Positions 1 to 42,972 of a DNA stretch of 42,972 nt are shown piece after piece (position 1 is the first letter of the stretch; every line of letters starts with the position of its first letter). The stretch is taken from contig JAFXTO010000023.1 in the NCBI GenBank assembly GCA_017535725.1, positions 1-42,972 on the forward strand, written 5' to 3'. Made by a program: the position numbers and the translations under genes. The notes under the pieces were generated by a model. It was given only the letters and a program-made list of their open reading frames with translations. It had not been told where the DNA came from and ran no database searches. The DNA is from Bacteroidaceae bacterium. GTDB taxonomy: Bacteria; Bacteroidota; Bacteroidia; Bacteroidales; Bacteroidaceae.

Positions 1-18
1 CAACTGAGCTATTGCCGC
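1..18 (-). tRNA. 5' end of a tRNA gene, cut by the window edge
   Basis: Read on the minus strand, the first 18 bases give GCGGCAATAGCTCAGTTG, a standard tRNA acceptor 5' strand followed by the start of a D arm (TAGCTCAGTTG). The rest of the gene, including the anticodon, lies outside the window, so the amino acid cannot be assigned. It is third in a same-strand cluster after tRNA-Arg and tRNA-Tyr and is probably cotranscribed with them. Confidence 0.7.
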
Positions 19-109
19 AATTTGTTTGAAATTGCGCGATACCGTGCGGCGTCTCTGCATCATCAAGTGAACTTGTTCTGCGTTCGGCTTGCACCGGCAT
101 TGCCGCAGG

Positions 110-192
110 TGGGCGGAGATGGATTCGAACCACCGAAGGTAACAACCAGCAGATTTACAGTCTGCCCCATTTGGCCACTCTGGTATCCGCCC
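110..192 (-). tRNA. tRNA-Tyr (anticodon GTA)
   Basis: Read on the minus strand, the gene starts GGGCGGA and ends TCCGCCC plus discriminator A, giving a perfect 7-bp acceptor stem. The anticodon loop is CTGTAAA with anticodon GTA. The T arm carries GGTTCGAATCC. At 83 nt it has the long variable arm expected of a class II tRNA, as bacterial tRNA-Tyr does. The 3' CCA is not encoded. It lies 19 bp downstream of tRNA-Arg on the same strand. Confidence 0.95.
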
Positions 193-211
193 AGACAATA
201 TGTCAAAGATG

Positions 212-285
212 TGACTCCGGCGGGATTCAAACCCACAACCTTCTGATCCGTAGTCAGATGCTCTATTCAGTTGAGCTACGGAGCC
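212..285 (-). tRNA. tRNA-Arg (anticodon ACG)
   Basis: Read on the minus strand, this is a 74-nt tRNA starting GGCTCCG and ending CGGAGTC plus A, with one G-U pair in the acceptor stem. The anticodon stem TCTGA/TCAGA closes the loop CTACGGA, giving anticodon ACG (reads CGN arginine codons; A34 is normally deaminated to inosine). The T arm carries GGTTTGAATCC. It is the first gene of the cluster and the closest to the promoter at 360-391. Confidence 0.95.
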
Positions 286-359
286 ATTCTTTTGTGTCTT
301 CCGAGGGATTTTTGGTTCTGTGTCGCTCACTTGCGACGTTTCCTTCTCGAAAGCGGGTG

Positions 360-391
360 CAAAGGTAGTGCGTTTTTCTGAAACCGCCAAA
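360..391 (-). promoter_or_regulatory. Bacteroidetes-type promoter of the tRNA cluster
   Basis: The minus strand reads TTTG (388-391), 20 nt, then TACCTTTG (360-367). This fits the Bacteroidetes -33 TTTG and -7 TAnnTTTG consensus with ideal spacing. It lies about 75 bp upstream of tRNA-Arg and faces away from the end of uvrB. Confidence 0.8.
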
Positions 392-485
392 TGTTTTTGC
401 AACTTTTTTTCATTTTGTGATAAAAAAGTATTGTTTTTCGTTTCTTAAGAGACCATTTGGAGTGGGTGCACACCTTAAATTACTT

Positions 486-2534
486 TTACGCGCGCGAGGA
501 TTGGGGAGCCTCGTCCAACTTGGCCATGAGTTGTAACATCTGGTCGCGCAACTGTGCTGCGGTGATGAAGTCCAGTCGCTTGGCGGCTTCTTGCATCTGC
601 TTTCGGAATTTGTCCACTGCTTTGCGCATGTCATCGCGAGTCATATACTCCACCTCAGCCTCGGCAGCAATAGGTATCGGACGTTCTGGTTCCACGTATG
701 CACGGCGGTCATGCTCGGCCTGCTGTTCCTGTCCTGCGGAAATGAGGTCTGCCATCGTACGGTCCTTGCGAATCTGGGTCGGCGTGATGCCGTGCACCGC
801 ATTATAATGTAGCTGTTTCTCACGACGTCGGTTGGTTTCATCGATTGTCTGCTGCATGGAACCGGTTATGGTGTCGGCATACATGATGGCCTTTCCATGA
901 ATATTACGTGCTGCGCGTCCCACCGTCTGCGTCAGCGAACGATGACTGCGCAGGAAGCCCTCCTTGTCGGCATCCAAGATAGCCACCAATGACACCTCGG
1001 GCAGATCCAGTCCCTCGCGCAGAAGGTTGACGCCGACCAGGACGTCGTAGGTGCCCGCCCTCAAAGCATCCATAATCTGCACGCGCTTCAGGGTGTCCAC
1101 ATCGCTGTGGATATAGTTGGCCTGTATCCCATTGTTCAGCAAGTACTCGGTCAGTTCCTCGGCCATGCGCTTGGTGAGTGTTGTCACGAGGGTGCGTTCA
1201 TTGGCCTCTATGCGCTGCTGGATTTCCTCCATGAGATCATCGACCTGATTCATGGATGGGCGCACCTCGATGAGGGGATCCAGCAGTCCCGTAGGACGTA
1301 TGACCTGCTCCACCACAATTCCTTCGCTCTCTGCCAGCTCATAATCGGCAGGCGTCGCGCTGACATAAATCACCTGATGTGTCAACTGTTGGAACTCCTC
1401 GAACTTCAGCGGACGGTTGTCCATGGCTGCGGGCAGACGGAACCCGTACTGAACGAGGTTGGTCTTGCGGGCGCGGTCGCCTCCATACATGGCAGAAATC
1501 TGCGGCACACTGACGTGACTCTCGTCGATAACAAGCAGAAAATCATCGGGAAAGAAGTCCAGAAGGCAATAGGGGCGTGTGCCAGCCGAACGTCCGTCGA
1601 AGTAACGGCTGTAGTTCTCTATGCCGGAGCAATGACCCAGTTCGCGAATCATCTCCATGTCATAGGTTACACGCTCATAGAGGCGCTTTGCTTCGAGCTC
1701 TTTTCCCATATCCTCAAAATATTTGACACGCTCGGTTAGGTCGTCCTCAATCTGATGGATGGCAGCCAACGTCTGTTCCTTTGTCGTCATGAAGAGGTTC
1801 GCCGGATAAATCCTGTAGTCCTGAAATTCTCCAAGGCGTGTTCCAGAAAGCGGGTCTATCTCCTCGATGGCATCTATCTCGTCGTCCCAGAAGGTGATGC
1901 GCAGGAGGTTATCCGAGTAGGCAAGGAAGACATCCACCGTGTCCCCCTTGACACGGTATTCCCCACGGCCGAGGGTGAGGTCGTTGCGGGTATAGAGCGA
2001 GTCGTTGAGACGGCGCAATAACTGATTGCGGTCAAGCACCTTCCCGCGCACCAACTCTATGACATTCTCATAGAAAGCAGCAGGATTTCCCATTCCATAG
2101 ATACAGGACACCGAGGAGACGACGACCACATCACGACGTCCCGAGAGCAGGGCAGACGTCGCCGCGAGCCTCAACTTGTCGATTTCATCGTTGATGGCAA
2201 GGTCCTTTTCAATATAGGTGTCGGTGGATGGGATATATGCCTCGGGTTGGTAGTAGTCATAGTAGCTGACATAATACTCCACGGCATTGTTAGGGAAGAA
2301 GCTCTTCATCTCTCCATAGAGCTGTGCCGCCAATGTCTTGTTATGGCTGAGGATGAGTGTCGGCTTATTGACATTTTTTATGACATTCGCGATGGTGAAT
2401 GTCTTGCCGGAGCCCGTAACCCCGAGTAGAGTCTGTGCATGAATACCATCCTCTATTCCCTGGGTCAGCTGCTCTATGGCCTCGGGCTGGTCGCCCGTAG
2501 GCTCGTACTTGGATATCAGTTGGAAGTTTGTCAT
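486..2534 (-). CDS. uvrB: Excinuclease ABC subunit UvrB
   Basis: This is the damage-verifying helicase-like subunit of the UvrABC nucleotide excision repair complex: it is loaded by UvrA and recruits UvrC. The 682-residue protein shows Walker A (GVTGSGKTFT), the beta-hairpin region (YYVSYYDYYQPEAYIP), the helicase motif IDESHVSVPQ, the motif VI region QTVGRAARN, and a C-terminal UVR motif that contacts UvrC. The open frame extends upstream to 2681, but the start at 2534 is preferred because it gives the family N-terminus (MTNFQLIS) and because a TAnnTTTG promoter lies just 8 nt upstream. The upstream extension is A/T-rich and non-conserved in character. Confidence 0.97.
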   Translation of the reverse strand: MTNFQLISKYEPTGDQPEAIEQLTQGIEDGIHAQTLLGVTGSGKTFTIANVIKNVNKPTLILSHNKTLAAQLYGEMKSFFPNNAVEYYVSYYDYYQPEAYIPSTDTYIEKDLAINDEIDKLRLAATSALLSGRRDVVVVSSVSCIYGMGNPAAFYENVIELVRGKVLDRNQLLRRLNDSLYTRNDLTLGRGEYRVKGDTVDVFLAYSDNLLRITFWDDEIDAIEEIDPLSGTRLGEFQDYRIYPANLFMTTKEQTLAAIHQIEDDLTERVKYFEDMGKELEAKRLYERVTYDMEMIRELGHCSGIENYSRYFDGRSAGTRPYCLLDFFPDDFLLVIDESHVSVPQISAMYGGDRARKTNLVQYGFRLPAAMDNRPLKFEEFQQLTHQVIYVSATPADYELAESEGIVVEQVIRPTGLLDPLIEVRPSMNQVDDLMEEIQQRIEANERTLVTTLTKRMAEELTEYLLNNGIQANYIHSDVDTLKRVQIMDALRAGTYDVLVGVNLLREGLDLPEVSLVAILDADKEGFLRSHRSLTQTVGRAARNIHGKAIMYADTITGSMQQTIDETNRRREKQLHYNAVHGITPTQIRKDRTMADLISAGQEQQAEHDRRAYVEPERPIPIAAEAEVEYMTRDDMRKAVDKFRKQMQEAAKRLDFITAAQLRDQMLQLMAKLDEAPQSSRA

Positions 2535-2542
2535 AAGTCGTG

Positions 2543-2550
2543 CAAAATTA
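2543..2550 (-). promoter_or_regulatory. -7 element of the uvrB promoter, very short leader
   Basis: The minus strand reads TAATTTTG (TAnnTTTG) at 2543-2550, with only 8 nt before the uvrB ATG at 2534. A weak TTGG lies about 20 bp upstream, near 2570-2573. Transcription should begin within a few bases of the start codon, so the message may be leaderless or nearly so. Confidence 0.6.
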
Positions 2551-2642
2551 TGAAAAAGTGTTGATGCTACCAAGTAATAGAGCAAAAAAATGATAAGAAA
2601 TATTGTTATCCGTTCATTTTTTTGCGAAAAAGAGGCTCTTAG

Positions 2643-2674
2643 TTTGGTCAATTCGAGATAAATCTGTAATTTTG
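2643..2674 (+). promoter_or_regulatory. Promoter of bamD
   Basis: TTTG (2643-2646), 20 nt, then TAATTTTG (2667-2674) matches the Bacteroidetes -33/-7 consensus exactly. The bamD ATG follows at 2695, giving a leader of roughly 15 nt. It diverges from the uvrB promoter about 95 bp away. Confidence 0.8.
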
Positions 2675-2694
2675 CGGCCACTTATTGCATAATA

Positions 2695-3543
2695 ATGAAA
2701 AAGACATCCTCATTCCTGTTCGCCTTGTGCCTGACTCTTCTCACTGGTTGTGGAGAGTTCAATGCAGCCATCAAACATGGCGATGCAGAATACAAATATG
2801 AAGTGGCCAAAGCCTGCTACGTGAAAGGTCAGTATAGTCATGCCCAAGATCTCTTTAGCAGCCTGCTCGTAGCAATGAAAGGTTCGGGCTTAGCCGACGA
2901 GTGTCTCTACATGATGGCCATGAGTGCCTATATGTCAGGCGACCTGGAGACGGCCGCTGCCTCCTTCAAGAAATACTACCAGACCTACCCTCGTGGCCTC
3001 TATGTGGAGGAAGCCCGCTACTATGCAGGCCTCTCGTTGTATGACAACGTCCCCGACCCCCGTCTGGATCAGTCCGTTACGTCCCATGCCATTGATGAAT
3101 TACAGAGTTTTCTGGATTCCTATCCCTACACGCGGTTGAAAAGCCAGGCTCAGGAGATGATTCAGAAGCTTCAGGATCATCTGGTAGAAAAGGAACAGCG
3201 CTCGGCCCAGCTGTATTATGACCTGGGCAATTACTTCATGAACTGCTCCAGTGGCGGTTCTAACTACGAGGCTTGCATCGTCACGTCGGAAAATGCCTTG
3301 CGCGACTTCCCCTACGCTCTCCCCGAGCGTCGGGAACAATTCATGATTCTCATCCTGCGCTCTCGCTATCATCTGGCCCGTCAGAGTGTGGAAGAAAAAC
3401 GGCTGGAACGTTTCCGTCAGGCTGTGGATGAGTACTACGGCTTTGCCAACGAATTTCCTGAATCGAACTATCTGAAAGAGGCACAGACCTACCTCATCAA
3501 GAGCCAAAAGGCCCTGAAAGGACAATCGATTGAGGAGGAGTAG
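2695..3543 (+). CDS. bamD: Outer membrane assembly lipoprotein BamD
   Basis: This is predicted to be the essential lipoprotein partner of BamA in the beta-barrel assembly machine, on the periplasmic face of the outer membrane. The 282-residue protein begins with a lipoprotein signal ending in the lipobox LLTGC (Cys about residue 19). The remainder is helical TPR-like repeats, for example around residues 35-70 (KACYVKGQYSHAQDLF) and 72-110. Length and composition match Bacteroidetes BamD (YfiO family). It is followed by rpoZ and a DUF4293-type gene, the usual Bacteroidales order. Confidence 0.9.
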   Translation: MKKTSSFLFALCLTLLTGCGEFNAAIKHGDAEYKYEVAKACYVKGQYSHAQDLFSSLLVAMKGSGLADECLYMMAMSAYMSGDLETAAASFKKYYQTYPRGLYVEEARYYAGLSLYDNVPDPRLDQSVTSHAIDELQSFLDSYPYTRLKSQAQEMIQKLQDHLVEKEQRSAQLYYDLGNYFMNCSSGGSNYEACIVTSENALRDFPYALPERREQFMILILRSRYHLARQSVEEKRLERFRQAVDEYYGFANEFPESNYLKEAQTYLIKSQKALKGQSIEEE

Positions 3544-4074
3544 AAAAATTGAAAGATTGAAAATTGAAATATTGAAAGGTTGAAAGGTTGAAAATTGAAA
3601 AATTGAAAAATTGAAATATTGAAAAATTATAATGGGGCGGCCGATTATTTTTCGGAATAACGGAATAACGTGATAACGGAATAACGAAGGCCGCTTAAAT
3701 TGAAAGGTTCTTCAAGCGTGAAGCGTCGCAAGCGCCGAGCGGAAATGTTGAAAGATTGAAAAATTGAAAAATTGAAAATTGAAAAATTGAAAAATTATAA
3801 TGGGGCGGCCGATTATTTTTCGGAATAACGGAATAACGTGATAACGTAATAACGAAGGCCGCTTAAATTGAAACGTTCTTCAAGCGTGAAGCGTCGCAAG
3901 CGCCGAGCGGAAACGTTGAAAGGTTGAAATATTGAAACATTGAAAGGTTGAAAGCGGCCGATAAATCGTCGGAATAACGGAATAACGTGATAACGGAATA
4001 ACGAAGGCCGCTAAAAGAAAAAGAAAATTGAAATATTGAAAATTGAAAAATTGTAAAATTGAAATACTATATAT
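3544..4074. repeat. Intergenic composite repeat block 1 (three modules)
   Basis: This 531-bp gap holds no credible gene. It is built from two repeat types. One is runs of a 7-8 bp unit ending TTGAAA with variable first bases (AATTGAAA, GATTGAAA, GGTTGAAA, TATTGAAA). The other is three copies of a 58-bp module opening GCGGCCGA and closing GAAGGCCGC, with tandem GGAATAAC units between, at 3637-3694, 3805-3862 and 3954-4011. A third motif, with TTCAAGCGTGAAGCGTCGCA, follows modules 1 and 2. Module ends are complementary (GCGGCC/GGCCGC) and could pair in RNA. Confidence 0.9.
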
Positions 4075-4416
4075 ATGGATTACAAAAAGACAAATGCACC
4101 GACCACTACGGTCACCCAGAACATTCTGGATCTCTGTGAGGAAACAGGCAACATCTACGAGAGTGTGGTTATCATCGCCAAGCGCGCCAACCAAATCAGC
4201 GTAGATATCAAAGCTGAACTCTCCAAGAAGCTGCAAGAGTTTGCTTCATCGAACGACAATCTGGACGAGGTTTTCGAGAACCGCGAGCAAATCGAAATCA
4301 GCCGTTTCTACGAGAAGTTACCGAAGCCCAGCCTCATTGCCACTCAGGAATTCCGCGACGGTAAGATTTACTATCGCAATCCTGCCAAGGATTCCATTGA
4401 GGAAGAGGAATATTGA
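4075..4416 (+). CDS. rpoZ: DNA-directed RNA polymerase omega subunit (Rpb6-like)
   Basis: This 113-residue protein is the small subunit that helps fold and hold the beta-prime subunit of RNA polymerase. The omega/Rpb6 signature lies around residues 32-55, with the core IIAKRANQIS followed by a helix (IKAELSKKLQEF). Bacteroidetes omega proteins diverge from the proteobacterial form but keep this motif and position after bamD. The C-terminus is acidic (EEEEY). The gene sits as an island between two repeat blocks. Expression could come from the bamD promoter or from a promoter hidden in the repeats; I saw no clear -7 element directly upstream. Confidence 0.8.
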   Translation: MDYKKTNAPTTTVTQNILDLCEETGNIYESVVIIAKRANQISVDIKAELSKKLQEFASSNDNLDEVFENREQIEISRFYEKLPKPSLIATQEFRDGKIYYRNPAKDSIEEEEY

Positions 4417-4521
4417 AAGGTTGAAACGTTGAAAAATTGAAAAATTGAAAAATTGAAAGGTTGAAACGTTGAAAGCGGCCGATAAATCATCGGAATAACG
4501 GAATAACGGAATAACGATATT

Positions 4522-4631
4522 ACGAAGGCCGTGAGAAAATTGAAACGTTCTTGAAGTGTCAAGCGACCAGGGGTCGAGCGCTTCAAGCGTGAAGCGTCGC
4601 AAGGCGCCGAGCGGAAAAATTGAAACGTTGA
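4522..4631 (+). repeat. 110-bp direct repeat, copy A
   Basis: Identical over 110 bp to 4703-4812. It begins ACGAAGGCCGTGAGAAAATT and ends GAAACGTTGA. It spans the end of one GCGGCC module and the following TTCAAGCG element, so the duplication unit crosses module boundaries. Confidence 0.9.
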
Positions 4632-4702
4632 AAAATTGAAAAATTGAAAGATTGAAACGTTGAAAGCGGCCGAAATTATCGGAATAACGGAATAACGATA
4701 TA

Positions 4703-4812
4703 ACGAAGGCCGTGAGAAAATTGAAACGTTCTTGAAGTGTCAAGCGACCAGGGGTCGAGCGCTTCAAGCGTGAAGCGTCGCAAGGCGCCGAGCGGAAAAA
4801 TTGAAACGTTGA
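4703..4812 (+). repeat. 110-bp direct repeat, copy B
   Basis: Second copy of the repeat at 4522-4631, without mismatches by inspection. The first differing bases lie just outside both ends. Confidence 0.9.
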
Positions 4813-4927
4813 GATATTGAAAATTGAAAGATTGAAAAATTGAAAGCGGCCGATAAATCATCGGAATAACGGAATAACGGAATAACGATAACGAAGGCCG
4901 CGAGAAAATTGAAAGATTGAAAATTGA

Positions 4928-5458
4928 ATGATTCAAAGGATTCAGACAATCTATTTACTGGCAGCAGCCATCTTGTGTATCGTTTGCCTCTGTTTACCCA
5001 TCGGTCGTCTGGTGGATAGTCATGGCGAAGTGATAGGAACTGTATATAATCTGTGGGTTCACACCCCCTATCATGAAGCCGTGGGAGAGCCAACGTTCAA
5101 TGGTCTTAGCACCTCCGAGCCCGTGCTGGCAGAGGTGGCCGAAGGTACCCACACGTTCACCCCGTGGGCGCTCTTTGCCCTGCTGCTACTGACCTCTACG
5201 GGCCTGCTCTTCGACATCTTTCTCTATCGCACCCGTTTGGTTCAAAGCCGTCTGGCCATGCTGGGCTGCATCCTCCTCGTAGGATGGTATGCCGTTTACA
5301 CCGCTTTCTGGTTCCTGCTGGGTTCCAAATACCAGGCAGAATTCCATCCTGAACCTTGGGCTGGATTTCCTGCCGTGGCCTGCATCTTTACGTTCCTCGC
5401 CTTCAGAGGCATCCTGAAAGATGAAGCGCTGGTGCGCTCATTAGACAGGCTGAGGTGA
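4928..5458 (+). CDS. DUF4293-like four-helix membrane protein
   Basis: This 176-residue protein appears to have four transmembrane helices, at roughly residues 5-25 (YLLAAAILCIVCLCLPIG), 78-98 (ALFALLLLTSTGLLFDIF), 108-130 (LAMLGCILLVGWYAVY) and 145-162. The stretch between helices 1 and 2 is about 50 polar residues. The start MIQRIQTIYLL and the position after bamD and rpoZ match the Bacteroidetes DUF4293 family, whose function is not known. The ATG sits at the edge of repeat block 2. It is convergent with the PP2C gene, only 8 bp away. Confidence 0.75.
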   Translation: MIQRIQTIYLLAAAILCIVCLCLPIGRLVDSHGEVIGTVYNLWVHTPYHEAVGEPTFNGLSTSEPVLAEVAEGTHTFTPWALFALLLLTSTGLLFDIFLYRTRLVQSRLAMLGCILLVGWYAVYTAFWFLLGSKYQAEFHPEPWAGFPAVACIFTFLAFRGILKDEALVRSLDRLR

Positions 5459-5466
5459 GCATGGGA

Positions 5467-6258
5467 TTAACCCACAGAGATAAAGTGGACGAGAAGGACA
5501 CTCACGTTGTCCCTTCCGCCCGCTTTTTTTGCGGCCTCGACCAAGACCTGCACGGTATCGGGGGTGGTGGAAGCAGGTTGTAAGGAAGCATTTATGAGAT
5601 CCTCAATCTCATCGTTGGAGAGCATGTCACTGAGGCCATCACTACAGATGATAAAGCGGTCGTCCGGAAGCACCTTGTCCGTGATATCCACGAGGTCTGC
5701 GAAAACTTCCTCCACAGGAGAGCCGCCACCCAGACAGTTGTAAATCATGCTGCTGGGGTATGAACAGTCAGGGTATTTCTCCTGCATGGAATGGTCGCGT
5801 GAAAGCTGCTTGAGGATACCATCCCGAAAGCGGTAGGTTCGGCTATCCCCTATATTAATAAGGTATATGCGTCCGCCGTAGCCAAAGAGTCCCGTAAGTG
5901 TTGTACCCATATCGCTGTATTCCGGCTGCTGAACTCCCCGTTCTACTATCCCCAGATGCGCATGCTTCGCCCATCGGTCGATGATCTCGTGGAAGTCTTC
6001 ATCCGACAACCCTCCGGGCACTTGTGCCAGGAACTGGTCGAAGTACTGCAAGGCCAGTTCACTTGCAAACTCTCCTCCATTCGTCCCACCCATCCCATCA
6101 GCCACAAGGGTACAGAAGCGCGCCTCGCCAGAGAGGGTGTAGCTCTGCTGCGCTTCCTGATCTCGGTAGTACTCTCCATTAAGGAGGATCATATCTTCGT
6201 TGTTGGTTCGCACACATCCGACGTCTGTGATGAGGCGACATTGCATCTCGATGTTCAT
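5467..6258 (-). CDS. PP2C-family protein serine/threonine phosphatase
   Basis: Predicted metal-dependent phosphatase (PPM/PP2C) that removes phosphate from Ser/Thr. The 263-residue protein carries the metal-binding motifs in order: NNED (about residues 19-22), VADGMGG (52-58), GDSRTYRFRDG, SDGLSD (about 206-211) and GGRDNVS (about 246-252). No signal peptide or membrane segment is seen, so it should act in the cytoplasm. It is the last gene of the minus-strand kinase cluster and is separated from the FHA gene by a 221-bp repeat stretch. It likely reverses the modification made by the kinase at 10893-14984. The pairing is inferred from context. Confidence 0.92.
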   Translation of the reverse strand: MNIEMQCRLITDVGCVRTNNEDMILLNGEYYRDQEAQQSYTLSGEARFCTLVADGMGGTNGGEFASELALQYFDQFLAQVPGGLSDEDFHEIIDRWAKHAHLGIVERGVQQPEYSDMGTTLTGLFGYGGRIYLINIGDSRTYRFRDGILKQLSRDHSMQEKYPDCSYPSSMIYNCLGGGSPVEEVFADLVDITDKVLPDDRFIICSDGLSDMLSNDEIEDLINASLQPASTTPDTVQVLVEAAKKAGGRDNVSVLLVHFISVG

Positions 6259-6479
6259 GAAATAAATTGAAATATTGAAAGGTTGAAAGGTTGAAAAATT
6301 GAAAAATTGAAAGCGGCCGATTTTTTCGGAATAACGGAATAACGTGATAACGTAATAACGTAATAACGAAGGCCGCGAGAAAGTTGAAAGATTGAAATAT
6401 TGAAAGGTTGAAAGGTTGAAAGGTTGAAAGGTTGAAAAATTGAAAAATGAAATAATTAGAAAATTAGAGAGGGGAGAGG
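6259..6479. repeat. Composite repeat block 3 between the FHA and PP2C genes
   Basis: These 221 bp contain one GCGGCC...GGCCGC module (6313-6376) with GGAATAAC-type units, flanked on both sides by runs of xxTTGAAA octamers. This is the same family as the blocks around rpoZ. It interrupts an otherwise compact gene cluster. I saw no TAnnTTTG element facing the phosphatase gene. Confidence 0.9.
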
Positions 6480-7220
6480 TTATGGGAGGGCTTCGAAATC
6501 AATATCTGCGAAGGTGATGGTGTCGCCTACCCAGAAGGGGGTTGGGCTGTTTGGCGGGAGGGGATGACCATTGAGACGAGTGCCATTGGTAGAACCAAGG
6601 TCTGTGACCTGCCAGCCTCCCGAGGGGGTGCGACTAATCTGTGCATGGCGCCCCGACACCATTCCGAAGGAAGCAAAGACGCTGGCATATCCACCCTCGC
6701 GACGCCCAATGAGGACCTCGTCAATATAGAGCCGGAGCTGCGGGTTCCTACATACAAGGTGGCCTGGCACCTGTCGCGGAGTGGCTTGAGATGTAGGCGA
6801 TGGGGTTGCCCCAGGTCGAATGGTAGCTCCCGCATTGGCTAAAGGCTGTGTGGAAGGACCAGTCTTTGGCGAAGGCTTCACGGAATCGAAGTCCATACCA
6901 CTGAGGAGTTTGTTGATGTCCGCAGTGATACTGGAAGAACCAAACGTAGGGGAAGAAGCTGCGGGAGCAGAAGACTGGGAAGCAGGAGAAGCTGCGGAAG
7001 TGGGAGAACCAACGCCGGAACCACGTCCGTTGTCGGCGGGACGTGCAGTGGAACCGAGGGTCTTCACGGCAACAAGAGGTTCACCACAACGCGTACAGCG
7101 TTTGCCCTTGCCAAGGGTGCCACATTTGGGACATACGTAGAGTTCTGCGCCACATTGGTCACAATAACAGCTGTCGCCTTCGATTTCGGCTTGACATTTA
7201 GGACATTTTATATAGTTCAT
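6480..7220 (-). CDS. Zinc-ribbon and FHA domain protein (phosphothreonine reader)
   Basis: This 246-residue protein has two N-terminal zinc ribbons (CPKC/CDQC at residues 6-23; CPKC/CTRC at 30-45), a long Ser/Pro/Ala-rich linker (about 52-155), and a C-terminal FHA domain (about 164-246). The FHA binding residues are present: IGRR (171-174), SGRHAQ (189-194) and STNGTRLNG (210-218). FHA domains bind phosphothreonine. The linker contains TARP (58-61) and TIRP (133-136), the motif repeated in the neighbouring kinase, so it may itself be a kinase substrate. It starts 41 bp after the AAA gene. No membrane segment is seen. Domain calls are secure; the partner is inferred. Confidence 0.9.
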   Translation of the reverse strand: MNYIKCPKCQAEIEGDSCYCDQCGAELYVCPKCGTLGKGKRCTRCGEPLVAVKTLGSTARPADNGRGSGVGSPTSAASPASQSSAPAASSPTFGSSSITADINKLLSGMDFDSVKPSPKTGPSTQPLANAGATIRPGATPSPTSQATPRQVPGHLVCRNPQLRLYIDEVLIGRREGGYASVFASFGMVSGRHAQISRTPSGGWQVTDLGSTNGTRLNGHPLPPNSPTPFWVGDTITFADIDFEALP

Positions 7221-7261
7221 CGAAAGACAATTAACGGTTTAACGATTGAAGGATTAACAGA

Positions 7262-10200
7262 TTATTCGCTGACTTGCATGTCATCTACCGTGAGCTGCGA
7301 GAGAAGGGCGTCATTGAAATCCGGAGCCTGGATGTCCATCCTGGCAATACGAGTGGACTGCCGTTTCTTCACCTTGTTAAAGAAGTTGCCGACCTCTCGA
7401 GCGTTGCCGAAGTTCTGGTCACGATGTGCAAATAAATCCTGGAAGTAGTGACGCATGACCTGTTCCGCTTCCGGTTCGAGGGTGAAATGCTCCTTTCGGG
7501 CTTTCATCAAGAAGATATCCGCGAGTTCATCGGGCTGATAGTCCGGAAATTCTATGGTCTCCGTGAAGCGAGAGGTGAGTCCGCTGTTGGTCTCTAACCA
7601 GTGGCGCATCTCGCGGGTGTAACCAGCGGCTATGCAGATGAACTTGTTCTTGTAAGTGAGTAACATCGGCAGCAGGGTGTCGATGGCTTCTTGTCCGAAG
7701 CTGTCGTTCTCTGACGTCTTCAGGGCGTATGCCTCGTCGATGAAGAGCACCCCTCCGAGGGCACTCTTAACCACACGCCCCACGTTCTTAGCCGTCTGTC
7801 CGAGGTATCCCATCACCAGGTCCTTGCGGGTGACCTCCACCAGCTTGTTCGTCGGAAGCATTCCAAGAGCATAGAAGATGTCGGCCATCATCTGTGCCAC
7901 GGTTGTCTTACCCGTACCCGGATTGCCGGTGAAAATGTAGTGGTCGAGCTGCACCTTGGCTTCCACTCCCTGACGCTGTGCGCGCAGGAGGTTGGCATTG
8001 AGGGTGTTGGCCAGTTCCCGAATTTCCTGTTTGACACTCTGGAGTCCGATGAGTTCATCGAGTTTTGCCAGCACCTGTTCGGGGTCGAGTGGTTCGGGAC
8101 ATACATAGGGGATGTCACAAGCCTCGATGGTAACCAGCTGTTCGTCGGTGTGTTCAATCCCCTCCATCACTTCCTCATTCAGACGTTCGCTCTGCAGGTC
8201 CTTTACCTTCTCCAGAAGGTTAGTCATCTCGCCCGCGTTGCCAAAGTTCTCGCTCTTGGCGTTCACCATATCAGCGACCAGTTTCGCGAGCGTCTGCTCC
8301 GCCTTTTCCGATAGTTTCATCCGACTACGCTTGACTTGCATCTTGAATATTTCCACGAGTTCTTCCGCCGTGTAGTCATCAATATGGATGAACGTCTTGA
8401 AGCGCCGTCGGAATCCCGGATTAGCACGGTCTATGAACTCGTCCATCTCTTTGCGGTAGCCCGCCATGACGACGATGAACTTTCCTGCGTCATTCACCAT
8501 GCGTGTCATCAGCGCTCCCACGGCTTCCTCGCCCGTCTGGTCGTTCTGACCAGCATCATCCACCTTCATCAACATGTATGCTTCGTCGATGAAGAGGATG
8601 CCTCCCATCGCCGCATCGCACGCCTTGTCCACCTCCTTTCCCGTGTCGTTCATGTAACTGCTCTTGAGGTGTTTGGCCTCCCTCGTAAAGACCTTATCAG
8701 TAGGCAGTAAACCGATGGCCTTGAATATCTTGCCGAGCATCTGTGCCACGGTCGTCTTTCCCGTTCCAGGATTTCCCGTAATGACAATATGGTTGGCAGC
8801 ATTCTTGGGATCTATTAGTCCACGTTCCATGCGTATCTTATCCATTTCTATACGCCTTGCCATCTTACGGACAGCATCCTTGACGGCTGTCATTCCGATA
8901 AGGCTGTCCAATTCCTCGAGCACTTCATCCACGGTCTGTTCGCGGTCAGCATCGTCCCCCTCGATGTCCTGACGGGAGAGCATGGTGAGTTCGGATGAGA
9001 CATCCTTGCCCTGTGCTCGTTCAGCCTGTATGCGGCTGTTGTGCCGTTTCTTGGCCTCCTCATAGACATTACGCACCGAGCGTGCATTGGCGAAGTCCTT
9101 CTGCCTCATGTTGTACATCATCTTGAAGAAGATGGAAAGATGTTCCTCAGCGTCCGGGCTGAGTGTGTAACGTGTCTTGCCTCCCGCTATCATACGGCGG
9201 AATATTTCCTCGAGTTCGGCAGGCTTGTAGTCGCGGAAGTTCACAATAACATTGAAGCGGGAGCGCATACCCGGATTGGAATCGAGGAAACGCCGCATGT
9301 CGTCCGTGTAGCCAGCAGCGATACATACGAACTTACCCCGGTTGTCCTCCATGAGTTTCAAGAGGGTGTCCACCGCCTCCTTGCCATAGCTGTCCTGCTC
9401 ATCCTTGATGAGTGTGTAAGCCTCATCGATGAAGAGTATTCCGCCCATAGCCTTCTCCACATAGTTTTTCACCTCCTTGGCGGTCTGGCCTATCCACTGG
9501 GAAACCAGCTCTGCACGCGATACCTCCACGATGTGTCCTATGGGCAGCAGTTCCAGCGAGCAGAAGATATCTGCGAAGATGCGAGCGATGGTTGTCTTGC
9601 CCGTTCCTGGATTCCCGAAGAAGAGGTAGTGGTCCTTGAGCTCATACTCCTGACCGCTTTCACGCTCCATTTGAATACTATTTACCAGGTCTTGTATGGT
9701 AGCTCGTATTTCATCGATTCCCACGAACTTATCCAGACTGGCCAAGACCTCTTGGGTAGATTTCTGCACATACTCTTCTCCTGTGATGTCCTGGGGTTCC
9801 ACCTGATGTCCATCGCGCCGATAGGCATTCTGTGCGATGACCTGCGCCAATCTCTCGAGGTAGTGTCCATTGCCTTTTATCTCCTCGTCAGCATCGCGTA
9901 GCTTCTTCTTCAATACCCGTTCGAGCTTGCCGAGCGCATCTGGTGTGACAGGCAGTCCCCATGCGTCTTTCAGCAGTTTCTGGGAGATGCTCAGGAGTTC
10001 TGAAAGCCCATAATCCTCGAGTTGGAAGTAGTTGGCGAACTGGTTGCGGACATCCGCATTGGCATTCAGGAAATCCTCGAGATCTCCCTTGCAGCCCACC
10101 AGAATGAGGATGAAATCGAGGTTCATGCTCTTCTTGGCGTTCAAGATGACATCAAGATCGCTGACCGTATTGGTGTCGTTGGATGATACCAGCTTGTGGA

Positions 10201-10606
10201 CATCGTAGATGCACAAGATACCTCCCTCCGCATCCTTGAGGTTGTCCACCAGATCCTCGCAGAATGAGTGGTATTCCACAGCATCGATGATGATGGGTTT
10301 GGCCTTATGGATGATGCCGTTTGCCGCAAAGAGTTTGGCGATAGCTTCCACCAGCGTCTTCTTACCCGTTCCTGTGGGTCCTATGATGATGGTGTCGTTA
10401 TTGAAGTGACTCTTGATACCGCTGGCTTGTGCACGTCTGGCAAGAACCTGATGCAAGGCTACGATTTCATTGAGTTTATCCTTGACATGATTCATGCCGA
10501 TGATTTCCGGCAACAGATTGCTGTTGGCCACTTCCATGGTCGCCCCGCACCACTTGCAGAAGCGTGCAATCTCGCGGTTCGGTCTATTGCAATGTTTACA
10601 ATTCAT
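7262..10606 (-). CDS. Four-module AAA+ ATPase, CbxX/CfxQ (SpoVK/EccA-like) family, with N-terminal zinc ribbon
   Basis: This 1114-residue cytoplasmic protein begins with a zinc ribbon (CKHC/CKWC, residues 4-20). An AAA-like module follows with P-loop GPTGTGKKT (76-84) and a degenerate Walker B (ILCIYDVHK, 130-138). Then come three CbxX/CfxQ-type AAA modules, each with GNPGTGKTT (first at 331-339) and LFIDEAY (first at 391-397). The same module type occurs in the RuBisCO activase CbbX, SpoVK and the ESX secretion ATPase EccA, which remodel protein complexes. Three concatenated copies in one chain is unusual and resembles a pre-assembled ring segment. Its substrate is unknown. The N-terminal zinc ribbon mirrors those in two other proteins of the cluster. 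A 280-bp insertion separates it from the upstream kinase gene. Confidence 0.92.
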   Translation of the reverse strand: MNCKHCNRPNREIARFCKWCGATMEVANSNLLPEIIGMNHVKDKLNEIVALHQVLARRAQASGIKSHFNNDTIIIGPTGTGKKTLVEAIAKLFAANGIIHKAKPIIIDAVEYHSFCEDLVDNLKDAEGGILCIYDVHKLVSSNDTNTVSDLDVILNAKKSMNLDFILILVGCKGDLEDFLNANADVRNQFANYFQLEDYGLSELLSISQKLLKDAWGLPVTPDALGKLERVLKKKLRDADEEIKGNGHYLERLAQVIAQNAYRRDGHQVEPQDITGEEYVQKSTQEVLASLDKFVGIDEIRATIQDLVNSIQMERESGQEYELKDHYLFFGNPGTGKTTIARIFADIFCSLELLPIGHIVEVSRAELVSQWIGQTAKEVKNYVEKAMGGILFIDEAYTLIKDEQDSYGKEAVDTLLKLMEDNRGKFVCIAAGYTDDMRRFLDSNPGMRSRFNVIVNFRDYKPAELEEIFRRMIAGGKTRYTLSPDAEEHLSIFFKMMYNMRQKDFANARSVRNVYEEAKKRHNSRIQAERAQGKDVSSELTMLSRQDIEGDDADREQTVDEVLEELDSLIGMTAVKDAVRKMARRIEMDKIRMERGLIDPKNAANHIVITGNPGTGKTTVAQMLGKIFKAIGLLPTDKVFTREAKHLKSSYMNDTGKEVDKACDAAMGGILFIDEAYMLMKVDDAGQNDQTGEEAVGALMTRMVNDAGKFIVVMAGYRKEMDEFIDRANPGFRRRFKTFIHIDDYTAEELVEIFKMQVKRSRMKLSEKAEQTLAKLVADMVNAKSENFGNAGEMTNLLEKVKDLQSERLNEEVMEGIEHTDEQLVTIEACDIPYVCPEPLDPEQVLAKLDELIGLQSVKQEIRELANTLNANLLRAQRQGVEAKVQLDHYIFTGNPGTGKTTVAQMMADIFYALGMLPTNKLVEVTRKDLVMGYLGQTAKNVGRVVKSALGGVLFIDEAYALKTSENDSFGQEAIDTLLPMLLTYKNKFICIAAGYTREMRHWLETNSGLTSRFTETIEFPDYQPDELADIFLMKARKEHFTLEPEAEQVMRHYFQDLFAHRDQNFGNAREVGNFFNKVKKRQSTRIARMDIQAPDFNDALLSQLTVDDMQVSE

Positions 10607-10895
10607 TACAGATTAACGAATTAAGTAGGTATTCAAAATTAGTTTACATATTTTATCCGTAGGTGTGTTTCATGTCTTTTAGCTTCTCTTTGGCGCATAT
10701 TTTCCTCTTATCCTCAGTCACATAGTCTGCTATTACCTCCGTCGCCATAGGAGTTATGGCTCCCCTCATCGGGTACGGATGGCCCAAGGGCAATCCTCTC
10801 AAAGACCCTCTTCGCCTTCGGATAAAAGAAAAATCTGCATCCAAATAAAAACTATAATACATAAAACTAATTATGAACACCTACTTTACAGATTA
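10606..10895. mobile_element. MITE-like insertion with inverted ends and 10-bp flanking direct repeat
   Basis: The direct repeat TTACAGATTA occurs at 10606-10615 and 10886-10895. Just inside are inverted ends of about 30 bp: 10623-10651 (AAGTAGGTATTCAAAATTAG and onward) and 10857-10886 on the opposite strand (AAGTAGGTGTTCATAATTAG and onward). Removing about 280 bp joins the kinase stop to TCTGTA and the AAA ATG, a 6-nt gap, which strongly suggests insertion into a tight operon. The interior has one 75-codon minus-strand frame (10653-10880) that resembles no transposase I know and may not be a gene. A related 38-bp sequence lies at 14997-15034. Confidence 0.7.
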
Positions 10896-13800
10896 TTGAA
10901 TATCTACGGGCACGTCATCGGGGTTGATATCCTCCAGCTTGAATCCGCCTCCCCCTGTGGAACCAGCATCATCAATGCTGTAGCCCGTTCCCGCAGGTTC
11001 ATCGTCCTGCACCTGTTCAGGCTTTGGTCTTTCCTCTGCAGGCTGCTCGGACGTCGGTTTTGGAGTGGTGGCAGGTTGTTCCTGCGTCTTCCGGCTCTGT
11101 GCCGGAGCAGACGTAGCCTTGGAATCCTGAGACGTCCCTTCCTGTTGTGCTTTGTAGCGGTTGACGATTTCTATTGTTCCGGGCGCGTTCTCCTGTGCTT
11201 CGGTCGACTTGCGGAACTCGAAGGACACCTGCTTGCCCGACTTCTTGTTTGTATAGGTGCCAACGTAGAGCATCACACCATCTTCCTCCGTCACCGAGCC
11301 GTGGTAAGAGCCATCCAATCGGTTGTTCTCCACCTTGTCGTCGAAGAAGATCTCTCCAAGAGAAGTGTCGAGATGCCCTTCCACCATCTCCTGAAGGAGA
11401 CTACGGTACTTCACATGTACCACCGCCCAAAGGTTCCCTTTGCCATCGCAATCGTAAACGTCAATCGTGGCATTACGTCCGTCGAAGGTGCCATTCCACT
11501 GTCCCTTGTAGGCCTGGAAGGCCTCACTGTCCTGTCCACCATCGAGGCTGAAGTTGAGGAAATCTCCTGTGCCGTAGGTGAACTGAATGAAGAAGAAGAG
11601 CAGGAGTGCGGTTACCAGACTGATGGGGATGGCCCTGAAGAAGAGTTTCTTGCGGCCCTCCTTCAACGTGGTGAGGTAATCATTGCTCGTATCGTAGATA
11701 CTGGAGTCAAAATCCTTGTCGCTACGGTTGTAGGCATAGTCCAACGGTTCGAGCACCGTTTCCTCGAAGCCCGGACTGAAAAGTGCGCTATTCTGCCGAA
11801 TGTTCAGCGAAGGCTTGCGGTAGCAGGAAGAATAGATGAACCACCCCAGCAATAGCAGCAACGCAATGACCACGTATGAAGCGAAAGGCATGATGAACGC
11901 CAGTGCCAGGTAGAACGCATAGTAGACAATGAGCGCACAGATGAATCCTCCGATGGCACTGCCTATGATTCCCGCGAGACAACCATCGTCGAACATGTCG
12001 CCCGAGAATGCTGCGAGGACTCCAAAGATAATGGTCATCGTCATGATAGAACCCGAATGCCAGCCAGGCAGAGGATTCTCCGTCCACGGAAGCCCGTTGA
12101 CAATCAACATGATAATCAGTCCTGCTATAGGCAGGAAGCAGAAAACGGCAACGATAGCCCGCAGGGTTATCAGCTGGGCACGGGTACTCTTGAGTTTGCG
12201 AGCCATCTCCAGCACCTGCCCCTGAGCCTCTGCGAAATCCTGATAGGTCTCGTTGTCGGGATCCAGATCACCCACTTTATTGGTGTACTCCTCACATTTC
12301 TCTTCGTAGCTGAACCGAGGCAACTTGTCGTAGCGAATGCTGGGGTCTTCCTGGTAGAAAACAGCCAGCCAGTCTTTCAGCATGCCATGCTGCATCTCTT
12401 CCAGAACCTCGTCATCGGGAATCTCACCCAGCTCGCTGGGATCCGTGATTTTCTTGTCACTCTTGGGGAAACGGTAGTAGGGGGTGACGCCCATCCCTCG
12501 AATAGCCTTGTAGGTTCCGATGCGCCAGTTGTAGGGTCCAGCCTTTTGCTGGTGTTCCTTCTTACTGACATTCGTGCAGTCACGAATCCAGTCTATCCAC
12601 TGGTCATAACGTCCGTCCTTGGACTTGAGGTAGGCATAAAGCAAGGTGTCATCGATGTTGTTGAAGTCCGTAAGGTTGTCATCAGCCCTCTTCCAGCGAT
12701 CAGAGTTTTGCGGTTCATGCTGATAGATGTCCATCTGCTTGTTGAAGAGTTCTGCCAACTGGGTGATGGTGAACACGTAGTCACTGGATGTAGGATCGAG
12801 GGACATGTAGTAGCTGACCTTGGGATTGAGGTTGAAGAGCACGGTCAGGAAACGGATGGTACTCTTCGCGGGCAGGTCTGCCAAGGCTTTCTTCACGCGA
12901 GCCACCAGTCCCTGGTTGCGTGCTCCCAGCCAATAGAAGAAGGCATCGCCATAGAGCGAGCGCATGGACTCCTGGTCAAAGGTGGCATTAGCCGAAAAAC
13001 GTATAACATCATCGGGACTGGCACATAAGAGCGGCTTTCCGGCCTTGTTCCATACGATGAAAGGCCGCGAGGGATCCAGTTGGTATATGAGTCTCCGCAA
13101 GGCTTCGTTGTCCGAGACGTTGGAATTCTTGAAATCCGCCACCGCCTTTTTAGCCAGGGCCTCCTGGCCAGACATGGACAGATAAATATACAGTTCATTG
13201 TTGGGGCTAGCCAGCCGCTGCTTGTAGGCACTGAAGTTGCTCAACAGGGAGTCGGCTATCTCCGTTGCCGTGCGCAGTCGCTTTCCAGCGACGTCAGTGT
13301 ACGGCATATCGGGGTCAAGAATCAGACAGGCGGCATAGAGTCCAGCCTGCTTGTCGCTAGGGTATTTGGACTCCACAATATCCTCGATATCCAACATCAC
13401 CTCCGGTAGTCCTGCCAATTCGTCCATCCACTTCCCTACCCTTCCGGAATAGAGGTACTTGATACCCAGCTGGGGATCGGCAAGCATCAACTGAGCCAAT
13501 TCTTCGGGCGAGTGTGCTACCAGATTCCGTGCCCCGTTGAAGAGCACTTCGAATCCTTTCTCCTTCTCTTCCTGCTCCTGTTTTTTGCCGAGGAAGGCGA
13601 GGAAGGGATCCTTGCCGCTTATCCACTCCTTCAGTTGCTCGAAAGTAGGACGTGCCTCGGGGTCGGGAGCCGTCAGTGCCATGACCAGACTGAGCATGTG
13701 GTCACTCATATTTGTGGGATAAGGCAGCTTGCCGTAGGTCTTCATACTGGCCAAGGCACGCTCGCTCTGACTCACCTGCTTCGCAAACTGTTCCTCGCCC

Positions 13801-14984
13801 ATCCACAGACAGATGAGGGTCATACCGAGGGAGTAGAAGTCGCTCTTGGGGGTGATATCCACCTCACCTTCCGTCGAGAGGTAGCTCTCGGGAGCTGCAT
13901 AGACTTTGGTACGGGCCTGATTGGTGGTTGCCACGCCTCTGGGTCCCAAGTCCACCGCAATACCAAAGTCACCAAGGACTACAGACGACTGTGCCTTGTC
14001 CACGAAGAGGAAATTACCCGGCTTCACGTCGCGGTGGAGGAAGCCCTTGACGTGACACAGATTGATACTCATCGCCATGTTGGCAAAGAACTCCGTGATT
14101 TTCTTCTCGTTCCCCCTGACGTCCACCTTGTCCAAGGAGCCATAGGGGTAGTAGAGCATCAGCTCGTAGTCACGTCGCACGGAGCGGTCTGCATCTGTGA
14201 CGTCCTTGCCATTTTTGTTGTCAGCCAAGCACCAAACGCCGTGGTCAACCGTAGCTACGAAGAGGTTCATGGCCCTGACACTCTTTACCTTATCCAAGAT
14301 AGGATGGTTGGGACTAATTCCGGGGTAGTAGAGTTTCAGCACATATTCGTTTCCTCCATTCTCCACGAGCAGTACCACAGCTTCGCCAGTCCCTTCGCTG
14401 ATGACTTTCTTGACTTTGTAACGAATGCCATTGAGGGTGTAGGAGTCTTCGTAAGTGCGTGTGACGTCTGCCACCGCTTGTTTGTCGGCCTGTGCGATAC
14501 CGGAGGCGGCTCCTGCAGAACCAGCTACGCCTTTGGTGGAATTGTCATTATCTTGCCGTGTGGTTTTTCCTTCGCCGCCGGAGGGCTTTGCAGAACCGCT
14601 GGGACGAAGGGTGGAATCACCACTGGAACCACCACTACCGCCGTTATTGGGGCGGATAGTGGAGCCACCGTTAGAGTTGGGGCGAATAGTAGAGCCGTTG
14701 TTGGAGCCACCGTTAGAGTTGGGGCGAATAGTAGAGCCGTTGTTGGAGCCACCACCGGAACTGGGGCGAATAGTGGAGCCGTTGTTGGAGCCACCGTTAG
14801 AGCTGGGACGAATGGTGGAGTCACTGCCAGAGCCGCCACCGGAACTGGGGCGGATGGTGGAGTCACTGTTGGAGCCGCCACCGGAACTGGGACGGATGGT
14901 TTGACCATCGTTTTTATTTTTGTTTCCGTTACCGAATGAATCGGGACGTATGGTGCTATTGTTATTATCGTTTTGGTCGCTCAT
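10893..14984 (-). CDS. Transmembrane Ser/Thr protein kinase with N-terminal TIRP repeats
   Basis: This 1363-residue protein starts with a disordered Ser/Gly/Asn-rich tail holding eight TIRP motifs plus one TLRP (Thr at 11, 29, 43, 57, 71, 85, 99, 109, 125), mostly 14 residues apart. A complete Hanks-type kinase domain follows (about 183-455), with the ATP lysine in YVLKLYY (K217), HRDVKPGN (317-324), DFG (339-341), APE (364-366) and SDFYSLG. A long helical region leads to about five hydrophobic segments (roughly 950-1110 and 1165-1190), then a soluble domain with QWNGTFDGRNATIDVYD and a Pro/Thr/Glu-rich tail. With five membrane crossings the C-terminal domain would be periplasmic and could sense a ligand, while the kinase is cytoplasmic. 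All catalytic residues are present. Confidence 0.92.
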   Translation of the reverse strand: MSDQNDNNNSTIRPDSFGNGNKNKNDGQTIRPSSGGGSNSDSTIRPSSGGGSGSDSTIRPSSNGGSNNGSTIRPSSGGGSNNGSTIRPNSNGGSNNGSTIRPNSNGGSTIRPNNGGSGGSSGDSTLRPSGSAKPSGGEGKTTRQDNDNSTKGVAGSAGAASGIAQADKQAVADVTRTYEDSYTLNGIRYKVKKVISEGTGEAVVLLVENGGNEYVLKLYYPGISPNHPILDKVKSVRAMNLFVATVDHGVWCLADNKNGKDVTDADRSVRRDYELMLYYPYGSLDKVDVRGNEKKITEFFANMAMSINLCHVKGFLHRDVKPGNFLFVDKAQSSVVLGDFGIAVDLGPRGVATTNQARTKVYAAPESYLSTEGEVDITPKSDFYSLGMTLICLWMGEEQFAKQVSQSERALASMKTYGKLPYPTNMSDHMLSLVMALTAPDPEARPTFEQLKEWISGKDPFLAFLGKKQEQEEKEKGFEVLFNGARNLVAHSPEELAQLMLADPQLGIKYLYSGRVGKWMDELAGLPEVMLDIEDIVESKYPSDKQAGLYAACLILDPDMPYTDVAGKRLRTATEIADSLLSNFSAYKQRLASPNNELYIYLSMSGQEALAKKAVADFKNSNVSDNEALRRLIYQLDPSRPFIVWNKAGKPLLCASPDDVIRFSANATFDQESMRSLYGDAFFYWLGARNQGLVARVKKALADLPAKSTIRFLTVLFNLNPKVSYYMSLDPTSSDYVFTITQLAELFNKQMDIYQHEPQNSDRWKRADDNLTDFNNIDDTLLYAYLKSKDGRYDQWIDWIRDCTNVSKKEHQQKAGPYNWRIGTYKAIRGMGVTPYYRFPKSDKKITDPSELGEIPDDEVLEEMQHGMLKDWLAVFYQEDPSIRYDKLPRFSYEEKCEEYTNKVGDLDPDNETYQDFAEAQGQVLEMARKLKSTRAQLITLRAIVAVFCFLPIAGLIIMLIVNGLPWTENPLPGWHSGSIMTMTIIFGVLAAFSGDMFDDGCLAGIIGSAIGGFICALIVYYAFYLALAFIMPFASYVVIALLLLLGWFIYSSCYRKPSLNIRQNSALFSPGFEETVLEPLDYAYNRSDKDFDSSIYDTSNDYLTTLKEGRKKLFFRAIPISLVTALLLFFFIQFTYGTGDFLNFSLDGGQDSEAFQAYKGQWNGTFDGRNATIDVYDCDGKGNLWAVVHVKYRSLLQEMVEGHLDTSLGEIFFDDKVENNRLDGSYHGSVTEEDGVMLYVGTYTNKKSGKQVSFEFRKSTEAQENAPGTIEIVNRYKAQQEGTSQDSKATSAPAQSRKTQEQPATTPKPTSEQPAEERPKPEQVQDDEPAGTGYSIDDAGSTGGGGFKLEDINPDDVPVDIQ
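14608..14960 (-). repeat. In-frame 42-bp tandem repeats encoding TIRP units
   Basis: The 5' end of the kinase gene is a tandem array with a period of mainly 42 bp (14 codons), each unit coding a Ser-Thr-Ile-Arg-Pro core and a Ser/Gly/Asn linker. One spacing is 18 codons, one 10 and one 16. Neighbouring units are nearly identical in DNA, so copy number could change by slippage or recombination without breaking the reading frame. Confidence 0.85.
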
Positions 14985-14996
14985 AGGAAATTAAAA

Positions 14997-15034
14997 AGGC
15001 ATTCAAAATTAGTATACATGATCATTCGTAGGTG
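14997..15034. repeat. Partial copy of the MITE-like element end, upstream of the kinase gene
   Basis: This 38-bp sequence matches the left end of the insertion at 10627-10665, with few mismatches and one gap; both contain ATTCAAAATTAGT and end CGTAGGTG. It fills most of the 57-bp gap between the zinc-ribbon gene and the kinase gene. On the minus strand it contains TAATTTTG (15004-15011), a possible -7 element 19 bp before the kinase ATG. It could be a solo element end or a shared regulatory sequence. Confidence 0.6.
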
Positions 15035-15041
15035 CTCAAGG

Positions 15042-16019
15042 TTACTGGTACTCGTATGTCTTGGTAGTCACGGTATAGGAACTGTAAACCCAGGTGCCTC
15101 CCAGTCCAGGCTCAGCGCACTCCGACGGTTGGCGATGGAGGTTATGGCAAAAGTTACACTCCCACATAGCCGGATCGTGGACCACCTTGGTTCTGATGAC
15201 GGGCAGCTTGCGTGCCGAGAAGTAGTTGCGCTGTATCTGCGGTGGAGCGGCGGGATCTGGCTGCAACTGGCTCATGAGTTCAGCCATCTCCTGCAGGCCG
15301 TCGCGGTATTCCTGCTGTATGGCCGAGAGGTCTGGTGCCTCCAGACGGGCCCGCTTCTTGGGAGCGGCAGGTTTCGGGGCAGAAGGCTTGGGAGCTTCGG
15401 GCTTAGGTGCTTCCACGGCAGCCATCCCCATCCCCGCCATCATCTGCTTGTACTGCTCCACGAGGGCTTTCTCCTCTGCTGTCAGTTCGGCCATCTGGCT
15501 GAAATCAGCCACGCGTTCCTCTTCTTCTTCTTCAACTTGCACCGTTTCGCTGGCCGCCTCCCGCATCTTGTCCTCCAGTTCCGCCAGCCTCTTAGCCAGG
15601 GTCAGCATGCGCCCGAAGACGGGATCGTTCTTGGCCCGTTCCATTTCTTCCTGAGCCAACTCATCAAGCGGAGCGTTGCAGTTCCGGCAGAACGAGCGGA
15701 AATTCAACACTCCACATTGAGGGCATGTCACACCCTTTCGCGAGCCGCCACATTCGCCACAGAAAAGATCTTCGGCCTCCATGGGAGCACCACAATAGGT
15801 ACAGGTACCTGTGTGCAGGGGGTGGCCACATTGAGGACATAGCTCGTAGTCGCTTTTGACTACTGCGTGACAGTTGGGACATTCGGTCGTTCCGCCAAAC
15901 AGGGGACGGTACTGCACCCCTATCCGTTCGCGTTGCTGCCCTTCGCGCTCACGTTCACGCCCGCGCATATTTTGAAATAAGGAGCGGTCTGATGGATTTC
16001 GGTGAGAGTCGTCTTGCAT
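15042..16019 (-). CDS. Multi-zinc-ribbon protein, first gene of the kinase cluster
   Basis: This 325-residue soluble protein has three zinc ribbons (Cys 47/50/61/64, 73/76/87/90 and 99/102/111/114). A helical, charged segment with an acidic run follows (about 120-190), then a Pro/Ala/Lys linker (APKPEAPKPSAPKP), and a last incomplete ribbon near the C-terminus (CNFC at 288-291 and a lone Cys at 301). The C-terminus ends in Tyr and Thr residues (YTVTTKTYEYQ). There is no recognisable catalytic domain. Zinc ribbons also begin the AAA and FHA proteins, so it may be a scaffold for the cluster. It starts 47 bp from a good promoter and lies 57 bp ahead of the kinase gene. Confidence 0.8.
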   Translation of the reverse strand: MQDDSHRNPSDRSLFQNMRGREREREGQQRERIGVQYRPLFGGTTECPNCHAVVKSDYELCPQCGHPLHTGTCTYCGAPMEAEDLFCGECGGSRKGVTCPQCGVLNFRSFCRNCNAPLDELAQEEMERAKNDPVFGRMLTLAKRLAELEDKMREAASETVQVEEEEEERVADFSQMAELTAEEKALVEQYKQMMAGMGMAAVEAPKPEAPKPSAPKPAAPKKRARLEAPDLSAIQQEYRDGLQEMAELMSQLQPDPAAPPQIQRNYFSARKLPVIRTKVVHDPAMWECNFCHNLHRQPSECAEPGLGGTWVYSSYTVTTKTYEYQ

Positions 16020-16065
16020 AGCTATCAGGTTTTGTTGAAATCTTTAAAACGATTGTTTACGGCGG

Positions 16066-16098
16066 CAAATATACAAAAAATCCTCTATTGAAGCACAA
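16066..16098 (-). promoter_or_regulatory. Promoter of the five-gene kinase cluster
   Basis: The minus strand reads TTTG (16095-16098), 21 nt, then TATATTTG (16066-16073), a good match to the Bacteroidetes consensus. The first gene starts 46 nt further at 16019. It is the clearest promoter seen for the minus-strand cluster. Confidence 0.75.
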
Positions 16099-16168
16099 AA
16101 AAACTTATTTTTTTGTCCCCCGATGCGACATATTTCAGAAAAAAAGCTTTACTACGGAGAATTATGTG

Positions 16169-16176
16169 TAACTTCG
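16169..16176 (+). promoter_or_regulatory. Possible -7 element of the periplasmic-binding-fold gene
   Basis: TAACTTCG has one mismatch to TAnnTTTG and lies 27 bp before the ATG at 16204. No clear TTTG is seen at the -33 position. It is divergent from the kinase-cluster promoter. Confidence 0.4.
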
Positions 16177-16203
16177 CGCACTGAAACAGACGAAAGACAG
16201 ACA

Positions 16204-17367
16204 ATGAAACAACGAGGATACCTTTTTCTTCTTCGCGCGAGTGTGTTGGTCATGCTGCTGGCCCTGCTCCCTTCCCCCATGCAGGCTCAGCTGACGGGCA
16301 AGAGTTTCGTGCGCATAGGCGTCGTTCTCCCCCTGAAGGAGAAGACGGCTCGCGGTGCCAAGATGGTTGAGTTCTACCAAGGTTTGCTTCTGGCCGTGGA
16401 CAGCATGCGTCACGAAGGAGTCTCGGCAGAAATCACCGCCCTTCATTCCGGCACTACTGCCGCCGATATGGACCGTCTGCTCATGGATCACTCGCTCAAC
16501 GGTTGTGATGTGGTGTTTGGTCCCTTGGATGCAGCCCAACTGCCCGCCCTGGCCGACTATTGCGACCTTCGCGGCATCCGCCTTGTGGTTCCCTTCACTA
16601 CGGAAGACACCCAGCTCCACGGCCATCCTTACTACTACATGGCCTCCGCCCCCCGCTCCATCTTGCAGCGAGAAGCCGTCTGGTACGTACAGTCGCAGTT
16701 CCCCGACGCAAACATCATCGCTATCGGCACTGAGGATCCCAACGATGAAGGCCGCCAGTTCATCGAGCTGGTGAAAGATGCCGTGGCCTCCCATGGAACT
16801 TTCGTCCGTCAGTTGCCAGCATCCGCAGACGACATGGCCTTTGAGGCTGCCATCAACCCCAACCGCCAGAACCTGCTGTTGCTGGACGGTTCCAGCCTGA
16901 AAGCTCTGAATATCACCCTGCCACGCCTCATGGATTACCGTCGTGAGCACCCCGATGTACGCTTGTCGCTCTTCGGCTATCCTGTCTGGCAGACCTATGC
17001 CCATCAGCATCTCTCCGAGCTGTATGCCATGGACACCTATATCTATACCCCCTTCTACCGCAATCCCCTCTCGCCCCGCAGCAATGACTTCGACCTGCTT
17101 TTCACCCGCTGGTTCCAGCGTCCGATGCAGAACACCTTCCCCCGCTACGGCTTGCTGGGCTTCGACCTTGGCTACTACTTCCTGCGCGGTCTGTCCATCT
17201 TCGGCGACAGTCTGGAACAGCGCCATGAGCGGGTGCCCTCCAATCCCTATCAGAGTTCCTTCTGGTTCCAGCGCGAGAACGAGAACGACGGCTTTGTCAA
17301 CACCTTCGTGGAACTCATTCACTACACCACCTATCAGTCGATAGACCTCCTCTCCCGCAGCCGATGA
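16204..17367 (+). CDS. Secreted periplasmic-binding-fold (type 1) protein
   Basis: This 387-residue protein begins with a signal peptide (cleavage probably after MQAQ, about residue 27). Its fold resembles type 1 periplasmic-binding proteins, as in LpoA or the C-terminal part of Bacteroidetes LysM proteins. Visible features are a first strand FVRIGVVLPLKEK, then VVFGPLDAAQLPALADYC and RLVVPFTTED. No LysM or ABC permease gene is present, so a transport role is not supported. The start at 16204 is preferred over the in-frame 16123 because it gives a proper signal peptide. It overlaps the next gene by 4 bp, suggesting coupled translation of two envelope proteins. Confidence 0.75.
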   Translation: MKQRGYLFLLRASVLVMLLALLPSPMQAQLTGKSFVRIGVVLPLKEKTARGAKMVEFYQGLLLAVDSMRHEGVSAEITALHSGTTAADMDRLLMDHSLNGCDVVFGPLDAAQLPALADYCDLRGIRLVVPFTTEDTQLHGHPYYYMASAPRSILQREAVWYVQSQFPDANIIAIGTEDPNDEGRQFIELVKDAVASHGTFVRQLPASADDMAFEAAINPNRQNLLLLDGSSLKALNITLPRLMDYRREHPDVRLSLFGYPVWQTYAHQHLSELYAMDTYIYTPFYRNPLSPRSNDFDLLFTRWFQRPMQNTFPRYGLLGFDLGYYFLRGLSIFGDSLEQRHERVPSNPYQSSFWFQRENENDGFVNTFVELIHYTTYQSIDLLSRSR

Positions 17368-18077
17368 GTCCTCGATCGCTCCTCTTCCTTCTACTACTGA
17401 TACCCAGCCTGGCCAGAGCTCAGGTGGGTAGCCATCGTGCAGACCTCGCCCTCGGCGTCAACGGCGGCTATACCATGAATCAGATCAGCTTCAACCCCAC
17501 TATCAAGCAGGGTTGGAAACAAGGCATCACACTGGGACTCACCCTGCGCTACACCTGCGAGAAATACCTCTCGGCCATCTGCGCCCTGCAAACGGAACTG
17601 AACTACATCGACCTCGGATGGAAGGAGGTGATAGAACCCGAATACGGAACGGACACCTATTACCGCCAGATACACTACCTCCAAATGCCCTTCCTGGCAC
17701 GACTGGGCTGGGGACGCGAGGTGAAAGGCCTACAAGGCTACCTCATCCTCGGACCGCAGGTGGGACTCTACATCGGCGAGAAGGAGCACTACAGCGACCC
17801 TTGGGCCGGCTCGCCGCGTCCAAACAACGTCACGCAGCAATACGGTCGCAAGGTGGAAAACTACTTCGAATACGGAATTACAGCGGGTGCAGGAGCCGAA
17901 ATCAGCGCTGGCCGCGTCGGGCATTTCCTCATCGAGGGGCGTTATTACTACGGCCTCGCGGACATCTTCCATAACTCCAAACGCGACCCCTTCGGCCGTT
18001 CGGCCAATGGAGCCATCATCATCAAAGCCACCTACCTCTTCGACCTCCTGCGGACGAAGGGAGTAGAGCGGAAATAG
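17364..18077 (+). CDS. PorT-like small outer-membrane beta-barrel protein
   Basis: This 237-residue protein has a signal peptide (LLFLLLLIPSLARAQ, cleavage about residue 20) and alternating beta-strands typical of the Bacteroidetes outer membrane beta-barrel family (PorT-like). Examples are LALGVNGGYTMNQ, LGLTLRYTCEKY, YLQMPFLARLGWG, GYLILGPQVGLYIG and FEYGITAGAGAEI. It probably forms an 8-10-stranded barrel. Its ATG overlaps the stop of the upstream gene (ATGA), so the two are translationally coupled. It is convergent with the thioesterase gene, 15 bp away. Confidence 0.78.
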   Translation: MSPRSLLFLLLLIPSLARAQVGSHRADLALGVNGGYTMNQISFNPTIKQGWKQGITLGLTLRYTCEKYLSAICALQTELNYIDLGWKEVIEPEYGTDTYYRQIHYLQMPFLARLGWGREVKGLQGYLILGPQVGLYIGEKEHYSDPWAGSPRPNNVTQQYGRKVENYFEYGITAGAGAEISAGRVGHFLIEGRYYYGLADIFHNSKRDPFGRSANGAIIIKATYLFDLLRTKGVERK

Positions 18078-18092
18078 CCGATTCTTAACAAA

Positions 18093-18884
18093 TTATTCCC
18101 AAACAAGCTTCGCCTGCACGACCACGTCTCCTGCGGGCGTTCCTGTTTCTTCCATGTTCTTGCGCACCTCTATCTGCTCCACAGCGGGCAGGCCATCGGC
18201 CAGCGTTTCCTCTGACGGTTGCCAGCAGAAGGCCAGTGTGTCTCCAATATGTGACTCCGCCTTGTAGGCAATCTCAAAACGGCGCAGACGGTGCATCTCA
18301 TACTGCACACGCGGATAGAGGTCCAGGATGTGCTCGATGTACTTCACCGAGTTGATATGCCCGTTGATATCCACGTCGCTGTAGTACGTGGATATCGTGC
18401 GAATCGGCACCTGGTTGCTCACTCGGATGCGTCCGTGCTTCGCAATTGGACAGGGCTTCTCGTCTGCCGTCAAGACATAGCGCAGGATGTCTCCATCCTT
18501 CAGCGCTAACAAGTCTGCAGGATGGCGTGTGTCCACATCGATCATTGCCCATACAGAGCGCGCGTAACCGTAGACACGTCCGTCGTCGGCGTTGCGAATA
18601 AGGAAGTTACGTTCCGTGAACAGCTTCATCACACTCTCCACCCACGTCTCCACCTCCACGTGCTCGTACTGCGCCGGCATCTCCTCCAACTCGATACACA
18701 GACGCGACAGCACCCACGTATAGTGCCGCTCATTCAACTGATCAATACCCCATCCTCGGTTGTGCGAGTGCCGACCAGCAGCATTCAGCAGATGGTTACC
18801 CAGCACACCAAGAAACAAATGCCCTGTGAAGTCCACATGAAAGGGCTCCACGGAAAAGCTGTATGTCTCAATCTTAGAAATCAT
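18093..18884 (-). CDS. Acyl-ACP thioesterase
   Basis: This 263-residue protein matches the FatA/FatB-type acyl-acyl carrier protein thioesterase family: two hot-dog domains that release fatty acids from ACP. The C-terminal half contains SDVDINGHINSVKYIEHILD with the conserved Asn/His pair of the active site. The N-terminal half has DFTGHLFLGVLGNHLLNAAG. It lies 42 bp downstream of ilvH. In Bacteroidales these two genes are commonly found inside the branched-chain amino acid operon, so it may supply or control branched or short acyl chains. Confidence 0.85.
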   Translation of the reverse strand: MISKIETYSFSVEPFHVDFTGHLFLGVLGNHLLNAAGRHSHNRGWGIDQLNERHYTWVLSRLCIELEEMPAQYEHVEVETWVESVMKLFTERNFLIRNADDGRVYGYARSVWAMIDVDTRHPADLLALKDGDILRYVLTADEKPCPIAKHGRIRVSNQVPIRTISTYYSDVDINGHINSVKYIEHILDLYPRVQYEMHRLRRFEIAYKAESHIGDTLAFCWQPSEETLADGLPAVEQIEVRKNMEETGTPAGDVVVQAKLVWE

Positions 18885-18926
18885 TTTCGCATTTCAAATT
18901 CATACGACACGACACCACTCTCACCT

Positions 18927-19502
18927 CTATGCTCCAGTCCCCCTCTCCTTCTCTCTCTCAGCCAGATAGTCGTCCAGCAGTTCGCGCGTACCTCTTGTAA
19001 TACAAATCCTACCAGAACGCGCGAACTGGCGTACCACCCCCAGCTCGTTCAGGGCCTCGTAGAGCGAGAGGATTTCCTCTGTGCGTCCTGTCTTCTCAAT
19101 GGCACTGTACGTGGGATTCACTTCAACGATACTCGCTCCATGCTGCCTCACAATTTGGCAGACATCCGGGTTTTCCAGCATCGCTGGTGTGGAAATCTTC
19201 AGCAGTGACGTCTCGCGAAGGAAGATATCCTCTTCCTCCAAGTAGCGCGCCTGTAGCACATCGATGCGCTTCTCGATTTGCGACTTCAACATCTTCACCA
19301 TTTCCAGCGTGCAGTAGCACGTAATGGTATATTTGTGCACCCCTGGCGTACTGCTGGCCGAGACATTCAGGCTCTCAATATTCACCTGCCGACGCGTGAA
19401 GACGGCAGTAATCTGGTTCAGCACACCTGCAATATTCTCAGAGTACACCAAGATGGTATAGAGACGTGTGGCGCTGACGCCCTGTGTATTTTCCTGACTC
19501 AT
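18927..19502 (-). CDS. ilvH: Acetolactate synthase small (regulatory) subunit
   Basis: This 191-residue protein is the regulatory subunit of acetohydroxyacid synthase, which mediates feedback control by valine. The N-terminal ACT domain is clear (YTILVYSENIAGVLNQITAVF, residues about 14-33, then RRQVNIESLNVSAS). The C-terminal half contains a second small-subunit domain. The large subunit gene ilvB and the ilvC and ilvD genes are not adjacent: the upstream neighbour is an outer-membrane barrel. It appears to have its own promoter at 19530-19537 and to be cotranscribed with the thioesterase gene. Confidence 0.88.
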   Translation of the reverse strand: MSQENTQGVSATRLYTILVYSENIAGVLNQITAVFTRRQVNIESLNVSASSTPGVHKYTITCYCTLEMVKMLKSQIEKRIDVLQARYLEEEDIFLRETSLLKISTPAMLENPDVCQIVRQHGASIVEVNPTYSAIEKTGRTEEILSLYEALNELGVVRQFARSGRICITRGTRELLDDYLAEREKERGTGA

Positions 19503-19529
19503 AACTTACCTTTTTTCGTTTGGTCGCCG

Positions 19530-19537
19530 CAAAGGTA
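19530..19537 (-). promoter_or_regulatory. -7 element of the ilvH promoter
   Basis: The minus strand reads TACCTTTG, an exact TAnnTTTG, 27 bp ahead of the ilvH ATG. The -33 region overlaps a 7-bp tandem repeat (AGTTTAGAGTTTAGAGTTTA, 19550-19569) and shows no clear TTTG. The rest of the 175-bp gap to 19677 shows only short weak hairpins. Confidence 0.6.
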
Positions 19538-19677
19538 CGAAAAAGTTTTCAGTTTAGAGTTTAGAGTTTAGATATTTCTGTTCTGAGCAGTCGAAAAGAA
19601 GCACAAATTGACCCAGACGGGTCCTTTTCCGCCCTCAGAGTAATATGAAAAACCACCAATGGAACCATGTTCCAAGG

Positions 19678-22632
19678 TCAGAATCGCCCGCCGAAGATAT
19701 TCAGGCGGTAGGTGAAGCTGAGCATGACGTAGGAGGTGATGCGCTCGCTGTCAGAGTCTGTGCGCGAGGTTGCACTGATGCTGCGGCTGACCATGTCGCG
19801 CTGGCGCAGGATGTCGTTCCAGCGCAGGGTCAGCATAGCCTGTCGGCGGCTGAGGAAGGAGTAAGTGGCCTGTGCATTCCATATCCATTGGTTGGTGTTC
19901 ATGGCCTCTTCGGCATAACCGCGACGGCTGGTCTGGTTGATATCCGAGGAGAGGTGCAGTCCGAACCAGAAATTCCAGTTCACGCTGGCGCCATAGGAGT
20001 AAGAATAGGTGTCGAGGTTGGAAGCTGCTGTTGCCGTGGCGCGCGAGCCTCGGTAGTTGATGCTGCCTCGCAGGTTCAGTTCGAGGGTGTTCTTGTAATA
20101 GGACTCGGGTTCCTCACTATCGTAGGAATAGATAGGTTGGGTGTCGAATTCCGTGCGGAAGGTGAAGCGTACGGACTGGTTGATATTGTTGCCCACTACG
20201 GTGTTCTTCACCGTTTCCTGGTTCTGATAGACGTAGCCATTGGCATTGGTGTGGCTGTAGTCCGTGCCGAGTCCAATGCGGAAGCGCTGGTCGCGGAGAG
20301 CGGTGTTGAAGTTGAAACGTCCGCTGGCGTTCCAGTTGCCGTTGATATTCACGGGCATGGTTATTCGTCCACCCGTCTGGTCGTTGTATTCAGTGCGGCT
20401 GGCAGTGGCGTTCTGGGTGGCACGGAAGTTACCGTTGACGTTATACGTGCGTTGGTAGTCGGGCTGGGCGAAGCGCCACACTGCGTTGGCGTTGTGTGTG
20501 AAGCTTGGTTTCAGTTCTGGATTACCGAGACGTATAGCGAGTGGGTTGGCATTACTGAGGGTGTCGGGGATGAGGTCCGTGATGGAGGGCTGTCCGCTCT
20601 GTCCGCCATAACGTGCTTCCACCTGGTGCTGGCGTGTAAAGCAGTAGCGAAAGTTCAGGGTGGGTGACCAGTTGGCCACGGTTCGCGAGACATCGTAATG
20701 CTTCCATCCCTTCGTGTAGTCAACCCTGTTGATCTGAGGTTGGACGTTGATACCCACATTCAGACGCATCTTGGAATTGATGAGACGGTACTGCAAGCGC
20801 AGGTCGTGGTTATGGTAGCGGTTCTCCGTGTAGTTACATTGGGCGGTGTCGGGCGTGGCAAAGTCAAGATGCCCGTCGTAGTTGTCTATACCGAGGAAAT
20901 AGCGGTCCACGAAGGGGTCGAAGATACTGGCCACGGTGCGGTCGCGGTCATTGAAACGATAGACGTAATTATAGGAGAACTGCAGGAACTGTCCTGTAGC
21001 GATGGGTTCGCTATAGGAGAAGCGGGCGGAGAAGTTGCGGCTGATGTTGCGAGAGTCGTCGTACTGGATTTTATGGTAGATGCTGTCACTTCCGGCGAGG
21101 GCAAGGATTTGATAATAATCGATTTGCGAGTAGCTGCTGCTATTGCCGTCGGATTGGTTGAGACCACCGTTGAGGTTGAAGGTAATGTTGCGACCGGGTT
21201 TCTTCAGACGGCGGTTGATTTGGAGGGAGAGGGAGCCGGAAATGTTGTTGTTGTCGTTGCTGTTGGCGTTCAGGTTGTGGTTGACGGCAATAGCTCGGAG
21301 GGGAGAAGTGGGAGGAAGGAGGGAGGAAGTAGCTCCGGCGGGAAAACCGCCGGACACCAACGAAGAGGGGGAGGAGGAAGAGGAGAAAGAAGAAGAGGGG
21401 ATATCGGAGGCCGACGAGGAGGGGGAGAAGGCGGCAAGGGGGTCAGAGGTGAGGGTATAGGGGTCGTCGTTGAAGGTGGCGGACTCGCTGTTGCTGCTGC
21501 TGTTGCTGCCATTGATGCTGAACTGGGGACGGAGGAGGATGTTGGTCATCGTGTCTGGCTTCCACTCGATGCGCCAGTTGGTGTCAAAGCTTTTGCTGTT
21601 GCTGCGGTTGCTACTTTGGCGATTGCTGTAGGCGGCATTGCGATTCTCGAAGTTCTGGCTATTGCTCCAGCTGGAGCCAGAAGACTGGTTGAAGCGGCCA
21701 GTGAGACCTCCATTCAGTTCCAACTTGTTCCATTCGAGATTCAAGCTGGCGGCGGCATCTTGACTGTTCTGCATACCGTTGCCGCGGGTGTTGTCGGCAT
21801 TGGCGATGATGCCCGCCTTCTGCTTGTCGCGGAAGTGATAAAGGTCGCCATGTCCGTTGTAGCGGTTTTCGGTACCATAACCAGCTGTAAGGCGTCCGAA
21901 CCATCCGCGCCGCTTGTCTTTCTTGATTTCGAGGTCCAGCACGGTTTGTTCCTCTCCGTCGTCAATACCCGTGATACGGGCGAGGTCGCTCTGCTTGTCG
22001 TATGCCTTGACCTTATCCACGATTTCCGCCGGTATGTTCTTCAGGACAAGTTCCTGATCGCGGCCAAAGAACTCCTTACCATCGACCAATATCTGCTTGA
22101 CTTCCTTTCCGTTGTGGGTAATCTTTCCATTCTCGTCAATAACGATTCCAGGCAGTTTCTTGATGAGCTCCTCGACCATAGCTCCTGGGGGTACGGTGAA
22201 GGCGGCCGCATTGTACACCACGGTGTCGTCCACAATCGTCATCTCAGGCAGTTTGCCTTCAACGACAGCTTCCTGCATCAGTGTGGCATCCTCCTTCATC
22301 AGCACATCAGCCACTTTCTTGTTACCACCCTTGCCTTTGAGGTCGAGGGCAAAGGTCTGTGTCTTGAAACCCATATAAGACACTTTCAGCGTGTACTTTC
22401 CTGCCGGAACGCCAGGAATCATAAACGCGCCGCTCTCCAGAGTCTGACGACCAGCCACCATCTTACCTGTGGAGTCATTGACGAGAACGCTGGCCCCGGG
22501 GAGTCCCTTCAAGGTGGAACTCTCGTAAACCATTCCGCGAACGTTGAACCACTGGGCGGCGGCGGGAATGTCGAAAAGGAAAATGGCAAAGAGGGTAAGT
22601 GCCACTGTCATCAGAGTTTGTCGAGTCTTCAT
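19678..22632 (-). CDS. Large outer-membrane beta-barrel protein with carboxypeptidase-like N-domain (TonB-receptor-like)
   Basis: This 984-residue protein has a signal peptide (ending AAAQ, about residue 27 from the ATG at 22632) and a CarboxypepD_reg-like beta-sandwich (about 30-110; GMVYESSTLKGLPGASVLV). A plug-like region follows (about 120-230; VEELIKKLPGIVID, QILVDGKEFFG), then a long barrel ending in SYVMLSFTYRLNIFGGRF. No SusD partner is adjacent. A Ser/Pro-rich low-complexity insert (about residues 387-444) interrupts one loop. It is paralogous to the barrel at 39056-41872. An upstream TTG at 22641 is possible, but the ATG is preferred. The cargo is unknown. Confidence 0.85.
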   Translation of the reverse strand: MKTRQTLMTVALTLFAIFLFDIPAAAQWFNVRGMVYESSTLKGLPGASVLVNDSTGKMVAGRQTLESGAFMIPGVPAGKYTLKVSYMGFKTQTFALDLKGKGGNKKVADVLMKEDATLMQEAVVEGKLPEMTIVDDTVVYNAAAFTVPPGAMVEELIKKLPGIVIDENGKITHNGKEVKQILVDGKEFFGRDQELVLKNIPAEIVDKVKAYDKQSDLARITGIDDGEEQTVLDLEIKKDKRRGWFGRLTAGYGTENRYNGHGDLYHFRDKQKAGIIANADNTRGNGMQNSQDAAASLNLEWNKLELNGGLTGRFNQSSGSSWSNSQNFENRNAAYSNRQSSNRSNSKSFDTNWRIEWKPDTMTNILLRPQFSINGSNSSSNSESATFNDDPYTLTSDPLAAFSPSSSASDIPSSSFSSSSSPSSLVSGGFPAGATSSLLPPTSPLRAIAVNHNLNANSNDNNNISGSLSLQINRRLKKPGRNITFNLNGGLNQSDGNSSSYSQIDYYQILALAGSDSIYHKIQYDDSRNISRNFSARFSYSEPIATGQFLQFSYNYVYRFNDRDRTVASIFDPFVDRYFLGIDNYDGHLDFATPDTAQCNYTENRYHNHDLRLQYRLINSKMRLNVGINVQPQINRVDYTKGWKHYDVSRTVANWSPTLNFRYCFTRQHQVEARYGGQSGQPSITDLIPDTLSNANPLAIRLGNPELKPSFTHNANAVWRFAQPDYQRTYNVNGNFRATQNATASRTEYNDQTGGRITMPVNINGNWNASGRFNFNTALRDQRFRIGLGTDYSHTNANGYVYQNQETVKNTVVGNNINQSVRFTFRTEFDTQPIYSYDSEEPESYYKNTLELNLRGSINYRGSRATATAASNLDTYSYSYGASVNWNFWFGLHLSSDINQTSRRGYAEEAMNTNQWIWNAQATYSFLSRRQAMLTLRWNDILRQRDMVSRSISATSRTDSDSERITSYVMLSFTYRLNIFGGRF

Positions 22633-22685
22633 TTGTGTCAATCTATATATGGGTTGGCGTTTTTATGACCAATTCCACGGGAAAA

Positions 22686-22760
22686 GGTTTAACCCAAATC
22701 GGTCATTAGGCCGACATATATATATAATTTTAACCCTAATAACCGATTTGGGTTTAATCC
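22686..22760. promoter_or_regulatory. Long inverted repeat in a divergent intergenic region (operator or hairpin)
   Basis: Arms at 22686-22710 and 22735-22760 are reverse complements over about 25 bp with only two or three differences; both contain the core ACCGATTTGGGTT (arm 1 as AACCCAAATCGGT). The 24-bp spacer is A/T-rich (ATATATATATAATTTT). It lies between the divergent barrel gene (start 22632) and dipeptidyl peptidase gene (start 22888), where a two-sided operator would be expected. A cruciform or terminator role is also possible. Confidence 0.65.
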
Positions 22761-22846
22761 AGCAGGAAAAATGTTAATTCACACTAAATCCAACCGTCAA
22801 CTCGTAATTACCCTTTGGAGAATGCTGCATGAAGCATTTTTTTCGC

Positions 22847-22854
22847 TACCTTTG
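22847..22854 (+). promoter_or_regulatory. -7 element of the S9 peptidase promoter
   Basis: TACCTTTG matches TAnnTTTG exactly and lies 33 bp before the ATG at 22888. A 6-bp inverted repeat (AATGCT...AGCATT) is just upstream. No TTTG is seen at the ideal -33 spacing. Confidence 0.6.
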
Positions 22855-22887
22855 TCACCAAATTGCACCATAAAACGACAAACGACC

Positions 22888-25371
22888 ATGAACAGAATCC
22901 TGCTCCTGACCTCCCTGCTGGCACTCGGATTGAGTGCCGCTGCCGACGAACTCCGCGTGACGTCCTTCCGCCATGTGGGACCACTCCCCCTGCAAACGCC
23001 CGTTGTCCTGGACACCACCGACGTCCAGGGCAAGCCCTTTGACGAAGCGTCGTTGCTGCGGACGCCACTCAGATTGGAAAGTACCAAGGACGCCACCACA
23101 CTCTCCTCTCCCACCCTACCCAAGGACGCACAGGGCCGACCAGCCCTGCACCTGCTGACCTTCGACCTGACGAACACCACCTACACGAAAGCACGCATCA
23201 GCATACGCGCGCTGACGAACTATGAGCTCTATGTGGATGGAACGACTGCCTCCAGCGATACAGAAACGGAACTGCTGCCGGGTACGCACGAAGTGGTCAT
23301 CAAGGCCCTGACCACCGCCTCCAGTTCGGACTCGCTACAGGTGACGGTCACGCCCACCGTGGACGGCAGTATCCAGCTCGGCACGGGCAATGGGAAACAG
23401 CTCTACACCATGAACCATGTGCTCCATGCACGCCGATACACGGGCGTCAGCCTCTCGGCCGACGGTCGCTGGATGATTGTCTCGACCTCACAAACGCAGC
23501 CCGGCGGAAGCACCCAGGCACAAACAGAAGTGCGTGAGGTGGCCACAGGAAAGGTTGTGGACTGCCGTGACGGCATCAGCTGGCTTCCGCGCACAAACCA
23601 ATACTATTATACGCGCACACAAGGCGGCAAGCGGGAACTTGTACGCGTGGATCCACAGACAAAAGCCGAGACCATCTTAGCCAGCGAAGTACCAGAAGGA
23701 TACTTTCGAATGGTACCCACGGAAGACCGCCTCATCTTCACCCTCACGGACGAAGGACCACAAGAACGGCCGGACGTCTACGAAGTCATGCATCCAGACG
23801 ACCGACAACCAGGCTGGCGCACCCGCTCCCACCTCGCCATCTACGACCTGCGTACGGGACTGATGCAACCATTGACCTTCGGGCACTCGCAGACTTACCT
23901 TGCAGACATCAGTCAGGACGGACGTCAAGCTCTGGTGATGACCAGCAGCAGTCAGCTGGGCGCACGTCCCACGGAGGTTTCGTCTCTCTATCGTATTAAC
24001 CTCGAGACACTGGCTACAGACACGCTCGTAAGCCGAGAGGGATTCCTCGGAGCAGCACAATTTTCACCCGACGGCCAACAAGTACTGCTGACTGGCTCGC
24101 CGGAGGCTTTCGGTGGTGTGGGTAAAAACGTGCGTCCAGGTCAGACACCCAGTATGATAGATACGCAGCTATTTCTCATGGACCTCGCCACAAGGAAGAT
24201 ACAGCCACTGACACGCGACTTCGACCCGAACGTGCAGCGTGTAGACTGGAAAACGTCCGACGGGATGATTTACCTGACCGCTGAAGACCGCGACAGCGTG
24301 AACCTCTTCCGGCTGGATCCTCAGCGGGGAAGATTTCAGCAGTTAGCTCTACCTGAGGAAGTCGTGGGACGTTTCGACCTGGCAGATGCTGCGCCCACGC
24401 TGGTGTTCTATGGACAGAGTGCATCGAACAGCGACAGGCTATACGTAGTGAAAACTCCTTCCACTCTCCCCCAAAAGGGGGAGCGAGGAGGAAATCTGCT
24501 CCTATTGGAAGACCTCAGCTCCGAGACCCTGCGTGATGTGGAGCTGGGAGCTTGCAAGCCCTACGTCTATGTGAACGAGCGCGGCGAACGCATCCACTGC
24601 CGCTACTACCTGCCTCCACACTTCGACGCCGCCAAAAGCTACCCGATGATTGTCAATTACTACGGCGGCTGCTCGCCCACCAGCCGCAACTTCGAAAGCC
24701 GCTACCCGCAGCACGCCTACGCCGCCCTGGGCTACGTAGTCCTCGTGGTGAACCCGCGTGGTGCTACAGGCTTCGGGCAAGAGTGGTCAGCACAGCACGT
24801 GAACACCGCAGGCGAGGGTGTGGCGGAAGACATCATTGGTGCCGTCGAGGCCTTTTGCAGCGAACACAGATGGGTGAACAAGAATAAGATAGGCTGCATT
24901 GGAGCCAGCTACGGCGGTTTCATGACGCAGTACCTGCAGACAAAGACAGACCTCTTCGCCGCCGCCATCAGCCACGCAGGTATCAGTGACCACACGAGCT
25001 ACTGGGGCGAGGGCTACTGGGGCTACACCTACAGCGAGGTCTCGATGGCCAACAGCTACCCGTGGACGCGCAAGGACCTGTACGTAGAGCAGAGCCCGCT
25101 CTTCAACGCCGAGAAGATCCACACTCCCCTGCTCTTCCTCCACGGCGACCAAGACCACAACGTGCCCGTGGGCGAAAGCATTCAGATGTACACTGCCCTG
25201 AAACTCCTGGGGCGTCCGACAGCAATGGTACTCGTCAAGGACCAAGACCACCACATCACGGACTACACCAAGCGACTGCGATGGCAGCAAACCATCTGGG
25301 CCTGGTTCGCCCGTTGGCTGCAGGATGACCCCACTTGGTGGCTGTCGATGTATCCAGACAAGGAGCTCTGA
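22888..25371 (+). CDS. S9 family prolyl oligopeptidase / dipeptidyl peptidase IV-like
   Basis: Predicted secreted or periplasmic serine peptidase of 827 residues that cleaves short peptides, often after proline. A signal peptide (ILLLTSLLALGLSAAA) is followed by a beta-propeller region (about 170-560) and a C-terminal alpha/beta hydrolase domain. The catalytic triad is visible: Ser674 in GASYGGF, Asp756 in HGDQDHNVP and His788 in KDQDHHIT. The upstream in-frame start at 22771 would add a non-signal extension that crosses the promoter, so 22888 is chosen. It converges on the arabinofuranosidase gene across a hairpin terminator. Confidence 0.9.
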   Translation: MNRILLLTSLLALGLSAAADELRVTSFRHVGPLPLQTPVVLDTTDVQGKPFDEASLLRTPLRLESTKDATTLSSPTLPKDAQGRPALHLLTFDLTNTTYTKARISIRALTNYELYVDGTTASSDTETELLPGTHEVVIKALTTASSSDSLQVTVTPTVDGSIQLGTGNGKQLYTMNHVLHARRYTGVSLSADGRWMIVSTSQTQPGGSTQAQTEVREVATGKVVDCRDGISWLPRTNQYYYTRTQGGKRELVRVDPQTKAETILASEVPEGYFRMVPTEDRLIFTLTDEGPQERPDVYEVMHPDDRQPGWRTRSHLAIYDLRTGLMQPLTFGHSQTYLADISQDGRQALVMTSSSQLGARPTEVSSLYRINLETLATDTLVSREGFLGAAQFSPDGQQVLLTGSPEAFGGVGKNVRPGQTPSMIDTQLFLMDLATRKIQPLTRDFDPNVQRVDWKTSDGMIYLTAEDRDSVNLFRLDPQRGRFQQLALPEEVVGRFDLADAAPTLVFYGQSASNSDRLYVVKTPSTLPQKGERGGNLLLLEDLSSETLRDVELGACKPYVYVNERGERIHCRYYLPPHFDAAKSYPMIVNYYGGCSPTSRNFESRYPQHAYAALGYVVLVVNPRGATGFGQEWSAQHVNTAGEGVAEDIIGAVEAFCSEHRWVNKNKIGCIGASYGGFMTQYLQTKTDLFAAAISHAGISDHTSYWGEGYWGYTYSEVSMANSYPWTRKDLYVEQSPLFNAEKIHTPLLFLHGDQDHNVPVGESIQMYTALKLLGRPTAMVLVKDQDHHITDYTKRLRWQQTIWAWFARWLQDDPTWWLSMYPDKEL

Positions 25372-25372
25372 A

Positions 25373-25410
25373 GACGAAGGGAGCCTGCGGTTGTGCAGGC
25401 TCCCTTCGTC
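25373..25410. terminator. Bidirectional hairpin terminator
   Basis: A perfect 16-bp stem (GACGAAGGGAGCCTGC at 25373-25388 with its complement at 25395-25410) closes a 6-nt loop, GGTTGT. It starts right after the S9 peptidase stop codon and lies 18 bp from the end of the convergent arabinofuranosidase gene. A T-run follows on the plus strand after a short gap. Confidence 0.9.
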
Positions 25411-25428
25411 ACTATATCATTTTTTCCA

Positions 25429-27936
25429 TCACTTCACCTTCACTCGCAGGATACTGAGCGAGAAAGGCTGGATGGGATAATCGAGGGAGGTTGTGCCCTC
25501 CTTGATACGGATGGGATATTCCACGGGCGAGACGTTGAGCTGCTGGCGCATGGAGTTCTCGTCGCTACCTTTGGCAGATGCGAGGACGATGGCTCGGGCC
25601 TGACCAGCGGCCTCATAGCCGAGGTTAACGCGGGCGGTCTGCGCTGCGCTGGTGGGGTTCACAAGCTTGATGATGAGTTCGTTGGTCTTCTCGTCGAGGG
25701 TAGCGTTAGCGTAGAGGCTCTGACGGTCTGGAAGGGTGAACTCATGGACGAGTTCCCCATCGAGGCGACAGCGGGCGGTAACTCCGCGCACCTGTACTTC
25801 CACGTCGTACCAGCGTCCCTCCTCAAGGTGTCCCCTGATAGCACCCACGGTGTTCTTACCGCCGTCAGCCATGTGTTCAATAGCATGCTGCGAGTTACCC
25901 CATCCTCCGAGATTCCACCAGATGAGGTTCTCGTCGTCCTCAGCTCCGAAGACGATGATGAACCCTTCGTTGCCCTCCATTCGGCGCGCTTCCACATGAA
26001 TGGTGTACTCATAGGGTAACTGCGTCCTGCAGAGCAGCACACTGCCCTCGGCACGCTGGTTCTGCTGCTTGAGCACACCGTCCTCTACAGCCCATTGGCT
26101 CTGGGTGCGTCTGCGGCCATCCGCCTCGCCACCAAAGGTCTCCCAGTTGGCAGAAGGAACAGGACTGTCGGCAGAGGCGAAGTCGTCCTGCAGAAGTACA
26201 CTGCCGTCGGAACCAATGACACGCAGGTTACGGAACTCAGCTTTCGTGCCCCAAGTGGAGAAGCCCATGCGGTGTCCGATTGTCGGAGGCAGCGAATTGT
26301 CGCTGACGCTGACAGGAACGATACGCGAACCTATATTATTAGCCATGATTTTCTGAACCTGATAAGAGGGCGTTCCGAAGCTCTGGGAGGCATTAAAGCG
26401 AATCATATCCGGACGCCAGGCAGGATTGTGTTCATTGACGAAGATAGGAGCGTAGCTACCCATGATGACCAGGTCAGAGTTACGTTCCAAGCCTTGCATG
26501 TAAATGGCCTCACCCAGCGCTGCCGTGAGATGGCCGTTGACGCCATAGCCCTGAGTTACAGCGTACTCACCGATATAAATCTTGGGACCCTGACGACTAT
26601 AGGAATCGTATTTATTGAAGTTCTTCTCGAACCACGAGGGCGAACGGTAGTAATGTTCATCGAGGATATCCACGGGATGCTGGCTGCGCCAAGAGGGTTC
26701 ATCGGTTCCCCAGGACTCCACGTTCCCGATGACCTCCACCTCGGGGTACTTCTCCTTGATGGCGCGGTAGAATTGGATGTAGCGCTCGAAATAGTGTTCG
26801 CTCTGGTCCCGATTGGAGTCGAAGTAGAAGTTTGCATTCTCGTTTCCGACCTCTAAGAGCCGGAGTCCAAAAGGTTCAGGATGCCCGTTTTGTGCACGAA
26901 GGGCTCCCCACTTGGTGGTCGTAGCATCGCCGTTAGCATATTCGAGGGCGTCGAGAGCTTCCTGAATGTACTCCTCCAGTTGGTCGTAGGGTTGCAGCCA
27001 TCCGTGACCCAGTCCCACGTTGACCACGAAGAGGGGTTCTGCTCCCAGGTCTTCAGTCAACTGCAGCATTTCGTGGTAGCCGAAACCATCGGTGATGTTA
27101 TATCCCCAGTTCACGCTGAGATGCCCCGGTCGCTGCTCGATGGGGCCTATGGTGTTCTTCCACTCGAAGCGGTTGTGCAGCTTGTTACGCGGAGTGGTCT
27201 GCCCCTCTACGTAGCAGCCGCCAGGGAATCGCACGAATTTCGGATGAAGAGCTTCCAGGAGTTCCGCCAAATCTATACGGCAACCATTGGGGCGACCCTT
27301 GTAGGTGGGCGGGAAGAGCGAGACGACATCCAGGGTGAATGAACCTGGCTGACCGAACGTCAGCGATAGCTGACCCTCGGGATCGCTGGCTTCGGCCTTG
27401 ATGGCGACGTCCTTAATCTGTGTCCATTGGCCTCCCTTTAGTTTCAGGGGAACGGTTGTCTGTCCGAGATCACGGCCGTCAGCACCGGTGAGGGTGATGG
27501 TCATGTCGCCCTTATAGGAGGTTTCAGACTTCACCCAAGCGGAAAAGGTATAGGTGGTCTGCTGGCGGAAGTTCATGCCCCAATAGCCGTCGTTCCGCAC
27601 ACCCTGACCGCCAGAGGTGATGGCGAGGCGCAAGGCGTGAGCCTGACGTTCGTTGAGCATGCCTTCGGTAGTCAGCGAAGCCTGTGCTCCGCCGAGGGGA
27701 GCCCAGTGGACAGGACGTTCCTCGTCGTCCTCGAACGAGCGGTTCTGAACCAGTTCGGCGTAAAGACCGCCGTCGCCAGCGTGGTTGATTTCTTCGAAGA
27801 AAATGCCGTAGAGGCGAGGACTGACCTGAGCACCCGGATGGGAGGAATCCACCGTGACGGTGAGTTGTGCCTGAGCATTCGGCGAGGCGAGAGCACCAAA
27901 GATGAGTCCTGTACTCAGAATGTGTTTAATGTTCAT
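25429..27936 (-). CDS. GH51 alpha-L-arabinofuranosidase
   Basis: This predicted secreted glycosidase of 835 residues removes L-arabinose side chains from arabinan and arabinoxylan. After a signal peptide (LIFGALASPNAQAQ) come a short GH51 N-terminal stretch (SPRLYGIFFEEINHAGDGG), a carbohydrate-binding-like insert (about 75-210), and the TIM barrel. The barrel has FVRFPGGCYVEG, the acid/base Glu in EVGNENANF (about residue 365) and the nucleophile Glu in YIGEYAV (about residue 456). A laminin-G/DUF1080-like domain (about 570-730) is inserted before the final beta domain. No SusC/SusD genes are adjacent, so it is not in a visible polysaccharide utilisation locus. Confidence 0.92.
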   Translation of the reverse strand: MNIKHILSTGLIFGALASPNAQAQLTVTVDSSHPGAQVSPRLYGIFFEEINHAGDGGLYAELVQNRSFEDDEERPVHWAPLGGAQASLTTEGMLNERQAHALRLAITSGGQGVRNDGYWGMNFRQQTTYTFSAWVKSETSYKGDMTITLTGADGRDLGQTTVPLKLKGGQWTQIKDVAIKAEASDPEGQLSLTFGQPGSFTLDVVSLFPPTYKGRPNGCRIDLAELLEALHPKFVRFPGGCYVEGQTTPRNKLHNRFEWKNTIGPIEQRPGHLSVNWGYNITDGFGYHEMLQLTEDLGAEPLFVVNVGLGHGWLQPYDQLEEYIQEALDALEYANGDATTTKWGALRAQNGHPEPFGLRLLEVGNENANFYFDSNRDQSEHYFERYIQFYRAIKEKYPEVEVIGNVESWGTDEPSWRSQHPVDILDEHYYRSPSWFEKNFNKYDSYSRQGPKIYIGEYAVTQGYGVNGHLTAALGEAIYMQGLERNSDLVIMGSYAPIFVNEHNPAWRPDMIRFNASQSFGTPSYQVQKIMANNIGSRIVPVSVSDNSLPPTIGHRMGFSTWGTKAEFRNLRVIGSDGSVLLQDDFASADSPVPSANWETFGGEADGRRRTQSQWAVEDGVLKQQNQRAEGSVLLCRTQLPYEYTIHVEARRMEGNEGFIIVFGAEDDENLIWWNLGGWGNSQHAIEHMADGGKNTVGAIRGHLEEGRWYDVEVQVRGVTARCRLDGELVHEFTLPDRQSLYANATLDEKTNELIIKLVNPTSAAQTARVNLGYEAAGQARAIVLASAKGSDENSMRQQLNVSPVEYPIRIKEGTTSLDYPIQPFSLSILRVKVK

Positions 27937-27978
27937 TGGTTGATGCGAAAATTTTGTGGTTTTTGATTATTGCCGTTG

Positions 27979-27986
27979 CAAAAGTA
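27979..27986 (-). promoter_or_regulatory. -7 element of the arabinofuranosidase promoter
   Basis: The minus strand reads TACTTTTG, an exact TAnnTTTG, 42 bp ahead of the ATG at 27936. The -33 box is weak (TTTC). It is divergent from the promoter at 28026-28057. Confidence 0.55.
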
Positions 27987-28025
27987 ATAAAAGTAATCGA
28001 AAGAACATAATATGTCAGCACTTTT

Positions 28026-28057
28026 TTTGGCCGTTAGCGTAATTTTAGCTACTTTTG
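28026..28057 (+). promoter_or_regulatory. Promoter of the SbcC-like coiled-coil gene
   Basis: TTTG (28026-28029), 20 nt, then TACTTTTG (28050-28057) is a full match to the Bacteroidetes consensus, 30 bp ahead of the ATG at 28088. Confidence 0.75.
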
Positions 28058-28087
28058 CAGTGCTTTTCTTGAATAATCGATTACATA

Positions 28088-30787
28088 ATGGCAACAGATA
28101 CTCCCTCTATCTCCCCTCGAATGACTATAGAAGAGAACGCTCGCCAGTGGTGGTTAGAACGATTCGGAACACCACTGCCCGAAGATGTCAAGACCTGGCT
28201 GCGTGGAATCATCCGACAGGAAGCCCAGCGGGTGCGCTTGGAAGCAAACATCCTGGATGACCAGACGCTACAGCGAACGCGCGAGAGCCGACGGCTGCAA
28301 CAGACCAAACTCTCCAACGTGGAAGAATCCCTGACGCGGACACATATCCGTCAGGAACGCACTCGCCGCTACATCGAACTGATTACCGAGCTGGATGAAC
28401 GACGCAAACGGCTCTATGAACTCAACAAGCAGAAAGCCAGCTTGCTTACGCAGCAGCGAGAGCTGGAACGCTTCGAGACCTTCGAACCCATGAATGGACG
28501 CGTACAGCGCATCCACACCCTCTCCCGTGGTATCTCACTCGCTCGGACGACCTCCAGCCAGCTGGCTCTGGAAATCGAAGAGGCGAAGAAACTTGTGTCC
28601 GACTCCAACCGAAAAGTCCTTGACGGACGCAAGCTATTGCAGAACACCTTCGATGCACTCATCCTCGCAGCCAACACCATGACCGAGGGCGAGAGACTGA
28701 CCGAGCGTGCCTCACTCCTCAGAGCTGCACAGGCTGAGAGTAACCGTCATGCTCAAACTGTCCAAGAACAGCAGAAACTCATGCTGAAGCAACTCGAGGA
28801 ACTGCAGAGGGACTACGAACAGATAGAGGCAGAGCTATCCGGGCTGAGGCTGAAACGCCAGTCCTTAGAAGCTCACAGCCAGATGATTCAGAAGAGTAGT
28901 GGTATCCTCGTCATGCTCGACGAACTACTCGAAACCACCCTCCTTCGCGACAGCCTCTCCAACGAGTACAACCAAGCCTTACGCCGACAGAACGAACGCG
29001 ACAAGCAACTGGGAACACTATTCATCCAACACCAAGAGCTCAATGTCAAAATCGAAGCTCGCGAGGAGGAAATAATCGCACACCGCAAGAGTATAGCAGG
29101 ACAAGACAGCTTCAACATGCAGCGACGTGCGCTGGAACTCAGGAGCCGCAAACTCATGCTCCAGATGGGACTCTCGCTCTGGAAGAATATCTCTACGGGC
29201 TACAACCAGATTGAACTCAAAAGCCAGCAGATAACCACCATGCGGCTGAGGGCAGACCACCTCAACAGGACCATCGACCAGCTCGATGCAGAAGTGCGAA
29301 GGACAGAGGCTCTGCTCCGGCAGAAGACGTACCACTGGACACTCACCAAGAGCCAGAACGTCATCGAGATGCGAGGCGACCTGCAGGAGGGGAAGCCCTG
29401 CATCGTATGCGGAGCCACACACCACCCCAGAAGCAGCGAGGAGCTGAATGGACAGAGTGTACTCATCAATTCCCTCAAGGCCGACTGCGAGCACCTGGAA
29501 ACGGAACTCGCCAACAAGAGGAGAGAACTGGAAGAAGCACAACAGGAACTCACCGCCACACGCGCCAAGATGGATGTGGAGACGGCAAACTACAAGCTAC
29601 TGCTCGACCGTCAGCAACAGGACACCGCCGAATGGCAAGAGTTTGCCGGACTGGACCGTTCGTTCAGCGATTGCACTCAGAGCACCAACCGCGAAGCGCG
29701 ACTGACTACCTTGCTGCAACTCATCGAGAAGACCACCGTGGATGCAGAGAACGCCGAGAAGGAGCTGAAAGCTTTCACATTCCACCTCGACGCCATCGCA
29801 CAAATCGGAGAGGAAGTGCAGAGCATGAGACAGCAACTGGCGGAACAACAGGAACGACTGAACGAAGCGAACACAGCCTGTCAGGTCATGGCTGGACAGG
29901 TGGAGCGCATCAACCAGAGACTCTCGAACGCAACCAACAAATACCGCCATCGTTACGAGGTACTCGAAAAGCTGATTTCCATACCCGAATGGTTCCGTGA
30001 ATGGAAGCAGTCACCCGAGAGCCTGAAACAGCATATTCAGGAAATGACCCAACAATGGGCCAAGCTGGAAGTGGACATCGCACGCAGGGAACGTGACCTT
30101 GCCCTGAACGACGTGCAAATCCAACTCCTGGAGAAAAACGCCAACGAGCTGCAAGCCATCGGACTCCAAATCGACAATAGCACAACAGTCAACGCCGAAC
30201 AGGCCTCGAAGGCGGAGGAGGCCCTCCACCGGCTGCTGGACGGCAACGAGGGAAAGGCACTATTCCAAGACGCCACGGCCATGACGCGCAAGCAAAACAA
30301 GACACAGATCGAGTACGAGCAAGAGTACTTGCAACAGCTTACAGAACTGCTTACGCTCACAACACGGCAAACCAACCTCGACGAAATCATCCTGCAAGAC
30401 GAACAGCGGGTGGCTGAGGAACGAAAGGAGCTGGACCTCTGGATGCGAAAGTACAACGCCAACAACCCACCCGTGCAGTTCGCCGAACTGGAACGTGTGC
30501 TGACCGACGAGAAAGACTGGAACGACATCCGACAGCGTGTACGAGAGACTACGATAGAAGCCGAAACCACTCAGGCGCGCCTGGAGTACCTCCGAACACA
30601 AATCATTGCTCTGCAAGCAGAAGGAATTCACCCCACAAAGGATGCCGAGGAACAGGAACAGCAAATCATCGCCGAACAACTGGAAGAATTAGAGCAGCAG
30701 CGAAGGAACATCCTACAGCAGATTGCACACTATGACGAGCTCCTGCGTGCACACGAACAGGCATGTGCGGCCACGGGAACCTTGTAA
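28088..30787 (+). CDS. Headless SbcC/Rad50-like coiled-coil protein with central zinc hook
   Basis: This 899-residue protein is almost entirely heptad-patterned coiled coil, rich in Glu, Gln, Leu and Arg. At its exact middle (Cys438 and Cys441) it has LQEGKPCIVCGATHHP, a close match to the SbcC/Rad50 zinc-hook apex (PCxxCG followed by HP). Two arms of about 400 residues flank the hook, as in SbcC. However, no Walker A, LSGGE signature or Walker B is seen at either end, so the ATPase heads are missing. No sbcD nuclease gene is adjacent. It could dimerise through zinc and tether DNA or proteins without ATP. Function is not known. Confidence 0.75.
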   Translation: MATDTPSISPRMTIEENARQWWLERFGTPLPEDVKTWLRGIIRQEAQRVRLEANILDDQTLQRTRESRRLQQTKLSNVEESLTRTHIRQERTRRYIELITELDERRKRLYELNKQKASLLTQQRELERFETFEPMNGRVQRIHTLSRGISLARTTSSQLALEIEEAKKLVSDSNRKVLDGRKLLQNTFDALILAANTMTEGERLTERASLLRAAQAESNRHAQTVQEQQKLMLKQLEELQRDYEQIEAELSGLRLKRQSLEAHSQMIQKSSGILVMLDELLETTLLRDSLSNEYNQALRRQNERDKQLGTLFIQHQELNVKIEAREEEIIAHRKSIAGQDSFNMQRRALELRSRKLMLQMGLSLWKNISTGYNQIELKSQQITTMRLRADHLNRTIDQLDAEVRRTEALLRQKTYHWTLTKSQNVIEMRGDLQEGKPCIVCGATHHPRSSEELNGQSVLINSLKADCEHLETELANKRRELEEAQQELTATRAKMDVETANYKLLLDRQQQDTAEWQEFAGLDRSFSDCTQSTNREARLTTLLQLIEKTTVDAENAEKELKAFTFHLDAIAQIGEEVQSMRQQLAEQQERLNEANTACQVMAGQVERINQRLSNATNKYRHRYEVLEKLISIPEWFREWKQSPESLKQHIQEMTQQWAKLEVDIARRERDLALNDVQIQLLEKNANELQAIGLQIDNSTTVNAEQASKAEEALHRLLDGNEGKALFQDATAMTRKQNKTQIEYEQEYLQQLTELLTLTTRQTNLDEIILQDEQRVAEERKELDLWMRKYNANNPPVQFAELERVLTDEKDWNDIRQRVRETTIEAETTQARLEYLRTQIIALQAEGIHPTKDAEEQEQQIIAEQLEELEQQRRNILQQIAHYDELLRAHEQACAATGTL

Positions 30788-30921
30788 GTTACTGTAAAAA
30801 TAGGAGGCCAAATCATACCAACTTATTTATTTACGGTTACTAAAAGCAAAAAAACGTTTTTTTTACGACCCTCTTCCTAAAAAAACGCTCCTTTCATAGG
30901 GCTTGTATTTAGAAAATTAGG

Positions 30922-30968
30922 TATTTTTGCGCTCGAATAACACCATATTTTGCACTCGAATAACACCA
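30922..30968 (+). promoter_or_regulatory. Tandem duplicated promoter/operator-like sequence before the AraC-type gene
   Basis: Two imperfect 23-24 bp direct repeats abut (30922-30945 and 30946-30968), both containing CTCGAATAACACCA. The first begins TATTTTTG, an exact TAnnTTTG; the second begins TATTTTGC. The gene starts at 31012. The repeats may be binding sites for the regulator itself or a duplicated promoter. The rest of the 224-bp gap from 30788 is A/T-rich and shows no other feature. Confidence 0.55.
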
Positions 30969-31011
30969 GAAACAGAAACATACGGCTATAACCAATAAAA
31001 TACTCAGTACT

Positions 31012-31467
31012 ATGGCAAAGTATAATTATCGCGAGAAAAAAGAGAAGCCTGCTACGTATCGCGTTCAGGTGAAGCCAGAAGTCGTCGACGCGCTCTATGA
31101 ACAAATTCTCCGGAAGATGATTGTGGAGAAGAAATATCGTGACCCTGCCTATAACGCCAAGAAGTTGGCCGAGGAACTCCAGACCAACACACGATACATC
31201 AGCGCCGCCATCAGCCTGCGTTTCCAGATGAGCTACCCAAAGCTCATTGCTAGCTACCGCATCCGCGACGCTATCAGCATCCTGCAGGACAAGCGGAAGA
31301 AGGGAATGACCATGGAAGAGGTGGCTACGGCGTGCGGATTCGCTAACAGGCAGTCCTTCTACGCCGCGTTCTACCACCTCCAGGGGAAGACTCCCAAACA
31401 ATACCAGGCAGAGTTCCTCGCCAAAATGGCTCTGCCCAAACGCCCACGGAAGACCAAGAGCGAATAG
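31012..31467 (+). CDS. AraC-type helix-turn-helix regulator (DNA-binding domain only)
   Basis: This 151-residue protein consists of an AraC C-terminal double helix-turn-helix with a short basic N-terminal part and no ligand-binding domain. The first HTH covers about residues 50-75 (AKKLAEELQTNTRYISAAIS). The second covers about 100-135 (MTMEEVATACGFANRQSFYAAFYHLQGKTPKQY), matching the AraC signature. The lysine-rich ends suggest strong DNA affinity. It lies 34 bp ahead of DPP III on the same strand. Stand-alone AraC domains are common in Bacteroidetes; the target is unknown. Confidence 0.82.
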   Translation: MAKYNYREKKEKPATYRVQVKPEVVDALYEQILRKMIVEKKYRDPAYNAKKLAEELQTNTRYISAAISLRFQMSYPKLIASYRIRDAISILQDKRKKGMTMEEVATACGFANRQSFYAAFYHLQGKTPKQYQAEFLAKMALPKRPRKTKSE

Positions 31468-31501
31468 GAACACGACCAATGAAGAAACAGCCGCAACAAC
31501 G

Positions 31502-33532
31502 ATGAATCTAAAAAGCATATTTATGATTTTGAGCATGATAGCCTGCACACAGGCATCCCACGCCAAACAAGATGTTTTCCAGTACAACGATGAGCGCTTT
31601 GCAGACTTGCAAATGTTGCGCTATCAAGTTCACGGGTTCGATGCCCTGACCCTCCGCCAGAAGAAACTTGTCTATTTCCTTTCCGAGGCTGCTCTTTCCG
31701 GAAGGGATATCCTCTGGGACCAGAATGGGCGCTACAACCTCCGCATCCGACAGCTCCTGGAAGCCGTCTACACGGACTTCAAGGGCGACCGCACGACGTC
31801 CGACTTCCGCGCCTTCGAGACCTACCTCAAGCGCGTCTGGTTCTCCAATGGTATTCACCACCACTACGGCAGCGAGAAATTCCAGCCTGGCTTCTCGGAG
31901 GACTTCCTGCGAGCCGCCCTGAAAACCATCGACCCCGCCAAACTGCCCATTCAGTCCACTCTCGATGCCCTCTGTGCGGAACTCTTCCCCATCATCTTCG
32001 ACCCCGCCGTGATGCCCAAGCGCACCAATCAGGCGGACGGCCAAGACCTCATCCAGACCAGCGCCGCCAACTACTACGGCCCCGACATCACCCAAGCCGA
32101 GGCCGAGGACTTCTACCTCCGAATGAAAGAGGCAGACCCAGACCCCACACACCCCATCATGTTCGGGATGAACAGCCGCCTCATCAAGGAGAACGGCCAA
32201 CTGCGCGAGCAGGTGTGGCGCAGCGGAGGGCTCTACGGCCCAGCCATCGACCGCATCATCTACTGGCTCCAGCAGGCCAAGACCGTTGCCGAGAACGCGA
32301 AGCAGGCCGGCGTCATCCAGAAACTCATTGACTACTACCGCTCTGGCGACCTGCGCACCTTCGACGAATACACCATCCTCTGGGTGCAGGAGACCGAGGG
32401 CGATGTGGACTTCACCAATGGCTTCACCGAGAGCTACGGCGACCCCCTGGGCATGAAAGCCAGCTGGGAAGGGTTAGCCAACTTCAAGGACCAGGCCGCC
32501 ACCGCCCGCACAGAGAAGCTATCGGCCAACGCCCAGTGGTTCGAAGACCACTCGCCCGTAGATCCCCGCTTCAAGAAGGAGAACTGCCGAGGCATCACCG
32601 CCAAGGTCATCGTGGCCGCTATGCTCGGAGGAGACCTCTACCCCTCCACCGCCATCGGCATCAACCTGCCCAACAGCAACTGGGTGCGTGCAGAACATGG
32701 GTCAAAGAGTGTGACCATCGGCAACCTCACCGACGCCTACAACAAGGCAGCCCACGGCAACGGCTTCCAGGAGGAATTCGTCATCGACCAAGCCACGCGC
32801 GACCTTATCAATGAATACGGCGACGCCTGTGACGACCTCCACACCGACCTCCACGAATGCCTGGGCCACGGCTCCGGCAAGCTCCTGCCTGGAGTGGACG
32901 CCGACTCGCTGAAGGCCTATGGTAGCGCCATCGAGGAAGCCCGTGCCGACCTCTTCGGGCTCTATTATGTGGCCGACCCGAAACTGACCGAGCTGGGCCT
33001 CACCCCCAACGCCGACGCCTACAAGTCGCAGTACTACACCTACCTGATGAACGGCCTGATGACGCAGCTCGTACGCATCGAGCCCGGAAACAACATCGAG
33101 GAAGCCCACATGCGCAACCGAGCTCTCGTCGCCCACTGGGTCCTCGACCACGCCAATGGAGCCGTACAGCTCATCCAGCGCGAGAGCAAGACCTACGTCC
33201 AAATCAACGACTACGCCGCCCTACGCGGTCTCTTCGGCCAGCTGCTGGCTGAAATCCAGCGCATCAAGAGCGAGGGCGACTTCGAGGCCGCACGCAACCT
33301 CATAGAGACCTACGCCGTCAAGGTTGACCCCACCCTGCACGCAGAGGTACTCGACCGCTACCGCGCCCTCAACCTCGCGCCCTACAAGGGTTTCATCAAC
33401 CCCGAGTACATCGTCCAGCGCGACTCCAAGGGTGACATCACCGACATTCAAGTCCGCTACGGCGAAGCCTACGACCACCAGATGTTGCGCTACTCCCGCG
33501 ACTACCACTTCCTGCCCTATGTCAACGACTAA
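31502..33532 (+). CDS. Dipeptidyl peptidase III (M49 zinc peptidase)
   Basis: This 676-residue zinc peptidase releases dipeptides from oligopeptide N-termini. The zinc motif is HECLGH (451-456), the variant found in Bacteroidetes DPP III instead of the eukaryotic HELLGH, with the second motif EEARAD (478-483). A hydrophobic N-terminus with a possible lipobox (SMIAC, Cys about 15) indicates export, perhaps as a lipoprotein. Downstream motifs such as EEAHMRNRALVAHW are also typical. It overlaps the next gene by 14 bp. Confidence 0.93.
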   Translation: MNLKSIFMILSMIACTQASHAKQDVFQYNDERFADLQMLRYQVHGFDALTLRQKKLVYFLSEAALSGRDILWDQNGRYNLRIRQLLEAVYTDFKGDRTTSDFRAFETYLKRVWFSNGIHHHYGSEKFQPGFSEDFLRAALKTIDPAKLPIQSTLDALCAELFPIIFDPAVMPKRTNQADGQDLIQTSAANYYGPDITQAEAEDFYLRMKEADPDPTHPIMFGMNSRLIKENGQLREQVWRSGGLYGPAIDRIIYWLQQAKTVAENAKQAGVIQKLIDYYRSGDLRTFDEYTILWVQETEGDVDFTNGFTESYGDPLGMKASWEGLANFKDQAATARTEKLSANAQWFEDHSPVDPRFKKENCRGITAKVIVAAMLGGDLYPSTAIGINLPNSNWVRAEHGSKSVTIGNLTDAYNKAAHGNGFQEEFVIDQATRDLINEYGDACDDLHTDLHECLGHGSGKLLPGVDADSLKAYGSAIEEARADLFGLYYVADPKLTELGLTPNADAYKSQYYTYLMNGLMTQLVRIEPGNNIEEAHMRNRALVAHWVLDHANGAVQLIQRESKTYVQINDYAALRGLFGQLLAEIQRIKSEGDFEAARNLIETYAVKVDPTLHAEVLDRYRALNLAPYKGFINPEYIVQRDSKGDITDIQVRYGEAYDHQMLRYSRDYHFLPYVND

Positions 33533-34193
33533 AGGACTTTCTTACTCGCCCTCCGGCGAGACGGAGGAGGGGCAGAACCCCATTTCCACTATCAAGGCCG
33601 AACTGCGTGCCGCCATGAACGGCGTCGCCTCGCGCACCATCCGTGAGAGCGGCATGGGCTACCGCCTCGTCTTCGGCGTCGAGCTGCCTCGCCTGCGTGA
33701 GATAGCCGCCGACTACCAGTCCGACGGCACCCCCGAAGGCAACACCCGTGCCCGCCGCCTCGCCCTTGCACTTTGGATGGAAGACATCCGCGAGTGCAAG
33801 CTCCTGGCCATCCTGCTCTACCCCGCCGCCGACTTCGACCGCGACATGGCCGACCTCTGGCTTGAAGACCTGCGTCCCGAACAGGCAGAAGTGGCCCAGC
33901 TACTCTCCATGCAGCTCCTCTGCCGCATGCCCCAGGCAGCTGACCAAGCCTTCCTCCTCATGGCCGACGAGCGCCCCCTGCGCCAGCTCTGCGGTTTCCT
34001 CAGCCTCACCCGTCTGCTCATGCAAGGCAGCCAGCTCTCGCCCGATGCAGAGGCCGAATTCCTCGACCAGGCTGCGGCCACACTCCCCACGGATTACCTT
34101 CCTCTGCGGAAAGCCGTGGCCAATGCACTCCTGCACTACGGCCAGACCTCCGACGAAGCAGGGCGCAAGGCCGAGCACATCCTGTGCAACTGA
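33519..34193 (+). CDS. AlkD-like HEAT-repeat protein (DNA alkylation repair family)
   Basis: This 224-residue helical protein resembles the small AlkD-like proteins annotated in Bacteroidales as DNA alkylation repair enzymes. The stretch MNGVASRTIRESGMGYRLVF, then GVELPRLREIA and LALALWMEDIRECKLLAI, are the recognisable parts. The first 30 residues are unstructured. AlkD-type enzymes excise alkylated bases by wrapping DNA with HEAT-like repeats, but catalytic residues cannot be confirmed by eye. The ATG at 33519 sits inside the last codons of DPP III (14-bp overlap). A later start at 33615 (MNGVAS) is possible. Confidence 0.6.
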   Translation: MSTTKGLSYSPSGETEEGQNPISTIKAELRAAMNGVASRTIRESGMGYRLVFGVELPRLREIAADYQSDGTPEGNTRARRLALALWMEDIRECKLLAILLYPAADFDRDMADLWLEDLRPEQAEVAQLLSMQLLCRMPQAADQAFLLMADERPLRQLCGFLSLTRLLMQGSQLSPDAEAEFLDQAAATLPTDYLPLRKAVANALLHYGQTSDEAGRKAEHILCN

Positions 34194-34287
34194 CCCTACA
34201 ACGGCAAGCTTCCCCAGCTCAAAGACGCGGGCGAATTCACAATATATCCCTCTTCCGCCTCCCGAAAGTAACTTTTTCGCCATTTTG

Positions 34288-34319
34288 TTTGGTAGAGACC
34301 CAAACTTGAAGTAACTTTG
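34288..34319 (+). promoter_or_regulatory. Promoter of the Fur-family gene and purA; likely leaderless
   Basis: TTTG (34288-34291), 20 nt, then TAACTTTG (34312-34319) is a full consensus match. The Fur-family ATG at 34327 is only 7 nt after the -7 box, so transcription should start at or within a few bases of the start codon. Confidence 0.75.
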
Positions 34320-34326
34320 TCGCCGT

Positions 34327-34827
34327 ATGAGCGAAAAAGCGTACACACAAGAGGCTGTAGCCACCTATTTCAGGGAGTTCCTGCAGGCCAATGGACTGAG
34401 GCAGACGCGCGAGCGGTTCGCCATCCTCTGTGCGGCCTACGAGTTCGAAGGAACCTTCACGTTCGATGCTCTCCAGCAGACGCTGTTAGACCATAAATTC
34501 CGGGTCAGCACGGCAACACTCTACAACACCACGCAGCTGCTCGTACAGGCGAACCTGCTCATCCGCCACCCCTTCAGCTCCTCCAACGCCGTCTTCGAGC
34601 GCATCTCGGACAGCCATCCTAAGAGCTACCAAATCTGCAACAACTGCCATCGCATCACCCGCATCAAGAGCAAGGACCTGGCGGCCGCCGTGGAGAGCTA
34701 CCACCCCCGCCGCTTCGGGGTATCACACCGCATCGTCTACGTCTACGGCACCTGCCCCAAGTGCGAGGCAGCCCGCAAGAAAGCACTGAAACAAACTCAA
34801 AACCGCATAGAACATGAAACAAGGTAA
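34327..34827 (+). CDS. Fur-family transcriptional regulator
   Basis: This 166-residue protein has the Fur winged-helix N-terminus (NGLRQTRERFAILCAAYE, then STATLYNTTQLLVQANLL) and the C-terminal dimerisation domain with two structural-zinc CxxC pairs (QICNNCHRI and GTCPKCEAA). Fur-family members sense iron, zinc, manganese or peroxide; the metal cannot be assigned here. It overlaps purA by 14 bp, a pairing I associate with Bacteroidales genomes, which suggests the regulator and purine synthesis are co-expressed. Confidence 0.88.
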   Translation: MSEKAYTQEAVATYFREFLQANGLRQTRERFAILCAAYEFEGTFTFDALQQTLLDHKFRVSTATLYNTTQLLVQANLLIRHPFSSSNAVFERISDSHPKSYQICNNCHRITRIKSKDLAAAVESYHPRRFGVSHRIVYVYGTCPKCEAARKKALKQTQNRIEHETR

Positions 34828-36088
34828 AGTCGACGCCCTGCTGGGTATCGTTTTCGGCGACGAAGGCAAAGGAAAAGTCGTCGATGTGTTCACTCCACGA
34901 TATGATGTCGTGGCCCGCTTCGCCGGAGGCCCCAATGCCGGCCACACCATCATCTTCGAAGGCAAGAAGTTCGTGCTCCGTTCCATCCCCTCGGGTATCT
35001 TCGACGAGGGCAAGCTGAACATCATCGGCAACGGATGCGTCATCGCTCCCGACCTCTTCATGGCCGAGGCACGCGAGCTCGAAACCGCTGGCTATGACCT
35101 CCGTAGCCGTCTCCATATCAGCAAACGTGCACACCTCATCCTGCCTACACACCGCGTCCTCGACCGCGCCTACGAAGCCGCCAAGGGGAAGAACAAGGTG
35201 GGCACCACCGGCAAGGGCATCGGCCCCACTTATGCCGAGAAAGCCAGCCGCACAGGACTGCGCGTGGGCGACATCCTCGAGGACTTCCCCCGCAAGTATG
35301 CCGCGCTGAAGGCACGCCACGAACAGATCCTGCGCGACCTCCACTTCACGGACTACGACATCACCGAGGAGGAACGCCTCTGGCTCGAGGGAGTGGAATA
35401 CATGCGGCAGTTCCCACTCACCGACACGGAAGCCGAAATCAACCGCCTGCTCGCCGAGGGCAAGAGCGTACTCGCCGAAGGCGCACAGGGCACCATGCTC
35501 GACATCGACCACGGCACCTACCCCTTCGTCAGCTCCAGCTCCACCACTACGGGTGGCGTCTGCACAGGTCTGGGCGTAGGTCCCAATAAAATCGACCAAG
35601 TCTATGGCATCTTCAAGGCCTACAGCACGCGCGTGGGTGCCGGCCCCTTCCCCGTGGAACTCTTCGACGAGACGGGCGACCGCCTGCGCGAGATTGGCCA
35701 TGAGTACGGAGCCGTCACCGGGCGCAACCGCCGCTGTGGATGGGTGGACCTCGTGGCTTTGAAATACGCCATCATGGTCAACGGCGTCACACAGCTCATC
35801 ATGATGAAGTCCGACGTGCTCGACGACTTCCCCGTCATCCGCGTCTGCATGGCCTACGAGAAGGACGGACAGCAGACCACCGACATGCCCTACGACACCG
35901 AGGGCTGGACGGCCGTTTACCGCGACCTCCCGGGCTGGCGGACAGACCTCACCCAGATGACCTCCGAAGACGAGTTCCCGCAGGCCTTCCGCGACTACAT
36001 CCAGTTCCTGGAGGATGAGCTCCAAACCCCCATCACCATCCTCTCCGTGGGTCCCGACCGTGAACAGACTATCATCCGCTCTCTTTGA
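34814..36088 (+). CDS. purA: Adenylosuccinate synthetase
   Basis: This 424-residue cytoplasmic enzyme converts IMP and aspartate with GTP to adenylosuccinate, the first committed step to AMP. The P-loop FGDEGKGK (about residues 14-21), GPNAGHT (about 38-44), GTTGKGIGPTY and GAQGTMLDIDHGTYPFVSSS are all present. Length matches the family. It overlaps the Fur-family gene upstream and the HAD gene downstream, so all three are probably translated from one message. Confidence 0.97.
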   Translation: MKQGKVDALLGIVFGDEGKGKVVDVFTPRYDVVARFAGGPNAGHTIIFEGKKFVLRSIPSGIFDEGKLNIIGNGCVIAPDLFMAEARELETAGYDLRSRLHISKRAHLILPTHRVLDRAYEAAKGKNKVGTTGKGIGPTYAEKASRTGLRVGDILEDFPRKYAALKARHEQILRDLHFTDYDITEEERLWLEGVEYMRQFPLTDTEAEINRLLAEGKSVLAEGAQGTMLDIDHGTYPFVSSSSTTTGGVCTGLGVGPNKIDQVYGIFKAYSTRVGAGPFPVELFDETGDRLREIGHEYGAVTGRNRRCGWVDLVALKYAIMVNGVTQLIMMKSDVLDDFPVIRVCMAYEKDGQQTTDMPYDTEGWTAVYRDLPGWRTDLTQMTSEDEFPQAFRDYIQFLEDELQTPITILSVGPDREQTIIRSL

Positions 36089-36707
36089 TCTCGACGGAGT
36101 CATCTTCGATACCGAGCCCCAGTACTCACAGTTCTGGGGCTCGCAGTTCCGTCAGTATTACCCCGACCGTCCAGGCCTCGAGAACAGCATCAAGGGCCAG
36201 ACCCTCACGCAAATCTATGATGCCTACTTCTGCGGTCCGCTGGAGAGCGAACGCGAGGCTGTCACCTGCCGGCTCAACGACTTCGAGCGCCAGATGACCT
36301 TCCCCTATCTCCCGGGCGTGCTCGACTTCCTCGCCGACCTGCGGCGATGCGGCATCCCGTCTGCCGTCGTCACCAGTTCGAACCACGAGAAGATGTCACG
36401 CGTCTATGCCCAGCACCCTGAATTCCGTTCGCTCTTCGATGCCATCCTGACCAGCGAGGACTTTGCCTATTCCAAACCCCATCCCGACTGCTATCTTCGC
36501 GCTGCTGCCCGCTTTGGTGCCCAGCCCGAAGACTGCGTCGTCTTCGAGGACAGCATCAACGGCCTCCGCGCCGGACGCGACTCCGGTGCCTACGTCGTTG
36601 CCCTCACCACCACCAATCCCCTCGACGCCGTCCGCCCCCTCTCCGACCTCCAGATTCCCGACTTCAGCGAGATGAGCGTCCAGCGCTTGCTTCAAGAAAG
36701 AGCCTAA
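36060..36707 (+). CDS. HAD-superfamily phosphatase/phosphoglucomutase-like protein
   Basis: This protein of about 215 residues has the HAD motifs: ALFDLDGVIFDTE (nucleophile Asp), VVTSSN (motif II), SKPHPDCY (motif III Lys) and VVFEDSINGLRAG (motif IV). The helical cap of the beta-phosphoglucomutase type lies between. A GTG at 36060 is the most likely start, giving VNRLSSALFDLDG and a 29-bp overlap with purA; an ATG at 36015 in the same frame would give a longer overlap. The substrate is unknown. Confidence 0.8.
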   Translation: MNRLSSALFDLDGVIFDTEPQYSQFWGSQFRQYYPDRPGLENSIKGQTLTQIYDAYFCGPLESEREAVTCRLNDFERQMTFPYLPGVLDFLADLRRCGIPSAVVTSSNHEKMSRVYAQHPEFRSLFDAILTSEDFAYSKPHPDCYLRAAARFGAQPEDCVVFEDSINGLRAGRDSGAYVVALTTTNPLDAVRPLSDLQIPDFSEMSVQRLLQERA

Positions 36708-36732
36708 TACTCCTTAAACTTTTTTAACCCAC

Positions 36733-36759
36733 ATCCGCGTGACATCTCGTCACGCGGAT
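36733..36759 (+). terminator. Hairpin terminator after the purA/HAD operon
   Basis: An 11-bp perfect stem (ATCCGCGTGAC at 36733-36743, complement at 36749-36759) has the loop ATCTC and is followed by TGTATTTAT. It separates the HAD gene from the ECF sigma operon 15 bp further on. Confidence 0.8.
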
Positions 36760-36774
36760 TGTATTTATAGATGT

Positions 36775-37299
36775 ATGCAAGCCACCGAGTTCAACCATAT
36801 CGCCAGCCATCTGCGCCCCTGTCTGCTGGAAGCAGCACGCCAGATCCTCCATGATGAGGACGAGGCGGAGGATGCAGTTCAGGATGCACTCGTCTCGCTA
36901 TGGCGATGGCGCGAAAGGGTTGACACACAGCGCGACGTGGAGCCGCTGCTGCAACGCATACTTCGCAACTGCTGCCTGAATATCCTCACCGTCAGGCGAC
37001 GACGGCGAGCCTTGGCAGCACCGCTCGAGGAACTACCGGGCTCCACCCTGCGCTCGCTCACAGCAAGAAGCAACGACCCACACGCCTCGCTGGAAGAAAA
37101 AGAATCAGAACTGCGCGTAAGCCTGGCACTCAGCCAACTACCACCCCGATGGCAACGCGTGCTGACCATGCGACTCCTGGATGATCTCGACAACGCTCAG
37201 ATTGCCTCTATCCTCGGACTCAGTCAGACCGCAACCTCCTCCCTAATCAACCGAGCGCGCACAGCACTCCTCCAAAACCTCAAACAATTCTCACAATGA
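36775..37299 (+). CDS. ECF-type RNA polymerase sigma factor
   Basis: This 174-residue sigma-70 family protein has region 2 (about residues 10-70; ARQILHDEDEAEDAVQDALV, then SLWRWRERV) and region 4 (about 115-170; LPPRWQRVLTMRLLDDLDNA, then QIASILGLSQTATSSLINRA). The start at 36775 is preferred over 36739, which lies inside the upstream hairpin. The stop overlaps the next gene by 4 bp (ATGA). The product likely directs its own operon, which includes an anti-sigma-like protein and an outer-membrane barrel. Confidence 0.9.
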   Translation: MQATEFNHIASHLRPCLLEAARQILHDEDEAEDAVQDALVSLWRWRERVDTQRDVEPLLQRILRNCCLNILTVRRRRRALAAPLEELPGSTLRSLTARSNDPHASLEEKESELRVSLALSQLPPRWQRVLTMRLLDDLDNAQIASILGLSQTATSSLINRARTALLQNLKQFSQ

Positions 37300-38108
37300 A
37301 ACAGCAAGACACATTTACAGACGAACGCCTTTGGGCTGAAGTCCAAGACGTTTTTGCCGACAACCGCCGCCCGCTGGACGAGACGGAGTGGGATGCTCTG
37401 ACGCGTGAGGTCAGCGACGAGGATTTGGTTGCGGCAGGCGAGAGTTCCGTTCGCCCTACCCCTGTCCGCAGGATTGCGTTGTGGACGAGTCTGTCAATAG
37501 CTGCCGCATTGTTGCTGGCGGCCTACTGGCTGATGGTTCCCCAGCAGCCCGCCGTGGACAAGGAAGTGTTGGAACTGTTGGCCGAGACGGACGTCTCAGC
37601 TCCGGAAATGATTGAGGCCTCCCACCCACTGCTCTCGGCTGCATCGTGGGACAAGCCCCAGGCAGATCCCCTGGCCGAAGAGGATATCCTTGGCATCAGA
37701 GGCTACTTCACAGACAGCCGCACCCTGACCTACCAGCGAGCGATGAACCTCAATCGTGAGGACCTACCCATACGTGTCCGAATGCCTAAAGACTATTCGC
37801 TGCCGGCTTACGACTACGAATGGGACGACACACCAACCCTCAGCAGCAAGGAGTTCCACCATCTCACTCTCCAGCCCGCCGACAACCCCATAAGCCCTGA
37901 ACGCGAGGCTCAACTGCTGGCGATCATCGAAGAAATGGAACCGGAAGTGAACGCCTACTTGGCACAAATCTCAGAACAAGCTGCAAGCTTGCAAAGCCAA
38001 GTCCGCAAGCGGCTATACGAGGTTGACCGACAGGCACGCGACATCGAACTTCAGCTCCAGGCCGAAGAGGCCCAACTATACTACACAATTTTCCCCAATT
38101 GCCACTAA
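37296..38108 (+). CDS. Single-pass membrane protein, probable anti-sigma factor
   Basis: This 270-residue protein has an acidic cytoplasmic N-terminus (about 1-58), one transmembrane helix (about 60-80; ALWTSLSIAAALLLAAYWLM) and a periplasmic part of about 190 residues ending in a coiled coil (about 200-260). This topology and the ATGA overlap with the ECF sigma gene indicate an anti-sigma factor, although no FecR or zinc anti-sigma (ZAS) motif is seen. The cytoplasmic part would hold the sigma factor. Confidence 0.7.
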   Translation: MKQQDTFTDERLWAEVQDVFADNRRPLDETEWDALTREVSDEDLVAAGESSVRPTPVRRIALWTSLSIAAALLLAAYWLMVPQQPAVDKEVLELLAETDVSAPEMIEASHPLLSAASWDKPQADPLAEEDILGIRGYFTDSRTLTYQRAMNLNREDLPIRVRMPKDYSLPAYDYEWDDTPTLSSKEFHHLTLQPADNPISPEREAQLLAIIEEMEPEVNAYLAQISEQAASLQSQVRKRLYEVDRQARDIELQLQAEEAQLYYTIFPNCH

Positions 38109-38143
38109 CTACACTCACCAACGCTAAAAACAAGATATCAGAT

Positions 38144-39034
38144 ATGAAACGATTCCTGACCCTGGCCATCGCAGCCATCCTGATGACCACCAACGCCGTG
38201 GCGCAGAAGAACGTACAGCGCACGTTCGACAAATTCATCAAATCCAAGAACGTTCAAGTGGAGAAGGATCTCAACTCGCAGGTGGATCCCTTCCCCTCCG
38301 GCAAGAAAGGCGAGCATCGGCTGTTGTCGCAGCGAGACATCTACACTTTCACGCTGGACGTGAGCGACCGCAAGCTCCTCGACAACATCCTGATCCAGAT
38401 GGAAAAAGACCGAGGAGAGAAGAACTGCTACCTTACTCGCAGCCACCGAGGGGGCAAGGACATTCCCATCGACGTCCAACTATGCCGCGTAGGCGACAGC
38501 AATAGTAACCAAGTGAAGATTGGCACAAGCTCCATGCAACATTGGATGCTGTCCTGCTACACGGCAGAGGAAGATCAGAACTATCGCCACCTCTACGCCG
38601 TGGAATGGACAGAGCCCACCAACGGCGAACGGGAAATAAAAGGGAGACTCATATATACCTACGCCAAAGGAAAAGGCAATCAGAACATACAATCGGCCGT
38701 TTACAACAACGGACAATGGTATGACCATGTGAAAATAGCAGGGGCCGATACTACATCCATCAAGACGGAACAGGACGTCCTTGTCCGAATCGAAATTCAG
38801 AAGGTTCTCTTCCAAAAACTCATCGATAACCACAGCCTGCAAGAATCAGAAGCTGTGACTGCGGCGGCGGCCCTGTTCGTGACCTGCAGGGATTACGGAC
38901 ACTTACTACGAAAAGATCAACGCAAGAAATACAGGGATGAGATTGCAAATCTTGCAAGACAGACTATCGATCAAGAGCACCTCCCCCTCACAACAGAGTT
39001 CCTAATACTCGCGCAGCAAGCTCTTAAGGATTAG
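38144..39034 (+). CDS. Secreted protein of unknown function in the ECF operon
   Basis: This 296-residue protein begins with a signal peptide (MKRFLTLAIAAILMTTNAVA; cleavage about residue 21). The rest is soluble, with a mixed alpha/beta middle (YTFTLDVSDRKLLDNILIQM; YAVEWTEPTNGEREIKGRLI) and a helical C-terminus. I do not recognise the family. Bacteroidales ECF operons often carry a similar small secreted protein after the anti-sigma gene. It starts 35 bp after that gene and ends 21 bp before the barrel gene, so it is likely a periplasmic or surface partner in the same signalling pathway. Confidence 0.7.
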   Translation: MKRFLTLAIAAILMTTNAVAQKNVQRTFDKFIKSKNVQVEKDLNSQVDPFPSGKKGEHRLLSQRDIYTFTLDVSDRKLLDNILIQMEKDRGEKNCYLTRSHRGGKDIPIDVQLCRVGDSNSNQVKIGTSSMQHWMLSCYTAEEDQNYRHLYAVEWTEPTNGEREIKGRLIYTYAKGKGNQNIQSAVYNNGQWYDHVKIAGADTTSIKTEQDVLVRIEIQKVLFQKLIDNHSLQESEAVTAAAALFVTCRDYGHLLRKDQRKKYRDEIANLARQTIDQEHLPLTTEFLILAQQALKD

Positions 39035-39055
39035 ACCTGAAACATTCTTAAACTT

Positions 39056-41872
39056 ATGAAATACAAGTTCTTTCTGATGGCTATAGCAGCCACCACAGCC
39101 ATCACTATGTCCTCGTCCGCCGCACCTGCCGACGACAAAGAGGTACGCCAAGTGCGACTCTACGGACAGGCCTTCGACTCCTTCACAAGGACTTATTTGG
39201 ATAGCGCCTTCATTGAGGTGCTGACCACAGACAGCAACGTCATCGCTCGCGACACCGCGCGCACTTACCGTTCCGGCACTCAAGTCTGGGGACAGAGCTA
39301 CAGCCTCAGAGTCCCTGCACACCCAGCTCGCTATATCGTCCGTGCTGCGGCTCCGGGCTATGCCACATCCTGCATCGACTATGAACTGAAGCGGATTCGT
39401 CGCAACAGCAGTTTCCACGTGCCGGCCATCTACCTGAAGAAGACGGGCAGGGACGTGGCAATGGAAACAGAGATGGAGGAGTTCGTGGTCAAGGCATCGA
39501 AGATCCAACTGGTGTGGAAGGGCGACACGATGGTGTACGACGCCACCGCCTTCAACCTCGCAGAAGGCTCTATGCTGGACGACCTCATCCGCCAGCTGCC
39601 AGGAGTGGAACTGAAGGAAGACGGCGAGATACTCGTCAACGGAGAGAAGGTGGACTACCTGACCCTCAACGGAAAAGACTTCTTCAAGGGCAACAACAAG
39701 ATGATGCTGGACAACCTGCCCTACTTCACGGTCAAGAACGTGAAGGCCTACCACAAATCCACGCAAGAAAGCGAGTATCTGGGCTATGATACCGAGAAGA
39801 AAGACTTCGTGATGGACGTCCAGCTCAAGCGCGAGTACTCCCAAGGATATATCGCCAACGCCGAGGCGGCAGCAGGCACCCACGAGAGATGGATGGCGCG
39901 CGCCTTCGGACTCCGATACACAGACAACAGCCGCCTCACCCTCTTCGGAAATGCCAACAACGTCAACGAGAACCGACGACCGGGCAGCGACGGTGACTGG
40001 ACTCCCACGAACCAGCCGATGGGGCTGCAAACCCACAAGATCCTGAACGCCAACTACAGCTACGAACGACAAGGTAAGTGGGCCGACGAGGTCGGAGCAA
40101 GCGTGGAATGGAACGACACCAGGAACGAGAGCCGAACCAGCAGTTCCACCTACCTGCAGACGGGCGACGTCTTCACACGCAGCCAGAACGCCAACCGCAA
40201 CAAGAGTTTCACAGCCAGCGCCACGAACTACTTCAACCTGAAAGCACCGTTCTACCTCATGATGAATACGATCTTCAACACCAGCCCCACACGCAGTTGG
40301 ACCAACGGGAACTCTGAGACAGCGACCTCCGACACGCTGACGAACCTCACACTCACGGACAGCTACACCGACGGGCGTAACTGGTCGCTCGAGAACTACC
40401 TGATGGCCATCAAATCCTTGCCGTGGGGCGATGCCCTAAGGCTGCACCTGAACACACGACTCAACCACTCACGCCGCGACTCCTACCAACACTACGACCT
40501 CGAATACTTCCGCCCCACAACCGCGGTTGACCGCCGCAATGAGTACCGACCCGACCGCAGCCGTGGACATTCATGGATGGGAAGCCTCCAATACGACCTG
40601 ACGATGGGAAAAGGATGGCACCTGCTTTTTCAGTACTCCCACACGCAGCAGTTCTCCTCTGCCGCAAATCCCCTCTACCGACTGGACCGCGACAGCGTCT
40701 TCGCTGCCATGGCGCCTTCGCTGGGCGAGATTCCCTTGCTGACCGCAGCCCTGCAGGATAGCCTCAACAGCCTGTGGACCAGCCACTGGACACGCAGCAA
40801 TGCCGCATCCCTGAATCTGCAATACTCAGCCTACGAACCCGAGAAACGGCAGGTCATCTTCTCCGCCGTTTTACCCATCTCCCGCCAGTACGAGCGCGAA
40901 CGCTACACGCGCTATCCCATCGACACGGAAATTGAGCAGAAGAACATCCTCTTCAACCCCTATGCGATGCTCTACTTCTACGACATGAAGCGCCACAACT
41001 TTTGGCAAGCCACCTATCGCCACACCACACAGACACCCGACATCACAGAGCTCATCGGCTACACCGACGAGAGCAACCCCCTCAGCCGACGGCTGGGAAA
41101 TCCCGACCTGAAGAACGCAAGCCGCCACCTCATCACAGCCACCTACACTCACCAAGTGCCCCGACGTGAGCAGACGCTGAGCCTCAGATCCAGCTATGAC
41201 GTAACCCTCCGCCAAATCATGCAGACCTACGACTACGACTCGCAGTCCGGAGCCTACACCTACCGCCCCAAGAACGTCAACGGCAACTGGTGGTGGGACG
41301 GCGGCGTGAACTTCACCTCCGCCCTCGACAGCGCACGCCACTGGCGACTGACAAACGACGTGCGCATCTTCCGCCACAACGTAGCCTACGTCGCCAATGG
41401 CGAGGAAACCACCACGCGACGCGTGAACCTCCGCGAACGATTCAGCCTACGCTATAAACTCAACGAACGATTCGACGTCGAAACGACAGCACAGGCCGAG
41501 TGGGAGCGTGCGTGGAGCCCCATGACCACCTATCGGACCACGAACATCTGGGACATCAGCTACGGGGTGAACCTCCATTGGCGCCTGCCCTGGGAACTGC
41601 ACCTGAGCACCGACTTGCGCGAATACCATCGCCGAGGATTCGAGGACAGTTCGCTGAACACCAACCATCTCATCTGGAACGCCCAACTCTCACGCAGTTT
41701 CCTCAAAGGGCAACTGACCGCCAAACTCGCAGGCTACGACCTGCTCAGCCAGATCTCCCACACCTCCTGGCACGTGGGCTCCGACGGCATCAGCAGCACC
41801 TGGCAGCGCGGTATTCCCAGCTACGTCATGGCTCACATCGGCTGGAACTTCAGTCGGAAACCGAAGAAATGA
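39056..41872 (+). CDS. Outer-membrane beta-barrel protein, last gene of the ECF operon
   Basis: This 938-residue protein has a signal peptide (about residues 1-22), an N-terminal beta-sandwich-like domain (about 28-130), a plug-like region (MLDDLIRQLPGVELKEDG, DFFKGNNKMMLDNLPYFTVK) and a long C-terminal barrel ending GIPSYVMAHIGWNFS. It is a paralogue of the protein at 19678-22632: both share the LPG, NGKDFF/DGKEFF and VKAY motifs and a similar final strand. The DNA lies 21 bp after the preceding gene. It may be the transporter or the signal-input surface component controlled by the ECF sigma factor. Confidence 0.83.
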   Translation: MKYKFFLMAIAATTAITMSSSAAPADDKEVRQVRLYGQAFDSFTRTYLDSAFIEVLTTDSNVIARDTARTYRSGTQVWGQSYSLRVPAHPARYIVRAAAPGYATSCIDYELKRIRRNSSFHVPAIYLKKTGRDVAMETEMEEFVVKASKIQLVWKGDTMVYDATAFNLAEGSMLDDLIRQLPGVELKEDGEILVNGEKVDYLTLNGKDFFKGNNKMMLDNLPYFTVKNVKAYHKSTQESEYLGYDTEKKDFVMDVQLKREYSQGYIANAEAAAGTHERWMARAFGLRYTDNSRLTLFGNANNVNENRRPGSDGDWTPTNQPMGLQTHKILNANYSYERQGKWADEVGASVEWNDTRNESRTSSSTYLQTGDVFTRSQNANRNKSFTASATNYFNLKAPFYLMMNTIFNTSPTRSWTNGNSETATSDTLTNLTLTDSYTDGRNWSLENYLMAIKSLPWGDALRLHLNTRLNHSRRDSYQHYDLEYFRPTTAVDRRNEYRPDRSRGHSWMGSLQYDLTMGKGWHLLFQYSHTQQFSSAANPLYRLDRDSVFAAMAPSLGEIPLLTAALQDSLNSLWTSHWTRSNAASLNLQYSAYEPEKRQVIFSAVLPISRQYERERYTRYPIDTEIEQKNILFNPYAMLYFYDMKRHNFWQATYRHTTQTPDITELIGYTDESNPLSRRLGNPDLKNASRHLITATYTHQVPRREQTLSLRSSYDVTLRQIMQTYDYDSQSGAYTYRPKNVNGNWWWDGGVNFTSALDSARHWRLTNDVRIFRHNVAYVANGEETTTRRVNLRERFSLRYKLNERFDVETTAQAEWERAWSPMTTYRTTNIWDISYGVNLHWRLPWELHLSTDLREYHRRGFEDSSLNTNHLIWNAQLSRSFLKGQLTAKLAGYDLLSQISHTSWHVGSDGISSTWQRGIPSYVMAHIGWNFSRKPKK

Positions 41873-41904
41873 CGATTACTGATGAGTCCCGTCTTGCAAA
41901 ACAG

Positions 41905-42036
41905 AATTTCAAAAACTATGCTAACCTTGCTAACCTTGCTAATTTTGTTAAAATCCCTTAAATTATTCCGTCCTTTTCCTGCAATCATCCCCATTTCATT
42001 CGTAGGGTTAGCAAGGTTAGCATAGTTTTTCAAATT
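41905..42036. repeat. Long inverted repeat downstream of the ECF operon
   Basis: Arms of 31 bp at 41905-41935 and 42006-42036 are reverse complements with a single difference; the shared core is AACTATGCTAACCTTGCTAA. The first arm continues into another CCTTGCTAA unit. The 70-bp spacer is A/T-rich and non-coding. It could form a large stem-loop in RNA or be the pair of ends of a small element. Confidence 0.8.
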
Positions 42037-42100
42037 CTATTTTGCATGCAAACCGATTCTAACAAAAGACTGGCGGAAAACTCAACAGGCAACATCGGTA

Positions 42101-42188
42101 AATCCAGTTGGCTGCAGAGAACGATCCAGCAGGCTGTAGAGAACAATCCAGCAGGCTGCTCAAAGGGATGCAGCAGGCTGAATGGGAT
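42101..42188 (+). repeat. 22-bp tandem repeat array A (four units)
   Basis: Four degenerate units of 22 bp start at 42101, 42123, 42145 and 42167, sharing the core ATCCAGCAGGCTG. Units 1 and 2 continue with AGAGAAC; units 3 and 4 diverge. The array is non-coding. It is followed by a small inverted repeat (TTGTCT...AGACAA, 42190-42209 approx.). Confidence 0.85.
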
Positions 42189-42209
42189 TGTCTCACTTGT
42201 AAGACAAAA

Positions 42210-42363
42210 ACACGTGCGGACGTAATTGCAAACACGTGCGGACGTAATTGCAAACACGTACGGACGTAATCGCAAACACGTACGGACGTAATCGCAAACA
42301 CGTATGGACGTGATTGCAAACACGTATGGACGTAAATAGAAAAACGGACGGACGTAGGTGGAA
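42210..42363 (+). repeat. 22-bp tandem repeat array B (seven units, iteron-like)
   Basis: Seven 22-bp units start at 42210, 42232, 42254, 42276, 42298, 42320 and 42342. The core is ACACGT, two variable bases, then GACGTAAT and GCAA; units 1-2 and 3-4 form identical pairs, and the last two units degrade. The array ends just before the stop of the TPR gene on the minus strand. It has no spacers, so it is not a CRISPR. Confidence 0.9.
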
Positions 42364-42375
42364 AGTACGGACGAG

Positions 42376-42972
42376 TTACTGAGCCTTCATGCCCAGGGCT
42401 CCTGCAATTTCCTCTGCCGTTGCCCCCAGACGTGCCGCCCGCTGGGTGTCCTCGCGGGCATCGCTGGTGCGCTTCAGCCGGGTGAAGAACTGGGCGCGGG
42501 CGAGATAGAGGCTGGGGTCTTCGGGCGAGAGACGGATGGCCTCGTCAAAATCCTCTTCTGCACGTTCGTACTGCTTGCGGTCTGCCTCGAAGCCGGCACG
42601 GAGGGCATAGCCGTCGGCGTGCGTCGGATAGAGTTCCACGGCACGGTTCACCAACTCCATAGCCTCGCGCGGACGGCGGTCCTTCTCGCACACCAGCGCC
42701 ATCCCCAGCAGAGCCTGTTCATGGGCTGGTTGCAGGCTCAGCAGCTTCTGGTAGTCGGCACGCGCTTCCTTGAAGAGGCGCGAGCGCTGGAAGGTGTAGG
42801 CTCGCATGACGAGTGCCTCTGGGTGATCAGGGCGCAGAGTCAGCACGGCATCGTAGTCAGCACGGGCGCGGTCATCGCGTCCCAGCTTCAGGTAGAGTGA
42901 GGCACGCCCCAGCAGGAGGCTCGTCTGCTGTGGAGCCAGGCGCAAGGCGATGTCGTAGTCCTCCAGCGCCTC
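42376..42972 (-). CDS. TPR-repeat protein, 5' part outside the window
   Basis: The reading frame is open to the window edge, so this is the C-terminal 198 residues of a longer protein. It is made of tetratricopeptide repeats of 34 residues, for example ALEDYDIALRLAPQQTSLLL, then RADYDAVLTLRPDHPEALVM, ADYQKLLSLQPAHEQALLGM and AEEDFDEAIRLSPEDPSLYL. TPRs form a protein-binding superhelix. The partner and any N-terminal signal or enzyme domain cannot be judged. The stop is at 42376, next to repeat array B. Confidence 0.85.
   Translation of the reverse strand, partial: EALEDYDIALRLAPQQTSLLLGRASLYLKLGRDDRARADYDAVLTLRPDHPEALVMRAYTFQRSRLFKEARADYQKLLSLQPAHEQALLGMALVCEKDRRPREAMELVNRAVELYPTHADGYALRAGFEADRKQYERAEEDFDEAIRLSPEDPSLYLARAQFFTRLKRTSDAREDTQRAARLGATAEEIAGALGMKAQ

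Follow-up and report, generated by a model that had tools for sequence, protein, structure and literature searches.

A conserved, transferable five-gene module of zinc-ribbon, kinase, AAA+, FHA, and PP2C proteins in Bacteroidota, with kinase-tail threonine motifs that seem matched to the FHA partner

Five genes of a Bacteroidaceae bacterium constitute one self-contained, transferable signaling module that lies outside any recognized secretion system and is carried by gut and rumen Bacteroidota. They form a conserved operon whose catalytic and binding residues are intact. The N-terminal tail of its kinase bears recurring threonine motifs that seem, from their sequences, to be matched to the partner FHA reader; matched motifs are seen in only part of the lineages.

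Composition and distribution of the five-gene unit

The window (the whole stretch of 42,972 nt that was analyzed) contains five intact ORFs within 5467–16019, all on the minus strand, in the sequence ZnR (multi-zinc-ribbon protein), KIN (kinase), AAA (AAA+ protein), zinc-ribbon/FHA protein, and PP2C phosphatase (Table 1). The original prediction of a one-strand cluster of these proteins was borne out, with Pfam matches for every identity. Relatives of the unit were located with a profile of ZnR, a protein otherwise without a family. A six-frame search placed all five families at 72 of 84 loci (a greedy ORF picker had given 64), with identical order and strand in all 72 complete loci; because the same families, order, and strand recur in this way, the grouping is not due to chance, and the objection that these families rarely co-occur fails. 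Pairwise identities of the five families are correlated (r 0.95–0.99; 63 loci). PP2C is missing from five loci despite at least 0.9 kb of remaining contig, and an FHA-PP2C gene fusion suspected in L077 and L112 proved to be an upstream ORF extension instead. Four complete copies lie outside the class (L179, L180, L182, and L183), and one named isolate with the unit is Bacteroides cellulosilyticus DSM 14838 (L082).

The flanks of the unit mostly differ between loci, and its insertion site, between a DUF4293 gene and a periplasmic-binding gene, is empty in six genomes of the genus, one of which (G015) has its own copy on another contig. Constant order and strand, mostly variable flanks, and the empty site indicate a self-contained, transferable module, in agreement with the predicted union of writer, reader, eraser, and ATPase. 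A proposed search for constant neighbors yielded none: no family among the recurrent neighbors compared was constant across loci, and these families were dropped as parts of the system, being clade specific. They include an AraC regulator, DUF1963, and a LolA-like family by Pfam, and proteins that we take, by eye from their starts, to be Tex, ABC-F, peptidase M13, MetA, peptidase U32, and MnmG. A plasmid search with the AAA protein returned 282 records, every one below 60% identity, and was uninformative. In the literature searched (few subscription journals were covered), neither a description of the unit nor a named system holding its five families was found, so that neither ground set for refuting the original view applies.

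An alternative reading is anti-phage defense, in which infection would be sensed by the kinase and growth halted by either the AAA motor or a host target once phosphorylated. In its favor, distribution is patchy (among 139 genomes of the genus, many of them incomplete, 10 have a ZnR score of more than 200 bits), the five genes are present or absent as a unit, and the nearest PADLOC models are the Mad6/PD-T4-6 kinases and IetA ATPases. However, the best PADLOC matches of KIN are limited to the kinase domain (mad6, 107 bits, residues 276–455), ZnR, FHA, and PP2C match nothing in PADLOC, and the unit has no effector domain. Moreover, most Prevotella-clade loci occupy one common chromosomal site amid housekeeping-looking genes, and ZnR relatives were found in neither the viral contigs nor the phage records searched, making a defense role improbable. 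Membership in MADS or PD-T4-6 was rejected: NCBIfam MADS6 scored 54 bits against a cutoff of 460, and the best matches fall in the kinase domain only.

The site upstream of ZnR, presumably a Bacteroidales-type promoter by the consensus, comprises TATATTTG at 16066–16073 and TTTG at 16096–16099. The prediction of one clear promoter is thus only partly right: TAATTTTG also occurs just upstream of KIN (15004–15011) and of AAA (10634–10641), a pattern scan of the window gave 20 TAnnTTTG matches against 12 expected, and the gaps inside the unit include 286 and 221 nt. Median intergenic gaps in relatives are 0, −0.5, 9, and 6 nt (64 to 78 pairs, with pairs more than 1.5 kb apart left out).

Table 1. 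Positions of the five genes and their features in the window
Feature	Coordinates	Strand	Basis
Promoter-like site, presumed Bacteroidales-type: TTTG, 22 nt, TATATTTG	16066..16099	-	sequence reading and pattern scan
ZnR, multi-zinc-ribbon protein, first gene of the unit	15042..16019	-	325 aa ORF; DZR 40 bits
ZnR C-terminal module, residues 260–325, conserved W-x-C-N...H...P...C	15045..15242	-	alignment
KIN, transmembrane Hanks-type kinase	10893..14984	-	1363 aa ORF; Pkinase 92.4 bits; invariant catalytic residues
Nine T[I/L]RP copies, KIN N-tail, residues 11, 29, 43, 57, 71, 85, 99, 109, 125	14601..14954	-	
KIN kinase domain, about residues 183–455	13620..14438	-	Pkinase 92.4 bits
KIN middle region, residues 456–934	12183..13619	-	no Pfam match; hhalign of units
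KIN membrane region, residues 935–1139, five hydrophobic segments	11568..12182	-	simple hydropathy
KIN C-terminal part, predicted envelope side	10896..11567	-	no Pfam match in window; hydropathy
AAA, CbxX/CfxQ-type, with four AAA domains following an N-terminal zinc ribbon	7262..10606	-	1114 aa ORF; Pfam
FHA protein: double zinc ribbon, linker, FHA domain	6480..7220	-	246 aa ORF; Pfam FHA 51 bits
Thr motif TIRP (T133), FHA linker, 39 residues ahead of FHA GR	6813..6824	-	
PP2C phosphatase, metal ligands kept	5467..6258	-	263 aa ORF; Pfam PP2C_2 57 bits

Conserved residues and domain architecture

KIN shows the marks of a Hanks-type kinase (catalytic Lys, HxD, Lys, Asn, DFG, and APE). In an alignment of 80 kinases, from which one 124-aa fragment was left out, K217, D319, K321, N324, and D339 are invariant, the APE residues are kept in 77, 79, and 79 sequences, and the HRD Arg is replaced by Lys in 52. 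The original claim that all catalytic residues are present is only partly shown: the five invariant positions bear it out, but the alignment revealed no conserved αC glutamate (at any one position among residues 222–261, Glu occurs in at most 43 of the 80 sequences). Four units of the middle region were cut by eye; units 1 and 2 are related (hhalign probability 95%), and the other pairs reach 58% or less. Simple hydropathy yields three to seven membrane segments among the eight kinases examined, so the topology is uncertain; the C-terminus is probably on the envelope side. It is variable, with PG_binding_1 or SH3_3 in 3 of 29 relatives.

The AAA protein matches Pfam AAA in four stretches (199.7 bits) and AAA_lid_6 (120.5 bits), and together with the Walker A and B motifs this identifies it as CbxX/CfxQ-type. 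Among 76 aligned homologues of 1000–1400 aa, an N-terminal C-x2-C...C-x2-C ribbon of its own is invariant. The first AAA domain is degenerate, without the Walker B glutamate; the Walker B DE of AAA2–4 is present in 76/76. At the presumed pore-loop place, by comparison with CbbX, AAA2–4 have an aromatic residue in 73, 75, and 76 sequences, respectively. The best named models are SpoVK, EccA, and CbbX, and the best solved relatives are CbbX (3syk, 257 bits) and EccA1 (9lur, 228 bits).

Double zinc ribbons occur in both ZnR and the FHA protein by Pfam; with the separate AAA ribbon, they confirm the shared zinc ribbons of the original prediction. The four C-x2-C pairs of ZnR (C73/C76, C87/C90, C99/C102, and C111/C114) are conserved in 79 aligned proteins. 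The G-R, S-x-x-H, and N-G residues of a phosphothreonine reader are retained by the FHA domain (G172, R173, S189, and G213 in 71/71, H192 in 70, and N212 in 68), and the metal-binding aspartates of PP2C (D22, D54, D207, and D250) are invariant in 67 sequences. The variable KIN C-terminus, the four-domain AAA protein with its degenerate first domain, and the tail threonine motifs with their FHA counterpart go beyond what had been predicted.

Threonine motifs of KIN tails and FHA proteins

Recurring threonine motifs are present in most KIN N-tails, with 28 of the 79 tails of at least 40 aa having fewer than three recurring threonine windows. Outside the Prevotella clade, T[ILVM][RK]P (counts include near-duplicate loci) occurs 112 times in 38 KIN tails (3,762 aa; 19 tails have any) and 13 times, one each, in 31 FHA proteins (6,247 aa). 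It is absent there from the rest of KIN (39,070 aa) and from ZnR, AAA, and PP2C (60,104 aa), and appears once in 272 neighbor proteins (107,983 aa), making it ~225 times denser in these FHA proteins than in neighbors. Shuffled KIN tails gave a mean of 0.45 and a maximum of 3, and the motif was found in none of 19 other Bacteroidales kinases, 7 of 26 loci having yielded no kinase ORF by the motif used. These densities, and that absence, speak against regarding the arrays as neutral low-complexity repeats whose resemblance to the FHA site arose by chance or by gene conversion. So do the spacing, which ranges from 8 to 37 residues across 14 loci, and the differing codons of the nine window copies. 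Some loci do have the near-constant period of tandem repeats (e.g., 14–16 aa), and windows chosen by motif give no fair comparison of spacer and core conservation (per-position motif conservation, circular in such windows, is not used as evidence); neutral repeats are nevertheless very improbable.

In several lineages the FHA protein has the kinase-tail motif 29–40 residues ahead of its FHA domain. In 18 FHA proteins, hand-picked as holding their lineage's motif, this distance to the FHA GR is kept despite differing linker lengths; the window protein has a second motif, TARP, at T58. In L082, a DKTLRP array in the tail is paired with EKTMRP in the FHA linker. Cognate kinase/FHA pairs scored 391 against 243 (sd 25) for permuted pairs, with 0 of 20,000 permutations as good, a result that overstates independence because the loci share ancestry. 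Judged by eye, joint change of kinase and FHA motifs is confined to three or four lineages. Tested one by one against shuffles, 8 of 24 representatives fail; L097 and L108 pass, yet with their best match outside the array core. In the Prevotella clade, 35 of 42 KIN tails keep the motif, T[ILVM][RK]P is found in none of 39 FHA proteins, and a T-x-x-P site, mostly the weaker match TLNP, lies in the ZnR N-terminus (34/44). The four copies outside the class have KTIR/KTVR-type tails, and no matching site is visible in their FHA linkers. L188 and L189, two same-genus copies, have no clear array; in L190, Ser replaces Thr.

To look for additional substrates, the source genome (76% complete) was scanned for the exact motif, giving 14 DNA matches against 10 for a reversed control pattern; eight lie in the KIN array, and none of the other six is in frame in an ORF of at least 60 aa. 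This search is weak because the pattern is narrow (the FHA site escapes it) and the genome incomplete. An otherwise different kinase/FHA/PP2C operon has tail motifs with T-x-x-Y in place of T-x-x-P.

A phosphorylatable threonine N-terminal to an FHA domain is also found in GarA and OdhI, which work as phospho-switches and are among the solved FHA relatives. In an arrangement of that type, a single FHA-linker threonine would be phosphorylated and bind its own FHA domain, turning the adaptor off, and the tail would merely recruit. The distance of 29–40 residues in the 18 hand-picked proteins fits such a switch. However, the site occurs in 0 of 39 Prevotella-clade FHA proteins while most tails there have the motif, and the AAA and ZnR genes are left unexplained; the switch is thus a rather unlikely account. 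GarA and OdhI are not known to involve zinc ribbons, kinase tail motifs, or an AAA motor.

Known systems and a proposed mechanism

EccA, which sits beside ESX genes, consists of an N-terminal TPR and one CbxX AAA domain. EccA1, CbbX, and SpoVK share their AAA family with the protein described here, which differs in having four AAA domains per chain, the first degenerate, and an N-terminal zinc ribbon. Its EccA model score (648.7 bits) passes the cutoff of 466.65 yet is spread over four stretches, the best covering model positions 269–549 of 557 with the N-terminal half unmatched; no ESX Pfam family occurs among the window ORFs scanned, and an ESX/type VII identity was rejected. A kinase, an FHA protein, and a PP2C phosphatase likewise make up the type VI PpkA/Fha/PppA set, in which PpkA and PppA are reported to act on Fha1 and Hcp1 secretion (PMC6213207). 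By analogy with that set or with EccA, the unit could be the regulatory part of an unrecognized secretion or surface-assembly apparatus encoded elsewhere, and the best named AAA models and the probably envelope-facing KIN C-terminus agree with this. Against it, and as originally predicted, the 20 other window ORFs include no secretion-system Pfam family, no neighbor family is constant across loci, and the type VI TagH/Fha model (TIGR03354) gave 25.2 bits against a cutoff of 120.25. Such a regulatory role is quite improbable, and membership in the type VI pathway, like a TagH/Fha-type identity for the FHA protein, was rejected on these grounds.

Partial likenesses extend to three other systems. 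The archaeal FHA protein ArnA has a zinc finger and a vWA partner; its solved chain (5a8i) matches profile positions 38–199, spanning the second ribbon through the FHA domain. ArnA is described as working with ArnB, and no vWA family is shown by Pfam for the five proteins here. In Mycobacterium tuberculosis, PstP is a PP2C phosphatase. FHA domains of Rv1747 there flank a disordered linker, and the kinase PknF is reported to promote condensates that PstP reverses (PMC9312465). Linker and FHA domains belong to one ABC transporter in that account, whereas the unit described here carries its motifs on the kinase, has a separate zinc-ribbon adaptor as reader, and, unlike the Rv1747/PknF/PstP system as described, includes an AAA motor in its operon. 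GAP1-N2 neighborhoods, predicted conflict systems, combine kinase and PP2C genes with zinc-ribbon or TM parts (Kaur et al. 2020, PMC7159879); as described, they are actinobacterial, GTPase-centered, and accompanied by a vWA protein.

The reading we favor, with a probability of roughly 0.55 on sequence evidence, is that the products of the five genes work as a single membrane-anchored machine for Ser/Thr phospho-signaling, comprising a receptor kinase, FHA adaptors, a PP2C eraser, and an AAA output. KIN would be the receptor. Its kinase domain and Thr-rich tail would lie in the cytoplasm, and beyond the middle region and the membrane segments many relatives would have a variable envelope-side domain. 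On stimulation, KIN would phosphorylate its tail threonines and also the matching FHA-linker threonine in those lineages that have one. Binding of the phosphothreonines by the FHA domain could then gather several double-zinc-ribbon adaptors on one tail, and adaptors with both site and reader might cross-link to each other. Because zinc ribbons are common to ZnR, FHA, and AAA, they may hold the parts together. PP2C, judging by its family, would strip the phosphates and dissolve the assembly. AAA would be the output: its three complete ATPase domains, each with a conserved aromatic where the pore loop presumably lies, suggest that it threads or remodels a client polypeptide.

A more tentative extension, which we consider possible but doubtful, the more so as the site is missing from FHA linkers of copies outside the class, is that tail and FHA adaptor form a lineage-specific phosphothreonine "address code" that, evolving in step, would insulate each copy from the other kinases of the cell. 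An envelope signal would produce an inner-membrane condensate of phosphothreonine, FHA, and zinc ribbons and turn on the four-domain CbxX remodeling motor. If this is true, the T-x-x-Y motifs of the different kinase/FHA/PP2C operon would point to a wider Bacteroidota design.

Little work seems to have been done on Ser/Thr kinase signaling in the Bacteroidota, although the phylum is a dominant one in gut and rumen: a term search of the main text of a review on bacterial Hanks-type kinases from 2018 gave no word beginning with "Bacteroid" (PMC6213207). The unit described here places a whole writer-reader-eraser-motor set in one small operon, with the likely target of the reader written into the kinase tail. 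With that sequence in the tail and named isolates, the phosphosite, reader interaction, and output are directly testable. The pairing of tail motifs with an apparent FHA-protein counterpart is new, and such natural kinase-tail/FHA-domain pairs may serve the study of how phospho-specificity co-evolves.

The five genes form a conserved unit

The window is the entire contig 30 of a 2.9-Mb assembly (72 contigs, 76% complete) and carries, on its minus strand, five intact genes in the order ZnR, KIN, AAA, FHA, PP2C. Domain searches of the five proteins returned the domains given in the original prediction. ZnR, the multi-zinc-ribbon protein, had confident Pfam matches to general zinc-ribbon families only. 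A Pfam scan was also run on 20 other ORFs of the window; matches included UvrB, a YfiO lipoprotein, an Rpb6-type RNA polymerase subunit, DUF4293, an acyl-ACP thioesterase, the acetolactate synthase small subunit, outer-membrane proteins, S9 and M49 peptidases, an arabinofuranosidase, a Fur protein, a HAD hydrolase, and a sigma factor. Four of the 20 matched no Pfam family and none matched a secretion-system family, in agreement with the earlier statement that secretion genes are absent here.

Querying genomes with AAA (61 genomes) and with KIN (295 genomes) yielded three further complete copies of the unit, of which two come from other bacterial families. A ZnR profile run against 84,980 species, one genome per species, identified 126 relatives; the best 80 of these, the window, and loci L068, L069, and L070 made up a set of 84 loci. 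The grouping of the five genes in the original prediction was upheld across genomes: by six-frame search, all five families occur in 72 of the 84 loci, on one strand and in identical order in all 72. Among the 12 incomplete loci, six are truncated by a contig end (L068, L070, L089, L099, L146, and L151) and L126 ends after a KIN fragment. In the other five (L084, L091, L127, L152, and L153), FHA is present and the place of PP2C is empty despite at least 0.9 kb of remaining contig, so carriers can lose the eraser or obtain it from elsewhere. Median intergenic gaps are 0, -0.5, 9, and 6 nt from ZnR to PP2C, and the pairwise identities calculated for each family correlate across families at 0.95-0.99 (63 loci).

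Carriers include Bacteroides cellulosilyticus, B. timonensis, B. stercorirosoris, and Prevotella ruminicola. Locus titles name Bacteroidales, or groups belonging to that order, except for L105 (Bacteroidia), L143 (uncultured bacterium), and L126 (Ruminococcus); the last is probably a binning error, because its ZnR N-terminus resembles that of Prevotella locus L132. In a phylum sample of 395 genomes, seven, including the window's own, had ZnR above 150 bits. Five of these lie outside the class Bacteroidia by the kinship column; four of the five copies are complete and ordered as in the window, and the fifth is on a 7-kb contig. Of 139 same-genus genomes, 10 had ZnR above 200 bits.

In the window and loci L077 and L078, the unit is flanked by a DUF4293 gene on one side and by a periplasmic-binding-protein gene on the other. 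Twenty-one other same-genus loci around DUF4293 (L192-L212) were surveyed, up to ~1.5 kb per side. In six (L193-L198) the two genes adjoin in the same orientation and the unit is absent; in the rest, the binding-protein gene is inverted (six), only an inverted outer-membrane-protein gene is found (two), or neither is present (seven). Genome G015 has the empty site and carries its own unit on a different contig. The unit is gained or lost as exactly five genes. Flanks elsewhere are mostly different, except for a site common to most of the Prevotella clade, where 30 to 41 loci share neighbor families F0-F5.

Features located in the window and in other loci
Locus	Coordinates	Strand	Feature
Window	5467..16019	minus	Five-gene unit
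Window	3880-5093	minus	Overlapping ORFs encoding repeats of FNFSIFQ-like peptides; probably AT-rich repeats in intergenic DNA around the Rpb6 gene, not genes
L065 (G057)	14627-15151		Extra AAA-domain fragment, 174 aa, between AAA and FHA genes; possible partial duplication
L073 (G165)	9282-18417		Different operon: kinase with K-T-x-x-Y sites in its N-tail (TQLY, TGIY, TEVY), Cdc48/ClpB-type AAA_2 protein, small radical-SAM protein, zinc-ribbon FHA protein, PP2C

Protein features

Key residues are conserved in the kinase, FHA, and PP2C. Four AAA domains were recognized in the AAA protein. Domain 1 retains the Walker A Lys in 74 of 76 proteins, and its Walker B Glu position is occupied by Asn (62/76), Glu (7/76), or Asp (4/76, as in the window). 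Domains 2-4 keep Walker B D-E in 76/76, with an aromatic residue at the position corresponding to the CbbX pore loop (73/76, 75/76, and 76/76, respectively). This residue pattern would suit a translocating motor in which a single domain is regulatory. The AAA proteins of L179, L180, and L182, outside the class, are 1385-1392 aa, exceeding the window protein by ~270 residues.

The window KIN has five hydrophobic segments (three to seven in seven other kinases examined), which would place its C terminus outside provided the kinase lies inside. PG_binding_1 in two and SH3_3 in one of 29 KIN C termini are consistent with this location. L114, the sole Prevotella-clade kinase examined, has just 21 residues beyond the last segment.

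Threonine motifs in kinase tails and FHA linkers

Most N-terminal KIN tails contain recurring Thr motifs that vary by lineage: TIRP in the window, DKTLRP in B. cellulosilyticus, DKTLKP in L086, SGTQRP in L094, and, in further lineages, QGTAVAP, GTAIPS, GGTSIAGG, QKTATAP, and QKSDTA. T[ILVM][RK]P occurs in 19 of 38 tails of diverse loci, those outside the Prevotella clade (112 copies), and in 35 of 42 Prevotella-clade tails (86 copies). Of 31 diverse FHA proteins, 13 hold a single copy each; none of the 39 from the Prevotella clade does. The motif was also found in one Prevotella-clade AAA protein and, among neighbor proteins, in 1 of 272 from diverse loci and 13 of 311 from the Prevotella clade. 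By a looser definition, at least three recurring Thr windows occur in 51 of the 79 tails that reach 40 aa; the corresponding figures are 49 of 1,580 for shuffled tails and 1 of 19 for other Bacteroidales kinases, the one being L039, from another kinase/FHA/PP2C operon. Spacing between copies varies from 8 to 37 residues. Position-by-position conservation was dropped as evidence; it says nothing on the core because the windows had been selected by the motif itself. At L190 (G377:C4), a ZnR and KIN copy alongside which the greedy ORF picker called no AAA, FHA, or PP2C, the tail array has Ser in place of Thr (SSLKPK repeated).

In several lineages, the linker ahead of the FHA domain is similar to the motif in the cognate kinase tail. 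Seven-residue windows are identical in L085 (DKTVRPG) and L101 (GGTSIAG), in L110 TGTALPP pairs with TGTAVPP, and in L086 Lys replaces Arg in both proteins, which alone is not significant. Cognate pairing was scored in 24 of the 31 diverse loci having an FHA protein, leaving out L070 (truncated tail), L152, and near-duplicates L081, L087, L091, L098, and L106. The summed cognate score was 391 versus 243 (sd 25) for permuted pairs, with 0 of 20,000 permutations as high, shared ancestry being uncorrected. Against their own shuffled linkers, 16 of 24 loci gave p<0.05; L086, L088, L094, L096, L100, L104, L105, and L107 did not. A motif copy lies 29-40 residues ahead of the conserved FHA-domain GR in 18 FHA proteins chosen for holding a lineage motif. 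In the Prevotella clade this FHA copy is missing, but T-[ILVMA]-[RKNHQD]-P lies within the first 45 residues of ZnR in 34 of 44 proteins and further on in one. No such Thr site was seen in FHA linkers of the complete outside-class copies.

The L073 operon may represent a second system that shares the tail design but has another +3 residue. The L040 kinase (G063), compared alone, has a similar tail (TGAY, TSAY, TSAY).

Proposed arrangement

No paper on the five-gene set was found in the literature searched. In PMC9312465, FHA clustering is described for Rv1747/PknF/PstP; the clustering proposed for the five-gene unit would work alike, and the analysis did not place the unit in that system or in any secretion or defense system tested. 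In the best-supported reading, KIN would be a membrane receptor kinase carrying a multivalent phosphothreonine platform, on which the zinc-ribbon FHA protein would act as an adaptor; PP2C would reset the assembly, and AAA would serve as its output motor.
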